This document shows positions 1 through 64,000 of a stretch of DNA of 64,000 nucleotides, piece by piece. The notes beneath the pieces are model-generated. The model did not search any database, was not told where the DNA came from, and was given only the letters and a program-made list of their open reading frames with translations. The position numbers were made by a program, and so were the translations under genes. Source of the DNA: Verrucomicrobiales bacterium (GTDB lineage: Bacteria > Verrucomicrobiota > Verrucomicrobiia > Verrucomicrobiales > DEV007); contig JAEUHH010000067.1 in NCBI GenBank assembly GCA_016795505.1, forward strand, positions 1-64,000, in the 5' to 3' direction. How positions within the stretch are numbered: the first letter of the stretch is position 1; the number at the start of each line of letters is the position of its first letter.

Positions 1-180
1 CCAGGGTGTCGAGGGTGTCGAGGGTGTCCAGGGTGTCCAGGGTGTCCAGGGTGTCCAGGGTGTCCAGGGTGTCCAGGGTGTCCAGGGTGTCCAGGGTGTC
101 CAGGGTGTCCAGGGTGTCCAGGGTGTCCAGGGTGTCCAGGGTGTCCAAGGTGTCCAAGGTGTCCAAGGTGTCCAGGGGGT
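1..180. repeat. 9-bp tandem repeat, about 20 units, open at left edge
   Basis: Twenty consecutive 9-bp units of the type CCAGGGTGT fill the first 180 bases with no interruption. Variants are not random: CGAGGGTGT units sit at the left (10-27), CCAAGGTGT units at the right (145-171), and the last unit is CCAGGGGGT; the middle is homogeneous. The array reaches base 1, so its true length is unknown. It can be read as a Ser-Arg-Val repeat, but only because 9 is a multiple of 3; I do not regard it as coding. Confidence 0.95.
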
Positions 181-533
181 GGAGCGGTTGAGGACCCTCA
201 GTCGATCGGGCATCCAGGCCGAAGGGTCCCGATAGTGGGATGGGTGTAGATAGGGTGGGGGAGTCGTGGTCCAGAACCTACGAAAATGGGGCCGGTGTCG
301 TAGGTTTGGGTCAATCTGGTCTTGAGTGCAAGGTTCTACCGATCAGCGATTTAGGGTGATTGGTGTACTTTCCCCCCTCGGGAGTTCCCGGGGGGTGGAA
401 GTACACAGTGGCTCATCGGTGTGGTCGACACCCTGATCAAAGGTGGGGTGGGGGAGTGGGAGCAGGTGGTCCGGTGGTAGCAAAAACCGGATCACCCCCT
501 TGCTTCCCGCCTGATTCCGATTCACCATCCCCG
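181..533. other. Intergenic stretch with an imperfect inverted repeat
   Basis: No convincing gene is seen here. At about 364-406 there is an imperfect inverted repeat (GTGTACTT-C-rich arm, roughly 13-nt loop, then G-rich-AAGTACAC arm) that could form a strong hairpin. It has no T-run and does not look like a standard terminator. The rest is non-coding sequence that I cannot assign. Confidence 0.5.
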
Positions 534-701
534 ATGGCCTATCGAATCATCGAACCCCGCTTTCTTCTCGGGAAGGTCTTGGCGACCACTGTGGCTTCCA
601 GTTCGTTGGGGCAGGAGGGGCTGCTTGAGATTCTTCGCCGGAATGGGAGGGGGCTTCGCAAGTTGTCGGTTTCAAAAAGTAAGCGGCTTAGTCTAGGCTA
701 G
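534..701 (+). pseudogene. Possible truncated remnant of a small mobile-element-type protein
   Basis: An ATG at 534 opens a 55-codon frame whose first 40 or so residues (IIEPRFLLGKVLATT, then LLEILRRNGRG) resemble the N-terminus of a small protein family common on plasmids and integrative elements, which usually continues for about 90-100 residues. After that the resemblance is lost and the frame runs into the 3' end of the minus-strand HEPN-type gene (stop at 693). I read it as a decayed 5' fragment cut off at a junction. The family recognition is from memory and weak, and it could be a chance frame. Confidence 0.3.
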
Positions 702-1856
702 ATCTTCCCAAGGCATCCGCGCGAGCAGGCCTCGATGAACGAAATCGGGGGTGATGGGCTGAAAATGGGCGAGTAGGTTCCTTACTTCGCGAAGTAGCTT
801 TACAGCTTGGCGCGTCGTTTCCGAGACTCGACTCGCCGGACTGAAAAACTGGTTGAAGATGTGCCCGAGCTCGAGATCATCCCGGTCCGTTACAAGCACT
901 TTGCCGTCCCTGTCGCGATGTGGCAGCCGAAGATCATTCCGAAAGATGTTGATTAGCTGTTTCCGCTGGCCTTCGAGAAAGGGAAGAATCGAGGCGGTCT
1001 GGGCGCGCCACACACGGTTCCGGATCAAGTCGCATCGGCCGGTCAGCGCAAGATGGCATGAATGCCATTCTCCAGATTGGTCGACTGTGCGAAACCACCC
1101 CTGCCAGAGTCCCTCGGCTGCGGGAACCTCTGCCGCGGCTCGGAAGCCTAGCTCTTCAGCTAGCTGCAGAAGCAAAGGCAAGGGATCAAAGAGATCGCCG
1201 ACGGGGAATTCGGCAAGCTGCGCCGCGAGGGCGGTGTCCCATAGCGCCAGTTCGGAGCAGATCGACTCAACGATCTGGCATTCGAGCGCTGTGCGATTGG
1301 TCCGTAACACTATCTGGTTCGCAGCGAGTCTCGAATCGATCCGTCCAAAGTAGCCGTCCAAACTCCGTTCGGATAACAGCACTTCGTTCACATGGCTGAT
1401 TCCTCCGACGTTTCGACCGATGCAGACGAGCACCAATCGGGTTCTGTAGAACTCCTCGACGGTTCTACTAGCGTTCGCGAACTCTCGGAGAAAAGGAATC
1501 CAACTCTTCCAACAGTCGCTATTTTGGAAATGAATGGCGAGAACTCGACCTCGAAAATTGTCGAGTTGGTAGAGGCGAGGGAGTGTTTTTAGGGTCCCCG
1601 CCGTCCGATTCGGTTCGAATTCGTCGAAGAGTTGGTCGAGTGGTGTCCCTCCATCTTCGGAGGCGGACAGATCAATCCAATCGTCGAGGAAGGTCTGTCT
1701 GGTCCTGTGGATGAGATCGCAAGTCTCCCCCTCAGGCAGGCGCAGCAGTACACTGCGTCCTTCGCGTAAATCAAGTTCAAGGTCGGAGTTAAAGCGAATC
1801 TCCCCTGGGCTTGGAATCGTCATCGGGTTCACATCGCCTGAGGGGCGCGGTTTCAC
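693..1856 (-). CDS. HEPN-motif protein paired with the large ATPase
   Basis: Protein of 387 aa with a GTG start, only 6 bp after the stop of the 1988-aa ATPase gene, so the two are almost surely cotranscribed. An internal ATG at 1823 is an alternative start. I do not recognise the family as a whole. Near the C-terminus (about residues 359-364) the sequence RNLLAH fits the Rx4-6H catalytic motif of HEPN ribonucleases, in a helical context of the type LLREVRNLLAHF. The N-terminal two thirds has no motif I can name. Known for the fold: HEPN proteins in defense loci often cleave RNA as toxic effectors, frequently gated by a partner NTPase. Inferred role: effector or regulator of the neighbouring ATPase. 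Confidence 0.6.
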   Translation of the reverse strand: MKPRPSGDVNPMTIPSPGEIRFNSDLELDLREGRSVLLRLPEGETCDLIHRTRQTFLDDWIDLSASEDGGTPLDQLFDEFEPNRTAGTLKTLPRLYQLDNFRGRVLAIHFQNSDCWKSWIPFLREFANASRTVEEFYRTRLVLVCIGRNVGGISHVNEVLLSERSLDGYFGRIDSRLAANQIVLRTNRTALECQIVESICSELALWDTALAAQLAEFPVGDLFDPLPLLLQLAEELGFRAAAEVPAAEGLWQGWFRTVDQSGEWHSCHLALTGRCDLIRNRVWRAQTASILPFLEGQRKQLINIFRNDLRLPHRDRDGKVLVTDRDDLELGHIFNQFFSPASRVSETTRQAVKLLREVRNLLAHFQPITPDFVHRGLLARMPWEDLA

Positions 1857-1862
1857 AGTTCT

Positions 1863-4800
1863 TCACTGCAATTCGAGCACTTTTCGCACAAAGGGATCCA
1901 CGCAAACTTCCTGCCCCTTTTTAGAAACAAGCGACAAGCTCTCCGCCCAGTCGAGAGCTGGCGCCAGAAGTGGCCGGTCATCCGTCGGAACCATGTCGGA
2001 CGCCTCACTCTCTGTGAATTCCCCATATACCAATAAGTCTTGGAGTATCCGCATAGGCTCGGCTACATTAAGTCCGAAAAGACTTTCGAGTTCCGACGTC
2101 TCTGCCAGTTGGCCCAGAAGGATTTCGCCCTGCGCAGCGAGAAATCCCGCCTCCCGTAGAGTGCCAGAAAAACTTCGCGCGAGCTGCCTTAAGATTGCCG
2201 GCCAATTGCCTGTGGCCAGCGAGACGGCTGCCCTCGCGTCCCCGCTGTTACGGATTATCGATGCTTCATTTAGCCAAGGACCTATGGCTTCGTCGGACCA
2301 GTGCCGAAGAAGAATTGTCCGCGCACGCTCCCATCCGGCGAAAACCGCCCGGTTCGTCCAGAGCTTTCCGGGATCGAGGAGGAAGACTATGCCGAGGTGA
2401 GCACTGGTGTGTCGCAGTTTTGCTAACTTGTCCTCAGCGTAATCAATCCAGGAAGCGTCCCAATCGAGTAAGGCTGGAACAAGCGCGAGGGTTTTGCCCT
2501 CTTGTTTGCTGAGACGCTTAGTTACAAGACCGTCGATCTCGCGGCAAAATCCGTCCAAATCAGCTGCTTCGATGAGATGAAAATACTCGGAGCCGAACTG
2601 GACTTTGAGTGCGTCGCTAACTTGGTCTAAGCCCAATGCGTCACTTCCCGCTAGTAGCACAACATCGCTTCGCACCCGTCTTAACCGCGCCTCTTGGTTC
2701 GCAGTGAAGGGATTCCGGAAAACGATTCCCGAAACGGTCAATGGATTGCGAAAAGTCTCCGGACTATAGGCTTTGGGTGCCTCCCAATGCTCGCTGTCCA
2801 GCAGTACGCCCTCGATTTGGCTCTCTGTTCCGAGCAGCGATACAACGTTAGGGCTCCTCAGTCGGTAGGTTGCTCCGGAACCAGTGTGTCGGAGGATTCC
2901 CAAGCCTTCCATTTCGTCCAACAGGGTCTCAAAATCCTCCAAAGCGATGCCCCTCCCTTTGCCTGAGCCGTCGTTGCTTCCCTGACGGAAGCCGACCGCC
3001 CACCATTCCATCGCTTCTCGTCGGATCGTGGCGCTGTCTAGGCCGTCAGGGTAGTCACGGTCGTGCAGTGCCAAAAGATAGGCAATCAACCGGAAGCGCG
3101 GGTCGAGTTCAAGCGTCAACTCAAAGCGTTTGTGAAGGTTGGCCCGAAGGTTTCTGCGCTCGTAGAGTTCTTCGACCTCCCCAGAGGACACGCGGTAGGG
3201 CACGGGATGCTCCTCGCCCTTCCGCGACTGCCGTTCCCTGACATGGTCGACGAGCGCTTGGCAGTAAATCTGAATCAGGTTCGGATAATAGTTTGTCTGC
3301 GCCAGGATGCGAATTACCAGCCGGGGGGATTCGAAAAAGATACCGAGACGGGCAAGCGGCTTCTCGATCAGGGCCTGGGCCTCTCGCGCTTCTCCACCCG
3401 TGAGGAGGGGGCCCACGCAGATGGGCGTGCCGTACTGGGCCAGGGGATTGTTTGCGGTGCGGGTTGAGCGCTGCACGTTGTGCAATCCTGCCAAAACGAC
3501 CTTGAAGCGATGTTTGGTTTCCACCATGAGGTCGCGGATTTCCGTACAGATGCGAAAGGCGTCGCGGTTCTCATCCGACTTGCCGTCCGCTTCAAGAAAG
3601 GCATCCGCCTCATCAAGCAGCATCAGGATCCGTCTCTTGGGATCGCCCGACAGCCATGTGCCGATTTTTTCCGCGAACCACGTCGGGCGGACCGGAGCCG
3701 GCAGGCTGCCGGGGAAAATGCCCGGTTCCCGTTCGCGGAGTTGCCTTGACATCTCGGTCCACAACTCGGTCGGATCGCGGGAGACGCCCAATCCGATACT
3801 CTTGAAGTCAATGAAGACCGCAACGCTTCCCGGACGGGAGTTCACTCGGTGTTCGACGTGCCGCAACAGCACCGACTTACCAATCTGGCGTCCGCCATAG
3901 AGAAGACATGAGCTGTCCGTCGAGATCGATTCAAGCTTCGCGACCTCGCGTTGCCTTCCAAAGAACATTTCCGGGGGAAGCAGGCTGCCTTGGGTGGTGT
4001 AGGGCATCATCCCCGAGAAGGGAAGTGTGAGTTCGAGAAGGGCATCGAGCTTCCGGCCCCTAACCGTGGCAAGAGCCAGCATCACAAGGTCGTCGACTAC
4101 CGCCACGGTGCGGCGCTCCTTTCTTAGAATTTGGGCAAAACCTTGGCGGACTTTCTCTGGCATTCTTCCAAAATAGAAGATGAGATCGGCACCATGCGTT
4201 TGAACTCCGCTGTCCATTGCAGCTTGGAGTTCTTTTTCCGCCGAAAGGTTGAAGTCGCAGAGGATGCGGTATCGTCCTTTGGCTTCGGATCCGAATGTGG
4301 GCACGGGAGGCGTGACCAGCGCTTCGGTGTCCACGAAGATCCAGTGGCGGTTTTGCCTCTGCTCGGGGCGCACGCTGGTGACGTTAAAGCCAAGGCCGCG
4401 TAGAATTCTCGAAACGGAATCGGCTGATGGGAGTTTCCGAGCCTCCTTTACGGAGAACCAGAGCTTTAAAACTTCCGCGTATTCACGGGAATGAGCGCCT
4501 GATACACTGCCAAGTTCAAGACCCGCCACGTCCTTCCTTTCCTCCACCGCCTGAATAATCTGGCGCTCCGAGCGGGGGGTTTCTGAAATGTATTTTAGAA
4601 GCGCCTGAAACCTGCTTGTATTCCCCGGAGACACATCAAAGAATCTGAGGAAGAGTTTTTCGCTATCCTCTGGTTCGCTTTCCGGCAAAGCCTGGCCATC
4701 CTCAATTTTGTCCAGATAGTCGTTGGCGAGATAGAGATCGCCCGATTCGATGATCTCCTCAAGGCGCGCCTTCGAGCTGTCGTCCAATTCGGCCCTGCCG

Positions 4801-7800
4801 AGGCGCAAACGGACCGTATCCACAATTTTAGCTCTTTCGAGCGCAAGTTCCGCGTCGATCGAATCAAGGCAAAGGCGGGGCGTGACGAAGTCGAGTAATT
4901 CTTCTGGAGAACGAAGATCGCCGCGGATAGCAGTAATCGCCGAAAGGCCGTCGGAAACCGTTCTCTCGCGGGCGAGACCATTCTGCAATGCTGCGGAAAG
5001 CCTGGCTTCGATGTCCTCAATTCTCTCCAAAAGTCCGGATCGATGCGCTTCGAGAGAGCTCTGTCTCTCCTGTTCCAAACCCTGTATTTCCGCCTCATCG
5101 ACCGCTCTCCGGCACATCCGGTCGAGAAGGCGGAGAGATGAAAGGTGATCACCATTTTCGCAGTGACGTTCAAAGGCCATGCTCGCATCGGGCCCCTCGG
5201 GTCCGCCGTCAGCCAGTCCTTCCAAAATTGCATGGAGCAGTGTGGCTGGCGCGGTCGAACACTCCCAATCTTTGCCAAGATGGAGGGAGGGGATTTCCAG
5301 GAGGCAACCTGCGGTGGCTTCTTCGATCGTCGCGGCAGCCCGGCCCCGGTGCGTTGCGGACTCGAACAGACCGAGGCATGCGTCGATCGCCTCGATGGCC
5401 TTCGCACCCGAGGATTGCGAGAGAGAATCGGCCCGTTGGTCCATTGTTCCCCTTACCTCCGCTTTGGCAGCCTCGGCTGACAGCTGTAGAGCTCTGCGAA
5501 GCTTGTCCAGTTCCACCCTGACGAAATCGGTTTCTCCCCGTGGTTCCGAATTCACCAGTTGCGCCCAATCCTGCGCGAAACATGCCACGTCATCCAACTG
5601 TCTCCGCAGCACCTTTAGGGCTCCGCCGATAATCTTCGTCCTCTGACCAAGGACCGACTGAGTCTGGGCGAGCAGGGTCTCGAAATTCAGGCCCGCAACT
5701 CGGAGGCTCATCGATTTTGCATTCGCGAGGTCCCCCTTCCGAATCGGGTCGAGCAACTGGTGGAGCAGTTCGCCGGGCTTTAGCCAATGTTTCCAGACTT
5801 CTGTCGCACCTTGGAAGGTGATGGTTCTCGCATTGGATTGTTGCCACCGTTGGTCAGCTCGTTGGCGGTATTCTTCGACACGTTCTTCCCACTCAATTCG
5901 CGGAAGGTTTTCTGACAGCGTGTCCCAGCTAACTTCCAACCGGTTCTGAGCGAAGGATGTAGCGGCTTCCGCAATCTCCCGGAGCTTTGGCCACTTCCCG
6001 AGATGGAGTTTTTCCAGAGCCTCGTCCGCCGCCGTCAACGGAGAGCGCAGAGCCATAGGTATCGTGGCAGCAAAAACGAATAGGCGGACGGCATCCTTCC
6101 ATATCTCTGAGTCATTCCAGGTGATTGAGCTGGGATGAATCTCCGAGAAAATCTCCTGGATGGGCTGGAGCGCCGCCGGCGTGGCCGAGCGCAGCGCTGT
6201 CGTCACGGCGAGCGCCCGCAGCACCGTTACCGGGGGAAGGAGGTTGGCAGTTGGCGTATTGTTAAGACTTTCCGCCAATTGGTAAGCAAGCCCGACACGT
6301 TGGAGATTAAGAAGCCTGCAGACCAATTCGGCGGTCTGAACGCTTGCGGTCGCAGGATCCATTTTGAGGTCTTTGAGGCAGGCTCTGGCCAGATTCGGCA
6401 GGGACAGATTAGATGATGGGATCACATCTTGGCCATAATCCCCCAAGTCGCCAGCCCCCTCGGCGTGTTCGGGCTCTTCGGGAATTGCCTCCAGAGTGTC
6501 CGGCTCCACGAAGGGCGCCTCCGCTGCAAGGGAAAAGCCAGGCTCGTGCGCCTTCCGTTCAGCTATGGGCGGAAGTTCCTGGCTTCCTAGTGGTAATGCC
6601 TCCAGCTTTGGACTCCCGTCGGAATTTCCGTGAAGTTGTCTGGAGTGCTCGGCGGGGATCTCCTCCAAGGGACTCTCTACCCTTTCCGTTTCCGCGTTGC
6701 TCTTCTCTTCCTCAGTGATTTCCACCGGCGGAGCGGATGGAGAAAGTTCGGGAGGGGGCTCCTGCCCGGCGTTGCCGATCCACGCCGGCTCGATCGATTC
6801 GAGAAACTCTCCGAAGGCGGCGAACGGCACTGCTTTGACCGCCGCGATGAATTTCGCCTTCTCTGTCGGCGGTAATTCTGCCACGTACCTCAACCACGAG
6901 GTGCCGGAATAGCTTGCCATCGGCAGGACGGGTGAGGGATCGGCGGTAGCGGCACCCTCCAACTCCCTTGCAGCCTGCTGCTGGAGGGCTCCAGCGGCTT
7001 GCCTCATCCACTCGATAGGGAACTTCATTTCCGTTGCGAGAACCGCCTCGGCAAGCTCTTTGAAGAAACCTGCGTGTCCTTCATTCTCCTCAAGTTCCAA
7101 CAGGCGTTCCGCAAAACCTTCGATAAGTCCATCTAAAGTCTCCACATCTCCCCATTCGGGTAGGGGTTCCCCTAGCCTTTCCGCCGCCGTCAAGAGCGAC
7201 TCACGAATGTCCGAGCAAAGTTGCTCGGCGGCGGTGATCTCTTCCGAATCGCTTTTGCTCCATAGATACTCACAACGGTCCAAAGCGTCCGCTATCTCAC
7301 GGAGACGTGCCGCCATGATTCCAACTTGTTCCCGCATCCCGGGCACCTCGCGCAGAGGATCCGGGAGGCAAACTGTCGTGTCCATCAGATCAAGTTCGAC
7401 GACGATGGACGCTAGCAGGCATGCAGCAGGATCGGGTGCGAGCGCGGCGGCCAGCATGTCCCGCCGCTCGACCGGTGACAAATCCCCATTCTCGCCCATG
7501 CTGGACAGCTTCTCGAACTCCTCGCCACGAGTGCCTAGGAAACAGCGAAGGGAAAAGGCGAAGAGTCCAGGTGCCGGTTCCTTGATTCCTGTGAGCGCCG
7601 AGTCAAGTCTTCCACGATGTACGGCGGGACGCTTTGCCAGCACTTCAATGCGATTCCCCCCCCGGTCGAGATGAGCGAGCCTGAGGAGACACTTCAAACC
7701 TTTGGGGGATTCCCCCAGGAGCGTTTGGAAAATTTCCCTCTTAACCTCTTCCGGAGCTTCAAGAAATGCCTCGGCCATCAGGGGATACGGATGGGCGTCG

Positions 7801-7829
7801 TCTGCTTTTGGTCTCCGATGTTGGCTCAT
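1863..7829 (-). CDS. Giant STAND/ORC-like P-loop ATPase, 1988 aa
   Basis: Very large protein starting at ATG 7829. A FFGRQREVAKL segment (typical of the GR-E motif before STAND/ORC-type NTPase domains) precedes a Walker A, GGRQIGKS, at about residue 1311, and a Walker B, LMLLDEADAF, at about residue 1398. The roughly 1300 residues before the ATPase are mostly helical, with low-complexity acidic/proline stretches around residues 370-470; the C-terminal 500 residues contain helical and winged-helix-like segments. This architecture (long N-terminal region, central switch ATPase, C-terminal repeats) is typical of defense STAND proteins. No nuclease or protease motif is evident, so the downstream HEPN protein is the likely effector. 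I cannot match it to a named defense system. Confidence 0.75.
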   Translation of the reverse strand: MSQHRRPKADDAHPYPLMAEAFLEAPEEVKREIFQTLLGESPKGLKCLLRLAHLDRGGNRIEVLAKRPAVHRGRLDSALTGIKEPAPGLFAFSLRCFLGTRGEEFEKLSSMGENGDLSPVERRDMLAAALAPDPAACLLASIVVELDLMDTTVCLPDPLREVPGMREQVGIMAARLREIADALDRCEYLWSKSDSEEITAAEQLCSDIRESLLTAAERLGEPLPEWGDVETLDGLIEGFAERLLELEENEGHAGFFKELAEAVLATEMKFPIEWMRQAAGALQQQAARELEGAATADPSPVLPMASYSGTSWLRYVAELPPTEKAKFIAAVKAVPFAAFGEFLESIEPAWIGNAGQEPPPELSPSAPPVEITEEEKSNAETERVESPLEEIPAEHSRQLHGNSDGSPKLEALPLGSQELPPIAERKAHEPGFSLAAEAPFVEPDTLEAIPEEPEHAEGAGDLGDYGQDVIPSSNLSLPNLARACLKDLKMDPATASVQTAELVCRLLNLQRVGLAYQLAESLNNTPTANLLPPVTVLRALAVTTALRSATPAALQPIQEIFSEIHPSSITWNDSEIWKDAVRLFVFAATIPMALRSPLTAADEALEKLHLGKWPKLREIAEAATSFAQNRLEVSWDTLSENLPRIEWEERVEEYRQRADQRWQQSNARTITFQGATEVWKHWLKPGELLHQLLDPIRKGDLANAKSMSLRVAGLNFETLLAQTQSVLGQRTKIIGGALKVLRRQLDDVACFAQDWAQLVNSEPRGETDFVRVELDKLRRALQLSAEAAKAEVRGTMDQRADSLSQSSGAKAIEAIDACLGLFESATHRGRAAATIEEATAGCLLEIPSLHLGKDWECSTAPATLLHAILEGLADGGPEGPDASMAFERHCENGDHLSSLRLLDRMCRRAVDEAEIQGLEQERQSSLEAHRSGLLERIEDIEARLSAALQNGLARERTVSDGLSAITAIRGDLRSPEELLDFVTPRLCLDSIDAELALERAKIVDTVRLRLGRAELDDSSKARLEEIIESGDLYLANDYLDKIEDGQALPESEPEDSEKLFLRFFDVSPGNTSRFQALLKYISETPRSERQIIQAVEERKDVAGLELGSVSGAHSREYAEVLKLWFSVKEARKLPSADSVSRILRGLGFNVTSVRPEQRQNRHWIFVDTEALVTPPVPTFGSEAKGRYRILCDFNLSAEKELQAAMDSGVQTHGADLIFYFGRMPEKVRQGFAQILRKERRTVAVVDDLVMLALATVRGRKLDALLELTLPFSGMMPYTTQGSLLPPEMFFGRQREVAKLESISTDSSCLLYGGRQIGKSVLLRHVEHRVNSRPGSVAVFIDFKSIGLGVSRDPTELWTEMSRQLREREPGIFPGSLPAPVRPTWFAEKIGTWLSGDPKRRILMLLDEADAFLEADGKSDENRDAFRICTEIRDLMVETKHRFKVVLAGLHNVQRSTRTANNPLAQYGTPICVGPLLTGGEAREAQALIEKPLARLGIFFESPRLVIRILAQTNYYPNLIQIYCQALVDHVRERQSRKGEEHPVPYRVSSGEVEELYERRNLRANLHKRFELTLELDPRFRLIAYLLALHDRDYPDGLDSATIRREAMEWWAVGFRQGSNDGSGKGRGIALEDFETLLDEMEGLGILRHTGSGATYRLRSPNVVSLLGTESQIEGVLLDSEHWEAPKAYSPETFRNPLTVSGIVFRNPFTANQEARLRRVRSDVVLLAGSDALGLDQVSDALKVQFGSEYFHLIEAADLDGFCREIDGLVTKRLSKQEGKTLALVPALLDWDASWIDYAEDKLAKLRHTSAHLGIVFLLDPGKLWTNRAVFAGWERARTILLRHWSDEAIGPWLNEASIIRNSGDARAAVSLATGNWPAILRQLARSFSGTLREAGFLAAQGEILLGQLAETSELESLFGLNVAEPMRILQDLLVYGEFTESEASDMVPTDDRPLLAPALDWAESLSLVSKKGQEVCVDPFVRKVLELQ

Positions 7830-8139
7830 GTCTGGTGCGGACTCTGAATGAAGAGACGCGAAATTTTACAAAAGCGTCCCCGGGATGCGAGAAAATTCGA
7901 AAAATCTCCGACGATGCTTGGAAATTTCCGAGCCGGAGCTATTGGGCTCACTCCCAAACGGGAAGGTGAGGGGCTGGAGGTTGGCAAGCTTCAGGCGGGG
8001 GAAAGGCATTCGGGAAGGACGGGGACTTTGGGGCGGAGGAGCGCGGGTGCAAGAGGGGACTCGGAGGTCCGATACGTTATCCGAACCGGGTTGTTCGCGA
8101 AAAGGACTTTCCAGACACCCAACCTCGATTCAAGATGCC
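7830..8139. other. Divergent intergenic region between ATPase gene and peptidase pair
   Basis: 310 bp separate the minus-strand ATPase gene from the plus-strand peptidase gene and must hold promoters for both. An AT-rich inverted repeat, CGAAATTTT (about 7859-7867) and AAAATTCG (about 7892-7899), lies 30-70 bp upstream of the ATPase start and could be an operator. I see no firm -35/-10 pair and no gene; the open frame running through it upstream of 8140 has poor composition and no plausible start. Confidence 0.45.
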
Positions 8140-8733
8140 ATGATGAAAAAGCCAAAAGGAGTTTACTGCCTCGAAATCGGGGAATGGTTCGGCCCCATGA
8201 GGCACAATCACTCGGTGGAACCCGCGCTGGAGCTGCTCGCGCGTTCTCCGGGGAAAGTGCCCTACCTGCACCGTGACATCGCGACCGAGAGTGAATTCCG
8301 CTTCTACTTGAGCAAATGGACGCAGAGCCAACAGAAAGGTTACCCCCTCCTTTACTTGGCCTTTCACGGCAGCCCGGGCGCGATCGAGCTTCGCAAGGAA
8401 AACGGGCGTGGCCTTTCCTTCCCGATCGAAGAGCTCTTTTCGGCGGTGGAGGGAGGTTGCGACCGGAAGATCATTCACTTTGGTGCCTGCAGCACCATCA
8501 AGATTCACAGCAGGATCGCGAGCCGATACCTGAGGCAATCGGGGGCACTCGCCATCACAGGTTTCTCGGAGGCCGTTGATTGGACTGAGGCTGCCTGTTT
8601 TGAAATGCTGTTTTTCAACGCGTTGCAACGCTGTCACATGACCCCGAAGGGTATGATCAAACTCCGCGAGGAGCTGAAAGACCTTGCCGGCGGGCTCATG
8701 AAGCACCTGGGGTTCACGATGAGAATCGCATGA
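8140..8733 (+). CDS. Caspase-like (CHAT/C14-fold) peptidase, DUF6642-like
   Basis: Protein of 197 aa. Start chosen at the ATG at 8140 (a second ATG follows directly at 8143) because the recognisable domain begins with KKPKGVYCLEIGEW. The core shows the two hallmarks of a caspase-fold cysteine peptidase: a hydrophobic strand ending in FHG (His76, LLYLAFHGS) and a second strand ending in GAC (Cys117, IIHFGACST). Between and after them lie the strands and helices expected for a minimal CHAT-type domain. It resembles small proteins annotated DUF6642 (recalled, not searched). No sensor domain is present in the same chain. The stop overlaps the next gene by 4 bp (ATGA), implying translational coupling with the UPF0489 protein. 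Likely role: protease effector of a small defense module; the substrate is unknown. Confidence 0.65.
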   Translation: MMKKPKGVYCLEIGEWFGPMRHNHSVEPALELLARSPGKVPYLHRDIATESEFRFYLSKWTQSQQKGYPLLYLAFHGSPGAIELRKENGRGLSFPIEELFSAVEGGCDRKIIHFGACSTIKIHSRIASRYLRQSGALAITGFSEAVDWTEAACFEMLFFNALQRCHMTPKGMIKLREELKDLAGGLMKHLGFTMRIA

Positions 8734-9605
8734 GCAAATCCGATTCGTCTCACGACCAGCGGGTGAAGATGCACGAGCTTTCGTCCAGGACCAATTTCCG
8801 GGTTTGCGATGTCTTCCGTGACTCGCAAAAGAGCGTCCCGTTGATCACCTTTGAAGATCACCGATGCACCCTGATCGCATTGTATCACGCGATGAAGAGC
8901 GGGGTGCTCAGCCCGGAGTCGCCCCCCGACCTCATTCGATTCGATCTCCATGACGACGGAAAGTCTCCTAAGTCGGGGGTGGAAAGGCTAAAGCCTTTCA
9001 TCGGATGCTCACCGACTTTGAGGGAGTTTCAGGACTTCGTGGAATGGGAGCTTTCTCCGATGGACGATGATTGGGTCAAGGTGGCTCTGGAACTCGGACT
9101 CGTCCGAAACGTGGTCACCTTCGGCTCAGAGAAATGCGACAGCTTTCCGAAAGGACGAACACCTTACAAGGATCATCGGGATGGCGTTCACGAATGCTGG
9201 ACTTTGAGCCACCTTTGGCATCTATTCGGTTATCAGGGCGACTTGTCTGACCTCGCCCGTCGGGGGCAACTTGCGACTCTTTGGGAAACCCTACAGTGGA
9301 ATGGTCAAGGGTTCCTCCCTCTGGAGCGAGCTTTGATCGTTGATATCGACCTCGACTGCTTCACCCAAAAGGCAGACGGTCAAACGATCGCTCTGCCTTC
9401 GGACATTCTGGAAGCTCGCTTCGAAAACGTGGACACTTCAGGTGACTCCTACCATCGGCCACGGGCATTTCTCTTTGAGTTGATGCGACGCAGCTCGTTC
9501 ATCACCGGCTTTTCTGGGATCAGACTTTGTTTCCGAGACCGGAGTTCCGACTCCGCTAACCATCAGACCGGCACCAATTCCCGGCTCATCATGTGGACGA
9601 GGTAG
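8730..9605 (+). CDS. UPF0489 family protein (arginase-like fold), C-terminus possibly damaged
   Basis: 291 aa, ATG overlapping the stop of the peptidase gene. It has features of the UPF0489 family: VPLITFEDHRCTLIALYHA near residue 40, DLIRFDLHDDG near residue 70, and LIVDIDLDCF near residue 205. The conserved Asp/His residues suggest a metal-dependent hydrolase related to arginase/deacetylase folds. The enzyme activity of the family is not known to me. The C-terminus looks unnatural: where UPF0489 proteins normally continue with an 'ITIARSP'-like motif, this one reads FITGFSGIRLCF and then an Arg/Ser-rich tail whose last 14 codons overlap antisense with the end of the Res gene (9563). I suspect a rearrangement breakpoint near 9530-9600, but a functional protein is possible. 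Confidence 0.7.
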   Translation: MSKSDSSHDQRVKMHELSSRTNFRVCDVFRDSQKSVPLITFEDHRCTLIALYHAMKSGVLSPESPPDLIRFDLHDDGKSPKSGVERLKPFIGCSPTLREFQDFVEWELSPMDDDWVKVALELGLVRNVVTFGSEKCDSFPKGRTPYKDHRDGVHECWTLSHLWHLFGYQGDLSDLARRGQLATLWETLQWNGQGFLPLERALIVDIDLDCFTQKADGQTIALPSDILEARFENVDTSGDSYHRPRAFLFELMRRSSFITGFSGIRLCFRDRSSDSANHQTGTNSRLIMWTR

Positions 9606-12600
9606 GCGAGGTTGTCTTGGATCTCCCCAGGAGACTTTGAGACGAGGAACCGCCACTGACCCATCTTCTTCCAGTTTGTCACGGCCGAGCACCAGCGGCG
9701 AGCCGCCTCGTGCTTGGCGGTGTCCTCCTCGTTCTCGTAGCCCTTAACCTCGAGGATGAGGTTAAGGCCGTTGCTGAGGCGAATCAGGAAGTCTGGATGA
9801 TAGATGTGGGAAACGCCGAGGAACTCATAGGGAATGCGGAAGCCCGAATTGTCGGTCCTCAGGTAGGAGACGACATGAGGTGAGGCCTCGAGCTGGAAGG
9901 CGGCCGCCTGCTCCCACGTTTTCGTATCGAGCACGACCTGGTCGACGTGACTCCTCATGGTGGCGTGGCAGGGCCGGGTCGTGAAGAAGTTGACGTCGTC
10001 GGAGCTACCCCGTGGCGTGAAACGGTTGATGATGGGAAGGATCGCCGGTTCGCCGTCGGCCGTTTCCGGCCGGATCGCTTCGAGCAATTTCTCCACGGTC
10101 CGGCGGTAGTAGCGCTCGATGGCCAGTTCCCGCTGGTCCTGACCGGCCCAGTCGACCTTCCGCTCGCAATACTCCTCCACGATCCGCAGGATTTGAGGGA
10201 AGAGCACCGCCCTGGAGTAGGCCTTGAAATCCTCCCGGGTGACCGAGAGCACTTCGCAGATGTCCTGGGCGATCTGGAACTGGATCGTCTGGAAGTGGTA
10301 GCTCTTGTAGAACTCCTTCCGGTCCACCCGCTTGGTCTCGAAACTAATTTCCGTCAGGTCCCCGACCCGCACACCGACCTGCGGCATGACGAAAAGTTCG
10401 TTGGGATTGCGGAGGACGTCGATGCGCAAGGGCTCGATTTGGGTGAAGTCACAGACTGCCCGGGGCTCTTTGAATTCGATCGTGTAACCCTCAACGATGG
10501 GGAACGTGATCCGCAGATGGGAGCGGTTGGCCAGCGCCTTGACGTGGCTTTTCGGCTTGTCCTCCGGGGCGGGAGCGTTCTTGGCCCTGCCCTTGTAGGG
10601 GATGACCGAAAAGGGAATCCCGTATACGTCCACATATTCGGGGGAGAGCATTTCGGTCTCAGGATCGAAATCGTAGTTCATACGGCGCAGGCCCCGGCCG
10701 ACGACCTGTTCGCAGAGGAGCTGGGATCCGAAGGCTCGCAGGCCGAGGATCTGGGTGACGTTGTTGGCATCCCACCCTTCGGTCAGCATCTGCACCGAGA
10801 CGACGCATCGGATCTGTTCGCCAGCGGTTCCTGCGACACCGACGCTGGCGATCTGGGCGCGCAGACGCTCGGCCTCGTCCTGTTTGGAGAGGCCTTCCTC
10901 GGACTCGGCCTTGTTGAGGAGATCGGTATCGATCCGCAGGGTGACTTTGCTGTTCTCCGTGTTCTGCAGTTCCTCCATGTGGAGCTTGCTCGGACCGTAG
11001 GTGGTGTTGCGGACCTTCTTGGTCTTCTTCCCCTCCTTGATCTCCAGCTCCTCGACCCGCTCACCCGAGATCTGCTCGAAGAAGAACTGCGCAAGATTCA
11101 CGTTGTCGCAGACCACGATCATGACCGGCGGGATGAACTCCTGGCCCGGCTTGGCGTCCATGTGGGTATTGTATCGTTCCTTCCACTGACCAGCCAGAAG
11201 GGTCAGAGCGGAGTTGGCCTCCGTCCAGACGGCGCGTGGATCGGGCTTGCCTCGGACGATCTGGCTTGCGTTGAGCTTGCTGCGGATGTGCTTCCAGAGT
11301 TCGAAAAACTGCGGATCGGGTCGACCCGTGCTGTCACTGACGGGAAGGCGGGGGATTTTCGTGATGCCGGACTCGATTGCATCGACAAGTCCGAAGTCAC
11401 TGACGAGCCAGGGAAAGGGAGAGCCCGGGATATGGCCGGTGCCCTGGAGGTAGAAGGGTGTCGCCGAGAGATCGATCACCGCACTGATGCCGATGGCCTG
11501 ATTGATCCGGTCCAGACCCTCGATCCAGACCGTCGCTTCGGTCTGGTCCTCCTTCGACGCAGCCTCAATCTCGACATCCTTGGCTACCTTGTAGTCGACG
11601 TTCTTCGGACGATAGGCATGGTGCGCTTCGTCATTGAGGACGAGGATGGGTTCGCCCTCCTGGATGTCGAGATCCCTGAGCACACGCGCGGCAAAGGCAG
11701 CGTCGCTTTCTTCCCCCTTGTTGACGACCTTGTAGTTGGCGTCGCCTTCCTTGTGGGGGGATTCCTCGGTCAGTTGGTGCCAGTTCGTCACCATCACCCT
11801 CCCTTGGTGCATCAGAGGGCGCAGGGTATGGGGAGCCATGTCGAACTCGTCGAAATAGTTTCCAGACGCATTGTCGGGCCGGAGCACCTGGAGACGCTCC
11901 TTGACCGTGAGGTTCGGCGCCACGATCAAGACACGATTGGGGAAACGCGGATCGGAAGGCTGACGGCCCCGGTTGCAAAAGGCCCAGGTGATGAGCATGG
12001 CCATCACCACCGTCTTCCCGCTGCCCGTGGCCATCTTGCAGCCGTAGCGGATGAGAGGTGCCCAGTCCGGGTTTACCGGCTGGTCGGATAGAGTCGGGAA
12101 GAAATCCGAAGTTCCGGATGCCGCAGCGAGATCCGGTCGCTGTCCACGGATGAGCTTCAGGTATTCGTCGTGAGTTACCAGGGGCTTCCACTGGGTTCGC
12201 CGGTTGCTGGCGACAATCTCGATGAGGTAGATGACCGTCTCCACCGCTTCGAGCTGACAGAAAAAAAGACGGCGCTTCCGGTCTTTCGCCTGCCAATGCC
12301 GGAGCAGCTCCCTGGTGACGGGGGTGGCGTTCTGGTAGTTCGAGGCGCGCCACTTCCTGAGGTCCTCGCGGAGAGCATTGACCAGGGGCAAGTCGTCTGC
12401 CCCTTGGTCCATCGAGAACATTTCCTGCTGGGCCGACCCGGTCTTCTTGGTGGTCCAGAAGTAGCTCGCCTTGCGTCGGCCGCTGGTCTTGTTAGCCTTG
12501 CCGTCGATGTAGTTCCAGTAGGCCTTCGGCTCGTAATACGGCGAATTGATGATCGGCTCCTCGACGGGAGGCTGCATCGGGAGTTCGTCTTGAAGGGGAT

Positions 12601-12613
12601 CTTTCTTCGACAT
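9563..12613 (-). CDS. Type III-like restriction helicase-endonuclease (Res)
   Basis: 1016-aa superfamily 2 helicase with a C-terminal nuclease. Visible in order: Walker A KMATGSGKT at about residues 192-201, DEAH box (NDEAHHAY) at 327-330, SATPF motif III, the GWDANNV region and the QVVGRGLRR motif VI, then a PD-(D/E)xK site with PDF at about 939 and the LEVKG segment (ExK) at about 954-956. This is the standard layout of type III Res subunits and of the family NCBI calls BPTD_3080 restriction endonuclease. It should translocate on DNA with ATP and cut DNA lacking the modification made by the neighbouring methyltransferase. The start ATG overlaps the stop of the small nuclease gene by one base. 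Last gene of the six-gene array. Confidence 0.9.
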   Translation of the reverse strand: MSKKDPLQDELPMQPPVEEPIINSPYYEPKAYWNYIDGKANKTSGRRKASYFWTTKKTGSAQQEMFSMDQGADDLPLVNALREDLRKWRASNYQNATPVTRELLRHWQAKDRKRRLFFCQLEAVETVIYLIEIVASNRRTQWKPLVTHDEYLKLIRGQRPDLAAASGTSDFFPTLSDQPVNPDWAPLIRYGCKMATGSGKTVVMAMLITWAFCNRGRQPSDPRFPNRVLIVAPNLTVKERLQVLRPDNASGNYFDEFDMAPHTLRPLMHQGRVMVTNWHQLTEESPHKEGDANYKVVNKGEESDAAFAARVLRDLDIQEGEPILVLNDEAHHAYRPKNVDYKVAKDVEIEAASKEDQTEATVWIEGLDRINQAIGISAVIDLSATPFYLQGTGHIPGSPFPWLVSDFGLVDAIESGITKIPRLPVSDSTGRPDPQFFELWKHIRSKLNASQIVRGKPDPRAVWTEANSALTLLAGQWKERYNTHMDAKPGQEFIPPVMIVVCDNVNLAQFFFEQISGERVEELEIKEGKKTKKVRNTTYGPSKLHMEELQNTENSKVTLRIDTDLLNKAESEEGLSKQDEAERLRAQIASVGVAGTAGEQIRCVVSVQMLTEGWDANNVTQILGLRAFGSQLLCEQVVGRGLRRMNYDFDPETEMLSPEYVDVYGIPFSVIPYKGRAKNAPAPEDKPKSHVKALANRSHLRITFPIVEGYTIEFKEPRAVCDFTQIEPLRIDVLRNPNELFVMPQVGVRVGDLTEISFETKRVDRKEFYKSYHFQTIQFQIAQDICEVLSVTREDFKAYSRAVLFPQILRIVEEYCERKVDWAGQDQRELAIERYYRRTVEKLLEAIRPETADGEPAILPIINRFTPRGSSDDVNFFTTRPCHATMRSHVDQVVLDTKTWEQAAAFQLEASPHVVSYLRTDNSGFRIPYEFLGVSHIYHPDFLIRLSNGLNLILEVKGYENEEDTAKHEAARRWCSAVTNWKKMGQWRFLVSKSPGEIQDNLAYLVHMMSRELVPV

Positions 12614-13248
12614 CAGGTTTTCAAAGCAAAAGGTTGTTCGTCGCGTGACTCGAATTCAGCCTTGACCCAGATTCGGTCAAGATCTGCCGATTGGGCTGCC
12701 TCGTAAACGTGCTTCCGGGTGTCGCCATCGAAGGTGCGTATGAACCTCCTCGCCAACCATGAGCTCAAGGCGAATTCGCGGGGATGGCTTCCTTTCAAAA
12801 TCGTCGATCCACTTTGGATTGAGGGGATCGCACCCTGATACTCCTCGATCACGAGGACTTTGGGGTGCTTTGTGATTCTCTCCATTTTTTCAATCTGACC
12901 GATCAGACGTTCCCGCTCTTTCGAGTTCCGCAAGAGTGATCGTCTCTTGCACTGCACTAGGACGGCCTTCCGCTTTGATTCCTTTCCCTGGTGGATGTCG
13001 GCTGAAATTGCCAGGTCCGCTCCTGACGGCGGTTCTGACCCATGCTTGTCATTGGTCATGGTCGACCCTGAGAGCGAAACACTGAAGTTAGATCCGCTGA
13101 AGGAAAATCCGTCCAGCTTCGTGACGAGGGCAGGGTTGTAGTTCGGCTCGCTTCCGTATCGACGAAAATCGAGTTCGCGAATCCTCTTCGCGAGCTGATC
13201 CTCTAGCTCGATCAGATCGAGTTCTTTGATTTTCAGCGGATGATCCAT
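12613..13248 (-). CDS. Small PD-(D/E)xK-like nuclease, unrecognised family
   Basis: 211 aa; ATG at 13248 chosen because it lies 4 bp after the methyltransferase stop and the sequence upstream is methyltransferase read in another frame. The middle of the protein has SGADLAIS (candidate catalytic Asp) followed about 15 residues later by KAVLVQCKRR, a strand ending in QxK. This is the layout of Mrr/restriction-endonuclease-like folds in which Gln may replace Glu. The N-terminal 40 residues are helical and charged. It is translationally linked to both neighbours (4-bp gap upstream, TGATG overlap downstream), so it belongs to the modification/restriction pair. It may be an accessory nuclease or a DNA-binding specificity factor; I do not know a type III system that normally has such a gene. 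Confidence 0.55.
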   Translation of the reverse strand: MDHPLKIKELDLIELEDQLAKRIRELDFRRYGSEPNYNPALVTKLDGFSFSGSNFSVSLSGSTMTNDKHGSEPPSGADLAISADIHQGKESKRKAVLVQCKRRSLLRNSKERERLIGQIEKMERITKHPKVLVIEEYQGAIPSIQSGSTILKGSHPREFALSSWLARRFIRTFDGDTRKHVYEAAQSADLDRIWVKAEFESRDEQPFALKT

Positions 13249-13252
13249 TGGA

Positions 13253-16200
13253 TTAGTCCTCAAGCCTATGCACCCGCAGCACTTCGTTGCCCCGGGGATC
13301 GATGACTTTGACGGCGACGCGGCGGTGTTCGCCGATGGTGAATGGCAGGCTGGTGCCTCCGGACATTTTTTCGAGGATCTCGGCGAGCTCTTCTTCGCGG
13401 GTGTCGCGGAGGGACTTGGCGAGCTTGGCCCAAGCATCCTTGTCGGGGAAGAAGGCTTGGCAGATGCAGAAGGTCTTGCCGTCGTAGTCGGAATCGAGGA
13501 ACCAGGCGGCTACCTTGCCGGCTTTGGTGTCGACGATCTCGTTCTTCACCGGATCGTAGACGTCCATGCCCTCCATGTGGACGACATATCCCTCTTTCTT
13601 CTTCTCGACCCGGGTCCGGGGCTGGCCAAAGACGGTGAAGAGTTGCTGGGTGGTCTGCACGGTGGCGGCCCGCTTCTTTTCGGCGGTGTTGCCCTTGAGG
13701 AGATCGCCGATGAGGACGTCTGGCCGGATCATGGCCATGTGGACGCGCAGCGTCGTGGCGTCGTTGTCATTGGCCTCCTGGATCTTGTCCTGAGCCGAAG
13801 CGTCGAAGGAGAAGGCAGCGAAGTAGAGGTCGTCGTAGCCGCGGGCGATGGCCTGGAAGATGGCGGAAGTGGCCTGGAACGCGGTGACGGCTCCGTGCTC
13901 GGGACCGATGACGATGGCGGCCCGGCGTTTCTCCCCGCCTCCCGCCGGGGAAACCTCGGCCTCGGCATGGAGGAATTCGCTCTCGATGGGGTGGAGCGGG
14001 TCGAAAGAAATGTGTTTGTTCCCCGTGAAGGTGAGCCCATCTTGCCGGAGCAGCGCGAGCATCCGGTCGAGATGGCCTGAGGCATTGGCGACTTTCAGGT
14101 CTGAATCGCCGTCTTCCTCGTCGCCGCCTTCGCGGACCCGGCAGGAAAGATCGCCCTCGGCAAAGGAATCCAGTTCTTCCGGAGCGCCACTGATTGGGGA
14201 CTGAGATTCGGCGCCGCCCTTGAGAGATTTTTCGAGGGGGCGAATGGACTCGACCGTGAAGGGACCGGAGACGCGGACGACACCACGCACCACCTCGGGC
14301 TGATCGACGAGTTCCTCCTGCTCGGCGTTGGCCTCGATGCAGGCGTTCACCTCGTCCATCTTCGCGCGCCACGCCTGCCGGTAGGCAGTGAGCGCGTCTT
14401 GCAAGGGCTGAGGCCAGTCAGGGTCGGTGTCGAAGGGCACTTGCCATTCTTTCCACTCACCGTCGTCCGGGACGGCCTCGCGATAGGCCTCGGCTTGCTT
14501 GGCGGTGATGGCTTTCAAACCCTTTCCGCCTGGGATTGCGGCAATCAGTTTTGGGTCGGTTCCCGGTAGGAGCCAGCGGCGTTGGTCGGAATCGGACAGA
14601 GCTCGAGGGCCGTCGTTCTGATGTTTGTTCGTGAGTTTGCGGACCAGATCTGCCTTCAGCTCCTTGCTGACCTTGGCCAACTCTCGATTCAGCGCTTCCA
14701 GCCTCTTCTCAAGTATGGGCTCGTGTTTTTCGAAGATGGGATCGAGGCTCTTATTCTGAGCAATCGACTTAAGGGTAATGTGTGGGACGGATTTGTAGTG
14801 GAAACCAGTGCCGGGGTTCTTTGGCTTGTCGGGATCGACGCCTTCGCTGGCGTCCTTGGTTTTGTAGGTGTCGAACTTGGCGGTGAGTAGTCGCTGGCGG
14901 GCGATGGCGACAGCGACGCGGGAGCTGTCGATGGTGATCCAACGCCGACCCCATTGCTCGGCAACAAATGCGGTCGTTCCACTGCCACAAGTGGGATCTA
15001 GGACCAGATCGCCTGGTCGAGTAGTCATAAGAAGGCAACGCTCCAAAGCTTTTGTGTTTGTTTGAACGACGTAAACCTTCTGATCCGAAAAACCACTGAC
15101 CGCAGTATCGTCCCAGTGGTCGCCAAGCGGAACTGCCGGGTAATCAGTTTCATAACGTTTTTGGCGGAGTGTCGACCCCAGCCCAAGAATGCGTTCACAA
15201 GAAATGAGTCGTTGGATCCCTTCCGGAACCGTCTTCCAGTGTCGATCGGTTCGACCACCTGTGCCCGGCCAGAATTCTTGTCCGTGAAATTTAATGGGGC
15301 CGGAGCTATTCGCGCTGTGACCGGTTGAGGTTAGATTGTCGTGTTGAAAAAAGATCCAGTCACTAGGGAGTGGTCGAATCCCAGATCGCTCTTCGGACTC
15401 AAGTGGTCGAAATTCGCCCACAGGCGACTCTTTCATTGCGCCCTGAACTGAATAGAGATCGCGAAGATTCTTCTCGGTCAGAATCTGATTGTATCGCGTC
15501 TGCTTCTTGTCCTTTGCATACCAAAGAATGAAATCATGGACCTGAGGAAGATAGTTCGATGCCGCCCATCCTGATTTGCGCATTAAGATCGTAGCTACGC
15601 AATTCTCCGCCCCGAACACCTCATCCATCACCGCCCGGACGCGGTGCAGATTTTCATCCGAAATCTGCACAAACACGCTCCCCGAATCCGTGAGCAACTC
15701 CCGCGCGATGATGAGCCGCTGCTTCAGGTAATCGAGATAAGAGTGGACACCGAGAGTCCAAGTGTCCCGATAGGCTTTGATCATCTCCGGCTCGCGGGTG
15801 AGATCCTCGTTGCCGTCCTTCACATCCCGCTTCCCGACCTCGTTCTGCCAGTTCGACGAAAATTTGATCCCATAAGGCGGGTCGATGTAGATCATCTGCA
15901 CCTTGCCCGCCAACCCCTCGCGTCGGGCCAGCGAAGTCATCACCTGAAGGGAATCCCCGAGAATGAGCCGGTTGGCCCAATCGACATCGTGCTGGTAGAA
16001 CTGCTTCTCGGCCTCGCGGTCGAGCTTCTTCGTCCCGAAGAGATCGTCGTCGAGATCGTCCCGCTCAGCGGCCCGGAGGATGGAACGGGCGGATACCTTC
16101 TCATGGATATGGAGAGCCACGGGGTCCACGGTGAAGGTCTTCTTCTCCCGCTTCGTGCTCCACTCCAGCCAAGGCTGGCGCGAACGCAGGAGGGCATCAC

Positions 16201-16438
16201 CAAGGAGGCGAACCTCCTTCTCCGTGAGCGCGCCGGTCTTCGCTTTCTCCAGCAGGGCTTCGACCTCGGTGGTGAGCGAGTCCGTCGCCCCGGACTCGTC
16301 GAAGCGCAGCACGGGTGTGAGGTGGGGATCGTAGGCGTAAGGGATCTTGGCCGTCTCGACCTCCTGGTCCTTCACCGCCATGCCGGCGGCGGGCAGATTC
16401 TTGCGCTTTTTGTCAGGGTGCTGGTAGGAGGTGGGCAT
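13253..16438 (-). CDS. Type III-like DNA methyltransferase (Mod) with long C-terminal extension
   Basis: 1061 aa. The catalytic motif DPPY (MIYIDPPYGI) is at about residues 186-189 and the S-adenosylmethionine motif LDPTCGSGTT at about 480-490; this order (IV before I) marks a beta-class N6-adenine or N4-cytosine methyltransferase, as in type III Mod proteins. A typical Mod is about 600-650 aa; this one has roughly 350-400 extra C-terminal residues, including acidic linkers around 770-800 and an ordered domain near the end (VAAWFLDSDYDG, CICQAFFPDK). I recognise similar tails only in the large methyltransferases paired with BPTD_3080-type Res proteins. The TRD presumably lies between the two motifs. 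It protects host DNA from the partner Res. 137 bp separate it from the helicase gene upstream. Confidence 0.9.
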   Translation of the reverse strand: MPTSYQHPDKKRKNLPAAGMAVKDQEVETAKIPYAYDPHLTPVLRFDESGATDSLTTEVEALLEKAKTGALTEKEVRLLGDALLRSRQPWLEWSTKREKKTFTVDPVALHIHEKVSARSILRAAERDDLDDDLFGTKKLDREAEKQFYQHDVDWANRLILGDSLQVMTSLARREGLAGKVQMIYIDPPYGIKFSSNWQNEVGKRDVKDGNEDLTREPEMIKAYRDTWTLGVHSYLDYLKQRLIIARELLTDSGSVFVQISDENLHRVRAVMDEVFGAENCVATILMRKSGWAASNYLPQVHDFILWYAKDKKQTRYNQILTEKNLRDLYSVQGAMKESPVGEFRPLESEERSGIRPLPSDWIFFQHDNLTSTGHSANSSGPIKFHGQEFWPGTGGRTDRHWKTVPEGIQRLISCERILGLGSTLRQKRYETDYPAVPLGDHWDDTAVSGFSDQKVYVVQTNTKALERCLLMTTRPGDLVLDPTCGSGTTAFVAEQWGRRWITIDSSRVAVAIARQRLLTAKFDTYKTKDASEGVDPDKPKNPGTGFHYKSVPHITLKSIAQNKSLDPIFEKHEPILEKRLEALNRELAKVSKELKADLVRKLTNKHQNDGPRALSDSDQRRWLLPGTDPKLIAAIPGGKGLKAITAKQAEAYREAVPDDGEWKEWQVPFDTDPDWPQPLQDALTAYRQAWRAKMDEVNACIEANAEQEELVDQPEVVRGVVRVSGPFTVESIRPLEKSLKGGAESQSPISGAPEELDSFAEGDLSCRVREGGDEEDGDSDLKVANASGHLDRMLALLRQDGLTFTGNKHISFDPLHPIESEFLHAEAEVSPAGGGEKRRAAIVIGPEHGAVTAFQATSAIFQAIARGYDDLYFAAFSFDASAQDKIQEANDNDATTLRVHMAMIRPDVLIGDLLKGNTAEKKRAATVQTTQQLFTVFGQPRTRVEKKKEGYVVHMEGMDVYDPVKNEIVDTKAGKVAAWFLDSDYDGKTFCICQAFFPDKDAWAKLAKSLRDTREEELAEILEKMSGGTSLPFTIGEHRRVAVKVIDPRGNEVLRVHRLED

Positions 16439-16468
16439 GGGGAAAACAGCGGCTGGTGGGGCTCGATT

Positions 16469-16503
16469 GACTCAACAGGGTTTGCTGCCCGAGTCAACAG
16501 GGT
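16469..16503. repeat. Direct repeat GASTCAACAGGGT, 22-bp period, within the defense array
   Basis: In the only sizeable gap of the six-gene array, GACTCAACAGGGT (16469-16481) and GAGTCAACAGGGT (16491-16503) are repeated at a 22-bp period, about two helical turns, 30-65 bp upstream of the methyltransferase start. The ACAGGGT core also occurs in intergenic repeats elsewhere in the window (42.25, 47.96, 55.97 and 58.83 kb). It may be an operator controlling the methyltransferase separately, or a member of a dispersed repeat. Confidence 0.6.
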
Positions 16504-16575
16504 AGGGTTGTAGAGAATTTTCCAGAGATGGCAACCCTCGGGGGTTCTCTTCCGGGTCGTTCATGCGCTCCGCGC

Positions 16576-19500
16576 TCATTTGTCCTCAAAGATGTAGACG
16601 GTCGTTTCCTTCTGCCGGTCCATCAGCATGGAGATCCCTCCGGTCATTTCCGCGATGAAGACACGGGTCTTGGGGACGGATCCGGCCTGCTGCTGCCGAC
16701 GCCGCTGCCGGCGACCGACGCCCTCCTCCCCCGGGGCATCTCCGGTAGGCTCAGCTTGCACGGGCTTGGGAGCCTCGAAGCGGGCCGAGACCCGGCGATC
16801 GTGGAAATTGCTGATGACCTTGCTGTAGGGCCGGGCGAAGGGGTGAAACTTGGTATCCCGGTAGGCATTGAGCTTGGAGGCTTCCCGGATGACTTCGTCG
16901 ATCCGCTGTTTCCAGAGGTTTCGGTCCTCATAATTCCTCTCGGGTCCGTATCGGAGGACGAGTGTCTCGGGCGAGGCGGTGAGAAGCCCGCCGATCTGGG
17001 TGAGGAAATCGAGCAGGTAGCGGGCGCTCCAATCCTCGCCGACCATGTAGCGGTCGGTGATCTCGAGGGTCTTGATCGGACCGTGTGTGAGGAAAGCGAA
17101 GTCCCGTGCGATCTGGCGAGCCTCGTTGCTGCGGTAGAAGTTGCGCTGGATGCTCGCGGGCCGCTCCAGAGCGGCGAGGACGAGCCCGGTTCCGGTCTCA
17201 AGGAAGGCCTCGGCGGTTTCCCTGGGAACCCGACGGGCGATGAGGACGGAATCGCCGGACCAGAGCTGCTCAAGCACCGCGCTTTTTCCACCCAGGTCGT
17301 AGATGAGGGTGGCCTCGGGTTGATGCGAGTCGATCAAGACGAGCTGGGGCATGGGCTGATCCCCCAGAGCGCCGGCGGTGGCCCGGCGGATCACCAGCTG
17401 TCCGTCGCGAACGACGGGATAGATGGTCTCGGCAAGTCGTCGTGCGCGTGGGCGGTTCGGATCTTGGAAATCGGGCAACTGATGGCAGACGGCGGTGATT
17501 TTTTTCCCGGCAGCGAGCCAACGATTGAGGCGCTCCCACTCGGGGTAGCAGGCAACGAGGGGCAACTCCCTGCCATCCGCCCCCGACTCGATGCCTCCGG
17601 AGAAATCACCCAGTCGATCCCGCAACAGTCCGATGCGATCGACTTTTTCACAGAGGTCCTTCAGGGCGGCGGGTTTGATCTCCTCGCCCCCCAGATTGCG
17701 GGGGTCCTCCCGCTTCACGGCCAGGATCCGTCGGAGCCAAGCCATGGCCTCATGACGGCGGAACTGATCCCAATAGGCTTGGTTGGAGAAGCTGCGAAGA
17801 CATTTCGAGCAGCTCGTCGTGCAATCGGCCGGACAGGTGAGCACCTTTTCGATGGCGTGTCGGACCAGGTCGGAGGCGGGCGTCTCGGAAACTTTCGCGG
17901 TGTAGCCCGCGCCGCCGGGGACATTGTCGTAGAGCACGAGTTCGAGGCCCCCATCGGGCAGCCAGCGGAAGGTCGAGGACATCTCCCCCTCGGGAATGGA
18001 AACCACTTCGCAGGCTGCCATTCGGATCGCCTCGACGATGGTGCGGGCCACCCCGTCTCGGGCGGCGGCCAGCTCGTCCGGCTGCCAGATCTCCCCCTCG
18101 GGTGGTTCCGGTGTCGGAACGATGAGACGTCCGCGAATCTGCAACACGTCGGTGTGGAAGGTGTGGGCGAGGTCGAATTTCCACGAGGACGGCTCCCGAT
18201 CACATTGGTGATCGGTGAAGGGATTCCTGTGAGACTCGACTCTGCGCTTGTTCTTCGTCACCGCATGCGAGTAACCGCAGGAGCACTGCACGTAGCCCTC
18301 GCCGTTGCCCTTGTTGATCACGACCATCCGGCCATCCTGGGCATGTTGGCAGGCCCATTCGACCTTCAACAGGTTGGTGCCACGAAAGAGCTTCTCGGGG
18401 GCGTTGCCGATGAGTTGGGTCTCCATGGCCCGTGGTGGGAGCTCGCGGACGGGACCGGGTTCTTTGCCCTCCGACTCGCCGATGGCGGTGGTGAATCCGG
18501 TGGGTTCGATGTAAACGCGCGGCGGTCCGCTCAACGGAGCCTCGCAACTGCTGCAATGGCGAGGGATGAGGCTCGCATCCTCCCACGATTCGATGTTGCG
18601 GCATTGATCACAGATCTTGTAGGAGAAGGGCGGCCTGAACTCGCGCGGGGTGTGGGTGATCGCCCGAGAGGTCCAGACCCGTCCACCTGCCACTACCTCG
18701 GCACCGGGCGCGTATTCCACGACCCCGAGCCGGGCGTCGCGGGAGAGTTCGATCTCCTGCTTGCCCCAACCGCGGCCCTGCAGCACCTCTAGCTCGATAT
18801 TGTCGACGGGGAAACTGTAGGTCGGGATGAGCCCGTATTTGGAAAGAAAGTTCACGATGGGCTGGTTCGCCCAGCGGTAAGCGCGATTCTGCTCGGTCGC
18901 AGCCCGGGGGAGATGGCCGGTGAGAACATGCTGCGCGGACCGTTCGGTGTAGTGCCGGTAGCGCTGTCCAAACGTGACCGCGAGGCGACGGATCGCATCA
19001 AGGAAGGCTCCCTCCAGCACGTCAGAAACTCGCTGGAGCGACTGGAATGCGTCGTTGTCGATCTCGCCTCGGATCGTTTCGAGAAGGTCACGGGCCAGTT
19101 GCTTCGCCTTTACTGCGGCTTCACTATCGAGCCATTCGGCGATGCTCCTGCCGAAGGACTCCTCGTGCTCCTCGCTGAAAATCGTCGGACGCCCGCCTTC
19201 CGGGACCAGCCCTCCGGCTTGCCGGTCGAGATCGAAACGGGGCAATCCGAAGAGCTGCCCGATTTGAAGTCCGCTATCGGTCAGCCCGAGGTGACCTAGA
19301 TAATAGCTGATTAGGATCGAAAACTGGTGGCGCTGGAACAACCTTGAGTTGCCGAGGTGAACGAAAGGCGTCCGGGGTTCTCTCTCCAGGAATGCCTCCG
19401 CATGGGTGAAGACATCCTGATCGTAGCGTCGATTGCGCGCATAGGTGATGCTGACGGGGGCTGCCTGGGCACGTCGCCCGGCACGGCCGGCACGCTGCTG

Positions 19501-22500
19501 GTAATTGGAGATATCGGGCGGCACATTGCGCAGCATCACCCCCTCGAGGTCGCCGAGATCGATGCCCATCTCCATGGTCGTGGACGAGGAGAGGACGTTG
19601 AGTTTGCCTTCCTTGAAGTCCTTCTCGATTTCTTCGCGAACGTCGGCGGCGATGGCCGCGGTGTGCTCCTTGACGAGGAGGGAAGGCATGTCTTCCAGAC
19701 GGGTGTAGAGGAAATGGTAGTGATTCCGCTCCATCTCATTGAGCCAATCTTTGCCCTCGATCCGTTCGGTCGTGCCGGAGCATCGCCACTGGGTGCAGAC
19801 TCCGCCGACGGAGTAAAAGCTGGTCCTCGAACACTTGTTGCAGCGGTAGATCTGACTCTCGGGATCGCGTAACCGGACGGAGAGGAAGCGATGATCGAGC
19901 ACTTTGGCGGGAGATCCCTCCGTATCACTGCACAGAATCGCTCCCTCGGGATCACGAACGAAGGCGGCCCAGATGTTGCCCAAGAGGGTCTCCCAGTTCG
20001 GGAGCTTCAAGCTATCCCGTAGGACATCGACGAAACGGTTGAGGTAGACGGTCCCGTCGTCCCGGCGACGCGGCAGGAACTTGAATCGGGGCTTGTCCTG
20101 AGCGGTTTCGAGGATGTATTGGCGATCGTCCTGATTGTAGGATCCCCAAACGAACTCGTCGGTGGCCCGAATGCCTGAGGGCATCGAGATGGCACGGTTC
20201 AACCGGATGGAGTCAAGCACCCATCGCATGAGGTTGGGGCCCACGTCGTCCGGCAGGCCTGCCCGCGCGGCCAGAGACTGAAAGTCGATTCCCGCATACT
20301 CGACTTCGACGATCCCCAGATCTTCCAGGGAGGTCCGGCTACCACCGGGAGTGCAGAACTCGGAATACACCTTGCCCCGAATCAGTTCGGGGCGGTCGTT
20401 CCGGTCGACGGGTTTTCCGTCGCGGTTCGTCAATCCGTATTTGAGGGTCGGGTCTCCATCGAGGTCCTCCGACAGAACGTGGAGTTTCACCTTGGACTCC
20501 TCGCGTTTGAGACGTCGGACAATCGCACGGCGGACGAGGAGGTCCTCGTGGCTGCGCTGCAGATAAGGAGCAAAGAATGCGGCATCCTGGCGGTTGTCGC
20601 TGAAGACGAGCATGTTTCTCCCGCGTCCGGGCTTCATGGCCCGGGTCTCCTCCGCCTTCGAGGTGGGGAGATGGGCAAAGAGCACCTCGCTGATCGTCGT
20701 GGAAAGGGCCTGATCGCCGGGATGGAAGGGGGTGATGATCTCGAAACGGTCCTGGGATCCGCAAGATTGACAAATCGTGACCTTGCGCTTGGCATCGGGA
20801 TTGGCATCGACCTCGTCGCGGGTTGGGTTATCCATTCGGGCACGGTGGGTGGCGAGCCACTCGGATGGGTCGTCGTTGTCTCCGAGCAGATCCTGCACCT
20901 CGCCACGGTCGAGATGGATAAACACGGATTCGGGGACATTGCGATCCTCGGCCTCTGCCTCGGTGGAGTCACCGGGGATCACAAACACATCCTTGGGTTT
21001 CAGCCAGAACACAGACCGCTTCCAGCCTCGCCCGTGGTGCTCCGAGCTCAGGTGATGGCCCTTCTCAAACCCCTCGAAATAGAGTTCGCCACACTTGCGG
21101 CAGGTCAGAAGGCGATACCGCTGGGCACCGGTTCTGGCATCCTTGAATTCACGAGCGAAGCGGAGATTCTTGGCGTTTTCTTCATTCTCCTCCGGATGGG
21201 TGAGCTCGACGGTGGCCTCCTCGATGCCGCGGGTGAACAGGTGGTAGCGGGCGGGAAGAAGCGGAAAGGTGTATTCGTTCTCACGGGCATAGGCACCCAG
21301 CGCCACGAGTCCTTTGAGAGCGCCCAAGGCCTCATCTTCGTTACCGACCTCGGGGAAGAGATGTTTCGCGGCTCGGGAGATGGGCTCCAAGCCGCTCTTG
21401 GAGAGGTGCTCGGACAGTTCTCGCACGGATCGTTCGCGAGCAAGAGTCCGGCACAGCAACTGGGAGAGGGTGAGGCCGGATTCAGGCGCGAGGGCGAGGG
21501 GTAGGTCCCGCTCGGCGACGAGACGGTTCCACTCGGGGATCCGTTGTTCCTCGCCCAAATGCCTCACCTGCCGGAGCACCTCGTGCAGTGCGATCCATTG
21601 CTTCGACTCAAGGTGAAACTCGGTCTTCCCCGTCCGGAGAAGAAAATGGGCCTCCCGCTTTCCGGTGACCACGCGTGAGAACTTCGCCCCAAAAAGATTG
21701 CCGGCGAACTGGATGACACGCTTCTTTGATTCCTCGGTGGAGCCGAGGCTGGCGCTCGTGCCGATGCAACGGACATCGGCATTTCGGGCGTAGCGATTGC
21801 GGAGCTTTCTCAGGAGCAGGGACACCTCGGTGGCCTGGGCGCCGGAATAAGTGTGGACCTCGTCAAGGACAAGGAAGCGGAGGTCTGCGTGATTGAAGAG
21901 GTCCGCATTCTTGGGCAAGAGCAGGAGATGCTCGAGCATCGCGTAGTTGGTGACAAGGACGTGCGGAGGGGTGTCGAGCATTTCCTTCCGGGAAAGGAGC
22001 CAGTTCGTCGGAATCTTTTTCCCGAACATCTGCTTGAAGAATTCATCCTCGAGGTATTGCTGCTCGAACCATTGGCGATCCTTGCCGATGGATGTCTGCC
22101 CGGTGTAGCGGCCCACGGTGATCCCAAAGTCCTTCAACTGGTGGGCGAGCACCGGAACGAGGCGACGGTAGAGTTGATCGTTGGCAAGAGCATTCAACGG
22201 ATAGACGAGGATCGCACGGATGCCCGGCTTCCCCTTGATATCAGCCTTCAAAAGGGTGTCCAACAGCGGGAAAAAGAAGCTCTCGGTCTTGCCGGAGCCG
22301 GTGCCGGTCGAAACGACAATATTCTCTTGGTCCACCAGGATCCGCCGGATCGCCTCCTCTTGGTGGACGTGGAGAGGGCGGGTGAAAACCGAAGGTTCGA
22401 GAAATTGAAAACCCTCGTGCAAAAGACCCTCCGCCACGAGATCGCTGAGCGACTTCCCCTTGGGGAAATCGGGAAGCGCCTCGAGAAACGGCCCCTGGAT

Positions 22501-22662
22501 CAATGAGGCACCTTTGGACAACTCCGTGCTCGCCTCTTCCCGCAATTTGGGAAACCGGCGCTGGATGGGAAGAGCGGTAAGCAGGTAGCGGCGCATCCGC
22601 TCCTGGAGATCTTCCTGAAGGCGGATGGGATCAATTTCAATGGGGTCGAACAGGCTGGACAT
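16576..22662 (-). CDS. Giant DEAD/DEAH helicase with DUF1998 module, DruE-like
   Basis: 2028 aa. Helicase motifs: TGTGSGKTESF (Walker A, about residues 118-127), LDEVHTYSG (DEVH, 267-270), then MEMGIDLGDLEGV and QQRAGRAGRRAQ (motifs V-VI). A DUF1998-type module follows, with PGGAGYTAKV and the cysteine cluster CPADCTTSCSKCL at about 1609-1621. Additional CxxC pairs (for example CRKCGEL and CQSCGSQ in the N-terminal half, CNKCS before the C-terminal helicase lobe, CDQC and CSSCEAP after it) suggest several zinc sites. About 390 further residues end in a segment with HDRRVSARF and TGGISMLMDR, faintly like a degenerate phospholipase-D-type domain. Size and layout fit DruE, the hallmark of Druantia systems; DISARM splits these functions over two proteins. 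Start ATG is 6 bp after the upstream stop. Confidence 0.85.
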   Translation of the reverse strand: MSSLFDPIEIDPIRLQEDLQERMRRYLLTALPIQRRFPKLREEASTELSKGASLIQGPFLEALPDFPKGKSLSDLVAEGLLHEGFQFLEPSVFTRPLHVHQEEAIRRILVDQENIVVSTGTGSGKTESFFFPLLDTLLKADIKGKPGIRAILVYPLNALANDQLYRRLVPVLAHQLKDFGITVGRYTGQTSIGKDRQWFEQQYLEDEFFKQMFGKKIPTNWLLSRKEMLDTPPHVLVTNYAMLEHLLLLPKNADLFNHADLRFLVLDEVHTYSGAQATEVSLLLRKLRNRYARNADVRCIGTSASLGSTEESKKRVIQFAGNLFGAKFSRVVTGKREAHFLLRTGKTEFHLESKQWIALHEVLRQVRHLGEEQRIPEWNRLVAERDLPLALAPESGLTLSQLLCRTLARERSVRELSEHLSKSGLEPISRAAKHLFPEVGNEDEALGALKGLVALGAYARENEYTFPLLPARYHLFTRGIEEATVELTHPEENEENAKNLRFAREFKDARTGAQRYRLLTCRKCGELYFEGFEKGHHLSSEHHGRGWKRSVFWLKPKDVFVIPGDSTEAEAEDRNVPESVFIHLDRGEVQDLLGDNDDPSEWLATHRARMDNPTRDEVDANPDAKRKVTICQSCGSQDRFEIITPFHPGDQALSTTISEVLFAHLPTSKAEETRAMKPGRGRNMLVFSDNRQDAAFFAPYLQRSHEDLLVRRAIVRRLKREESKVKLHVLSEDLDGDPTLKYGLTNRDGKPVDRNDRPELIRGKVYSEFCTPGGSRTSLEDLGIVEVEYAGIDFQSLAARAGLPDDVGPNLMRWVLDSIRLNRAISMPSGIRATDEFVWGSYNQDDRQYILETAQDKPRFKFLPRRRDDGTVYLNRFVDVLRDSLKLPNWETLLGNIWAAFVRDPEGAILCSDTEGSPAKVLDHRFLSVRLRDPESQIYRCNKCSRTSFYSVGGVCTQWRCSGTTERIEGKDWLNEMERNHYHFLYTRLEDMPSLLVKEHTAAIAADVREEIEKDFKEGKLNVLSSSTTMEMGIDLGDLEGVMLRNVPPDISNYQQRAGRAGRRAQAAPVSITYARNRRYDQDVFTHAEAFLEREPRTPFVHLGNSRLFQRHQFSILISYYLGHLGLTDSGLQIGQLFGLPRFDLDRQAGGLVPEGGRPTIFSEEHEESFGRSIAEWLDSEAAVKAKQLARDLLETIRGEIDNDAFQSLQRVSDVLEGAFLDAIRRLAVTFGQRYRHYTERSAQHVLTGHLPRAATEQNRAYRWANQPIVNFLSKYGLIPTYSFPVDNIELEVLQGRGWGKQEIELSRDARLGVVEYAPGAEVVAGGRVWTSRAITHTPREFRPPFSYKICDQCRNIESWEDASLIPRHCSSCEAPLSGPPRVYIEPTGFTTAIGESEGKEPGPVRELPPRAMETQLIGNAPEKLFRGTNLLKVEWACQHAQDGRMVVINKGNGEGYVQCSCGYSHAVTKNKRRVESHRNPFTDHQCDREPSSWKFDLAHTFHTDVLQIRGRLIVPTPEPPEGEIWQPDELAAARDGVARTIVEAIRMAACEVVSIPEGEMSSTFRWLPDGGLELVLYDNVPGGAGYTAKVSETPASDLVRHAIEKVLTCPADCTTSCSKCLRSFSNQAYWDQFRRHEAMAWLRRILAVKREDPRNLGGEEIKPAALKDLCEKVDRIGLLRDRLGDFSGGIESGADGRELPLVACYPEWERLNRWLAAGKKITAVCHQLPDFQDPNRPRARRLAETIYPVVRDGQLVIRRATAGALGDQPMPQLVLIDSHQPEATLIYDLGGKSAVLEQLWSGDSVLIARRVPRETAEAFLETGTGLVLAALERPASIQRNFYRSNEARQIARDFAFLTHGPIKTLEITDRYMVGEDWSARYLLDFLTQIGGLLTASPETLVLRYGPERNYEDRNLWKQRIDEVIREASKLNAYRDTKFHPFARPYSKVISNFHDRRVSARFEAPKPVQAEPTGDAPGEEGVGRRQRRRQQQAGSVPKTRVFIAEMTGGISMLMDRQKETTVYIFEDK

Positions 22663-22668
22663 ACGGTA

Positions 22669-25600
22669 TTAATTGGGCTGAAGCTCGGCGAGAGCCAGAT
22701 CGAAAAGGGCGACGTAGAAGGCGAAGAGTTCAGGGGCGAGGCTGAGAAGGGTGCAGATGCCGCTCCTGATCTTCGCTTCCTCGCGGGATCCGCAGAGATC
22801 TGCGAGCCACTTCTCAAACTGGTCGGGATTGATTTGGTGGTGTGCAGCAAGCCGAGCGATTGCCGCCAGTGCCCAAACGATTTCTGCCACCTTCTGCCCC
22901 CAACGGTTCTTGAGGCAAGGAGGCTTCCACCAGAAGAGGTAGTTCTCCGTGTCGTATGGATCCTGAAACTGCTGGTTGATCCCGAGCTTTCTAGATACCG
23001 CGGGCATGAGTTGCTCCAGATGCTGGTGAACAAGCTCGATCGTCTGGGCATGGCCGGCCAGGATGTGGTGCTGTCCGGTCTCGGAAATCGCTCCAATGAG
23101 ATGGCACCGGCGATTGATTCCCCGGATGCAGAACTCAAGATGTTCCGGAGAGAGCAGAGACTCGACCTCAATACGGGCTGTGGAGTCCTCTGCCTCCTCG
23201 GTTCGTTTGTAGAGCTGTTGCAGGAACGGCTGAAAGTTGAAGCGACCCAAGGTCTTGCTTTGGCCCCGGCTGACCGCCGAAAGTTGCGGGAACGAGTGAA
23301 AGGCTGCTGAATCAACGTCCTTCGAATGGTAGGTTTGCGGCACGTAGTATAGCAGGCCCCCGCAACCTTGAATTTCAGCGGCGAGATTGAAAGATCTACC
23401 CAGAGGAGACGCAAAAACCTTCCCCTGCCCGATCCTGATTGAGCCGGGAGGGATCCGAAGGCAGCTTGGCTGAGATCCGAATAGAAACTGCTTCACAACA
23501 GGGGCCAAGTTGAACGACGCATACTCGCACACCTCGAACGTGGAGTGTTCCCACCAGGTTGCGGCACTCTCATCGTGGACATTGAACCGGTATCTGCCCA
23601 GAAATGTGGCGAGGTTCTGAAACCGGTTCGCACAGTTCGACCACACTGACCCCGGGTATTTCCATGCGAGAAGGTCTTGGCAGGCTTGCAGTCCCTTGTC
23701 CAGATCCATGCAATCGAGACTGCCAAGATTCCGTGCAAGTTCGGGATTCGCGTCGCCGCGCCTCGCGCAGCGAAGACGCTTCCACCAGGTCGCCGTCTCC
23801 TCGGGCATCGATGACCCCATTGCGATGATTCTGAGATGGGAGTAGCCCTGGCGCTCGACACATCGGAGCGGCACCCAGGGACTCTCCGGGGACCCGCGCC
23901 TCACGAAGTCGAAAATGAGAAGGTGGTCCTGAATCGAGTCCGCCTTCCATCTCACGACGAACTTGACCAAATCGGATTCACCTTCCCCGCCGCGTCCCGC
24001 TCTGACGGAGAGGCCGGGTATGACCTCGTAGCTGAAGTCGGCGAACCCTTCGGATGCCGAGACCAAGGTCTGTTCAGGACTCGGTGGAGCGTCAGGATGA
24101 TCCGAAAGATCGGTGATGCGCACCGCCACCTCGAACAAATCCTCGGTCGGGATGTTGAAGGACCATTCCTCCATCGCCATCCCGTGATCCTGACTGAACT
24201 TGGGAGAAGATGCCGTGAGCGGCATGGAGAACGTCAAAAGCTTGACTTCCTTGCCATCCTCCCTCCTCGCGAAAATGCTGCCACTCCCTCTGTTGGTGCG
24301 GCAGAGGCCGGCGAGGGATATGGCGAAACTGGACCGACGAGAGTTCAAGGTTCTGATCGAGGAGTGCCCGCAACGGATTTCCCATTCTTGAAATCCTCCG
24401 GAGGTGAATCGAAGGACCCGTTTGTCATCCTTCGCCACGATCACGGGCTCATCTGCGGAAGGCTCCTCCTCCCAATCTTCGTTTGGGGTGATCAGCACGA
24501 CTTGAACCCCGGCACGAGGAAAGGTGAGATCGGCTTGGGGCTTGATCACGCTGAGCCGGATGAAGGGCCGGTGATAACTTTCGACAAAGACCAGGTCTTC
24601 GCCTTTGCCTCTCGCGACTCCCAGACAATTCTTGAGGTCAACATTCGCCGGGAACTGCGAGCACACGAAACCGCGGGACTCGTCAATTCGCTCCAGCCCA
24701 CGCCAATACAAGAACGAATGATCAAGCCGACGGTCGGCATGTGAAAGGGTGAGATTGATCCTATGAATGCCAGCGGGGAGATTTGAGAGGATGGTGGCCA
24801 TCCTCTCTCTGAGGTTCTCCGTAAAGAGGTAAACGCGATTGTTCTCCTCACTCGATTCCAGGTGATCTTCGTAGGAGAAATCGAGGTCGCTGCAGCTCAC
24901 CTTCAACGGGAACCTCGGATCGATCTCTCCGTTTGCCGGAAAATAGGCGACGAGACCGACAGAGGGCCCATAATGGAGCAGCTCGCCATCGTCCAGCCGA
25001 ATGGAGCTACCACGATCTCGATCAACGAAGACGCCCGATTGAAGCTCACAGGAAATCTCCCAACTCCGATCTCCGGAGTTCAACACGAGCGGCTCGTCTC
25101 CGGGACGAAGCTCCAGATGCCGGAGGACGCGGTAGCCGTTGATATCCTGGACTTCGGCGTCGTCCTCGCCTGCAGCGACATCTGGCGCCATTACGACGAG
25201 ATAGTCGCCGGCGGGCAGTTGGCAGGAGGTCCCGGCGTCCGCTTTGCGCTCCCGGAGAGTGTCTTCCCGGAAGATCCGAAAGGGAACGGTATCGTCCAGA
25301 CGAGCATCAATCTGAAACTCCTGGTCTTGATAACTTCCCAAGAGGCGTTTCAGAGAAACAGTAAACTGATCACTCTCGATCTCCGAGAGAGGAATCCTCG
25401 CCTCGGATCGTGCCGCGTAGGGTCGCGAGAATGCGACCCACCGGGTATCGGGCGTGGAGATGCGGTTGCTCTGCGTCGGCAGAACCAATTCGATCTCGTC
25501 GAGGACCGGGTCAAAGGCAAGGTAGGGGCCACGAAGCACCGCTCCCCGACCGACTCCCTCAAAGGCGGCACGCATCGGCTCCCGGAGATGAGAGGGCAAG

Positions 25601-26235
25601 GCAGAGTCGTCATTCTTCAAATAGGCGATCATCAGCCTCCGGACAAGCAGTGGCCCAATAGGACTATTTAGAGCTTGAATCAGGATCGGCTGATTCACGA
25701 TTCGGGCCTGCAATTCCCGAACGAAGCGACTCACGACGGCTTCATCATCGAGATCAGGTGCCGGAAGGACCGTTAGCGTTCTGCGAAGGCCTTCTGCCAG
25801 GGAATGTCTCCAGTAATGTAAAATCCCCCCTTGAAAAATGAGTGGGGCGGCGTGTACCCAACCGACGTTTTCGATGGTTCCCTCAAAAATGCCGAGGCGG
25901 GAACAAGCAAGGATGAACGCCGATGAGACGTTTTGCTGTTCTGGCGGGGAAAGTCGAAGCCCCAGTTTCTCTTCCACACACGGCCAAAACTGCCCCCCGG
26001 GAAGCTCTGAGATTGAACGCGCCAGCATCAAGGCATAACAGGTGGCTCCTGCTTGGGTTCTCAGGAGTTGGCCGATGGAAATTGGAGGACTTCCGCTCAA
26101 GGCCTCTCGAACCAGCCTTATGACCGCCATTTGCTCCGATTCCGAAAGGGGCAGGAATCCAAGGATCGTCTTCTCCGGTACCTCGCTAATGCGCCGAAGA
26201 ATCAGGTCGTTTGCCTCGTTGAGATCGGTGATCAT
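22669..26235 (-). CDS. Unrecognised 1188-aa protein upstream of the DruE-like helicase
   Basis: No catalytic motif is visible. Residues 1-230 are helical; the middle (about 240-780) is dominated by short beta-rich blocks, with conserved-looking lines such as RIPLSEIESDQFTVSLKRLL and GYRVLRHLELRPGDEPLVL, suggesting several Ig-like or beta-sandwich domains; the last 350 residues are helical again. The gene sits 18 bp after the sigma-like gene and 6 bp before the helicase gene, so it is part of the same transcript. By position and size it corresponds to DruH of type III Druantia (a two-gene druH-druE system), but I cannot show sequence relationship by eye. Possible role: DNA or phage-component recognition platform for the helicase. 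Confidence 0.65.
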   Translation of the reverse strand: MITDLNEANDLILRRISEVPEKTILGFLPLSESEQMAVIRLVREALSGSPPISIGQLLRTQAGATCYALMLARSISELPGGQFWPCVEEKLGLRLSPPEQQNVSSAFILACSRLGIFEGTIENVGWVHAAPLIFQGGILHYWRHSLAEGLRRTLTVLPAPDLDDEAVVSRFVRELQARIVNQPILIQALNSPIGPLLVRRLMIAYLKNDDSALPSHLREPMRAAFEGVGRGAVLRGPYLAFDPVLDEIELVLPTQSNRISTPDTRWVAFSRPYAARSEARIPLSEIESDQFTVSLKRLLGSYQDQEFQIDARLDDTVPFRIFREDTLRERKADAGTSCQLPAGDYLVVMAPDVAAGEDDAEVQDINGYRVLRHLELRPGDEPLVLNSGDRSWEISCELQSGVFVDRDRGSSIRLDDGELLHYGPSVGLVAYFPANGEIDPRFPLKVSCSDLDFSYEDHLESSEENNRVYLFTENLRERMATILSNLPAGIHRINLTLSHADRRLDHSFLYWRGLERIDESRGFVCSQFPANVDLKNCLGVARGKGEDLVFVESYHRPFIRLSVIKPQADLTFPRAGVQVVLITPNEDWEEEPSADEPVIVAKDDKRVLRFTSGGFQEWEIRCGHSSIRTLNSRRSSFAISLAGLCRTNRGSGSIFARREDGKEVKLLTFSMPLTASSPKFSQDHGMAMEEWSFNIPTEDLFEVAVRITDLSDHPDAPPSPEQTLVSASEGFADFSYEVIPGLSVRAGRGGEGESDLVKFVVRWKADSIQDHLLIFDFVRRGSPESPWVPLRCVERQGYSHLRIIAMGSSMPEETATWWKRLRCARRGDANPELARNLGSLDCMDLDKGLQACQDLLAWKYPGSVWSNCANRFQNLATFLGRYRFNVHDESAATWWEHSTFEVCEYASFNLAPVVKQFLFGSQPSCLRIPPGSIRIGQGKVFASPLGRSFNLAAEIQGCGGLLYYVPQTYHSKDVDSAAFHSFPQLSAVSRGQSKTLGRFNFQPFLQQLYKRTEEAEDSTARIEVESLLSPEHLEFCIRGINRRCHLIGAISETGQHHILAGHAQTIELVHQHLEQLMPAVSRKLGINQQFQDPYDTENYLFWWKPPCLKNRWGQKVAEIVWALAAIARLAAHHQINPDQFEKWLADLCGSREEAKIRSGICTLLSLAPELFAFYVALFDLALAELQPN

Positions 26236-26253
26236 GGAATCGTGAAGGGAAGA

Positions 26254-29100
26254 TCAGGCAGCAGAAGCGGCCCCGAGGAAGCGGGCGAGGTGCCTCTCGA
26301 CCACGATGATGTAATCGACATATTTTCCGAAAAGGAACGGGCCGGATGTCCAGATCTGAGTTCTGTCTTTGCTCGTGATGTTGTGGGCATGCTGGTTCCG
26401 CTCTTTGCGAAGCAGGTGCAGCTCGTCGCTGTCGTCAAAGAGTCGGTAACGAACAGCCCAATCGATCCGGCTCTTCAGCCCTTGATGATCGCGATCACGA
26501 TCGACCGGAATCTTGTTCTTTCTCTCAGCGATCTCGAGAAGGACCCGAAGGGCCTCGTCGAAGGCCCGTCCCGCGCAAATCAGAGCGATATCCACATTGC
26601 TGGGCGTCATGAAATCCAAACCGCGCGTCAGCTCATCCCGCCAGACATGGTATTTGAGCGAGCCAATCGACTGCCTGATGCGCGATTCTCCGGGGAAGGC
26701 GGATTTCTGAGCCGCTGCCAATTCCGGCTTTGAGTCCTCTTTTTTGGGAGTATTTACGGGAACCTCGATGGGAGTAGGTACAGACTCGGGGGCGACCAAG
26801 AAAGGTTCCGTCGCCAGTGCGGCCACATTCGAGACGCGTCGGCACAGTTTTGTCGGAGTTCCCTCAATTTGAAATGTTTCAAACTGCTCAGAGTTACTGA
26901 TCACCCCGTAGGTAATGTGCCTGGCAATTCCGAGGTCAGTTTCAACACCCTTGACAAGATCCACGAGCGGACAGGCCTCTTCATCGAGGTTGTCGAAACG
27001 CTGGTCGAGCCAACGTTGAATGGCGTTCCAATTCGCCCCGTGTTGAACGCTGCGTTCGCGACGCTTTCGTGAGATGCGCTCTGCGGTTTCCGCTTCTGTG
27101 AGGAGGCGGGCATAACGAGCGCGCCCCCGAGTCTCGATGCTGAGCCGCGGATAAGCTCGCAAGATCCCGGAAGCCTGGGGTGTCGTGTAACCGCTCCCTT
27201 GCTCAAACTGCTTACGAAGCTTGGAGAAAACCACTTCATCCGTGCCTTCCTCGGCGAAAAAGTCCTCAAGAAACGCGGAAAGCGCTTCGTGAGTCCAGTG
27301 ACCCGAAGTGGCGAGTGCGGCGTCTCCCCACTTCTTCAGACCCCAGAGATTTGGGCCAAGCTCCGTGAAAACGCTGGGATTCTTCTGCAAAATGAATCTC
27401 AGTGATGTGGCGGCGATCGGACGCTTTGCGGCCACCTCTTCGTGCAATTGGGAAGAGGTCAGTGCCTCTCCTGCCTCTTCCAAGGCCCTCTGGGCGACCT
27501 CGGAGACGGTCCCTGTTTCAATGTCCCAAGCTACCCAAGTCCACTGTCCTGTCCTTCCGATCGGGCTTAGCTGGGATTGCCGGACGAAATGCGCCGTGAT
27601 CCGGCCTTCACGCTCCGAAGCCTTGGATTCAGGGTTTCGCTCGTCGATGAGGCGGGCGATCTCGTTGTAGTGCAGCGGCTCACCACTCTCGACAATAACC
27701 CGGAGCGCCTGCTGCCCGAGGGTGAGGAGGTCAAAACGGATCGAGATCAGCCCTTGGTCGTCTGTGACAATTCGGTCCGAAAGATCGAAAAGTTGTTCCA
27801 AATCGTCGGGGAGAATCGCGTTGTCCCCAAGCCTTTGGTTGCATTCTGGTAAGAGATCGAGCGGCCGAATCGGAAGAGGTTTGTCTGCAAGAATATCCTC
27901 AATGACTTCGATTCGGGTGAGCTGAGCCTGCCGCATCTCCTTCGTCACCGAAGCAGGGAAGACCAACCATCCGTCCCCACTTCCTCTGCCTGAGTATTCG
28001 CCATAGCCAAGGATTTCGGTGATGAGGGTGAGGTTTCGGGAAATGAATTGCTCTGGCACCTCCCAGATCGTCGCTAGTTCCCGGATCCACTCAGGTGTCT
28101 TCCAGATGCGTTCGCCGAATTCGCTCAGGAAGCGTGAAGCTCGCCTTACGAGGGTCTCAACCTCCGGTCGGAAGCGGAACAAAGTCTGATCATAGTCACC
28201 ATCAAAAATCGCATTCCGGATCCTGCTGATGCTGAGCGCTTCAAGCTGGCGGATGCGTTCGCGGGTCACTTGAAACTGCTGGCCAACCTTTTCGAGGGTC
28301 GGCCGCTCTTCCCGCGATTTCATGAGTCGCTCGTCAAAAACCGCGAGTTCCTTGCCCTTTCCACTGATGACGACGGTTTCCCTCGCCATTTCAGGCAGCA
28401 GCATGATGAGCTCTTCGTTCCCGTGCAGCCATTGGTTCGTCGAAGGGATGACGGTCAATCCGCGGATCTCAGCGAAGCTGAGCCAGTTCACATTCCCCTC
28501 GGAGTCGATTGAGCGGGATAGGGCCAGGACGGACGAAGCGATCTCCTCGAAGGCTTTCCGTCCGAGATTCCTCACATCCGAGATTCCGCCCTCCACCGCT
28601 CCGATCAACTTGCCGATGGTGTCCCAACCTTGTTCCCGGAGCGGATTCTGGGCCTTGAAAAAGTGGAGGCTCGCAATTCCTTTCTGGGCGTCAGCAGGAT
28701 GCAAGCGGCCAAAGCTCGGGCTTGAGAAGCAGAGCCATGAAATCCCGACCCGTTGATCGTGGGCATATTCGATCCAGTCAAGCCGGGCAGATTCTTGATC
28801 AATGAACTCCTCAAGGATGCGGAATTTTTCTGCCAACTCCTCTACGACTTGAGGACTGAAGTGAGACGTGTTCAAATGACCCCGTTGCCACGCGTCGTAG
28901 GCGCCTCCAGTTGAGAGGGTGCCAGTCTTCTCCAAGGCGCACAGGCTGTGTTTCGAGAGCTGAAGCATCCGAAGGGGCCGCACCCGATCCAAGTGGGTCC
29001 TGTCGGAAAAAATATCATCCAGCCCGATGGCGGCAGCCTGCTTCGGCTGCTCCAGCGATCTGGGCGCGAACTCCAGAATGAATTGATTAAGTGTTGACAT
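26254..29100 (-). CDS. Sigma-region-4/HARE-type HTH protein with C-terminal HEPN-like domain
   Basis: 948 aa, first gene of the minus-strand array. At about residues 258-290 it reads RPTLEKVGQQFQVTRERIRQLEA, which is very close to the region 4.2 helix-turn-helix of sigma-70 factors (binds -35 elements). At about 462-592 two winged-helix-like blocks follow (LRVIVESGEPLHYNEIARLI, and EEAGEALTSSQLHEEV), similar to HARE-HTH domains. The C-terminal 100 residues are helical and contain RNQHAH (about 901-906), matching the HEPN Rx4-6H motif, with upstream similarity to DUF4145-like domains. Regions 2 and 3 of sigma factors are absent, so it is not a complete sigma factor. It could be a transcriptional regulator or a DNA-sensing subunit carrying a ribonuclease-like domain. 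The defense role is inferred from its operon. Confidence 0.7.
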   Translation of the reverse strand: MSTLNQFILEFAPRSLEQPKQAAAIGLDDIFSDRTHLDRVRPLRMLQLSKHSLCALEKTGTLSTGGAYDAWQRGHLNTSHFSPQVVEELAEKFRILEEFIDQESARLDWIEYAHDQRVGISWLCFSSPSFGRLHPADAQKGIASLHFFKAQNPLREQGWDTIGKLIGAVEGGISDVRNLGRKAFEEIASSVLALSRSIDSEGNVNWLSFAEIRGLTVIPSTNQWLHGNEELIMLLPEMARETVVISGKGKELAVFDERLMKSREERPTLEKVGQQFQVTRERIRQLEALSISRIRNAIFDGDYDQTLFRFRPEVETLVRRASRFLSEFGERIWKTPEWIRELATIWEVPEQFISRNLTLITEILGYGEYSGRGSGDGWLVFPASVTKEMRQAQLTRIEVIEDILADKPLPIRPLDLLPECNQRLGDNAILPDDLEQLFDLSDRIVTDDQGLISIRFDLLTLGQQALRVIVESGEPLHYNEIARLIDERNPESKASEREGRITAHFVRQSQLSPIGRTGQWTWVAWDIETGTVSEVAQRALEEAGEALTSSQLHEEVAAKRPIAATSLRFILQKNPSVFTELGPNLWGLKKWGDAALATSGHWTHEALSAFLEDFFAEEGTDEVVFSKLRKQFEQGSGYTTPQASGILRAYPRLSIETRGRARYARLLTEAETAERISRKRRERSVQHGANWNAIQRWLDQRFDNLDEEACPLVDLVKGVETDLGIARHITYGVISNSEQFETFQIEGTPTKLCRRVSNVAALATEPFLVAPESVPTPIEVPVNTPKKEDSKPELAAAQKSAFPGESRIRQSIGSLKYHVWRDELTRGLDFMTPSNVDIALICAGRAFDEALRVLLEIAERKNKIPVDRDRDHQGLKSRIDWAVRYRLFDDSDELHLLRKERNQHAHNITSKDRTQIWTSGPFLFGKYVDYIIVVERHLARFLGAASAA

Positions 29101-29162
29101 GATCAGGGTGGGACCAGCGATATCGGCTCAGGCGGTTACCGACCCGTGGATTTCAATCAAAG

Positions 29163-29191
29163 TTTTAATCGAAAACCCAGTCCTTTGCCAA
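29163..29191 (-). promoter_or_regulatory. Candidate promoter for the six-gene minus-strand array
   Basis: On the minus strand TTGGCA (29191-29186) and TTAAAA (29168-29163) are separated by 17 bp, an acceptable sigma-70-type -35/-10 pair, 62 bp upstream of the ATG at 29100. The GACGTC palindromes lie just upstream of this -35, so one regulator bound there could influence both divergent operons. Prediction by eye only. Confidence 0.35.
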
Positions 29192-29197
29192 GCTTCC

Positions 29198-29213
29198 GAC
29201 GTCTTCTGACGTC
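29198..29213. promoter_or_regulatory. Operator-like tandem palindrome GACGTC-N4-GACGTC (copy 1)
   Basis: Two perfect 6-bp palindromes, GACGTC at 29198-29203 and 29208-29213, are spaced 10 bp start to start, one helical turn. They lie 56 bp upstream of the CARF-type gene and between it and the divergent six-gene array. The same arrangement with the same spacing recurs at 30386-30401 on the other side of that gene. This is what a dimeric winged-helix regulator binding two adjacent sites would be expected to use. Confidence 0.75.
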
Positions 29214-29269
29214 AAAAGACCCCTTTGAACGATGGAGATAGGCTTTATTGGTGCCACAATCCGATTCAT

Positions 29270-30376
29270 ATGAAAGACTCTCCACAAACCGTTCTCATCA
29301 GCCTTGTCGGAACCACGCCAGCCGTTCTCACCGAGACGGTTTGGGCGATGGCCACTGGGACTGAACAAGTCGTGCCGGACCGGGTCGTAGCGGTGACGAC
29401 GCGGCCAGGGGCCGAGCTCCTCAGGAGAAAGCTCTTTTCCGACGGACATTGGGGTCGGATGAAAGAGAGACTGATGGAGTCGGGAGGGGACCTTGAGGGA
29501 AAGCTCCGATTCGGAGACACCGGGAACTCCATCCGAGTCTTCACCGGTCGCACAGAGGAGATAGAGCTCGACGACATTCGAACCAAGGACGACAGCGCGG
29601 CTGTTGCCGAGTTCTTTATGGAGCTAATTCGGGGGTTCACCGAGAATGAAGCGATTCGCTTGATCGTTTCAATCGCGGGGGGGCGCAAGACGACGAGTGC
29701 CCTGCTGCATTCCGTGATGACGCTTCTCGGACGCGCGGAGGACATGATCACTCATATCTTGGTTGATGACCCCTGGATGAACCAACCGGACTTCCTTTAC
29801 CCCGGGTGCGAAGGCTCCTTCAAGGACGCTCAGACCGGGGAGGTCCTCAACAGTGCGGACGCGACACTGACGATTGCTGAAGTCCCGTTTGTCCCCCTCC
29901 GCTACCTCTTCAAAAAGGAGTTGGACCGGTCGGCCGGAAGCTATCTGGAACTGATGACGCGCCTACAAAAGCAGTCGATCTCGGTCAAAGAAGATCTCTT
30001 CGTCCAGGTTGATACGCGACGTGGCGTGATCAATGTGAGCGGCAAGGAAATCGCGCTTTCACCGAACGAGTTTCTTTTCTACCTGTTCTTCGCCAAGCAC
30101 GCAAAGGCGTCGAAATCCCCGGTGGAGGCCTACGCCACAATAGTCGATGAGCTGACTGACCTCGCCAACGAGTTCAAACCGGAGAACGACTTCAATCATT
30201 GGAGTTACAAAGCCGGCCAAAAGATCCTCGGGGACGAAGATCCCAGGAAGTGGGCATCGAGCATTCGTAAAAAGATCGAAATCGCCGGATTCGACGACGT
30301 GGAAGTCAATCTGCTCGTGCCTAAACGGGCAAGGCTGATCATCGATCTCCCCCCAGAAGCGATCGAGGTTGTCTGA
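29270..30376 (+). CDS. CRISPR-ring-nuclease-like (NE0113/SSO2081-type CARF) protein with C-terminal winged helix
   Basis: 368 aa; ATG at 29270 chosen over an upstream TTG because MKDSPQTVLISLVGTTPAV starts directly with the first CARF strand. The N-terminal domain has the family signatures: ISLVGTTPAVLTETVWA, Ser11 in the first loop, and SIAGGRKTT at residues 134-142, whose Lys140 sits where Sso2081-type ring nucleases keep a catalytic lysine. Such domains bind and often cleave cyclic oligoadenylates. From about residue 248 the sequence resembles an OmpR/PhoB-type winged helix: a strand pair VINVSGKEIAL, SPNEFLFYLFFAKHA, then a candidate recognition helix WASSIRKKIE and a final hairpin ARLIIDL. 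No CRISPR array or cas gene is nearby; a CBASS operon follows on the same strand. I infer a ligand-responsive transcriptional regulator, possibly also degrading the signal. Confidence 0.75.
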   Translation: MKDSPQTVLISLVGTTPAVLTETVWAMATGTEQVVPDRVVAVTTRPGAELLRRKLFSDGHWGRMKERLMESGGDLEGKLRFGDTGNSIRVFTGRTEEIELDDIRTKDDSAAVAEFFMELIRGFTENEAIRLIVSIAGGRKTTSALLHSVMTLLGRAEDMITHILVDDPWMNQPDFLYPGCEGSFKDAQTGEVLNSADATLTIAEVPFVPLRYLFKKELDRSAGSYLELMTRLQKQSISVKEDLFVQVDTRRGVINVSGKEIALSPNEFLFYLFFAKHAKASKSPVEAYATIVDELTDLANEFKPENDFNHWSYKAGQKILGDEDPRKWASSIRKKIEIAGFDDVEVNLLVPKRARLIIDLPPEAIEVV

Positions 30377-30385
30377 CCTACCAGT

Positions 30386-30401
30386 GACGTCAGCGGACGT
30401 C
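30386..30401. promoter_or_regulatory. Operator-like tandem palindrome GACGTC-N4-GACGTC (copy 2)
   Basis: GACGTC at 30386-30391 and 30396-30401, again 10 bp start to start, in the 93-bp gap between the CARF-type gene and the HNH-SAVED gene, about 70 bp upstream of the latter's ATG. The spacers differ between copies (TTCT in copy 1, AGCG in copy 2), so the conserved parts are just the palindromes and the spacing. This argues for a binding site kept by selection and not a recent duplication. It probably overlaps the promoter of the three CBASS genes. Confidence 0.75.
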
Positions 30402-30469
30402 ACGCGCGGTGCAATCGGGTGAGGAATTGCCGATCATCTCCACGGGACCGAACTGCGCCCGATGTGAAG

Positions 30470-31627
30470 ATGATCCTCAAAAAAGTCAAAACACGAGATA
30501 TTCCGGCCGACGTCCGTTACCTGCTATGGGGGAGATCCGCCGGAAGGTGCCAGTTTAACGGGTGCAACAAGCCGGTCTGGAAAAACCCGGTGACCCAGGA
30601 GGAGGTCAACATTGCCCAAGCGGCCCACATCTACGCGTTCAGCGAGGATGGCCCGCGGGGAAACGCGGGAATCGAGGACGAAGACCTGAACTCGCTCAAA
30701 AACCTCCTCCTGACCTGCCATGCGTGCCACAAGACGATCGACACCAAGGGAAAAGAGCTGCGCTACTCCGTCGACCTCCTTCAGAAGTGGAAAGCCAGTC
30801 ACGAGGGCCGGATCGAACGCGTCACCGGAGTCGATCCGGATCATCACAGCCACATAGTTCTTTTTGGCCGAGGGATCGGGGATGTCCGATCGCCCCTCCG
30901 ATATGATCGTGCCGCAGCTGCAATGTTTCCGATGCACTACCCTGCCGCTGACAGGGCGATCGAATTGGGCAAAGGTGCCAGCGAACGCACCGAAAGGGAC
31001 GAAGAGTTCTGGAGGCTCGAACTGGCCGATCTTGAGAAGCGATTTGGACGCCTGCTTCTCGAACCTTTATCGGACGGTGAAGTTTCCCATCTCTCGATTT
31101 TCGCACTCGCCCCGATGCCGCTCCTCATCCGGCTCGGGACGCTGTTGACCGACATCCGGGATGTCGAGATCTACCAGCTGCACCGTGCCCCGAAGGGTTG
31201 GGAATGGCCGTCGAAAGAAAGAACGCTCACCATCGATCTGCAACAACCGCAGTCGCTGACCGGGGCACCAGCGCTGGTGATCTCCCTTAGCGCCACCATT
31301 TCTGAAGATCGGATCAATCGCGTGCTGGGACAGGACGCATCCATCTGGCGGCTCACCACCCCCGAACCCACTCAAGAATGCATCCGCTCCCGTGCGGACC
31401 TCAATGCGTTCTACCTCGCGGTGCTGAAGGCGATGGATGCGATCAAAGCGGCTCATGGTGAATCCCGTCCGCTCTCCATCTTTCCTGCCGCTCCAGTGTC
31501 CACGATGGTGAAGCTCGGCCAGGCCAGGCAGCCGAAGGCCGATCTCGACTGGATCATCTACGACGAGGTGAAGGAGCTCGGCGGATTCGTCAAAGCAATC
31601 CGCATCGGAAACCGGTCAGAAGATTAA
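30470..31627 (+). CDS. cap5: HNH-SAVED effector nuclease (Cap5-like), CBASS
   Basis: 385 aa; ATG at 30470 begins MILKKVKTRDIPADVRYLLW. An HNH nuclease domain occupies about residues 15-90: C-x4-C pair in GRCQFNGCNK, AHI (IAQAAHIYAF), NLLLTCHACHKTID with the second zinc/cysteine pair and catalytic His. Residues about 120-380 form a SAVED domain (HIVLFGRGIG at its start, LSIFALAPMPLLIRLGTLL in the middle, ALVISLSATI and the final lines). SAVED binds cyclic nucleotides made by the CD-NTase and is a relative of CARF. Known Cap5 proteins tetramerise on a cyclic dinucleotide and then degrade DNA, killing the infected cell. First of the three core CBASS genes; 18 bp before the CD-NTase gene. Confidence 0.9.
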   Translation: MILKKVKTRDIPADVRYLLWGRSAGRCQFNGCNKPVWKNPVTQEEVNIAQAAHIYAFSEDGPRGNAGIEDEDLNSLKNLLLTCHACHKTIDTKGKELRYSVDLLQKWKASHEGRIERVTGVDPDHHSHIVLFGRGIGDVRSPLRYDRAAAAMFPMHYPAADRAIELGKGASERTERDEEFWRLELADLEKRFGRLLLEPLSDGEVSHLSIFALAPMPLLIRLGTLLTDIRDVEIYQLHRAPKGWEWPSKERTLTIDLQQPQSLTGAPALVISLSATISEDRINRVLGQDASIWRLTTPEPTQECIRSRADLNAFYLAVLKAMDAIKAAHGESRPLSIFPAAPVSTMVKLGQARQPKADLDWIIYDEVKELGGFVKAIRIGNRSED

Positions 31628-31645
31628 CCCAACCCCAACCGCCCA

Positions 31646-32845
31646 ATGCACCCAGGAAACCAAAATCCAAAGGCAACCCGCATCCTTGAGGAACTCGTCC
31701 AGCTCCTCGACATCCCACCCGGCTACTACCAGAAGACGGTAGACCGCTACGAATCGATGGCAACCTACTTCCATCGGCCTCAATCAACGATCCGGCACCT
31801 TGATCCACTGGTCCATCCACACGGTTCGTTCCGGCTCGGAACTGTCATTCGCCCGCTCTTTCCCGACGAGGGCTATGACCTCGACCTGGTTTGCCGCGTT
31901 GCGGCCGACAAACGGAGCATCAGCCAAGAAGACCTGAAGAAGCTCATTGGGGGCGAGGTGACCTCCTATTCCCGCGAGAACGGGTTCAAGGAGGGACCCA
32001 TCGAGAAGCGTCGATGCTGGACCCAGCACTACCAGGATGAGGTGAAGTTCCATATGGACGTGCTCCCGAGCATCCCGGCGGGCGACCGATACAGGCGCCA
32101 ACTCCAGGAAGCAGGAATCAGCCAGGACCTGATCGCAGAGGCGATCAACATCACCGATAATACCGAACCAAACTACTCCTACATCAGCCCGGACTGGCCT
32201 CGGAGCAACCCACGAGGATTCGCGATCTGGTTCGACTGGAGGATGGACGACGGGGGCCTCGCGTCCCAGTCTCGGAGGAGACTCTTTGAGAAGAACGCAG
32301 GGGTCTATGCCTCGGTCGACGAGGTCCCAGCCTCCGAACTGAAGACGCCCTTGCAGCGCGTCATTCAGCTCCTCAAGCGTCACCGGGACCAAATGTTCCG
32401 GACCGACTGCAAAGGCAAGCCGATTTCGATCATCATCACCACGCTGGCGGCCCGTGCCTACAACGGAGAGGCAGACCTCTCGGCGGCGATGGCGGGCGTG
32501 CTGGCGAAGATGGGTGAGTTCGTTTCCCAATCCCGCCCCCGGATCCCAAACCCGGTCGACCCTAACGAAGACTTCACGGATCGGTGGGACGCCAAGCTGG
32601 AAGACAACTTCTGGCGTTGGCTGCGGCAGGCTCAGCGCGATTTCGCGCAGATGGCCAAATCCGATCTCACCAAGGGAAGTCTTGAGCGACAGCTCGAAGA
32701 GTCCTTCGCCGTCCGGATGTCGCCCGAGACGATGGCCGCCTTTGCTTTTCCCGCGCTCGGTGCCCCGGCAATCATCGTGGGCCAGGATCGCCAGGTCACA
32801 ACCATCCGTAAAGATGCTGCTTCTTCGTGGGGGGGCCGTGGATGA
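31646..32845 (+). CDS. CD-NTase (cGAS/DncV-like nucleotidyltransferase), CBASS
   Basis: 399 aa, ATG at 31646. The nucleotidyltransferase signature is clear: HPHGSFRLGT (GS motif, Gly60-Ser61) followed by EGYDLDLV with metal-binding Asp78 and Asp80, and the third acidic residue Asp138 in KFHMDVLPSI. The size and spacing match bacterial CD-NTases. It should make a cyclic di- or oligonucleotide on phage sensing. The protein ends in SSWGGRG, a glycine-rich, exposed-looking tail with a C-terminal glycine; in type II CBASS the CD-NTase C-terminus is the residue attached to targets by the E2-like partner, which is encoded next with a 4-bp ATGA overlap. The nucleotide product cannot be predicted from the sequence alone. 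Confidence 0.93.
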   Translation: MHPGNQNPKATRILEELVQLLDIPPGYYQKTVDRYESMATYFHRPQSTIRHLDPLVHPHGSFRLGTVIRPLFPDEGYDLDLVCRVAADKRSISQEDLKKLIGGEVTSYSRENGFKEGPIEKRRCWTQHYQDEVKFHMDVLPSIPAGDRYRRQLQEAGISQDLIAEAINITDNTEPNYSYISPDWPRSNPRGFAIWFDWRMDDGGLASQSRRRLFEKNAGVYASVDEVPASELKTPLQRVIQLLKRHRDQMFRTDCKGKPISIIITTLAARAYNGEADLSAAMAGVLAKMGEFVSQSRPRIPNPVDPNEDFTDRWDAKLEDNFWRWLRQAQRDFAQMAKSDLTKGSLERQLEESFAVRMSPETMAAFAFPALGAPAIIVGQDRQVTTIRKDAASSWGGRG

Positions 32846-33522
32846 ATGATCCTTGCCGAGCACTGCATGAACGTTGGCAACTCGAGCAATTTCTCGATTG
32901 CCACCCTGAACTGCACGTGTCCTTTCTCCCCCAATGTGGCCTTCGCATTGAGGGAGATCTCGTTTTCACCGCGGTCTCGAAAGGATTTGCCCGACTCGAA
33001 GATGCCTTCTCGATTCGCCTGGAGGTCACTGCCGATTTTCCTCGCTCCATTCCGAGGGTGTTCGAGATTGCAGCGAGGATTCCGAGGGCCTACCACCATC
33101 TTTCGGATGGAAGTCTGTGTCTCGGGTCACCACTCCGTCAGCGAATCTTGATGTCTCAAGACCCCACTCTCTGCGGCTTCGTGAACCTGCTCCTGATCCC
33201 CTATCTCTACAATCGAAGTTACTTTGAGAAGCACGAGATCCTGCCAATCGGAGAGTTGGAGCATGGAGCGCCAGGTCTGGTGTCGGACTACGAGAAAATT
33301 TTCAAGGTCAAGGGCGTGACGGCCTGTGCAGGAATGCTCAAGCTGCTCGGGTTGCACAAGCGACTCGCAAACAAGCGTCCTTGTCCGTGCGGCAGTGGAA
33401 GGAGGCTCGGCAGGTGCCACAATTTCGTTCTTAATCCGCTGAGGCGAATGGCTTCGCGGAGCGAATTCCGGCATCATCTGCGAATCCTACTCAGTCAAGG
33501 TGGGGCTTTGAATCGCTGGTGA
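32842..33522 (+). CDS. E2-like conjugating protein with SEC-C zinc motif (type II-short CBASS Cap2)
   Basis: 226 aa; ATG 32842 overlaps the CD-NTase stop. The E2 fold is indicated by a hydrophobic strand FSIRLEVTADFPRSIPRVFE and the active-site region HHLSDGSLCLGS with candidate catalytic Cys93, as in prokaryotic E2 families. There is no E1 domain and no JAB peptidase gene, which defines the 'type II-short' arrangement. Unusually, after the E2 core the chain continues and carries a SEC-C motif, CPCGSGRRLGRCH (Cys181, Cys183, Cys192, His193), a small zinc knuckle also found at the end of SecA. Inferred role: linking the CD-NTase C-terminal glycine to a target to activate it, with SEC-C perhaps choosing the partner. 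Confidence 0.8.
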   Translation: MNDPCRALHERWQLEQFLDCHPELHVSFLPQCGLRIEGDLVFTAVSKGFARLEDAFSIRLEVTADFPRSIPRVFEIAARIPRAYHHLSDGSLCLGSPLRQRILMSQDPTLCGFVNLLLIPYLYNRSYFEKHEILPIGELEHGAPGLVSDYEKIFKVKGVTACAGMLKLLGLHKRLANKRPCPCGSGRRLGRCHNFVLNPLRRMASRSEFRHHLRILLSQGGALNRW

Positions 33523-34022
33523 GATATTTTAAAATGGTAAGACTAGGACAGGGTTCGGCTCGAGCTGCTAGCCTTCCTAAGTTGTCATCTGGATGATTTG
33601 AAGGGAGAAATCGACAAGGTTGAATGAATCACAGTTTATAATGGTAAAAATGGGTCATTCATTGGGCGATGCTATGATTGATCGGCGATACCGAAAGTGG
33701 GCTGCTCTTCAGCACTCTTTATTGAGTGTGTCATTTTTTGGGTGTTGCTTGACCATAGCTGCCGATTATCCCGCTTTATGGTCCTCAGGAGATCTGGTAG
33801 GTTTTGGGACGGCAGTTTTTCGGTGTTGATGCTTTGGGTGGCAACCAGATAATCGCAGGGGCCGAACCTAGCAAGATCGGCTGTCGAACAGACTGCTCGG
33901 GAGATCCAGACTAGCTTCAACCCTCTGGATAAGAAGGTTGCCCGCTCAGTGGATTTTCCCTCTAAGGACGACATCACCCGAATCGTCATTTTGAAAGTCC
34001 CTGAACCCAACTCTGGACCAGC
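33523..34022. other. 500-bp gap without a convincing gene
   Basis: The sequence is visibly richer in A+T than its neighbours. A short open frame at 33620-33829 has no recognisable similarity and poor composition. An ACAGGGTTCGG motif at about 33547-33557 resembles the dispersed ACAGGGT repeats but has no partner arm. It may contain the promoter of the DUF5131 gene; I see nothing else. Confidence 0.5.
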
Positions 34023-35819
34023 ATGTCCCGCGAAACCGACATCCAATGGTGCGACAGCACGGTGAACCCCATCATGGGGTGCGCCGGCTGCGAGCTATTT
34101 CCCAATACGGAGAGCGTCCTAGCTGCCATCGATCAGGCGGTCGGGAGGGTCCTTGGGGGAGACGTTGGGGCACGATGGGGAGCCGGACAGGCAAAGAAGA
34201 TCTATCGGAGCCTCATCTTTGAGGCCTTCGATGCGATACCGGAGGACCGGCGGAAAGCCGGCCACAAGCGGGCCGTCACGACCACCAACCTCTGGCATCT
34301 CCGGGAGCGTTTCGTTCAGGCGGTCCGCCAATCCCACGGTGCCCAAGCGGCCGAGGCCGCGCGTGGAGCGATCGCGCGGGAGGTCACCTGCTACGCCGCC
34401 AAGCTGCACCTGAACAAGGGGCTGAGCATCCTCAAGCCCGAGCGGAAGGCCCACCCAGGCTATGCGCCGGCATTCGAACAGGTGACCCAGTATGCGGAGA
34501 GAGTGCAGGAGGCGGCCGGGTGGGAGGATCTTCGGGGAAAGAGCGATCCTGACCGTCCTTGGATCGATGGACTCCCGCGGCTGATTTTCGTGTCCGACAT
34601 GGGGGATGCGTTGTCGAGGGATTCGGACTTTACCTTTCTGGAGGAGAGACTCATCGCCCCCATCCAGAGCGAGGCGGGTCGTCGGCATCTCTGGCTCTGG
34701 CTGACGAAGCGGCCGGATCGAATGGCCCGATTTGCCGAGAGGGTGGGGGGATTTCCGGACAATGTGTGCGCGATGACGACGGTGACGTCGCGGGAGCATT
34801 TGGGGCGGATCGATGACCTGCGCCAGGTGAAAGCAGAGATTCGAGGCTTGTCGATTGAGCCGCTGTTCGAGCGATTACCTCCCGAGCAGGTTGATCTGAC
34901 GGGGATCGACTGGCTGATTTTGGGAGGCGAATCGGGAGCGGAGTTGAAAGATTCCCGTCCGTTCGCGATTGAATGGGCCGAGGAGTTGCGGCAGCACTGC
35001 CGCCAGAATGGGGTGGCCTTTTTCTTGAAGCAGCTGGGTCGTCGGGTCACCTGGCGAGACGAAGTCGTGACTCTGAAGGACCGACACGGTGGCGAGTGGG
35101 ATGAGTGGCCGGAGGAGGCGCCGCGGGTGCGGGAGTTCCCCCAAGCCTTCCACCGCTACCGGGCCGGTGAGTGCGGAGACGGGCAAACGATGGGGTTGCG
35201 CCGCCAACGACAGGGTGGGATGACTCCGGGCGAGAAGAGGGAATTTGATCGGCTGAATGGAATTGTGGGCCGATTTGCCCGCGATCTCATTGTGGCGGCG
35301 GACGCGCTTTACCAGATACGTGATCAGAGGCTCTATCGGGGGCAGTTCAGAACCTTCTCGGAATACTGCGAGTCTGTTCATCAACTCTCTCGGCAGTATG
35401 CAGATCGGTTGATCAAGGCTGGGCAACTGAGGAGCGAATTGGCGCCAATTGTTTCCAATTTGGGGCTGGAATTGCCGGACAACGAGGCGCAGTTGAGGGA
35501 ATTGGCGCGGATCAAGGAACCGCAGCAGCGAATCGAGATTCTGAAGGAGGCACACAATCGGGCACGTGATCTGAACACGGGGGCTTCCGCCGCAAGGCCG
35601 TCTCGATTGACTGCCAAGCTGATCAAGGCGGTTCGCGACGAGACCTCAGGCAATGAGACTCCACCCACGGCGGCGAAGCGAGGTTCCGGTAGTTCTCCCA
35701 AGGATCGAATGGCCGAAGCTAGGGATGTGCTCAGCGAGCTAGAAGATGCGGTTCGGACTCAGGACATGGGGTCAATCAGGAGACTGGTGAAAAGTCTCCG
35801 AAAGGCACTTGGTGCGTGA
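34023..35819 (+). CDS. DUF5131 (phage Gp37/Gp68-type three-Cys) protein fused to ParB-like DNA-binding region
   Basis: 598 aa. The N-terminus TDIQWCDSTVNPIMGCAGC is typical of the Gp37/Gp68 (DUF5131) family, a radical-SAM-related group with three key cysteines; the expected CYA (VTCYAAKLHLNKG) follows only after an insertion of about 100 residues. LIFVSDMGDAL, LWLWLTKRPDRM, LSIEPL, DWLILGGESG and FFLKQLG complete the family pattern to about residue 345. From about 400 on it changes to FRTFSEYCESVHQLSRQYADRLIKAGQLR, PDNEAQLRELARI and a charged tail, the pattern of ParB/KorB-like helix-turn-helix regions of plasmid proteins. The usual partner, TcmP, is not present. The function is unknown; the family is common in phages and defense islands. 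Last complete gene of the island. Confidence 0.8.
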   Translation: MSRETDIQWCDSTVNPIMGCAGCELFPNTESVLAAIDQAVGRVLGGDVGARWGAGQAKKIYRSLIFEAFDAIPEDRRKAGHKRAVTTTNLWHLRERFVQAVRQSHGAQAAEAARGAIAREVTCYAAKLHLNKGLSILKPERKAHPGYAPAFEQVTQYAERVQEAAGWEDLRGKSDPDRPWIDGLPRLIFVSDMGDALSRDSDFTFLEERLIAPIQSEAGRRHLWLWLTKRPDRMARFAERVGGFPDNVCAMTTVTSREHLGRIDDLRQVKAEIRGLSIEPLFERLPPEQVDLTGIDWLILGGESGAELKDSRPFAIEWAEELRQHCRQNGVAFFLKQLGRRVTWRDEVVTLKDRHGGEWDEWPEEAPRVREFPQAFHRYRAGECGDGQTMGLRRQRQGGMTPGEKREFDRLNGIVGRFARDLIVAADALYQIRDQRLYRGQFRTFSEYCESVHQLSRQYADRLIKAGQLRSELAPIVSNLGLELPDNEAQLRELARIKEPQQRIEILKEAHNRARDLNTGASAARPSRLTAKLIKAVRDETSGNETPPTAAKRGSGSSPKDRMAEARDVLSELEDAVRTQDMGSIRRLVKSLRKALGA

Positions 35820-35899
35820 AAAGAGTGCCTGCCTTCGTTCGTTCGGCAGTAGAGCAGGAAAATGCCCTGATTCGGCATGTTGCTTAGCCTAACTTCTGT

Positions 35900-35919
35900 T
35901 TCTACATTTTTTTCTACAC
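35900..35919. repeat. Direct repeat TTTCTACA, 12-bp period
   Basis: TTTCTACA at 35900-35907 and again at 35912-35919, separated by four bases (TTTT), in the non-coding strip between the last island gene and the tRNA fragment. Short direct repeats like this near a tRNA junction resemble arm-type sites of tyrosine recombinases. Function inferred from position only. Confidence 0.45.
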
Positions 35920-36006
35920 CAACGCGAGAAAACGCTTGAAAAGCTGTGCAAATCGCCGTTTTTCATTGCCTTGCGCGCTATTCATAAGCGCCTGAAAATG
36001 AAAGGC

Positions 36007-36024
36007 TTTGCAATGCGGTGCAAA
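36007..36024. repeat. Inverted repeat TTTGCA-N6-TGCAAA beside the tRNA break
   Basis: Perfect 6-bp arms TTTGCA (36007-36012) and TGCAAA (36019-36024) flank ATGCGG, 10 bp from the point where the tRNA homology ends (36035). The layout, inverted half-sites around a 6-8-bp spacer, is that of a tyrosine-recombinase core site. A related GTGCAAA motif occurs at about 35946-35952. No recombinase gene is in the window. Confidence 0.45.
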
Positions 36025-36034
36025 CGGGTTGCTC

Positions 36035-36076
<42 letters not shown>

Positions 36077-36160
36077 TTGAGAGATCCTTACCCTATACGA
36101 GTCGGCGAAAGGTGCAATCGGGCTCTGCTGCTCGCTGAAAAGGGGCCTGTGGGAGGAACG

Positions 36161-37363
36161 TCAGCGCTCGGAAGGCGGCGGCCCCTGTCGGAGCCGTGTC
36201 CGGTGATGGATCACCCACATGACGAAAATCGCCACCAGGGTCACCGAGGCATAGATGTGATGGGAAACGCGTGTGCTGGGAACCAGATCCGCGGTGGCGC
36301 GGGTGGCGGCGGCGATCAGGACGAGCCACACGATCCAGCGCCAGAGTTTGCTCTTCGCGGGAATGGTGGCGGGATCGGCGCCTGAATGCCCGACAATGAC
36401 GCGGTCGGCGGTCAGCAGCATGATCAGGGAAAAGCCGCCGAGAAAGAGCAGATGCTCAAAGGCCAGCAACTGGCCGGGCCAGATCACCCGGCACAGGCAG
36501 GTGAGCGCGATCGAGACCAGGCCGATCCTCAGGCCCCAGGCACGGGTATTGGGAGCGCGCCGCGTCCACAGGACAGGGACGGCTCCGATGGCCCATACGA
36601 CGAGCCCGGCGAGCCGGAGCGCATTGCCCAGCCGCGGCTGGCCGGCGAGGGCTTCGATGGCAAACGAGACGAGCAGCACGGCGGCGCAGGTCCACACGGC
36701 GAGGGCGCGATGGGCGGGGCCCTTGTGTTGGGGTTTCTGCCCGGGAATCTGGAAAAAACGGGTGAACAGGTAGGAGCCGACCCCCAGAATCGGAAACAGG
36801 AGAAATCCCTGCCAGGCGAGCAGCCTGAGGAAGACGTAAACCTTAGGATCAAAGGCGGTGGCGGGCACCAAGGCCCAGGTCAGGGCAATGGCAGCGGTCA
36901 TGACCACCGCCAGGAAAGCCAGCGCGAAGCCCGGGGGCGGCCAGTCCCGGCTTTCCCGGCCGAAAAGCCGCCTTCCCAACAAAGTGGCCAGCAAGAGCAG
37001 GGTCCAGCCGGCGCACAGGTCTGCCAGAGTGATGGCCTGGGCGAGACAGGCTATCTGGGAAGCCAGCCATGAGAGGGCGAGGGCGGTCAGTTCCCACAAT
37101 TTCAGCGCTTCGGATTCGAGGAAACGGGGCCAGGCGGTGCCGAGGAATCCCATCACGAAGGCGGTGCCGAATCCGAAGATCATCAGGCGCGGGTGTTGCA
37201 GGGCCGGGTAGATGGGCCACCAACCGGCATAGAACAGCGGCCAGAGCAGCAGTCCGATGAGACCAGCGGCGATTCCCAGCGGAAAGAAGACCCGGAAAGG
37301 TTCGCTGACCCACAGGGGAGCATTGGTGGGCAGGGTGCGGTAGGCGGGGGCTTTGCCGGCCAT
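36161..37363 (-). CDS. nnrS: NnrS family membrane protein
   Basis: 400 aa with about twelve hydrophobic segments covering almost the whole length. NnrS features: an early WVSEPFRVFFPLGIAAGLIG segment, PALQHPRLMIFGFGTAFVMGFLGTAWPRF with conserved His, FLLFPILGVGSYLFTRFF, and EHLLFLGGFSLIMLLTADRVIVGHSG with the late His-rich signature, and VSHHIYASVTLVAIFVMWVIHHR at the C-terminus. The family binds haem and copper and is linked to nitric-oxide tolerance; the biochemical role is not settled. It follows the HEAT-like gene on the same strand after 57 bp. First intact gene on the chromosomal side of the island. Confidence 0.9.
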   Translation of the reverse strand: MAGKAPAYRTLPTNAPLWVSEPFRVFFPLGIAAGLIGLLLWPLFYAGWWPIYPALQHPRLMIFGFGTAFVMGFLGTAWPRFLESEALKLWELTALALSWLASQIACLAQAITLADLCAGWTLLLLATLLGRRLFGRESRDWPPPGFALAFLAVVMTAAIALTWALVPATAFDPKVYVFLRLLAWQGFLLFPILGVGSYLFTRFFQIPGQKPQHKGPAHRALAVWTCAAVLLVSFAIEALAGQPRLGNALRLAGLVVWAIGAVPVLWTRRAPNTRAWGLRIGLVSIALTCLCRVIWPGQLLAFEHLLFLGGFSLIMLLTADRVIVGHSGADPATIPAKSKLWRWIVWLVLIAAATRATADLVPSTRVSHHIYASVTLVAIFVMWVIHHRTRLRQGPPPSER

Positions 37364-37420
37364 GGTTCTTGGGGTTGAAAAAAGCGGAGTGAGAGAGACG
37401 CGGCTACTGCCGGGCGGGAA

Positions 37421-38191
37421 TCAGGGGCGGTCGACGACCGGCTCAAGGTCGGGACCGTATTCGGCTTCGTGTTCGTCCCAGTAGGCGCGGATCTCGGCGA
37501 GGCTGCGGAGCGACCGGCCCTCGGGATTGCCCAGCCAGGCGGCCAGTTGATCGGCGATCAGGGCATCGTGGGGGCTGCCGGCGAGGCCGGGTTGGGAGAG
37601 GAGTCCGGCGAGACGGTCTCGGGTGGGTTCCCAGTTGAGTTCGGTCAAAATCTCTCGGGCGACCGTTTCGTTGGCGACGGACAGGGCACTGGCGTAGGTG
37701 GCGACCACGTCTTCGTCGAATTGGTAATTCACATAGTCGCGGGCCAGAGATCGGACATCGGGATCGGCGTCCTGTAGCGCGCGGGCGAGCAGGGGGAGAC
37801 CTTCGGCCGGGGGGAGCCGCACGGCGCCCTCGGTGGCGGCCAGACGGACCTCGCGGCGGCTGTCGGAGAGGGCGGCGGCGACTTCCCGGACGACGGTGGT
37901 GGGCTCGCCCGATTCGGCGCGGGAGAAAAAGCCGGCTTTCCATTGTTCCCATTCCGCACCACTGGTCTGCTGCGGAATCGGTTGGGCGGTCGGATCGACG
38001 GGAGCATCCGGAGCGGCGGTGGCACCGGCGGACTCGGTCAGCGTGGTGGCCGGAGTCGCAGAGACTGCCTTTTCAGACTGGGAGGTGGCCGCCGGGCGGT
38101 CAGATCGCAGGAAGGGGACCGCCGCGATCAGGATCACCACCGCTGTGAAGACGGCGGCGACGAGGCGCATTTTTTGACTGGGCGATGGCAT
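37421..38191 (-). CDS. Membrane-anchored HEAT-like repeat protein
   Basis: 256 aa; ATG at 38191 chosen because MPSPSQKMRLVAAVFTAVVI gives a short basic N-terminus and one transmembrane helix (about residues 8-26). A Ala/Thr/Pro-rich linker (about 30-75) follows. The folded part, from about residue 85, has HEAT-type helical repeats: ALSDSRREVRLAATEGAV, ALQDADPDVRSLARDYVNY, and further degenerate units. It ends EYGPDLEPVVDRP. Probably a periplasm-facing scaffold protein; no enzymatic residues seen. It shares the strand with nnrS downstream and may be co-transcribed. Confidence 0.7.
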   Translation of the reverse strand: MPSPSQKMRLVAAVFTAVVILIAAVPFLRSDRPAATSQSEKAVSATPATTLTESAGATAAPDAPVDPTAQPIPQQTSGAEWEQWKAGFFSRAESGEPTTVVREVAAALSDSRREVRLAATEGAVRLPPAEGLPLLARALQDADPDVRSLARDYVNYQFDEDVVATYASALSVANETVAREILTELNWEPTRDRLAGLLSQPGLAGSPHDALIADQLAAWLGNPEGRSLRSLAEIRAYWDEHEAEYGPDLEPVVDRP

Positions 38192-38440
38192 GGGATTGAA
38201 ACGACTCAGCCGGAAGCTTTCGGCCCTCAAGCCGGTGAATCAAGGCCGGATGCAGGCTGACGAGCCGGTGGCGCAGAAAGGTGACAATTTCGTCATCTCT
38301 TTCGCGGCAAAGAAGCCAAGATATGCGTGGCGGCCTTATCGGAAAGATTCTAAAAAGACAATGGAGCGCCGCTTTACCCCCCACGAGCAGGGGGGATCAA
38401 CCAGCGGCCGAATGTCTTGAACCGTCACCACTGGAGAAAC

Positions 38441-40150
38441 ATGAAAACCACCTGTCTCAGCCTTCTCGCCGGCGCCATGGCCCTCGCCCTGGCGGCACCG
38501 TCATCCGCAGTCGCCCAAGGCGGGCTCGGAAATCCCACTGTCACGCCCATCGCCTGGACGGGGCAGAAACTGCACCCCTTTACGTTCGTGAAGTTCTCGA
38601 ATCCATCGATCACCAACAACGGACTGGTGGTCTTCCGCGTCATGGTGGAGCGCAAAGGGCAGCAGGTCGTGAAAGGCCTCCCGCTGGAGCGCATCCTGCG
38701 CCGGGGCATGGCGGTGCCGGGCATCCCGAATACCGTATTCCTGCTGTTCAGCGATCCGGTGGTCACTGACGAGAACGATGTCACCCACCACGGCATGAGT
38801 GGCGGCACGGACCGGATCGCCTTCATCGGCGTCTTCGGGGGCACGGGAGTGAACAGCAGCAACAACATGGCCATTTTCTCCGATCGCACCGGCACGTGGG
38901 CGCCGGTGGCCCGCAAGGGCGGGGCGGCCTGGGGTGGCACGCCCGGCCAGAATCTGGGAGCGAACTGGGGCCGCTTCCTCTCAGTCGCCGCGGATGGAAA
39001 TGTGGTGGCTTTCACCGCCCTGCTGGCTCCCGGCGCGGGCGTTGATGCCTCGAATGACTTGGGCTTCTGGATGAGCGACATCGTGGGTGGCATTCCGTCA
39101 AACCGCCTCGTTTTCCGCGAAGGCAGCACGGTCAATGTGAATGGTCCCCGGGTGGTGAAGAATTTCCAGGTTCTCCGGGCCAACTCTCTCGGTAGGGGTC
39201 AGGGCTTCGGCCTCACCCAGGCCCGCGCCCTGCTGCGGGTGACTTTCGTCGACCGGACCCAGGCCCTGCTGTGGGTGTCGGCCGACGGCACCATCACGAC
39301 GCTGACCCAGACGGGCATCACCGATGTGCCGGGCTATCAGGCCGGATCGAAAATGAAGACCTTTGGCGTCCCGTCGTTCAGCCGCACCGGCTATCCCGCT
39401 TTCCGCTCCGGCCTGTTCAACGGCACGGGTAGCGTGAATTCGGCCAACAACGAGGCGATCGTCTCGGGCCACGCCGACACCCTGCAGACCCTCGCGATCC
39501 GTTCGGCCTCCGCTCCAGGCGTGGCTGGCGCGGTGTTCAAGAAATTCGGCGATCCCGTGATGAACGAGTGGGGCGATGTACTCTTCGCCTCGCGAATCGT
39601 CGGTGGTGGGGCGACCCGGCTCACGGACTCCGGTCTGTGGTTGAATACCTGGGGGACCTCCCAACTCTTCTTCCGCGAAGGCGATGCCGCCCCGTCCATC
39701 GCGGGCACGACCATGCGTGGCTTTCCGTCAGCGGCCATCACGGTCTACTACGTGCCTTTCGAATACTATCAGGAGCCAGGCATGACCCAGCCGCTGAATG
39801 GCACGGACAACGGCATGATGTTCTATGAGGGCTCCCCCATGGTGATCGTGGAAGGCCTGCTGAACCGCGTTGGCGGCGTCACGACCCGCAATGACAATGC
39901 CGTCTGGGCGACCAACTGGTATGGCGAAAAAGTTCTGCTCATTCGTGAGGGCGTGACCCAGTTCACCGTGGCGGGCCGCGTCCGCACCGTGAAAAGCTTC
40001 AAGGTCATCAATCCCGTGCTCCTGTCGCCGACCCAGAAGCACAGCTACAACAACCTCGGCGAGATCGTCGCGGCGGTCAGTTTCACCGACCGCACCCACG
40101 CGGTGATCAAGTTCAAGATGCCGGCTCCCGAGTACGGGCACGTCCGGTGA
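38441..40150 (+). CDS. Secreted repeat protein (choice-of-anchor/DUF7453-like)
   Basis: 569 aa; ATG at 38441 with GGAG 6 bp upstream, and a good signal peptide (MKTTCLSLLAGAMALALAAPSSAVAQ). The mature protein is built of repeated units with the pattern 'VxxFxxPxxNxxGxVxFxAxL...G' and 'GTWAPVARKG', 'NRLVFREGSTV', 'QLFFREGDAAP', 'KVLLIREGVTQ', each followed by a phrase like 'FKVINPV'. This is the layout of planctomycete/verrucomicrobial extracellular proteins with blade-like beta repeats. No enzyme motif and no obvious PEP-CTERM or other C-terminal sorting signal. Extracellular structural or binding function is inferred. Confidence 0.7.
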   Translation: MKTTCLSLLAGAMALALAAPSSAVAQGGLGNPTVTPIAWTGQKLHPFTFVKFSNPSITNNGLVVFRVMVERKGQQVVKGLPLERILRRGMAVPGIPNTVFLLFSDPVVTDENDVTHHGMSGGTDRIAFIGVFGGTGVNSSNNMAIFSDRTGTWAPVARKGGAAWGGTPGQNLGANWGRFLSVAADGNVVAFTALLAPGAGVDASNDLGFWMSDIVGGIPSNRLVFREGSTVNVNGPRVVKNFQVLRANSLGRGQGFGLTQARALLRVTFVDRTQALLWVSADGTITTLTQTGITDVPGYQAGSKMKTFGVPSFSRTGYPAFRSGLFNGTGSVNSANNEAIVSGHADTLQTLAIRSASAPGVAGAVFKKFGDPVMNEWGDVLFASRIVGGGATRLTDSGLWLNTWGTSQLFFREGDAAPSIAGTTMRGFPSAAITVYYVPFEYYQEPGMTQPLNGTDNGMMFYEGSPMVIVEGLLNRVGGVTTRNDNAVWATNWYGEKVLLIREGVTQFTVAGRVRTVKSFKVINPVLLSPTQKHSYNNLGEIVAAVSFTDRTHAVIKFKMPAPEYGHVR

Positions 40151-40168
40151 CCCGCACCCCGTCGGGTC
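40149..40168 (+). terminator. Weak hairpin at the gene end
   Basis: GACCCG (40149-40154) and CGGGTC (40163-40168) form a perfect 6-bp stem starting inside the stop codon of the secreted repeat protein gene. No T-run follows directly (TTTT only about 25 bases later), so termination ability is doubtful. Confidence 0.3.
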
Positions 40169-40261
40169 TCGTGTGACGAGAAATCCCGTTTTCTGACGTT
40201 GCCACCCGCGGGTGGATGCGGTATCAGAAATGCGAAACTTTTCCCGAGACCCGAACACCCG

Positions 40262-40948
40262 ATGACACGCCCCAGCTTTTCTCTCCCGGCCCTGCTGATC
40301 TTGGTGGGTCTCTGGCTCTGCGGCGCCTCCGCCGCGCAGGCACAGACGCTGGTGTATCGCATGGAGTTCCGCCAGGCATCCGGCAGCATTAATTTCGAGA
40401 TGTTCGACCAGGCCTACTTCGTCGTCGGCGGTCTGGGCGGCGAGGGCACCTTCATCTTCACCTACCGGGAGGATGGCCGGGATTTCTACCTGACTTCCTC
40501 CGGCGGCGGCACCCTGTTTTTTGCGGTGCGGCCCGGTCAGGACAAGGCCGTGATTCGCGCCACGGCGGAAAATGCCACCGGTCAGTCGCATTACCTCGCC
40601 GTCGGTGATCTCGACGGCCGTATCTCGGCCAATCTGCGCGGCCAGCGAGTCACCCTCGGCGTTTCGGAAAAGCTCACCGGCTGGGTGCTGGCGTCTGATC
40701 CCGAGGAGGACGTAGAATTCACCGGCCCGGACAGCACGCTCGGCGTCGCTGGCTTTGCCACCCTGCGGGCGACGCTCGACCACGGTCGCACCCGCGATGC
40801 GAACCGCGCCAATCTCGATGTCGCCGCCACCGTCGCCGCTCTGGAGACCGAGTTGGAGCGCAGCGGCTTCGAAAACGGCACGCCCGAAGGCGATGGGGGC
40901 GATGGAGAAGGCGAGGAGGAAGAAGCCTCTGCCCCGGTCGAGCCCTGA
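40262..40948 (+). CDS. Secreted protein of unknown function, 228 aa
   Basis: ATG at 40262 gives a signal peptide (MTRPSFSLPALLILVGLWLCGASAAQAQ). The mature part is a single beta-rich domain (LVYRMEFRQASGSINFEMFDQ, FIFTYREDGRDFYL, LRGQRVTLGVSEKLTG, and so on) ending in a very acidic low-complexity tail, EGEEEEASAPVEP. No family recognised. It lies 111 bp after the previous secreted protein on the same strand and converges with the globin gene (15 bp between stops). Confidence 0.65.
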   Translation: MTRPSFSLPALLILVGLWLCGASAAQAQTLVYRMEFRQASGSINFEMFDQAYFVVGGLGGEGTFIFTYREDGRDFYLTSSGGGTLFFAVRPGQDKAVIRATAENATGQSHYLAVGDLDGRISANLRGQRVTLGVSEKLTGWVLASDPEEDVEFTGPDSTLGVAGFATLRATLDHGRTRDANRANLDVAATVAALETELERSGFENGTPEGDGGDGEGEEEEASAPVEP

Positions 40949-40963
40949 GCGGGCGACGAGCGA

Positions 40964-41335
40964 TCAACCCTCGCGGTTGCGCATGAAGTCCGCCGTCTGG
41001 GCAAAAAAGCCGGCCAAAATCTCCCGCGACGGCTCGGGGACGCTCGTCTCATCCATCGCCGCGGCCATCAGTGCCAGCCAACGGTCGCGCTCGGCTTCGC
41101 CGATGGAAAACGGGAAATGCCGCATCCGCAGCCGCGGATGGCCCCGCTCTTCGATGTAGCGGGTCGGACCGCCGCAGCGGTAGATCAGAAAATCCCGCAG
41201 CCGCGCCTCGCTGCCCTCCCAATCGTCCGCCGGATACATCGGTCCGATCAGGTCATCGACCCGCACCCGGCGGTAAAACGCCGCGATCAGGGCTGTGATG
41301 CCGGCTTCGCCCAGTTGGTCAAAGACCTCTGTCAT
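40964..41335 (-). CDS. glbO: Group II truncated hemoglobin
   Basis: 123 aa, complete. The family pattern is visible: an N-terminal helix, YRRVRVDDLIGPMYP (B-C region), FLIYRCGGPTRYIEERGHPRLRMRH with proximal His73, FPFSIGEAERDRWLALM and a Trp in the G helix (Trp86), as in TrHbO proteins. It binds haem and oxygen and may detoxify nitric oxide or deliver oxygen. The gene starts 3 bp after the DCC-family gene, so the two form an operon. The symbol is given by family; the exact subgroup is an inference. Confidence 0.92.
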   Translation of the reverse strand: MTEVFDQLGEAGITALIAAFYRRVRVDDLIGPMYPADDWEGSEARLRDFLIYRCGGPTRYIEERGHPRLRMRHFPFSIGEAERDRWLALMAAAMDETSVPEPSREILAGFFAQTADFMRNREG

Positions 41336-41338
41336 CGG

Positions 41339-41794
41339 TCAGGGCTGTGAGGATGGCTCCGCGGTCGATTCACCTTCGCGGGATCGTTGCGGCATCAGAG
41401 CGCAGGCGCCCTGGCAGCCGAAGAGGCGGCTGAAGACGAGCCGGTGGCGGCTGACGAAGCGGTAGATTGCCTCGGCCACCCAGATCACGCCCGGCAGCCA
41501 GAGAAACAGCGCCACCGGCACCAGCAGCGGCATCCGCAGGCCGAGGAAGCGGATCGCGCGGGCACCGCGATGGATGCGGCCCGCCGGCGTCACGCAGTGG
41601 ATCGCCTCCATCAGGTCCTCCCGCGTCAGATGCGGCGCGATCTGGCCGGCTCGCTCGCTGGAGATCGGGACGAAGCGTACCCGGTCGAACCAGTCGAGCC
41701 AGGTCAGCGATTTCATCTGAAAGGTGCAGAGCGGGCAGTCGCTGTCATAGAGCACCACGTGGTGCCCGGTCGCGGGGGCGGGGGAGTCGTTCAC
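41339..41794 (-). CDS. DCC family (DUF393) thiol-disulfide oxidoreductase-like protein
   Basis: 151 aa with a GTG start at 41794 (VNDSPAPATGHHVVLYDSDCPLC); longer frames upstream have no family similarity. The DxxCPLC motif near residue 15 (YDSDCPLCTFQMK) is the DCC-family signature with a redox-active cysteine pair. Then GRIHRGARAIRFLGLRMPLLVP and a hydrophobic stretch (VPVALFLWLPGVIWVAEAIY), followed by FVSRHRLVFSRLFGCQGACALMP, the usual family ending. Probably a membrane-associated redox protein. Coupled to the globin gene. Confidence 0.85.
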   Translation of the reverse strand: MNDSPAPATGHHVVLYDSDCPLCTFQMKSLTWLDWFDRVRFVPISSERAGQIAPHLTREDLMEAIHCVTPAGRIHRGARAIRFLGLRMPLLVPVALFLWLPGVIWVAEAIYRFVSRHRLVFSRLFGCQGACALMPQRSREGESTAEPSSQP

Positions 41795-41936
41795 GTCCCG
41801 AGCGTCGTGCCAAAGCCGGGCGGGGTCAATCGGCGAAGCCCGATCCGATCCGTCCCGGACCGGCGGGCCGTCTCGATCGAGAATTGCGGTGAATGGCGAT
41901 GGATCCGCATCTTTGATTTCAGGCGAGCAAAAACAT

Positions 41937-42170
41937 CGAGCCGGAGGCTCGACGGAAATAAGCCGATGGCGACAGCCACCGGAAACCTCCAAGAAAAAAA
42001 CGAGCGCCCCGGAGGGGCGCCAGCAAGAGGACGCCGGACCTGTGTCTGTCCCGGAAATTGGCTGTCCGATGTGGACGCCACTCCGCCGCCCCTGCCGGGG
42101 CGGTCTGGTGAGGGCGGGTGGAAATCGGTGGCTGTCGCCACCGGCTCATTTCCGCGGAGCCTCCGGCTCC
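41937..42170. repeat. Long inverted repeat with about 54-bp arms and internal hairpins
   Basis: The left arm (41937-41990) and the right arm (42117-42170) are clearly reverse complements with some mismatches; shared core features are AGCCGGAGGCTC, GGAAAT and GGCGACAGCCACCG. The roughly 125-bp centre holds two further GC hairpins, GCGCCCCGGAGGGGCGC (42004-42020) and CCGCCCCTGCCGGGGCGG (42086-42103). No coding capacity. This looks like a non-autonomous REP/BIME- or MITE-like element in the 520-bp gap upstream of the DCC gene; the rest of that gap (41795-41936, 42171-42249) shows nothing else. Confidence 0.8.
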
Positions 42171-42249
42171 GACTTCGGGCGGAAGTCACCAAGGGCGGAA
42201 TTGAAAGCGAAACCAACTACGTTGTCGCCTCACATGGCTGGCACCACTT

Positions 42250-42293
42250 CTCCGATCAGACCCTGTCTGGTCGGAGAGGCAACCCTGTCTGAT
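42250..42293. repeat. Dispersed ACAGGGT-type inverted repeat, copy A
   Basis: Arms CTCCGATCAGA and TCTGGTCGGAG (10 of 11 paired) enclose CCCTG at 42250-42276; a second ACCCTGTCTGATCGG follows directly. One of at least four intergenic copies in the right half, all with ACAGGGT or its complement in the loop. Confidence 0.7.
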
Positions 42294-42314
42294 CGGAATG
42301 CTGTGCCGCAAAAA

Positions 42315-42716
42315 TCAACCCTGAGCCGGAGCGGTCTCGGCGGCGGGAGCGACTTTGGGGATGCTGAAGCCGTACTTCCAAGTCAGACCCAGATAGGCCG
42401 CCACGAAGCCAAGGGCGAGGGCGGTGACGATGGCGCCGCGGGGAGAGACACGGCCACGCTTGGCGACGGCGAGCAGGGCGCCGAGGATGAGGAAAATGAC
42501 GAGTTTGACGATGATCCAAGCCGGAAAGCCGATGCCCATCTTGCCCGTCATGCCGAAACCGGAGACCAGCAGCAGCAGCAGACCGACGCCGTGGAGGATG
42601 CCGACCATTTTGGCCCGCGGGGCATTCGCTGCGCCGTAGGTGAGGAATCCGCCGATGCCGGTGAACAGGGTGATCAGGCCGATGACGTGGATGATTTTGT
42701 AGAATTCGGGAGACAT
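42315..42716 (-). CDS. Small integral membrane protein (four helices)
   Basis: 133 aa, ATG at 42716. Four hydrophobic segments: IIHVIGLITLFTGIGGFLTYG, MVGILHGVGLLLLLVSGFGM, WIIVKLVIFLILGALLAVA and AIVTALALGFVAAYLGLTWKYG. Conserved-looking His residues (IIHVIG and ILHGVG) suggest similarity to small haem- or SirB-like membrane proteins, but I do not recognise a definite family. A tail rich in Ala and Pro follows. It stands alone on the minus strand. Confidence 0.75.
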   Translation of the reverse strand: MSPEFYKIIHVIGLITLFTGIGGFLTYGAANAPRAKMVGILHGVGLLLLLVSGFGMTGKMGIGFPAWIIVKLVIFLILGALLAVAKRGRVSPRGAIVTALALGFVAAYLGLTWKYGFSIPKVAPAAETAPAQG

Positions 42717-42864
42717 GGTGGGTGGGTGGATGAGCGGGTTGGAAACGCTGGGAGTCGGCTGTCAGCGTAGCCGAGGGCGGGGGATAGAAAAGGCGGAATT
42801 TGCAGGGCGTTTCTGCGTCGCGAAATATTCAGAAATGCGAATTTTAGCAGAAAAGAATTGCAAT

Positions 42865-42870
42865 TATGAT
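42865..42870 (+). promoter_or_regulatory. Candidate -10 element
   Basis: In the AT-rich 198-bp gap between divergent genes, TATGAT at 42865-42870 is a good -10 hexamer 45 bp before the ATG at 42915; a weak -35 (TTTAGC) lies about 16 bp further upstream. By-eye prediction. Confidence 0.3.
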
Positions 42871-42914
42871 TTTTGTAACAAAGATCAGAGAGGTGGCTTT
42901 GCTGCCTTTTGACC

Positions 42915-43700
42915 ATGAAAACGCACTTAACTCTGTTTTTTGGCTCTTCCGGCTTCGCCGTTCTGGCGGCGGTCGGTTGCGGCCTGCTTTCGCCGGTTTC
43001 GACCGGTTTGGCGGCCTCTGGAGCGACGGCGACGTCGCTCGTGGAGGAGGATTTTTCCGCAGTCGTCCTGACGGAGGCGGCGACGCTGAATGATCTGGTG
43101 CGACGCCTGCCCATTCTCTCGCGGGCGCACGAGGAGGATCTCGCCGGGCTGAGCGCGATCCAGGAGACGATGCTGCTGCACGAACGGCGGATGCGCGGCG
43201 AGGGGCTGCCGGGGGATTTTCCGGCGCGGTTTTCCGATCTCTACTCGAGCATCGTCACGGCGATCGTGGATGATCGGGTGACGATGGCCTACGGGCGCGA
43301 GTTGCTCACGCTGCACCGGCAATTGATCGACCGGGCCTGCGGTTGGCAGGCGCGCGGGGCGCGGGACGCCGACTATGCGGCGCTGATCCTGGAGGCGATC
43401 GCCGAGGTGAAGACGGAGCTGCTGTCGCAGTCCGAGCCGCTGGCGGTGGTGCCGGATTGTGTGCGGACGCCGGTCGTGAAGGGCCATCTGCTCTGGATCG
43501 AGGAACTGCTGGTGGCCGACTGTCACTGCCGGGTGCTGAGCCGGGGCGAGTCGGGCGCGCTGCGGCTGATGGCGCAGCGGATCGAGCGGTTCTCCGGTTA
43601 CTACAAGCGCGACCTGCACCTGACCCGGATCGAGCGGGCGAACCTGCACGAGCGGCTGATCGAGTTGAATCGCGAGCTGATCGACGCGCTGCGCCGCTGA
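42915..43700 (+). CDS. Secreted all-helical protein of unknown function
   Basis: 261 aa; ATG at 42915. N-terminal hydrophobic segment (MKTHLTLFFGSSGFAVLAAVGCGLL) serves as a signal peptide; a cysteine at the end of it could make a lipoprotein, but the context is not a classic lipobox. The rest is helical and rich in Arg, Glu and Leu, with heptad-like regions (LLTLHRQLIDRACGW, LHERLIELNRELIDALRR). Cys residues at VPDCVRTP and DCHCRV are notable. No family recognised. The two large secreted paralogs follow 120 bp downstream on the same strand. Confidence 0.65.
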   Translation: MKTHLTLFFGSSGFAVLAAVGCGLLSPVSTGLAASGATATSLVEEDFSAVVLTEAATLNDLVRRLPILSRAHEEDLAGLSAIQETMLLHERRMRGEGLPGDFPARFSDLYSSIVTAIVDDRVTMAYGRELLTLHRQLIDRACGWQARGARDADYAALILEAIAEVKTELLSQSEPLAVVPDCVRTPVVKGHLLWIEELLVADCHCRVLSRGESGALRLMAQRIERFSGYYKRDLHLTRIERANLHERLIELNRELIDALRR

Positions 43701-43820
43701 GCGATCTGGCAAACCGCGGCAGCCCTTGGAGCCGCGTCAATTCGGCGCGATCGGGGGCTGGTCACGGGCCGGGCGTGGGGTTTTCTTTGCGATTCGGCGG
43801 CGATTGCCGTAGTTCTCACC

Positions 43821-45800
43821 GTGACTCCACGCTTTTCGGCTTTTTCCTCAATGATTGTCCGCGGATCGGCGCTGGCATGGCTGGCGTGTGGTCTGGTCGG
43901 GCCGATGGGCGCGGCGGGTCAGCAAGCCGGCAGTCCGGAGCCAGTGCGCCTGGAGACGATCCCGGCGAATTTCGAGCTGTGGCAGGATGCGCAGGGGTTT
44001 CTCTGGCAACTGAGCCGTCAGGGCACGCTGGGCTCGGCCGAGGCATCGTATTTCCAGGCCGCGATGGCTTTGTTCGTCAAAGGCGAGGCGTTTGCGCCCA
44101 TCGACGGGTTGCGTCCGGATGGCGGATCGGCGACGGAGGCCGGTGCCACGGTGATCCTGGGCCAGACCATGGGCGGGATGAAGGTGGCGCGCGAGTTCTG
44201 GTTCGACCGCGAGCGGGCTGGCGTGCGGGTGTTGGACACCTTTGAAAACACCGGCGCGCGCCGGGAATCGATCCGGGTGGAACTGCGCACGTCGTTCCAG
44301 AATCCCTGGCAGGATCTCCATGGCACGAGTGGGCGCATTTTGGGCGCGGATTCCGACGACGGGCTGGGAGATCGGGACTTCGGCGCCGTGGTGAAGTTCA
44401 GCCCGGCCGAAGGGCGGCATGACACGCTGTTCGTCGCCTGCGGGGAGCGCGATGCGGCCCGGCCGGCGGTCTCCTATTCGTCGAATCTGCGCGAGGTGAC
44501 TTTTGCCTACGATCTGGACATCGAGCCGGGGCAGCGCGCCTCGCTGCTGCATTGGATCGTGCAGCGGAATCTCCAGATGCCTGCGGATGCCGTGGAGGCG
44601 CTGAGACCATTTTACCAAAGGCGTCAGTTGATCGATCCGCGGGTGCCGGAGGCGCTGGTGGCCGGGGTGCGAAATTTCGACAAGCCGTCGTTTCCCGCCG
44701 CGGGCGAGCGGTCGGCGGCGCTGGAGGCTCTCGTCAGTCTGAATGCGGCCATTGAACCCCTCGGGTTGGCGCGCCGGGCCGATGACCTGCTCTGGATCAC
44801 AGCCGACAATCAGCTTTCCGGCACGGCGAATCCCGCGGCGACGCTAACTGTAAAAACTCAGCTCGGTGAGCGAAAAGCCGGCCTCGGGGAGGTGGCGGCG
44901 ATCCAGGGAGGTGCCGGCGTGGGCCGGGTGCCGCGGGTGTTTCTGCGCGATGGCCGGGTCTGGGCGGGCGAGATCGTGGCGGAAAAACTGTCGATGAAGA
45001 CCGCGGAAGGCTGGGAGGTCGAGGAGATGAAGCCGGCGGAAATTTCCCTGCTGCTGCTGCGGGTGGGCAAGGCGGATGGCGTTGCCCATGAGAAAGCCGG
45101 CCTCATGCTCGAACTGCGCTCCGGCGATGTGCTGTCGGTCGACGCCGAGTCCGCCCGGTCGACCCGGCTGGCGCTCGCGACTCCGTGGGGCGAGACCGGC
45201 GCGGCTCTGGGTGAGATTCGCGCCCTGGCTTACCTCAGCGGGCAGTCAATGGCGCCCCGCTATCGGGTCTGGCGGTCCGACGGGGCGGTGCTGACGGCTT
45301 TCCTGGGTGGTGAACCGCTGTCGTTGCAGGAATCCGGCGGCGGGGCGGTCGAAGTCGCACCGAATGGCATCGCTGCGGCCTGGCTGCCGGGCGGCGCGCT
45401 GGCGGCCGTCTCCGGCGACCTCGCCGACGAGTGGTATGAATGGGACGATGTCCGCGCCGCGCTGGGACCGGATGCGTTGCCCGAAGCGGCTGTGCTGCTG
45501 GCCGGGAACAACGTGTTGCCCGGCGAATGGGTCGCCGGGACGCTGAATCTTGTCACCGGGGCGGCCGTGACGCCGATCGCCGCCGCTGAGATCGTGGCCA
45601 TGCGTCGCTCGATCGATTCCGACTCCGACACGGAGCCGCTTTTCGAAGTCGAGTTGAGCGGTGGCGAGGTGCTGACGGGCCGCTGGCGGGAGCCGGTGCT
45701 GGCTTTCCGCTCTGACGATCGCGAGTGGCGGGTGCCCGTGTCGCAGGTGATGGCCAGCCGTCGTGCCGGGACGCCGGCCGCCGAAACGAAAAGCCAATGA
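43821..45800 (+). CDS. Secreted protein, paralog 1 of an adjacent pair
   Basis: 659 aa with GTG at 43821 (an ATG at 43851 is the alternative); signal peptide ends near GPMGAAGQQ. The N-terminal 250 residues form a beta-rich domain starting LWQDAQGFLWQLSRQGTLG. Later segments repeat a pattern 'VFLRDGRVWAGEIVAEKLSMKT', 'MLELRSGDVLSVDAES', 'ALATPWGETGAALGEIRAL', 'LFEVELSGGEVLTGRWREPVL', small beta units resembling Sm-like or LSM-type modules seen in planctomycete/verrucomicrobial secreted proteins. The stop overlaps the next gene by 4 bp. Likely an envelope or extracellular protein; function unknown. Confidence 0.75.
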   Translation: MTPRFSAFSSMIVRGSALAWLACGLVGPMGAAGQQAGSPEPVRLETIPANFELWQDAQGFLWQLSRQGTLGSAEASYFQAAMALFVKGEAFAPIDGLRPDGGSATEAGATVILGQTMGGMKVAREFWFDRERAGVRVLDTFENTGARRESIRVELRTSFQNPWQDLHGTSGRILGADSDDGLGDRDFGAVVKFSPAEGRHDTLFVACGERDAARPAVSYSSNLREVTFAYDLDIEPGQRASLLHWIVQRNLQMPADAVEALRPFYQRRQLIDPRVPEALVAGVRNFDKPSFPAAGERSAALEALVSLNAAIEPLGLARRADDLLWITADNQLSGTANPAATLTVKTQLGERKAGLGEVAAIQGGAGVGRVPRVFLRDGRVWAGEIVAEKLSMKTAEGWEVEEMKPAEISLLLLRVGKADGVAHEKAGLMLELRSGDVLSVDAESARSTRLALATPWGETGAALGEIRALAYLSGQSMAPRYRVWRSDGAVLTAFLGGEPLSLQESGGGAVEVAPNGIAAAWLPGGALAAVSGDLADEWYEWDDVRAALGPDALPEAAVLLAGNNVLPGEWVAGTLNLVTGAAVTPIAAAEIVAMRRSIDSDSDTEPLFEVELSGGEVLTGRWREPVLAFRSDDREWRVPVSQVMASRRAGTPAAETKSQ

Positions 45801-47947
45801 TGAGCGCCCGTATCTCTCTTTTTGCCAATTCTTCGCGGCCCGGCTCCGTCATCGTGGCCGTGGTGGCCCTGTTGTGGTCCGGAGGCCGTCCCGATGCCGC
45901 CGCCCAGACCGGCGGGCTCCAGCAATGGACTCCGCAGGCCGATCCCACCGCCATGGCGGGTGCGCCCGGCAGTGTGCGCAGCGAGCGGCTGGTCCCGGCG
46001 GCCATGAACGTGGTGACCGACAAGCTGGGCAACAGTTGGAACATCGAGCAGAACGGCACCCTGGGCCGTGTGGGAAATTCGATGATCAACAGCGGGCTGA
46101 CCCTGCTGATCAACAATCAGCAGTTCTACGCCAGCCAGCCGATGATGACCGCCGACGGCAGCGAATACGTCCTGCCGAGTCGGATGGGCAGCTTCGTGCC
46201 CGGCCTGCATGTGCTGCGCCGCATCCGGTCGATGGACCGCGAGGGCGCCCTGCGATACCTGGAAGTGCTGACCAATGGCAACAGCAATCCGCTGACTCTC
46301 AGCGTGGTGTTGCGCACGAATTTTTCCGGCAACTACAAGACCTACCTGACCGATCAGGGAAACAGCGGCGTGGTCACGCTGGGGCCGCGGGAAGGGGCGG
46401 TCCTCGTCACGCCGGGCTCGAATCAGTCGAATCGCGCTTTCTTGTTCACCCTCTCCGCACAGAAAAGCGCGGTGAAGCCGGCGATCACGAGCCAGAACAA
46501 ATACGGGCTGACCTTTCAATACAATCTCACCATTCCGCCGGGCCAGACGGTGGCCATCGCCCACGCGGTCGCCCAGGTGCCGGTGCCGCGGGAGTTCGAC
46601 CGGCAAACGCTGGCCCGAGTTTTCCGCCCCGTCGCGCTGGACCGGCTCGCCGCCACCCTGCCGAGGGAGCTGAGACCGCTGGTGGTCAACGGCGATGCCG
46701 GTGGCGCGCTGGCGGGCGGGGCAAGCCTGACGATCTCTCCATTGAAAAGCCTGGGCGTGGAGAGGGGACGTTCCGACATTCTCGCCATGGGTGACCGCAC
46801 CCGGCTGGTGGGCTCGGCTTCGGCCGCCCGGCTTTCGGTGACGGGTCCGTACGGGCAGGCCGAGGTGCCTTTCGAGCAGGTCGCGGCGATCGCCGGTGGT
46901 CACGGTGGGCGCCGGGACGGGGCGCGGCTTTATCTGCGGGATGGCCAGGTGCTGTCCGGCGAGGTCGCGGCTGAGGATATGCGTTTTGCCATGTCGAGCG
47001 GCGGTCGGATGAATCTCCAGATCGAGTCGCTCGATCGTCTGCTGCTGGCCAAAGCCGACACCGATGACCAATGGACGGCCGAGACCGTGGCCATGATCGA
47101 GACCCACACCGGCGACCGGCTGGCGGTGAAGGCTGCGGCGGACGCCCCGGTCGCGCTGCGCGGGATGACGCCGTGGGGGGCGCTGGAGTTCACCCTCGAT
47201 GATATTCTCTGGCTCGCGCCGGTGGAGGACGAGCCGGTGGGGCACTACGTGGAATTCAAAAACGGCCTGCGCTGCCTCGTGTTCCTGACCGGCCAGACCC
47301 TGGCGGTGGAGAATCCGGTATTCGGCGCCTGTGAGCTGGATCTGGCTCGCGTGCGTCTGATCGCCACACGCGCCGCGCGGGATGGTGGGGAAACGGCGAC
47401 GGAAGGAGCCGGCGAACGGCCCAAAGCCGCCTCCGCCCTGCTGCCGGAGTTGGTGGCCGCCGGCGGGCAGCGGCTCCTCGGTTCCGTGGTCGGCGAGTCG
47501 CTCTCGGTGCTCACGCCGACGGGCCTGGTGTCCGTGGCGCCGGTGGAGATTCGCAGGATGACGAATCTCACTGCCGCTGACGGTGAGACGGCCGACGCCT
47601 CAGGGCCGCGTTTCCGACTGGAACTGTGGGGCGGTGGCGTGATGGACGGCTATCTGGCCGACCGCGAGTTGGTTCTCGAGGTGCGCGGCCAAAATTGGCG
47701 CGTGCCGCTCGGCGACGTGCGGGAAATGGTGACGCCGGTGCCGCGCCTGACGGACGAGGCTCAGCAGCAGATCGCCCGGCTCATCGGCGAATTGGGCGCG
47801 GACGCCTGGCAGACGCGGGAGAAAGCCACCGAGGAGCTCCGCGATTTCGGATTTGTCGCGCAGGCCATTTTGCGGGAGGAACTCAAGGCCAACCCCGATC
47901 CCGAGGTGCGGCGTCGTCTGGAGCGGATTCTGGCGGGGATCGAGTGA
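45797..47947 (+). CDS. Secreted protein, paralog 2, with HEAT-like C-terminus
   Basis: 716 aa; ATG at 45797 (a second at 45800) overlaps the previous stop. Signal peptide up to about GGRPDAAAQ. It aligns along most of its length with the previous protein: LGNSWNIEQNGTLG for the first block, and ARLYLRDGQVLSGEVAAEDM, RFRLELWGGGVMDGYLADRELVLEVRGQNWRVPLGDV for the small beta units. The last 65 residues are extra: LIGELGADAWQTREKATEELRDFG, ILREELKANPDPEVRRRLERIL, the HEAT-like 'REKATEEL-EVRRRLE' module common in planctomycete and verrucomicrobial proteins. The pair probably arose by tandem duplication and the products may interact. Confidence 0.75.
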   Translation: MMSARISLFANSSRPGSVIVAVVALLWSGGRPDAAAQTGGLQQWTPQADPTAMAGAPGSVRSERLVPAAMNVVTDKLGNSWNIEQNGTLGRVGNSMINSGLTLLINNQQFYASQPMMTADGSEYVLPSRMGSFVPGLHVLRRIRSMDREGALRYLEVLTNGNSNPLTLSVVLRTNFSGNYKTYLTDQGNSGVVTLGPREGAVLVTPGSNQSNRAFLFTLSAQKSAVKPAITSQNKYGLTFQYNLTIPPGQTVAIAHAVAQVPVPREFDRQTLARVFRPVALDRLAATLPRELRPLVVNGDAGGALAGGASLTISPLKSLGVERGRSDILAMGDRTRLVGSASAARLSVTGPYGQAEVPFEQVAAIAGGHGGRRDGARLYLRDGQVLSGEVAAEDMRFAMSSGGRMNLQIESLDRLLLAKADTDDQWTAETVAMIETHTGDRLAVKAAADAPVALRGMTPWGALEFTLDDILWLAPVEDEPVGHYVEFKNGLRCLVFLTGQTLAVENPVFGACELDLARVRLIATRAARDGGETATEGAGERPKAASALLPELVAAGGQRLLGSVVGESLSVLTPTGLVSVAPVEIRRMTNLTAADGETADASGPRFRLELWGGGVMDGYLADRELVLEVRGQNWRVPLGDVREMVTPVPRLTDEAQQQIARLIGELGADAWQTREKATEELRDFGFVAQAILREELKANPDPEVRRRLERILAGIE

Positions 47948-47954
47948 GGCCCGG

Positions 47955-48004
47955 TTTCCGATGAGACAGGGTAGCATCTCCGATGCAACAGGGTTGCATC
48001 GGAA
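47955..48004. repeat. Dispersed ACAGGGT-type inverted repeat, copy B
   Basis: TTCCGATGAGACAGGGT is followed by a perfect 10-bp inverted repeat, CCGATGCAAC (47980-47989) and GTTGCATCGG (47993-48002), with loop AGG. It lies between two convergent genes (stops at 47947 and 48026), so it may also act as a bidirectional terminator here, although no T-run is present. Confidence 0.75.
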
Positions 48005-48025
48005 TCGAGCCGGCAGCTGCGGGGC

Positions 48026-50278
48026 TTACTTTGCCAGTTTGGCCACCGGGTGGTCCTCCCAGACGGGCAGGTCGGCGAGGGCTTCGGCGACGGCGGGGGA
48101 CAGGGGCAGGTTCCACGCAGCCCAGAACGGGGCGAGATTTTTTCCGCAGGCTTTTGACAGGCGGATCACCCACTGGTCGTTCTTTTCCTGCTGGGTGCGT
48201 GGCCAGGCGGATTCGGGAAGGGCGTTGTATTCGGCGATGACTTTCTTGAATGGCTCCCAGCCGAAAGTCTCCTGCACCTGGAGATAGGTCTCGAGCGCGA
48301 CCCACATGCTCCAGTCTTTGTCGAAATTCCGGCCGCCCTGGAAGTACGAATTGAGCCGCTGGCGTCGATCGAGTGGGCGGACGGCGTCGTGGCCGAGTTC
48401 GCGTTTCTTGCCGATGTATTCCTCGAAGAGATAGACCGACCACAGGTTGCAAGTGGTCTCGCCGGTGCCGGGCAGGCTCCAGAGATCGTGCTGATGATTG
48501 TGGCCATACTCGTGGAAAAAGCCCCAACTGCCCTCGGATCTCAGCCGGCGGGAATCGACGGAGAGGGCGGCGGCATCGTCGAGGTGTGCTGCCACCGGAT
48601 AGCCGCTGTGCATGTAGCCGGCGGCGGTCTGACGATCAAAGACGAGCCGCTCGGCCCGGTACTGGTCCCGATCGACTCCGCCGCTCAGTTCGGCGGCCTT
48701 GTCGAGGATCTCGGTCCAGACCTTCATGACGCGGTCGGGATCGTCAAGGCGGCGGATCAGCTCGCTGGGCAGGGCGATGATGATGCGGCTGCCGGCAATC
48801 TCCGCCCAGGGCGCGGGGGCACGGCGGAAGCGGTTTCGCCATTCGGTGAGATCGGTCCGGCCGTCGATGTAGAGCGGCGCCTCGATCGCGCCAGCCAGAG
48901 TGAAGGCGAGTTCGCCGGAGGTGGCGCCGCGGGGCACCCGGATGGTGATGAGTCCGCCGAGGGCATTGGAAATTTTCGTCACCGGACCCTCGATGGTCAC
49001 CGCCCGCTGGAGCCGCGGGTAACGATGCCACTGGTCCCGGCCGGATAGGCCGCCGCCGTAGGCTCCAATGACGATCTCGAAGCCGCGCCCGGCGACTGAC
49101 TCCGGCGCGGTGACGGTGATGACCTCGCCCGGCGCGGCGTAGAGGCCGGTGGGGCGCATTTCCTTGGCGGCCCAAGCGCCGGCTCCGCGACCGGAAAGCC
49201 AGCCGCGCCAGGTGCCGTCGAGGCGGACGGTGCGTTCGATCCGCGGGGCATCGGCGGGAACCGGTCCGGGATAGTTGTTGGCGGCGGCGATGGGATACAT
49301 CCGGCCGGCGGGAAGGGTCTGGTTGAGGGTGTCCTCGAGGGCAATCACGGTATCGATGAGCGGGTCCTGTCCGGGGATGACCGGGGACTCTTTGGTGGGG
49401 ACGATGGGACCGGCTTTCTCGCTGAGCGCGCGGAGGCCGGTAAGGAAGTCGGTCAGGGGCTGCCCGCGCAGGGAGACGCCCTCCCGGATGGTGGTCAGCA
49501 GCGCGTCGCGGCGGGCGGAATCGAGTTGGCGGGGGCTCCGGCCCAGTTCGGTGAGAGCGGCGAGGATTTCCGCGCCGTTGGCGTGGGACACGGCGATGGG
49601 CTTCTCCCGGTCGGCATAGCCATCGGGGGTGAGCCGAAAACCGGCGGCGGCGGCGAGCCGGTTGGCGGGAAACTCGGCGAAGTGGGGGTGATCGCCGGCA
49701 AAGGGCCAGGGCGTCGCGGCGAGGACAAGCCCGAGACCCTTGGCCTGGGCGGCGAGCAGGGCGTCGATGTCCGCGTCGGTGAGTCCGCGCTGGGCGATGA
49801 CGCAGTACACGTCGGGGCGACCAGCGGCTTTGAGATCGGCGGGCGCGACGACTTCGGCTTCGAGGCCTTTTTCCCGCAGCGGGCCGGCGAGTGACTGGAG
49901 GTTGGGATGGAGCGCGATCTTCGGCTTGCTGGACCGGCCGGCCCAGCGGATGGCATTCGACACGACGCCGAGATTGGCCGGCTGCTGGAGCATGGGGCCG
50001 TTTTTCAGGAAGCCATCGTGGGCGAAAGCCACGACCCGCGCGGCACCGGGCGCCGGAGCCTCACCTGCGGCGGCGACGGCATTGCCGCGGCTGTCCTTCA
50101 GCACGGGAAAGGCCGTTTCGGCATCCAGCGCGATCAGACCGGGTGCCAGATCGAGATAGGAGATGCTGCCGCCGTCGCGGACGATGAGGGAGAGGGCTTC
50201 GTCGTTGGCTCTGGTGCCCCCGGAGGAGGCGAAAAAGGCTGTGACGAAGAGCAGGGCGGCGGGCAGGCTGGCTTTCAT
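48026..50278 (-). CDS. Secreted M60-family metallopeptidase
   Basis: 750 aa; ATG at 50278 with signal peptide MKASLPAALLFVTAFFASS. The zinc site is HEYGH (His589, Glu590, His593) in WGFFHEYGHNHQHDLW, with a plausible third ligand Glu607 in GTGETTCN, as in the M60/enhancin (gluzincin) family, whose members cleave mucin-type glycoproteins. Residues about 30-330 contain a glutamine-amidotransferase-like or Rossmann-type region (VVAFAHDGFL, VYCVIAQRGLTDADID), and about 365-480 a beta-rich M60 accessory domain (GLYAAPGEVITVTAPESV, ALGGLITIRVPRGATSGELAFTLAGAIEAP). Last gene in a minus-strand run from 53028. Confidence 0.88.
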   Translation of the reverse strand: MKASLPAALLFVTAFFASSGGTRANDEALSLIVRDGGSISYLDLAPGLIALDAETAFPVLKDSRGNAVAAAGEAPAPGAARVVAFAHDGFLKNGPMLQQPANLGVVSNAIRWAGRSSKPKIALHPNLQSLAGPLREKGLEAEVVAPADLKAAGRPDVYCVIAQRGLTDADIDALLAAQAKGLGLVLAATPWPFAGDHPHFAEFPANRLAAAAGFRLTPDGYADREKPIAVSHANGAEILAALTELGRSPRQLDSARRDALLTTIREGVSLRGQPLTDFLTGLRALSEKAGPIVPTKESPVIPGQDPLIDTVIALEDTLNQTLPAGRMYPIAAANNYPGPVPADAPRIERTVRLDGTWRGWLSGRGAGAWAAKEMRPTGLYAAPGEVITVTAPESVAGRGFEIVIGAYGGGLSGRDQWHRYPRLQRAVTIEGPVTKISNALGGLITIRVPRGATSGELAFTLAGAIEAPLYIDGRTDLTEWRNRFRRAPAPWAEIAGSRIIIALPSELIRRLDDPDRVMKVWTEILDKAAELSGGVDRDQYRAERLVFDRQTAAGYMHSGYPVAAHLDDAAALSVDSRRLRSEGSWGFFHEYGHNHQHDLWSLPGTGETTCNLWSVYLFEEYIGKKRELGHDAVRPLDRRQRLNSYFQGGRNFDKDWSMWVALETYLQVQETFGWEPFKKVIAEYNALPESAWPRTQQEKNDQWVIRLSKACGKNLAPFWAAWNLPLSPAVAEALADLPVWEDHPVAKLAK

Positions 50279-50305
50279 GCAGGAATGGGGGCGGGGTGGG
50301 GGGGG

Positions 50306-51547
50306 TCAGGGGGACTGAAGGGCGAACTTCAACGGGGCGAGCCCTTCGGTCACTTCGATCATAGCGGGAGAGGGGTCGTTTTGTGACAGGCGGTCGGCTT
50401 GTATGACGCGATCGGCCTCATTCTGGGTCGTTTCCCAGGTGCTGGCGGAAAAAGTAAGCCGGTTGCCGCCGACGACGGGTCCCTGATCGGCCGGCAGGCT
50501 GAATTTCCCGGCCATCACGCGGGCGGTGACGACGGGGAGCGTGACGCCGGCGGCAGGATGGAAGGTGACGCTGCCCCAGCGGACCGGATTGCCATTGAGC
50601 GTGACTTCCCCGGCCACCGCGACCCGCTGCGGCGCGGGGGCGTAGAAGCCATTGGCCCGCACCCAGGTATCGAGCAGGACGGACCAGGTGCCGGTGATGG
50701 GATCGCCGAGATAGAGCCCGACGCCGTGGGGACCGCGCTGATAGATGTGCATTTCCGCCGGTATCTTATGCTTCCGCAGCGCGAGGTAGTAGCGCACCGC
50801 ATTCTCGGCGGGCACCGCGGTGTCTTCGTCGGTTTGGAAAATGAAGGTCGGCGGGGTCTCGGCGGTCACATTGAGATCGGAGGAGACGTGTCTGGCCTCC
50901 GGCGAATCCGGGGCAAACTCGCCACCGAGGAGATTTTTCCGCGAGCCGCCGTGGGCAAATTCCGACGCCATGGCGATGACCGGGTAGCACAGCACGGCGA
51001 AGTCGGGACGCGCGCTGGCTTCGTCGATGGCATCGGATGCGTCGTAGGCCTTTTCGTTGAACTTGGTCGAGGCCATGCTGGCGAGGTGCCCTCCTGCGGA
51101 GAAGCCCATCACGCCGATGCGGCGGGGATCGACCCCGTAGTCGGCGGCTTTGGCGCGGACGGTGCGGATGGCCCGCTGCACGTCGGCGAGTTGGGTCGGG
51201 AAGTGGTGTCCCTCCGGTCCGAGGCGGTAGTGAAGCACGAAGGCGCTGACGCCGCGCTCATTCCACCACACGGCGATCTGGTGGCCCTCATGATCGGCGG
51301 CGAGGCCTCCGTAGCCGCCGCCGGGTGTGACGACGACAGCGCAGCCGTTGGCCTTCTCCTTCGGGACGAGGTAGGTAAACAGTTTGGGTTTTCCGGTTTC
51401 GGCATCCTTGGCATTGGCATGGGGCGTCTTGCCGTCGGGCCAGAGGGGGATGGAATCGGCGGCCGGGGAGGTGCCGACGAGGAAAGCGGTGGCTGCCGCG
51501 GCGATGAGGCTGCGGGTGATGGACAGGCGGGCGGGGGATATTTTCAT
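50306..51547 (-). CDS. Secreted alpha/beta-hydrolase (esterase) with C-terminal beta domain
   Basis: 413 aa; ATG at 51547 begins a signal peptide (MKISPARLSITRSLIAAAATAFLVGTSPAA). The hydrolase domain has VVVTPGGGYGGLA (oxyanion hole), GFSAGGHLAS (nucleophile Ser in GxSxG), FQTDEDTAVP (Asp) and GPHGVGL (His), the layout of BD-FAE/acetyl-xylan-esterase-like enzymes. The last 100 residues are an added domain: VAGEVTLNGNPVRWGSVTFHPAAG and MAGKFSLPADQGPVVGGNRLTF, the carboxypeptidase-regulatory-like beta-sandwich seen on verrucomicrobial and planctomycete secreted proteins. Likely acts on plant or algal polysaccharide esters. 27 bp before the M60 gene. Confidence 0.88.
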   Translation of the reverse strand: MKISPARLSITRSLIAAAATAFLVGTSPAADSIPLWPDGKTPHANAKDAETGKPKLFTYLVPKEKANGCAVVVTPGGGYGGLAADHEGHQIAVWWNERGVSAFVLHYRLGPEGHHFPTQLADVQRAIRTVRAKAADYGVDPRRIGVMGFSAGGHLASMASTKFNEKAYDASDAIDEASARPDFAVLCYPVIAMASEFAHGGSRKNLLGGEFAPDSPEARHVSSDLNVTAETPPTFIFQTDEDTAVPAENAVRYYLALRKHKIPAEMHIYQRGPHGVGLYLGDPITGTWSVLLDTWVRANGFYAPAPQRVAVAGEVTLNGNPVRWGSVTFHPAAGVTLPVVTARVMAGKFSLPADQGPVVGGNRLTFSASTWETTQNEADRVIQADRLSQNDPSPAMIEVTEGLAPLKFALQSP

Positions 51548-51607
51548 GGCCGCGATGATAGCGGCGGAGGGCTCCGACGGCAATCGCGAGGTGCCGGCCG
51601 GGAGTGG

Positions 51608-52228
51608 CTACTTGCCAAAGCGATAGCCAAATGCCTCGATGTCCCGCGCGTAGTAGTCGGTCACCAGCCGGCGGGTTTCGTCATCGTAATAGCGCGAGTA
51701 ATGCCAGTGGAATTTCCAGTTCGCGCGGGAAAGCCGCTTAGGCGGAGTGCCGAGGCGCTCGCAGATGGTGCGGAAATCCTCGCGCAGGTGTTCCATTCGG
51801 CCGACGAAGTCCACTGCCAGCATGCCGTCGAGCGAAATCCAGTCAATCTGGGGAGACATGCGGTGGATGTGGGGCGAAGTCTTACCGCCCCATTCCTTCG
51901 GCTTGTGCTCCTCCGGATGATTGAGGGCGTGGCGCACCCATTCGGCAAAGGAGCGTTCGGTGCCGTCGGGCCGCTGCAGGAACAGCCGGACGGTGTCGGC
52001 GCGCTGCTTTTTCTTGCGCTGAAAATTGTATTCGGACAGGACGCGGTCCCAGGGATTGCGAACGATGGCGAATTTGAAGCACGCGGCCAGGGCCTCGTCG
52101 CCGAGTTTTTCCCGGTAACGGCCCAGATCCATGTGGTCGTCCCAGCCCACGCCAAAGGCCCGCATGATGGAGTTGCCGGCCGTCTTGGGGATGTGGATGA
52201 AGAGACAGCGCTGGTCGGGGAGATACAT
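51608..52228 (-). CDS. Sulfotransferase family 2-type protein
   Basis: 206 aa; ATG at 52228, which begins MYLPDQRCLFIHIPKTAGNS. The PAPS-binding 5' loop (IPKTAGNS) is at residues 14-21 and the 3' phosphate-binding segment FAIVRNPWDRVLSEY at about 53-67, both strongly conserved in sulfotransferase family 2. RMEHLREDF and the SRYYDDETRRLV ending complete the typical bacterial form. Expected to move sulfate from PAPS to a carbohydrate or other surface molecule. It sits between the LolA-like gene and the esterase gene, all on the minus strand. Confidence 0.9.
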   Translation of the reverse strand: MYLPDQRCLFIHIPKTAGNSIMRAFGVGWDDHMDLGRYREKLGDEALAACFKFAIVRNPWDRVLSEYNFQRKKKQRADTVRLFLQRPDGTERSFAEWVRHALNHPEEHKPKEWGGKTSPHIHRMSPQIDWISLDGMLAVDFVGRMEHLREDFRTICERLGTPPKRLSRANWKFHWHYSRYYDDETRRLVTDYYARDIEAFGYRFGK

Positions 52229-52269
52229 TTCAGTGAGAAAGCAGGCTGTGGTCGGTGATCGGTGAAGAG

Positions 52270-53028
52270 TTAGCGATTGCCCTTTACTTTGGCTCTTTGG
52301 ATGGAGCCGCCCATCTTCTCGCGGTCGAACAAGTCCTCGGGAAACTGGCCCAGATCCACCTCGCCGAAGGTCATCGTGACGGTGCGGCCGCTCTCGGTCA
52401 CGACCATCCGGGACAGAAACGGGCCGCCACCGGCTGAGTTCTCGTAGGCAAACGTGGCGGTGCGGAGCAGATTGCCGGAGGTGGCGAAAAACTCGGCCTT
52501 TTTGCCCAGGTTGCCGGATTTGGTCACCCAGTATTTGATTTGCTTGTAGGTGTCGCCGAGCGAGTTGGCCTTCAGCGTGTAAACGGTGGCCGGTTCCCCG
52601 TTCACCTCGCCGTCCTCGCGGCCTTCGATCGCATAGCCATCGACATAGCTGGTCGAGGCGAGGTCGCCGATGGCCGCATCGCCGGAGAGGCGCTGGCGTT
52701 TCGAGACCGAGACCGGCCGGCTGAGACCGGGCTTCCAGAACCACATCTTGCCGTCGGCTTCGGCGACATAGCGGCGGCCCTGGGCCTCGGTGGGCTCGAT
52801 GACCTCGGCAAAGATGCGTCCGCCCTGGGAGACGGTGTAAAATTTCGCCGTGCGGGTGCCATCGGCGCCTTCACTTTTCACCGAGACCACCCACTCGACC
52901 CCGGTGGAACCGGTCAGAATGCCCCGCGCCTTCTCGGCGGCGGCGAGGGCGGGATCGTCGATGGCCCGGGCCGACGACAGGGCCAGCGCGAGGATCGAAA
53001 GACAGGCGAGGGGGAGGGGGAATCTCAT
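52270..53028 (-). CDS. LolA-like outer-membrane lipoprotein-sorting protein
   Basis: 252 aa; ATG at 53028, signal peptide MRFPLPLACLSILALALSSARA. Features of the LolA-like sorting-protein family (PF17131 type): FYTVSQGGRIFAEVIEPTEAQG, KMWFWKPGLSRPVSVSKRQR, DLASTSYVDGYAIE, and VYTLKANSLGDTYKQIKYWV, a half-barrel that binds lipoyl chains in the periplasm. The family is often linked to RND exporters; none is seen here. First gene of the minus-strand run; divergent from the PgeF gene with 98 bp between starts. Confidence 0.85.
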   Translation of the reverse strand: MRFPLPLACLSILALALSSARAIDDPALAAAEKARGILTGSTGVEWVVSVKSEGADGTRTAKFYTVSQGGRIFAEVIEPTEAQGRRYVAEADGKMWFWKPGLSRPVSVSKRQRLSGDAAIGDLASTSYVDGYAIEGREDGEVNGEPATVYTLKANSLGDTYKQIKYWVTKSGNLGKKAEFFATSGNLLRTATFAYENSAGGGPFLSRMVVTESGRTVTMTFGEVDLGQFPEDLFDREKMGGSIQRAKVKGNR

Positions 53029-53126
53029 GAGACCGGCATTAAACCACGGATCGACCGCCGGGAAAGCCGGAATGCGGCGTCCGCCAGTTGCCCGGTCCGC
53101 GGGGATGCGGTATGGGATGGTCACTG

Positions 53127-53798
53127 ATGTCCGATTTCCCCGATTTGGAGACCTTTCCCGCCCTCTCGGCCGTGCCCGGCCTGGTGCACGGCTTTGTGCT
53201 GCGGCACCCGGGCATCGATGTGCGCACGGACCGTGAGACGGCCTTGGAGCGCCTGCGCGGCCACTATCAGGCGACTGCCCGCGACCGTCTCGACGTGGCC
53301 TTTGACGAAATGCGGTTCGGCGAGCAGGTCCATGGCGATCGCCTCGCGGTCTGCGACGAGGCCGGTGGGCCGCGGCTCTGGCCTGATGTCGATGGCCTGA
53401 TCACCGCCACGCCCGGGGAGTATCTCGGCATCTATGTGGCGGATTGCTGCGCGGTCTATGTGGTCGATCCGGCGCGCCGGGCGTGCGGGCTGGTGCACTC
53501 GGGGAAAAAAGGGACGGAACTCGGCATCGTGCCGCGCGCCATCGGGCTGATGGCGGAGCGCTACGGCAGCCGTCCACAGGACCTGATCGTGCAATTGAGC
53601 CCCTGCATCCGGCCGCCGGCCTACGAGGTCGATTTTGCCAGCCAGATCCGCCGCGATTGCGAGGCTGCGGGCGTGCCGGTCGATCGGATTCATGATACCG
53701 GGGCCTGCACCAGCCGGGATCTCAAGCGCTACTACTCCTACCGCGTGGAAAGTGGCCAGACCGGCAGGCTTCTTGCGATCCTTGGCTGGCGAAGCTGA
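53127..53798 (+). CDS. pgeF: Laccase-domain protein (PgeF/YfiH, purine nucleoside phosphorylase-type)
   Basis: 223 aa; ATG at 53127 chosen (another at 53112). Catalytic zinc/copper-type residues of the family are visible: FGEQVHG, VADCC and LVHSGKKG, giving the His-Cys-His set. LSPCIRPPAYEVDF and DTGACTSRD are further family lines. PgeF proteins were called polyphenol oxidases and act on nucleosides; in E. coli YfiH edits peptidoglycan precursors. The end of the gene is 21 bp upstream of ispE, same strand. Confidence 0.88.
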   Translation: MSDFPDLETFPALSAVPGLVHGFVLRHPGIDVRTDRETALERLRGHYQATARDRLDVAFDEMRFGEQVHGDRLAVCDEAGGPRLWPDVDGLITATPGEYLGIYVADCCAVYVVDPARRACGLVHSGKKGTELGIVPRAIGLMAERYGSRPQDLIVQLSPCIRPPAYEVDFASQIRRDCEAAGVPVDRIHDTGACTSRDLKRYYSYRVESGQTGRLLAILGWRS

Positions 53799-53819
53799 TT
53801 ACCCCGCCTTCACTTCGAG

Positions 53820-54668
53820 ATGAAAGCCATCACCCTCGCCGCTCCCGCCAAGACCAATCTCTGGCTCCGCGTGCTGCGGCGCCGGGAGGATGGCTTTCAT
53901 GATATCGTTACCCGCATCGTCCAGCTCAATCTGGCAGACACCGTGCATCTCGAAGCTGTGCCTGAGTCGCGCGGCGCCTCCCTGACCTGCTCCGATGCCT
54001 CCCTGCCGGTGGACGAGTCAAATCTCGCCCTCAAGGCTCTGCGGGCGCTGGAGAGCAGGCTCGACCGTCGCTTCGGCGTGCGGATCCACATCGACAAGGC
54101 CATTCCCCATGGCGCCGGTCTGGGGGGCGGGAGCAGTGACGCGGCCGCCGTGCTGCGGGGACTCAACCAACTCCATGCCCTCGGCCTGAGTCCGGACGAA
54201 CTGGCCGACATCGGCGCCACCTTCGGCTCCGACGTGCCCGTGTTTGCCCACGCGTCCGTCTGCGACTGCGAGGGCCGCGGTGAGATCGTCACGCCCGTGG
54301 AGTTCGCCTGGGAGCTGCCGATTTTTTTGATGAAGCCGCCCTTTGGCGTACCGACCCCGTGGGCCTACCAGCGCTGGCGCGACTCCGCCGAGATCCCCGG
54401 CATCCCCTACACGCCGCAGGTGTGCCCGTGGGGGGTGATGGAAAACGACCTCGAGCGGCCCGTTTTCCAAAAGCACCTGTTGCTGGCCCGGATGAAAAAG
54501 TGGCTTCTCGACCAGCGCGAGGTGCATGCCGCGATCCTTTCCGGCTCCGGGAGCTGTCTGCTCGCCGTGCTGAACCGCAACGACCGCGGCCGCATCCTGG
54601 AGGAGCGGGCCCGACAGACCTTCGGCCAGACCCTGTGGACCTGGGTGGGGCATACCCTCAGATCCTGA
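53820..54668 (+). CDS. ispE: 4-diphosphocytidyl-2-C-methyl-D-erythritol kinase
   Basis: 282 aa, ATG at 53820. GHMP-kinase architecture: LAAPAKTNLWLRVLRRREDGFHDI at the N-terminus, the ATP-binding loop IPHGAGLGGGSSDAAAVLRGL at about residues 97-117, and ILSGSGSCLLAVL near the C-terminus. It phosphorylates CDP-methylerythritol in the MEP pathway of isoprenoid synthesis. Length and motifs are normal. It converges with the PQQ-like gene (6 bp between stops). Confidence 0.95.
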   Translation: MKAITLAAPAKTNLWLRVLRRREDGFHDIVTRIVQLNLADTVHLEAVPESRGASLTCSDASLPVDESNLALKALRALESRLDRRFGVRIHIDKAIPHGAGLGGGSSDAAAVLRGLNQLHALGLSPDELADIGATFGSDVPVFAHASVCDCEGRGEIVTPVEFAWELPIFLMKPPFGVPTPWAYQRWRDSAEIPGIPYTPQVCPWGVMENDLERPVFQKHLLLARMKKWLLDQREVHAAILSGSGSCLLAVLNRNDRGRILEERARQTFGQTLWTWVGHTLRS

Positions 54669-54674
54669 GACCCG

Positions 54675-55949
54675 TCATTCGATCGCGTAGAGGTAAGCGT
54701 CGGTCCGGAGGTAGATTCGCCCATCGGCGAAAGCCAGCGAGGCATTGGTGTGCTGGTTCGGGTCGACCGCGTTCTTCGACACCACTTTCAGGCCCGCTGG
54801 ATCGGGATCGATCACATAGGTTGTGCCTTGAGTGTCGTTGACGTAGAGCTGCCGGCCGATCAGGTTCATCGAGCTCCAACTGTTCGCCCCGAGGCGCTCG
54901 CGCCAGAGGATCTCGCCGGTGGCGACCAGACTGCTCTGCATCACGCCCGGTTCGTTCAGCAGATAAAGGTGGTCGCCGAGGATCTGGCCCGAACCGATGC
55001 GCTGGGGATTCTGATTGCGTCCCTTGGGCGGATCGGCCCAGAGTCGGTGGGAGTCGGTCAGGTCGCCGGTTTCCGTCGTGGCTGGCAGGCGCGTCGCGAT
55101 ACCGGGACCGCCGTAGCCACAGAGATAGAGGGCGCGGCCGTTGCCGGTCATCACGTTGGTGTAGCAGAGGTCGCCGAGACCGCCGACGCGCCAGAGTTCC
55201 TTGCCGGACTTCGGATCAAAGCTGGTCAGGAAGCCCGGCAGGCCCAGCAGCATCTCGGGGCGTCCGCCATTGTCGATCACCAGTGGCGTGGCCCACGAGC
55301 CCTTGAACTGCTTGGCGTCGGCGCTCTCGAAGGCATCAAGATCGACATCCCAAAGAGTTTTGCCACTGGCCTTGTCGATCGCAAAGAGTTTCATCTTCGG
55401 CCCCGGGCCGGCATGGATCAGCAGGGCATTCTCATGCAGCACCGGGCTCGCCGCGTGGGGACCCCAGATGTGGGTGTAGTCCGAGCCGAGATCGGCACTC
55501 CATCGCTTCTTGCCCTCAAAATCGTAAGCATGCAGCCCGGCATTGCCGTGCCAGGCAAAAACCAGGCTGCCATCTGTGACCGGCGAGGCCGGGCAGTGGG
55601 GATTGGTCTTGTGGGTCTCCTCGGCCTTGCCGTAGTCGATGGTCTGCTTCCACAACAGCTTGCCGTCCCTGGCATCGAAGCACATCAGCGAACGCTGGCG
55701 CCCGTCGGCCTCGGCCTGGGTGAGGAAGACGCGACCGCCCGAGACGACGGGCGAGGAATTGCCCCGATCGGGCAAAGCGACGCGCCAGGCGATGTTCTCG
55801 GTGGCAGACCACTTCGTCGGGTAGGCACCGGCGTCCGGCAGCTTGCCATCGCCGTTGGGGCCCCGCCACGAGGGCCAGTCGTTGGCGTGGATCGGAAAGG
55901 CGGCGGCAGCGGCGAGGAGGGGAATCAGCAGGCGGGCGTGTGATTTCAT
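54675..55949 (-). CDS. Secreted PQQ-like beta-propeller protein
   Basis: 424 aa; ATG at 55949 gives the signal peptide MKSHARLLIPLLAAAAAFPIHA. DWPSWRGPNGDGKLPDAG is the classic opening of these verrucomicrobial/planctomycete proteins. Repeats of the PQQ type follow: LMCFDARDGKLLWKQTIDYG, LFAIDKASGKTLWDVDLDAF, LTSFDPKSGKELWRVGGLG, and VVATGEILWRERLG, six to eight blades in all. No catalytic residues of quinoprotein dehydrogenases are evident, so it may be structural or a sensor. Divergent from the cytochrome gene with a repeat-rich intergenic region. Confidence 0.88.
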   Translation of the reverse strand: MKSHARLLIPLLAAAAAFPIHANDWPSWRGPNGDGKLPDAGAYPTKWSATENIAWRVALPDRGNSSPVVSGGRVFLTQAEADGRQRSLMCFDARDGKLLWKQTIDYGKAEETHKTNPHCPASPVTDGSLVFAWHGNAGLHAYDFEGKKRWSADLGSDYTHIWGPHAASPVLHENALLIHAGPGPKMKLFAIDKASGKTLWDVDLDAFESADAKQFKGSWATPLVIDNGGRPEMLLGLPGFLTSFDPKSGKELWRVGGLGDLCYTNVMTGNGRALYLCGYGGPGIATRLPATTETGDLTDSHRLWADPPKGRNQNPQRIGSGQILGDHLYLLNEPGVMQSSLVATGEILWRERLGANSWSSMNLIGRQLYVNDTQGTTYVIDPDPAGLKVVSKNAVDPNQHTNASLAFADGRIYLRTDAYLYAIE

Positions 55950-55970
55950 GGCTTTCAAAGCGGTTGGCGT

Positions 55971-56039
55971 TTCCGATGAGACAGGGTCTGGTCTCCGATG
56001 AGACAGGGTCTCTCCGGAGACACAACCCTGTCAGATCGA
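55971..56039. repeat. Dispersed ACAGGGT-type repeats, copy C (tandem)
   Basis: Two tandem TCCGATGAGACAGGGTC units (from 55971 and about 55993), followed by TCTCCGGAGA and ACAACCCTGTCAGATCG in opposite orientation, so the cluster can fold on itself. It lies between divergent genes (starts at 55949 and 56143). Confidence 0.75.
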
Positions 56040-56142
56040 TACAGTTGCGGCAACCGCGCATTTCCGGCCCGATGCGGGCACATGATCCCGGATGCAATCC
56101 GATCTTTTCGGGTTGAAGACGAAGCGCTAGACTTCCCTCCTT

Positions 56143-58809
56143 GTGAAAAAACGATCTGTTCTTCCGTTTTCCGCCTGGGCCGGGGTGGCCTTGGGCTTGG
56201 CCGTCCTCTCACCGGCTCAGGACGCCGCGCACCTGAAACTGCCGTCGCCGTGGGCTTCGTTTGTCGAGCCGGGCTTCCCGTTTTTCGGACATGTGGTCGA
56301 TGCGCGGGGTTTCGGGGGGCGGGAGGACAATCTGACGCCGCGCGGGGTGGTCCTGCACCTCGGCGATGGGGTGCATGCCTGCTTTGACACCGACCTGCTC
56401 CGTCTCGCGGCCGTGTGGCGTGAGACGGACGGGGGTGAATGGCTCACGATGAACAGCATGGCGTCGGGCAGCTATCGCCTGCCGCAGCAAAAGGCGCCCA
56501 CCGGGCAGAAGGGGCTGCCGAAACCGCTGGGAACGCCGATTCTCGTCAATGGTCTCTATCCAGGCTGGTTTGCCGGCGATGGTGAGCCGGCTTTGAGCGA
56601 TCCCCGGGATCGGGGAGCGGCGCAGGAGGGCGAGATCGGCCTGGGGCCGCTGCCGGAGACGATGGGCCGGTGGAAGGGGCTGCGCCTGGAGGGCGACGGT
56701 GTGCGGCTGGAGTATGAGATTGGCGGTACGGAGATTTCCGAGTCGATCAGGTATCAGGAGGGCTTCGGCGTGGTGCGGGAGATGCGGATCGGTCCGAATC
56801 CGCGGACGCTCCGGCTGGTGACGGAATGGCGGGACGGGAAAGCGGTCATCAAGACCTTCGAGCCCTCGACCAGCGGCCGTACCGCGGTGACTTTTTCCCA
56901 GGGGAGTGGGAACGTCGATTCCTACGTCACCGCCCGCCCCGCCACGGTGCGCTGGCCGGAGACGTTTGTGACCGGGGCCAAGCCTTTGCCGGCGCCGGCG
57001 GCATTCGATTTCGCCGAGATCGGCCTGCCCCGGGAGAATCCGTGGAAGCGCGACGTGCGAGTCTCGTGTTTCGACTTTTTCTCCGATGGCCGCGCCGCCG
57101 TGGGCACCTTTGACGGCGATGTCTGGATCGTCTCCGGCCTGACGGGTGAGCTGGACCACGTGACCTGGCGCCGCGTGGCCTCTGGATTGCATGAGCCGAT
57201 GGGGCTTGAGATCGTGGACGACCGCATTCATGTCTTCGACCGGAATGCCATTCAGAGGCTCCATGACACGAACGGCGACGGCGAGATCGATCACTATGAG
57301 GCCTTCTGCCATCTCGTACCGCAGACGGCAGAAACGCGGGAATTCGCCATGGACCTGTATGCCAAGCCGGGGGGGGGCTTTTACCTGTCGAAGGGCGGGC
57401 AAATCGGCACGACTTGGGGCAAGCTCAACGGCACGGTGGTGGAGGTCGCCGCTGACGGCCGGTCCTACCGACGGTTGGGTTTCGGCCTGCGGCAGCCCTA
57501 TATCGGCGTCGATCCCCAGACGGGGCTGGTGACAGCGAGCGATCAACAGGGCAACTGGGTGCCGGCCACGCCGATCCATGTGATCGGTGACGACAGCTAT
57601 CATGGATTCCAGCCCGAGCCGCTGAAGGACAAGGCCGTTCATCCCAAGGAGATCAGCGAACCGCCGGTGTGGATACCGCATTTCGTCAATTCCAGCGGCG
57701 CCAGCCAGGTCTGGCTGCGTGAGGCGAAGATGGGACCGCTGAACGATTCGCTGATTCACATCGGGTTCAACCGGCCGGAGATCTTCAAGGTTCATTTCGA
57801 TGGATCGGGCGCCAAACGCCAGGGGGCGGTCACGCCGGTGCTGAGCGGGTTTCCCTCGGGATTGCTGAAAGGGCGGGTGAATCCGGCCGACGGGACGCTC
57901 TGGCTGGCTGGCTTCAAGATCTGGGGCACCTCGGCGGAGCAGATCAGTGGCATCTATCGGGTGAGGATGAGTGGGAAGCCGTGCTGGGTGCCCGAGGAGG
58001 TGAGATCGAGCGACCGCGGGGTCCTGCTGCGCTTTTCCCAGCCGGTGGATGAGACCATCGCGACCAGTCTGGCGAGCTATTCGGTGGATCGGTGGAACTA
58101 CCAGCGCACCCACAACTATGGCTCAGGCAACTACAAGCCCGACGGCCAGCCGGGCCAGGAATCGGTGCCGGTGGCAAGTGCCTATGTGTCGCAGGACAGG
58201 AAAGCGGTCTTCATCGGCATTCCCGGCATGGAGCCGGTGCACAGCCTGCGCGTCACCTACCGGGTGCCGGAGGGGTCGGGCCAGTTGCCGCCGGCAGAGG
58301 CGATCCAGCATGCCTACCTGACAATCCATCAGAACAATCCGATCAATCTGAAAGAGGAGGGATTCGGCGATATCGAGGTCGATCTGAAGGTGAAGGCGGG
58401 CGAGGGCCTCACGATGGCGGCGCCAAAGCCGTCGATCGAGATCGGTAAGCAGGTCTATCTCCAGTATGGCTGCATCGCCTGCCACACGGTCGATGGTTCG
58501 AAGGTGCCCGCCGTGGCTGCCGGAGCCGCAGGTTCGGCCGCTGCCCAGGCTCAGGTGGTGGTGGGGCCGACCTGGTATGGGTTGTGGGGCACGAGCAAGA
58601 AATTCGCCGATGGCTCGGAACTGAAGGCCGTCGACGAAACCTACCTCCGCGAGTCCATCCTGGATCCCGCGAAGCGGGTCTCGGAGGGGTTTGAAATGTC
58701 AAAAACCGGCGTCGGGATGCCGTCCTATCTTGGCGTGCTGCGGGACCATGAGATCGATTCGCTGATTCTCTACATTCAGTCGCTGGCGGTGAAGAAGGGG
58801 CGGAAGTAG
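56143..58809 (+). CDS. Large secreted protein with C-terminal c-type cytochrome (DUF6797-like)
   Basis: 888 aa, GTG start at 56143, signal peptide MKKRSVLPFSAWAGVALGLAVLSPA. The main part (about 30-750) is a beta-propeller-like domain with lines such as VSCFDFFSDGRAAVGTFDGDVWIV, MGLEIVDDRIHVFDRNAIQRL and FGLRQPYIGVDPQTGLVTAS. The haem site is CIACH (Cys777, Cys780, His781) in YLQYGCIACHTVDGSK, with an axial Met in VGMPSYLGVL. I believe the N-terminal part belongs to DUF6797, a family in verrucomicrobial and planctomycete secreted proteins (recalled, not searched). Probably a periplasmic electron-transfer or carbohydrate-oxidation component; it lies opposite a PQQ-like and an FAD oxidoreductase gene. 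Confidence 0.85.
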   Translation: MKKRSVLPFSAWAGVALGLAVLSPAQDAAHLKLPSPWASFVEPGFPFFGHVVDARGFGGREDNLTPRGVVLHLGDGVHACFDTDLLRLAAVWRETDGGEWLTMNSMASGSYRLPQQKAPTGQKGLPKPLGTPILVNGLYPGWFAGDGEPALSDPRDRGAAQEGEIGLGPLPETMGRWKGLRLEGDGVRLEYEIGGTEISESIRYQEGFGVVREMRIGPNPRTLRLVTEWRDGKAVIKTFEPSTSGRTAVTFSQGSGNVDSYVTARPATVRWPETFVTGAKPLPAPAAFDFAEIGLPRENPWKRDVRVSCFDFFSDGRAAVGTFDGDVWIVSGLTGELDHVTWRRVASGLHEPMGLEIVDDRIHVFDRNAIQRLHDTNGDGEIDHYEAFCHLVPQTAETREFAMDLYAKPGGGFYLSKGGQIGTTWGKLNGTVVEVAADGRSYRRLGFGLRQPYIGVDPQTGLVTASDQQGNWVPATPIHVIGDDSYHGFQPEPLKDKAVHPKEISEPPVWIPHFVNSSGASQVWLREAKMGPLNDSLIHIGFNRPEIFKVHFDGSGAKRQGAVTPVLSGFPSGLLKGRVNPADGTLWLAGFKIWGTSAEQISGIYRVRMSGKPCWVPEEVRSSDRGVLLRFSQPVDETIATSLASYSVDRWNYQRTHNYGSGNYKPDGQPGQESVPVASAYVSQDRKAVFIGIPGMEPVHSLRVTYRVPEGSGQLPPAEAIQHAYLTIHQNNPINLKEEGFGDIEVDLKVKAGEGLTMAAPKPSIEIGKQVYLQYGCIACHTVDGSKVPAVAAGAAGSAAAQAQVVVGPTWYGLWGTSKKFADGSELKAVDETYLRESILDPAKRVSEGFEMSKTGVGMPSYLGVLRDHEIDSLILYIQSLAVKKGRK

Positions 58810-58831
58810 GCGGGAACGATGGCTCGGTTGG

Positions 58832-58874
58832 CGATGAAAGAGGGTGTCATCGCTGATGGGACCCTGTTTCATCG
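58832..58874. repeat. Dispersed ACAGGGT-type inverted repeat, copy D
   Basis: CGATGAAA (58832-58839) and TTTCATCG (58867-58874) are perfect 8-bp arms; inside is AGGGTGTCATCGCTGATGGGACCCTG, which can pair again. It lies between the convergent ends of the cytochrome and FAD-oxidoreductase genes. Confidence 0.7.
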
Positions 58875-58931
58875 TTCCGTTCCCCGTTCTTTTGCTTTCA
58901 GAAACTGGGAGCGGTATAAACCCGTTCTGGC

Positions 58932-61043
58932 TCACTCCTCAGGCAGCCACTGCACGGCATCGACGACGACATGACCGTCGGCTCCATCATTGGTGATGAC
59001 GACTTCGGCCGTGGTGTCGAAGTCGAGTGTCGCCACGGTGGAGAAGCCATTGGCGTCGGCATTGCTGGCTTGGCGCTGGTTGACGCGCACGGTCTCGCGT
59101 CCGCCGCGGTGGGTGAGGGTCACGGTGGCGTTGGTGGCGCGGTTCGATGCGACTGACCAGGAGAGTCTCACTGCGTAGCGCCCGGGCCGGGGCAGGGTGG
59201 CCCGGAAGGTGGCTGACTTTCCGCCGATGCCATCGTGTCCGTCGTGGCGATAGCCTTGGCCGATGTAGGGGCGGTTGGAGGCGCTTTCGTTCCAGGCACC
59301 TGTCCACTCGGCCTGGGTATCGTCGAGGACGAGGCCGGGAAGGGTGGCAGGATCGACAAATACCTGTGGCTTGGCGTCGGGCGGCAGGTCGAGGATCTGG
59401 CCGTCGGCAATGAGACGCTCTCGTAGCCGGGCGTAAGGCACCGTTTGGATGGTCAACTTATCATCGATGGCGATCGAGGCGGCGGTGGCGGCACTCTGGC
59501 CGAGAATCATGAAAACGGGCTCCATCCGGATCGAACCATAGGCAATGTGCGAGGCGCTCAGGGCGACCGGGACGAGGAGGTTGGCGGTCTGGCCGGTTTT
59601 GGGCACGATGGAGCGGTAACTGATGGCGTAAGCACCTCCGGTGGCCACCTGGACATCGCCCTCGTTCTGCGCATGGCCGTCAGCGTCCACATAGCGCTGG
59701 CAGTTGTGCGAATCCATCGTGTAACTGCCGAGCCCGACGGGATCGGGGCAGATCCGGGTGCGGCGGCAGTCGTGTTCGGTCATGACGTAGGCGCCGACGA
59801 GGCGGCGGGCTTCGCGGATGTAGAGCTGATGGCCCCAGCCACCGGTGTCGCGGAACTCGTCGGCTGAGAGGCCCCACTGGCTCATGTCTTTTCGGACGGA
59901 CTCGGGGACGCGGGGGTGGTTGGCGAGGGTCCACATCAATCCCTGCTGATACTGCTCGTGATCGCGGATGATGGCGTCGCGCTGCGCGTAGGTGGCCTCC
60001 GGGTAGGCGAAATTGGCTCCGATATGGTCGGTGGAAAAGGCGCCGTTGTTGTTGGTGTCGGTCTTGCCGTTGGGCATGAAGGAATGGTGAAGGGGCACCC
60101 GCAGATCGCCGGCCTCGAAGTTGCGCAGCAGCAACTCGTAGCGGCGCTCATCATATCCCTCTGGTTTGGGAAAGGGCAGTCGGTTGTCGGGATCGCGGCT
60201 CAGGCACATGCGGAAGCAGTAGGCCTGAATGCGGTGGTCACCGTCACCGTCCTCGCCGGGTGGCTCCGCAGAGATCCCGGGCAGGAGACCGCTGGCGGGA
60301 TCGCCCGGCCGCACGTAGGGGTCGACTGGCACGAGAAAGCGATGGTTTTTCACATTCCGCGCCTTTTGGATGCCATTGAGCGTCTCGCCGTGAGTGGCGT
60401 TCGATTCTCTGCCGACGTGGTAGTCACAACCGGCGGCGGCCATCAGATCACCCTCGTAGGTGGCATCAATGAACACGCTGCCGAGAAAGGTCTCCCCGGA
60501 TTCCATCACGATGCCAGTGATGCGGTCGCCGTCGCGTTTCACGCCCGTCTCGCGATTGAGCCGTTGGCGTTTGTGGACGATGAGTTCGGGTCCGCACTCG
60601 GCGAGCATCTCGATGAAAATCTTTTCCGCGACGCGCGGCTCGAATACCCACATGGCATCGCCGTTCTCAGGCACGGAGCCGGCGCGGAGCCGGTTCAGAT
60701 CCCCGGGGGAGCCGAAGGTCCAGGCCTCCGGATCGCGGTAGTGCCGGTGGACGCGGCGGAAGAAATCACGGGCGAGACCGCCGATGGCGCGCTTGTCGCC
60801 ACTGTCGGTCATGCCCAGCCCTCCGGAGCTGAGGCCGCCGAGATGGTTGGAGGGCTCGATCAAGACGACCGACTTGCCCAGGCGATGGGCCTGTACAGCG
60901 GCGATCACTCCCGCGCTGGTGCCGCCGTAGATGACGATGTCGGACTCGTGGATGTGTGAGTCGGCGTGGAGGAGAGGGGCTGCCAGAACGCTGAGAGGCA
61001 GTAAAAAACGGATGTTTGGTCGGCTCGAGGGCATGTCGACCAT
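58932..61043 (-). CDS. Secreted FAD-dependent oxidoreductase with golvesin-like C-terminal domain
   Basis: 703 aa; ATG at 61043 (another at 61034), signal peptide followed by HIHESDIVIYGGTSAGVIAAV, the dinucleotide-binding GxxxxG segment, and VVLIEPSNHLGGLSSGGLG, the FAD_oxidored (PF12831) signature. GSVFIDATYEGDLMAAAGCDY and NLLVPVALSASHIAYGSIRMEPVFMILGQSA are further family lines. Residues about 570-703 are a golvesin/xanthan-lyase-type beta domain (WNESASNRPYIGQGY, GRYAVRLSWSVASNRA, VVVDAVQWLPEE), probably for carbohydrate or surface binding. Such proteins are typical of polysaccharide-degrading Verrucomicrobia and Planctomycetes. It may pass electrons to the neighbouring cytochrome (inference). 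Confidence 0.9.
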   Translation of the reverse strand: MVDMPSSRPNIRFLLPLSVLAAPLLHADSHIHESDIVIYGGTSAGVIAAVQAHRLGKSVVLIEPSNHLGGLSSGGLGMTDSGDKRAIGGLARDFFRRVHRHYRDPEAWTFGSPGDLNRLRAGSVPENGDAMWVFEPRVAEKIFIEMLAECGPELIVHKRQRLNRETGVKRDGDRITGIVMESGETFLGSVFIDATYEGDLMAAAGCDYHVGRESNATHGETLNGIQKARNVKNHRFLVPVDPYVRPGDPASGLLPGISAEPPGEDGDGDHRIQAYCFRMCLSRDPDNRLPFPKPEGYDERRYELLLRNFEAGDLRVPLHHSFMPNGKTDTNNNGAFSTDHIGANFAYPEATYAQRDAIIRDHEQYQQGLMWTLANHPRVPESVRKDMSQWGLSADEFRDTGGWGHQLYIREARRLVGAYVMTEHDCRRTRICPDPVGLGSYTMDSHNCQRYVDADGHAQNEGDVQVATGGAYAISYRSIVPKTGQTANLLVPVALSASHIAYGSIRMEPVFMILGQSAATAASIAIDDKLTIQTVPYARLRERLIADGQILDLPPDAKPQVFVDPATLPGLVLDDTQAEWTGAWNESASNRPYIGQGYRHDGHDGIGGKSATFRATLPRPGRYAVRLSWSVASNRATNATVTLTHRGGRETVRVNQRQASNADANGFSTVATLDFDTTAEVVITNDGADGHVVVDAVQWLPEE

Positions 61044-61385
61044 TGTGCTACGTCCGGGGGAGCCCTGCCAATAGCCGAATCAAGCGAGGCTTTGACGAAC
61101 TCACTCTCCGGTAAGAGACGGCAGCGTGGCCAGATCTACCTCATTGCCGAAGGTTGCCTTCTTTGGGAAAACGCGCCGATCCAACAGGGACTCATTCATT
61201 CGGATCACACCCGCAACTGGAATCCACCCTGACAGACATCAGGCACGGGCAGGAGGCGAATTGGACAAGTGTTTTTTGCCAAAAGCGGGAATGAGAAATC
61301 TCATCGGCGAAGGCTCGATGAGAGCTTCGAAGGTTGTTGCGGACGAGGGCGGAAGATCGAGAACGCCCCACCCTGGCAGGCAACC
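61044..61385. other. 342-bp gap, promoter region of the FAD oxidoreductase gene
   Basis: No gene and no strong promoter pair found. Small palindromes are present, for example TGAGAAATCTCA at about 61288-61299 and CCTGA-N6-TCAGG near 61228-61243; either could be an operator, and neither is convincing. The region also serves as the downstream end of the radical SAM gene, which points toward it. Confidence 0.4.
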
Positions 61386-62471
61386 TCACCCAAACATCTC
61401 CAACTGTCCCGGCATCAGCCGCCGGAAAGCAGCGGTGTTCAGGCGGATGCGGTCGCTGGTCAGACCGGCGCGACGGGCGGAGACTTGGAAAAGGGTCCGG
61501 ATTTCCTCGGCGATGGGGCCTTCGCCGGTGAATCGGGTGCCGAAGGTGCTGTCATTGAGGCGGTCGCCGCCGCGCAGATCGCGGATGCGGCCGAGAATTT
61601 TCTCCTGCGATTGGGGATGATGCCGCTGGAGCCAGCCGGAGAAGATGTCCGCGACGCCGAGAGGCAGGCGCAGGACAGTGTAGGTGGCAAAATGCGCTCC
61701 GTGATCGGCCGCCGCCTGGAGCAGGGCGGGGATCTCGTGATCGTTCAGGCCGGGAATGACCGGGGCGAGGGAAATGCCCGCCGGTATGCCGGCATCGGTC
61801 AGCTCGCGCAGGGCGCGGAGCCGGGCTTCGGGGCGGGAGGCACGGGGTTCGAGCCTGCCGGCGAGGGTGGCGTCGAGGCTGGTCAGGGAAATGGCGACCA
61901 CGGCGGCACCGTGAGCGGCGAGCTCGCCCAAGTGGTCGCAGTCGCGGGTGACGAGGGCGTTTTTCGTAATGATTCCGACGGGATTGCGGAAGCGGGCTAG
62001 GACTTCGAGACAGGCGCGGGTGATCCTGAGTTCCCGCTCGACTGGCTGATAGCAGTCCGTCACGCCGCTGCAGGCGAGCACCTTGGGCTGCCACGAGGCC
62101 GAGGCGAGTTCCCACTCGAGCAGGTCGGCGGCGTGTTCCTTGACCATGATCCGGGTCTCGAAATCGAGCCCGGCATTGAAGCCGAGATACTCGTGATAGG
62201 GCCGGGCGTAGCAATAGGCACAGCCGTGCTCGCAGCCGCGATAGGGATTGAGGCTGGCCTCGAAGCCGAGATCCGGGCTGCTGTTGGTCGAGATGATGCT
62301 CTGGCTGTCGTCGCGAAGATACGTGGTGCGGGGTCGCACTTTGGCGAAATCGGGGTCGATCGCGGCGAGTTCTTCGAGAGCGCCATCGTCGATCTCAAGG
62401 TGCAGCTTCTCAAAGCGGTTGGCGGGTCGGGAGACCGTGCCGCGGCCTCGATCGTCGGTGTAGTGGCTCAT
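61386..62471 (-). CDS. PA0069-type radical SAM protein
   Basis: 361 aa; ATG at 62471 (MSHYTDDRGRGTVSRPANRF) chosen, since longer frames upstream overlap the neighbouring gene and have no similarity. The 4Fe-4S cluster motif CxxxCxxC is at Cys80, Cys84, Cys87 (GCEHGCAYCYARP). Further family lines are NPYRGCEHG, LACSGVTDCYQPVE, RITRACLEVLARFRNPV and ISLTSLDATLAGRLEPRA. This group is related to spore photoproduct lyase and found beside DNA-repair genes in some genomes; the substrate is unknown. Divergent from the cyclase-like gene. Confidence 0.9.
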   Translation of the reverse strand: MSHYTDDRGRGTVSRPANRFEKLHLEIDDGALEELAAIDPDFAKVRPRTTYLRDDSQSIISTNSSPDLGFEASLNPYRGCEHGCAYCYARPYHEYLGFNAGLDFETRIMVKEHAADLLEWELASASWQPKVLACSGVTDCYQPVERELRITRACLEVLARFRNPVGIITKNALVTRDCDHLGELAAHGAAVVAISLTSLDATLAGRLEPRASRPEARLRALRELTDAGIPAGISLAPVIPGLNDHEIPALLQAAADHGAHFATYTVLRLPLGVADIFSGWLQRHHPQSQEKILGRIRDLRGGDRLNDSTFGTRFTGEGPIAEEIRTLFQVSARRAGLTSDRIRLNTAAFRRLMPGQLEMFG

Positions 62472-62607
62472 GAAAGGTTGATAAAGTGATTTTTTGAACA
62501 GTATTCTAAATTCGCCGTCTGGCAACCGTGTGGGAGGGATTCGGCGAACATTTTGTGGATTTTCCCTTCGCGGAGCCGGTGGGATGGGCCATGGTGAGCT
62601 TTGACGA

Positions 62608-64000
62608 ATGCGATTTTCCACACGAGTGCTTCTGGCGCTGATCGGCGCGGCGGTGGTGACCCACGGGGTGCTCTTCGCGTTGATGTACCGGACCGCTCGG
62701 GACAGTTTGTTTCGGGAGATGCGGGTGCAGGTGGCGAACATCGCGTCGACCGGAGCGCTGTCGATCGATGCGGCGGCGCACGAGTCGATCCGCGGGCCAG
62801 AAGGCGCCCAGACGCCGGCGTATGAGCAACTGGTGAGGCGGGCGCGGGCGATCCGTGACGCGAATCGCCGCAGCGACATACGAGTGAAGTACGTTTACAC
62901 CGCCCGCCCCAATCCGGCTCACCCGAGCGGCTTTGAGTTTGTGATCGATGCCGAGGAGTCGGCGGAGGAACGTTCCCTCCCGGGCGATCCGTTTCCCGAA
63001 CTGACGGAGCCGCTGCGGTTGGATGAGACGCGGGCGGACGAACGGTTTTCGACCGATCAATGGGGCACCTGGCTCAGTGCCAGCGCGCCGATCCGCGATG
63101 CGTCGGGGAATCCGGTGGCGGTGCTGGGAGTGGATGTCTCGGCGGATGTGGTGCGGGCCACGCTGGCGGATCTGTGGTGGCGTGGGGCCGGTGCCCTGGG
63201 CATTGCTTTTGCCGTGGCGGGCGGGCTCGCCTGGTTGATCTACCGGTGGGTGCGCAGTCCGATCCTGGAGATCGAGCGGGCGGTGGACCGGGTGGGGCAG
63301 GGCGATTATCCCATCGAGACGCATCTCGCGAACAGCGAAGACTTCGAGCGGGTGGCCCTGGCCCTGAATACGGCGGCACGAGCCCTGCGGGAGCGCGAGA
63401 CGCTGAAGGAGAATCTCGCCCGCATCGTCGGCGACCAGGTGGCGGGTCGGCTGGCCCTGCGGAGCGGGAATACCGGGAGGAGCGAAGCCGCGGGCGGGGA
63501 CAAGGCCCCGGTGGCGCTGCTGTTCGCCGGTTTCCGCGATGCCTCGGAGCGATTGACTCGGGAGGCACCTGATCAGGCGGCCAAGCTGATCGAGGAACTG
63601 TGCGCCGCGGTGATCGAGGGTGTGGTCGAGTATGGTGGGGAGGTGGTTTCCTTTCAGCGGGACGGTTTGCTCGCGGTTTTTGAGGATGAGGAAAGCCGGG
63701 CTGCCGCCGGCAATGCCGCGGTGAGGGCGATGCGGGCGGCCTTCAAGGTGCGGCGGCAGACGGAGAAGCTGTTCTGGCGCTGGATGGCCGAGGACCGGCT
63801 CAGTGAGCGTCCGTGGCTCGGGGTCAGCGTCGATGTGCCGACGACGGAAGGCGTCGAAGCCGGCGGCGTGGCCGGGCGGGTGATCTCGATCGACGGGTTG
63901 ACGCGCGAGTTGTCCATCGGCGTGCTGGCTTCGGCCGACATTGCCCGGGCGGTGGCATCGGAGATGGAACTGAGGCCGGCAGGCAGGCCGGGGGACACGG
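62608..64000 (+). CDS. Membrane receptor with HAMP and degenerate class III nucleotidyl cyclase domain (partial)
   Basis: At least 464 aa; ATG at 62608, open at the right edge. MRFSTRVLLALIGAAVVTHGV is the first membrane helix; an extracytoplasmic Cache-type sensor (about residues 30-185; WGTWLSASAPIRDASGNPVAVLGVDVS) follows, then a second helix (LGIAFAVAGGLAWLIYRWV), HAMP (about 205-265) and a cyclase-like domain. The latter reads VALLFAGFRDASERL where active cyclases have FADIRGFT, so the first metal-binding aspartate is replaced by glycine. The second acidic position seems kept (VVSFQRDGLLAVFED). A long insertion follows. It may be catalytically dead and act as a regulatory partner. Confidence 0.75.
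   Translation, partial: MRFSTRVLLALIGAAVVTHGVLFALMYRTARDSLFREMRVQVANIASTGALSIDAAAHESIRGPEGAQTPAYEQLVRRARAIRDANRRSDIRVKYVYTARPNPAHPSGFEFVIDAEESAEERSLPGDPFPELTEPLRLDETRADERFSTDQWGTWLSASAPIRDASGNPVAVLGVDVSADVVRATLADLWWRGAGALGIAFAVAGGLAWLIYRWVRSPILEIERAVDRVGQGDYPIETHLANSEDFERVALALNTAARALRERETLKENLARIVGDQVAGRLALRSGNTGRSEAAGGDKAPVALLFAGFRDASERLTREAPDQAAKLIEELCAAVIEGVVEYGGEVVSFQRDGLLAVFEDEESRAAAGNAAVRAMRAAFKVRRQTEKLFWRWMAEDRLSERPWLGVSVDVPTTEGVEAGGVAGRVISIDGLTRELSIGVLASADIARAVASEMELRPAGRPGDT

What the first reader, a model, noticed from the sequence alone, without database searches (positions are those of the whole stretch)
29198..30401. CARF-winged-helix protein as a putative signal-responsive regulator of CBASS
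A CRISPR-type ring-nuclease-like domain (NE0113/SSO2081 family: Ser11 loop, SIAGGRKTT at 134-142) is fused to what looks like an OmpR-type winged helix and encoded directly upstream of, and in the same direction as, a complete CBASS operon, with no CRISPR array or cas gene in the window. Known CBASS regulators (CapW, CapH) are of other types. SAVED, the sensor of the CBASS effector, is itself a CARF relative. A CARF-type protein that binds the CBASS cyclic nucleotide, controls transcription and perhaps destroys the signal would be a new arrangement: an on/off switch made from a borrowed CRISPR off-switch.
Basis: partly seen in the sequence, partly recalled or inferred. Interest (0 to 1): 0.92.

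Follow-up and report, generated by a model that had tools for sequence, protein, structure and literature searches.

The report
CRISPR-derived regulator controlling a CBASS operon
A sensor-regulator protein that normally sits in type III CRISPR loci has, in this apparently CRISPR-less bacterium, been moved together with its DNA switch sequence in front of a different antiviral (CBASS) operon, so it probably turns that operon on or off; the signal it senses is unknown.

Summary
Window 29270-30376 encodes a 368-aa CARF5/NE0113-family protein directly upstream of a CBASS operon (Cap5-type HNH-SAVED, CD-NTase, E2 only); the genome has no detectable type III CRISPR RAMP gene. A profile of the C-terminal domain finds OmpR-type winged helices at the top of a PDB-wide search. 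The strongest evidence is in the DNA: GACGTC-N4-GACGTC has exactly two perfect copies in 6.55 Mb, one upstream of the CARF gene, one between it and CBASS. The element marks the family elsewhere: first in an unbiased screen of 1,344 palindrome/spacing combinations, concentrated at CARF loci, in front of cas10, cas1, the CARF gene and a non-CRISPR AAA-ATPase operon, and recurring in a later set of loci. A transcription switch acting on CBASS is well supported. Not supported: ring-nuclease identity (Ser11 is Ala in 40 of 51 homologs; Crn1 belongs to other CARF families) and recurrent CBASS linkage (58 of 75 homolog neighbourhoods hold type III genes; none of 13 other CD-NTase loci has the CARF gene). 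The effector's nearest solved relative uses a cyclic dinucleotide, so sensing of the CBASS signal by this CARF domain is uncertain.

The parts
29198..29213 (.). Operator 1: GACGTCTTCTGACGTC, with a third degenerate unit to 29223 (GACCCC); in the divergent gap between the 948-aa gene (-) and the CARF gene (+)
   Evidence: perfect match; only two in the 6.55-Mb genome; same element upstream of homologs L002, L033, L106, L194, L195, L196
29270..30376 (+). CARF5/NE0113-winged-helix regulator, 368 aa (CARF about 1-220, wHTH about 240-368)
30386..30401 (.). Operator 2: GACGTCAGCGGACGTC, about 69 bp before the HNH-SAVED start codon
   Evidence: perfect match
30470..31627 (+). HNH-SAVED effector, Cap5-type
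   Evidence: Pfam SAVED 3e-44; PADLOC CBASS effector 2.7e-136; AsCap5 7RWK 260 bits
31646..32845 (+). CD-NTase (cyclic-nucleotide synthase)
   Evidence: PADLOC CBASS cyclase 1.4e-114; PDB 9woo 298 bits, SmCdnG 79 bits
32842..33522 (+). E2-like protein of CBASS, with SEC-C motif; no E1 or JAB partner seen
   Evidence: PADLOC E2 6.5e-63; Pfam SEC-C
26254..29100 (-). 948-aa protein with RpoA-CTD / sigma-4 / HARE-HTH-like segments; first gene of the divergent Druantia-like arm; operator 1 lies 98 bp upstream of it (possible second target, not established)
22669..26235 (-). 1188-aa protein, no Pfam match; 41% homolog near a CD-NTase in L164 (divergent arm)
16576..22662 (-). DruE-type helicase, 2028 aa (divergent arm)
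   Evidence: PADLOC DruE1 6.1e-180

Best explanation
The protein is a one-component transcription switch. Its N-terminal CARF domain is the sensor and its C-terminal OmpR-like winged helix binds DNA. It binds GACGTC-N4-GACGTC elements in its own promoter region and directly in front of the CBASS operon, so it regulates itself and CBASS. Operator 1 lies in a divergent gap, so it may also regulate the Druantia-like operon on the other side. The family belongs to type III-B CRISPR loci, where the same operator stands in front of cas10 and cas1. This branch left CRISPR and kept the protein and its operator. Most likely working: a repressor holds CBASS low, and an infection-linked nucleotide ligand changes DNA binding and raises expression. 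Shown by sequence: domain make-up, the two operators, their conservation and placement, absence of RAMP genes, phylogenetic origin. Inferred: that this protein is what binds the operator, the sign of regulation, and the ligand.
For: Operator: two perfect copies in 6.55 Mb, both flanking the gene. Across first-set family loci, 14 GACGTC pairs have 10-bp spacing against one at each other spacing seen (6, 11, 12, 18). In 48 CARF genomes (198.7 Mb), 11 of 22 perfect sites lie within 12 kb of the CARF gene, binomial p about 2e-19. Unbiased screen of 64 palindromes x 21 spacings in 78 kb of flanks: top with 8 sites in 7 loci, runner-up 2 in one locus. Later set of 20 loci: 5 pairs at 10 bp, 1 each at 12 and 28; perfect sites upstream of CARF in L194, L195, L196. 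Sites head cas10, cas1, CARF and AAA operons. Winged helix; hhalign 84.9%. Origin: tree. No RAMP gene in G000, G476, G662, G228, G160, with control G134 positive.
Against: No binding data. The CBASS partnership is seen once. Many type III members lack a recognisable operator near the gene. CARF-less genomes also hold occasional perfect sites (17 in 42 genomes), so the element alone is not diagnostic. Single-sequence AlphaFold models were too poor to confirm the fold (mean pLDDT 37 and 44). Pfam alone finds no significant HTH in the C-domain.
Confidence: 0.78

Rival explanations
1. Feedback switch: the CARF domain binds the cyclic nucleotide made by this CD-NTase, so a first trace of signal raises CBASS expression (or, as co-repressor, lowers it). 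This is a narrower form of the best explanation, differing in the ligand.
For: CARF and SAVED are related ligand-binding folds (established knowledge); the other CARF-wHTH regulators, Csa3a and Csa3b, respond to cyclic oligoadenylate or an analogue (PMC8699464; PMC7480081); the genome lacks the usual cOA source, a type III complex. Positions 11, 16 and 142 differ from the type III members in this clade.
Against: Effector is nearest AsCap5, activated by 3',2'-cGAMP, a dinucleotide, while the CARF ligands reviewed are rings of 4 or 6 adenylates. The closest full-length relative (L106) and L035/L036 serve AAA-ATPase loci, and no relative of this CD-NTase was found in their genomes.
Confidence: 0.22
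2. Same switch, but the ligand is something else produced on infection or damage (host-derived linear or cyclic oligonucleotide, 2',3'-cyclic-phosphate RNA ends), so the protein is a general alarm for whatever defence operon it precedes.
For: Same protein family and operator precede unrelated systems in genomes without RAMP genes: CBASS, AAA plus second gene, Fic-AAA-PLD. RtcR-type CARF regulators next to non-CRISPR defence loci have been proposed to sense such RNA ends (PMC11090510).
Against: No direct evidence; cyclic-nucleotide sources other than relatives of this CD-NTase were not searched for in these genomes.
Confidence: 0.45
3. Ring nuclease that destroys the signal, with a vestigial wHTH.
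For: NCBIfam names TIGR02584 a ring nuclease; Lys140 in GGRK is conserved in 50 of 51.
Against: Ser11 is Ala in 40 of 51; not in the Crn1 families CARF7/CARF_m13; the CARF-wHTH protein Csa3 has no ring nuclease activity (review PMC9704534).
Confidence: 0.08
4. The operator belongs to another regulator; the CARF protein is a bystander remnant of a lost CRISPR locus.
For: Most relatives are type III genes; operator sites also precede cas1 and cas10, which another factor could control.
Against: The CARF gene is the shared factor of loci with quite different downstream genes; full-length ORF with conserved pocket residues; in this genome both perfect sites flank it.
Confidence: 0.1

Closest known systems
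Csa3a/Csa3b of Sulfolobales (CARF-wHTH)
   Same: CARF sensor fused to a winged helix; Csa3b binds promoters of adaptation cas genes and of cmr genes (PMC7480081), parallel to operators in front of cas1 and cas10 here
   Different: other CARF family; archaeal, CRISPR-linked; not tied to CBASS; GACGTC-N4-GACGTC was not found described in the papers searched
NE0113 / TIGR02584 / CARF5 family (type III-associated)
   Same: full-length homology; predicted in 2014 to regulate transcription because it lacks an effector domain (PMC4012209)
   Different: here in a genome without RAMP genes, upstream of CBASS; NCBI's ring-nuclease name is not supported by this analysis
CapW/BrxR, CapH+CapP, CapK+CapS
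   Same: regulator genes next to CBASS and other immune operons (PMC13373217)
   Different: sensors are WYL, protease or kinase types responding to ssDNA/DNA damage; none is a CARF protein
CdnG-Cap5 CBASS
   Same: HNH-SAVED effector nearest AsCap5; CD-NTase related to SmCdnG
   Different: carries an E2 gene and a CARF regulator; CD-NTase clade and product not determined

Membership tests
NE0113/CARF5 (TIGR02584, PF09623) | score above curated cut-off; conserved GGRK motif | tested here: met
   153 bits vs 80.65 and 93.7 vs 23; GGRK at 137-140
NE0113/CARF5 (TIGR02584, PF09623) | located in a type III CRISPR locus (usual context, not part of the family model) | tested here: not met
   no RAMP match in the genome; 58 of 75 homolog neighbourhoods do hold cas or type III ancillary genes (counted)
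CARF-wHTH transcription regulator | C-terminal DNA-binding winged helix | tested here: met
   OmpR-type wHTH top eight in PDB profile search, E 0.0016; hhalign 84.9% to a three-sequence OmpR set; by sequence only, no usable structure model
CARF-wHTH transcription regulator | conserved cognate operator | tested here: met
CARF-wHTH transcription regulator | ligand-dependent DNA binding | not testable with these tools
   needs a binding assay
Ring nuclease Crn1 (SSO2081 type) | CARF7/CARF_m13 family membership and conserved catalytic Ser/Lys | tested here: not met
   best match CARF5 3e-63 vs CARF_m13 5.8e-6; Ser at 11 in only 3 of 51 homologs; Lys140 conserved
CBASS, E2-only (type II-short) form | CD-NTase, effector and E2 without E1/JAB | tested here: met
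CBASS-specific regulator (as CapW) | recurrent linkage to CBASS | tested here: not met
   none of 13 other CD-NTase loci (11 genomes of the order, G372, plasmid locus L127) has the CARF gene or the operator

The most novel reading that the evidence does not exclude
CARF5-wHTH proteins are portable signal-gated control modules that travel with their own operator: born in type III-B CRISPR loci, they were captured at least twice by CRISPR-less immune operons (CBASS; AAA-PLD), where here the regulator reads out a nucleotide alarm and switches CBASS and a divergent Druantia-like system together.
Probability: 0.3. Interest if true: 0.85.

Novelty: new variant of a known kind. Interest (0 to 1): 0.68.

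Why it matters
It gives the NE0113 family, predicted as a transcription regulator in 2014 and annotated by NCBI as a ring nuclease, a concrete DNA target that a simple binding assay can test, and with it a predicted regulon for many type III-B loci of this phylum. It would add a CARF-type regulator to the CBASS regulators known so far, which sense DNA damage, and shows a CRISPR regulator re-used with its operator by other immune systems. It makes the question of which ligand such orphan CARF regulators sense directly testable.

Tried and rejected
Ring-nuclease reading: rejected on family placement and the non-conserved Ser11. CBASS-specific regulator family: rejected, no recurrence. Phage or viral origin: no homolog in phage records or viral contigs. 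Structure prediction of the whole protein and of the C-domain from single sequences failed (pLDDT 37 and 44), so no fold search was run; other homologs could not be added because the tool admits only certain loci. Plasmid relatives are distant and show no GACGTC element. Vibrio gigantis p1 holds both a distant CARF gene and a CBASS operon, but about 45 kb apart, so not counted as linkage. Pfam scan of single C-domains gave nothing significant.

Full report
Observation. The ORF at 29270-30376 (+) encodes 368 aa. Its N-terminal part matches Cas_NE0113 (PF09623, E 1.8e-26) and TIGR02584 (E 8.5e-45, above cut-off); the best PADLOC model is CARF5, covering residues 6-337 (E 3.1e-63). Downstream on the same strand follow an HNH-SAVED effector, a CD-NTase and an E2 protein; no E1 or JAB gene was seen, so it is an E2-only CBASS. 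The genome (6.55 Mb, 96.6% complete) has one NE0113 gene and no RAMP-family match. The genome is incomplete, so a missing type III locus is not strictly excluded.

C-terminal domain. A profile built from the C-terminal domains of 22 relatives and run against all PDB sequences has OmpR-type DNA-binding domains as its first eight hits: CpxR (E 0.0016), SaeR, ArlR, RstA, PrrA and others. Two blocks align in the right order, the leading strands plus first helix and the recognition helix. A profile comparison with a very small OmpR set gives 84.9%. Single-sequence AlphaFold models were of no use. The winged-helix reading is therefore sequence-based and good, not structural.

The operator. The finding's own coordinates are the outer edges of two perfect GACGTC-N4-GACGTC elements, 29198-29213 and 30386-30401. 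The whole genome holds no third perfect copy. The same element is a mark of the family. Among first-set homolog loci, GACGTC pairs at 10-bp spacing number 14, against one at each other spacing seen (this count includes one refetched copy of the second window site). In 48 genomes that carry a homolog, 22 perfect sites occur in 198.7 Mb and 11 lie within 12 kb of the homolog (binomial p about 2e-19). More lie further off in the same cas region (G042, G266, G020) or, for G160, in front of the AAA gene on another contig. A screen not aimed at this motif (64 palindromic hexamers x 21 spacings, 78 kb of flanks) puts it first with 8 sites in 7 loci; the runner-up has 2 in one locus. The 20 loci fetched afterwards repeat the pattern: perfect sites upstream of the CARF gene in L194, L195 and L196 and between CARF and cas1 in L195, with spacing counts of 5 at 10 bp and 1 each at 12 and 28. 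Sites (perfect or with one mismatch) stand at the head of cas10 operons (L037, L039, L052, L060, L129, L130), of cas1 (L033, L037, L043, L045, L050, L052, L060, L089, L107, L111), of the CARF gene itself, and of an AAA-ATPase gene (L036, L106, L128). In the window's clade the element extends to a third unit at the same 10-bp step, a layout that fits tandem OmpR-type binding. Limits: many members lack the element near the gene, and genomes without a homolog hold scattered perfect sites (17 in 42 genomes).

Origin. Of 75 whole-genome neighbourhoods read, 58 hold cas or type III ancillary genes (my count). In the tree, the window protein, L002 and L106 form a fully supported clade whose sister is L033, a type III-B locus (100/99). 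L035 and L036 form a second non-CRISPR group among type III members. L106 sits between a type I restriction-modification operon and an AAA-ATPase gene; in L036 the CARF gene precedes Fic and AAA genes. The five genomes tested whose CARF gene has no cas gene beside it (G000, G476, G662, G228, G160) lack RAMP genes, while the control G134 has three. G476's copy is truncated at a contig end, so its partner is unknown. The simplest history is at least two exits from type III loci, protein and operator together.

CBASS linkage. In phylum and order samples (388 and 387 genomes, overlapping), CD-NTase relatives occur in 12 further genomes; none of the loci fetched from them, nor the plasmid locus L127, holds the CARF gene or the operator. 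Several of these have the same HNH-SAVED, CD-NTase, E2 order (L159, L163, L127). The association with CBASS is thus a single case; the association of the protein with its operator is general.

Mechanism. The most likely working is an autoregulated repressor released by a nucleotide ligand. The sign is inferred: the known immune-operon controllers CapW, CapH and CapS are repressors (PMC13373217), but Csa3b both represses adaptation genes and activates cmr (PMC7480081), so an activator is possible. The ligand is open. HNH-SAVED is nearest AsCap5 (7RWK, 260 bits), activated by the dinucleotide 3',2'-cGAMP (PMC8568899), whereas the CARF ligands listed in the review are cyclic tetra- and hexa-adenylates. 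Relatives serving AAA operons have no relative of this CD-NTase in their genomes by this search. Positions 11, 16 and 142 differ in the window's clade from type III members, which may mean a changed ligand.

Ring nuclease. Crn1 is placed in CARF7 and CARF_m13 (PMC12409355); this protein is CARF5. Ser11 is Ala in 40 of 51 homologs and Ser in 3; Lys140 is conserved in 50. The reading is not supported, though activity was not tested.

Novelty. NE0113 proteins were predicted as transcription regulators in 2014 (PMC4012209), and a 2022 review names Csa3, a CARF-wHTH regulator, as the only experimentally characterised non-nuclease CARF effector (PMC9704534). CARF-type regulators near non-CRISPR defence genes are known for RtcR-like proteins (PMC11090510). 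No paper found here describes the operator or a CARF regulator of CBASS; the library holds only open-licence papers, and the 2020 CARF classification paper was not held. Hence a new variant of a known kind.

Noticed in passing
window 9563-29100 (-): Divergent arm: 948-aa RpoA-CTD/sigma-4/HARE-like protein, 1188-aa protein, DruE-type helicase, type III methyltransferase, 274-aa protein, type III restriction-like helicase. Operator 1 lies in its promoter gap, so it may share the control.
   Followed up: partly
L164 2590-11761: Another genome of the same family has a 41% homolog of the 1188-aa gene downstream of a CD-NTase and a DUF3696-like AAA gene.
   Followed up: no
L036 5539-9428, L106 10595-13508: AAA-ATPase (DUF3696) followed by a second gene (PLD-like in L036, no Pfam match in L106), twice next to divergent CARF5 regulators with the operator in front; possible uncharacterised defence pair.
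   Followed up: partly
L130 11805, L131 5937, L204 1543; one mismatch in L197, L198, L200: Operator-like sites recur at the cmr3/cmr4 junction; some may lie in coding sequence, so this may be a coding motif.
   Followed up: no
window 41937-41982 (-): Acido-Lenti-1 RNA, just above its gathering score.
   Followed up: no
window 34023-35819 (+): DUF5131 protein with PADLOC candidate-defence matches downstream of CBASS.
   Followed up: no
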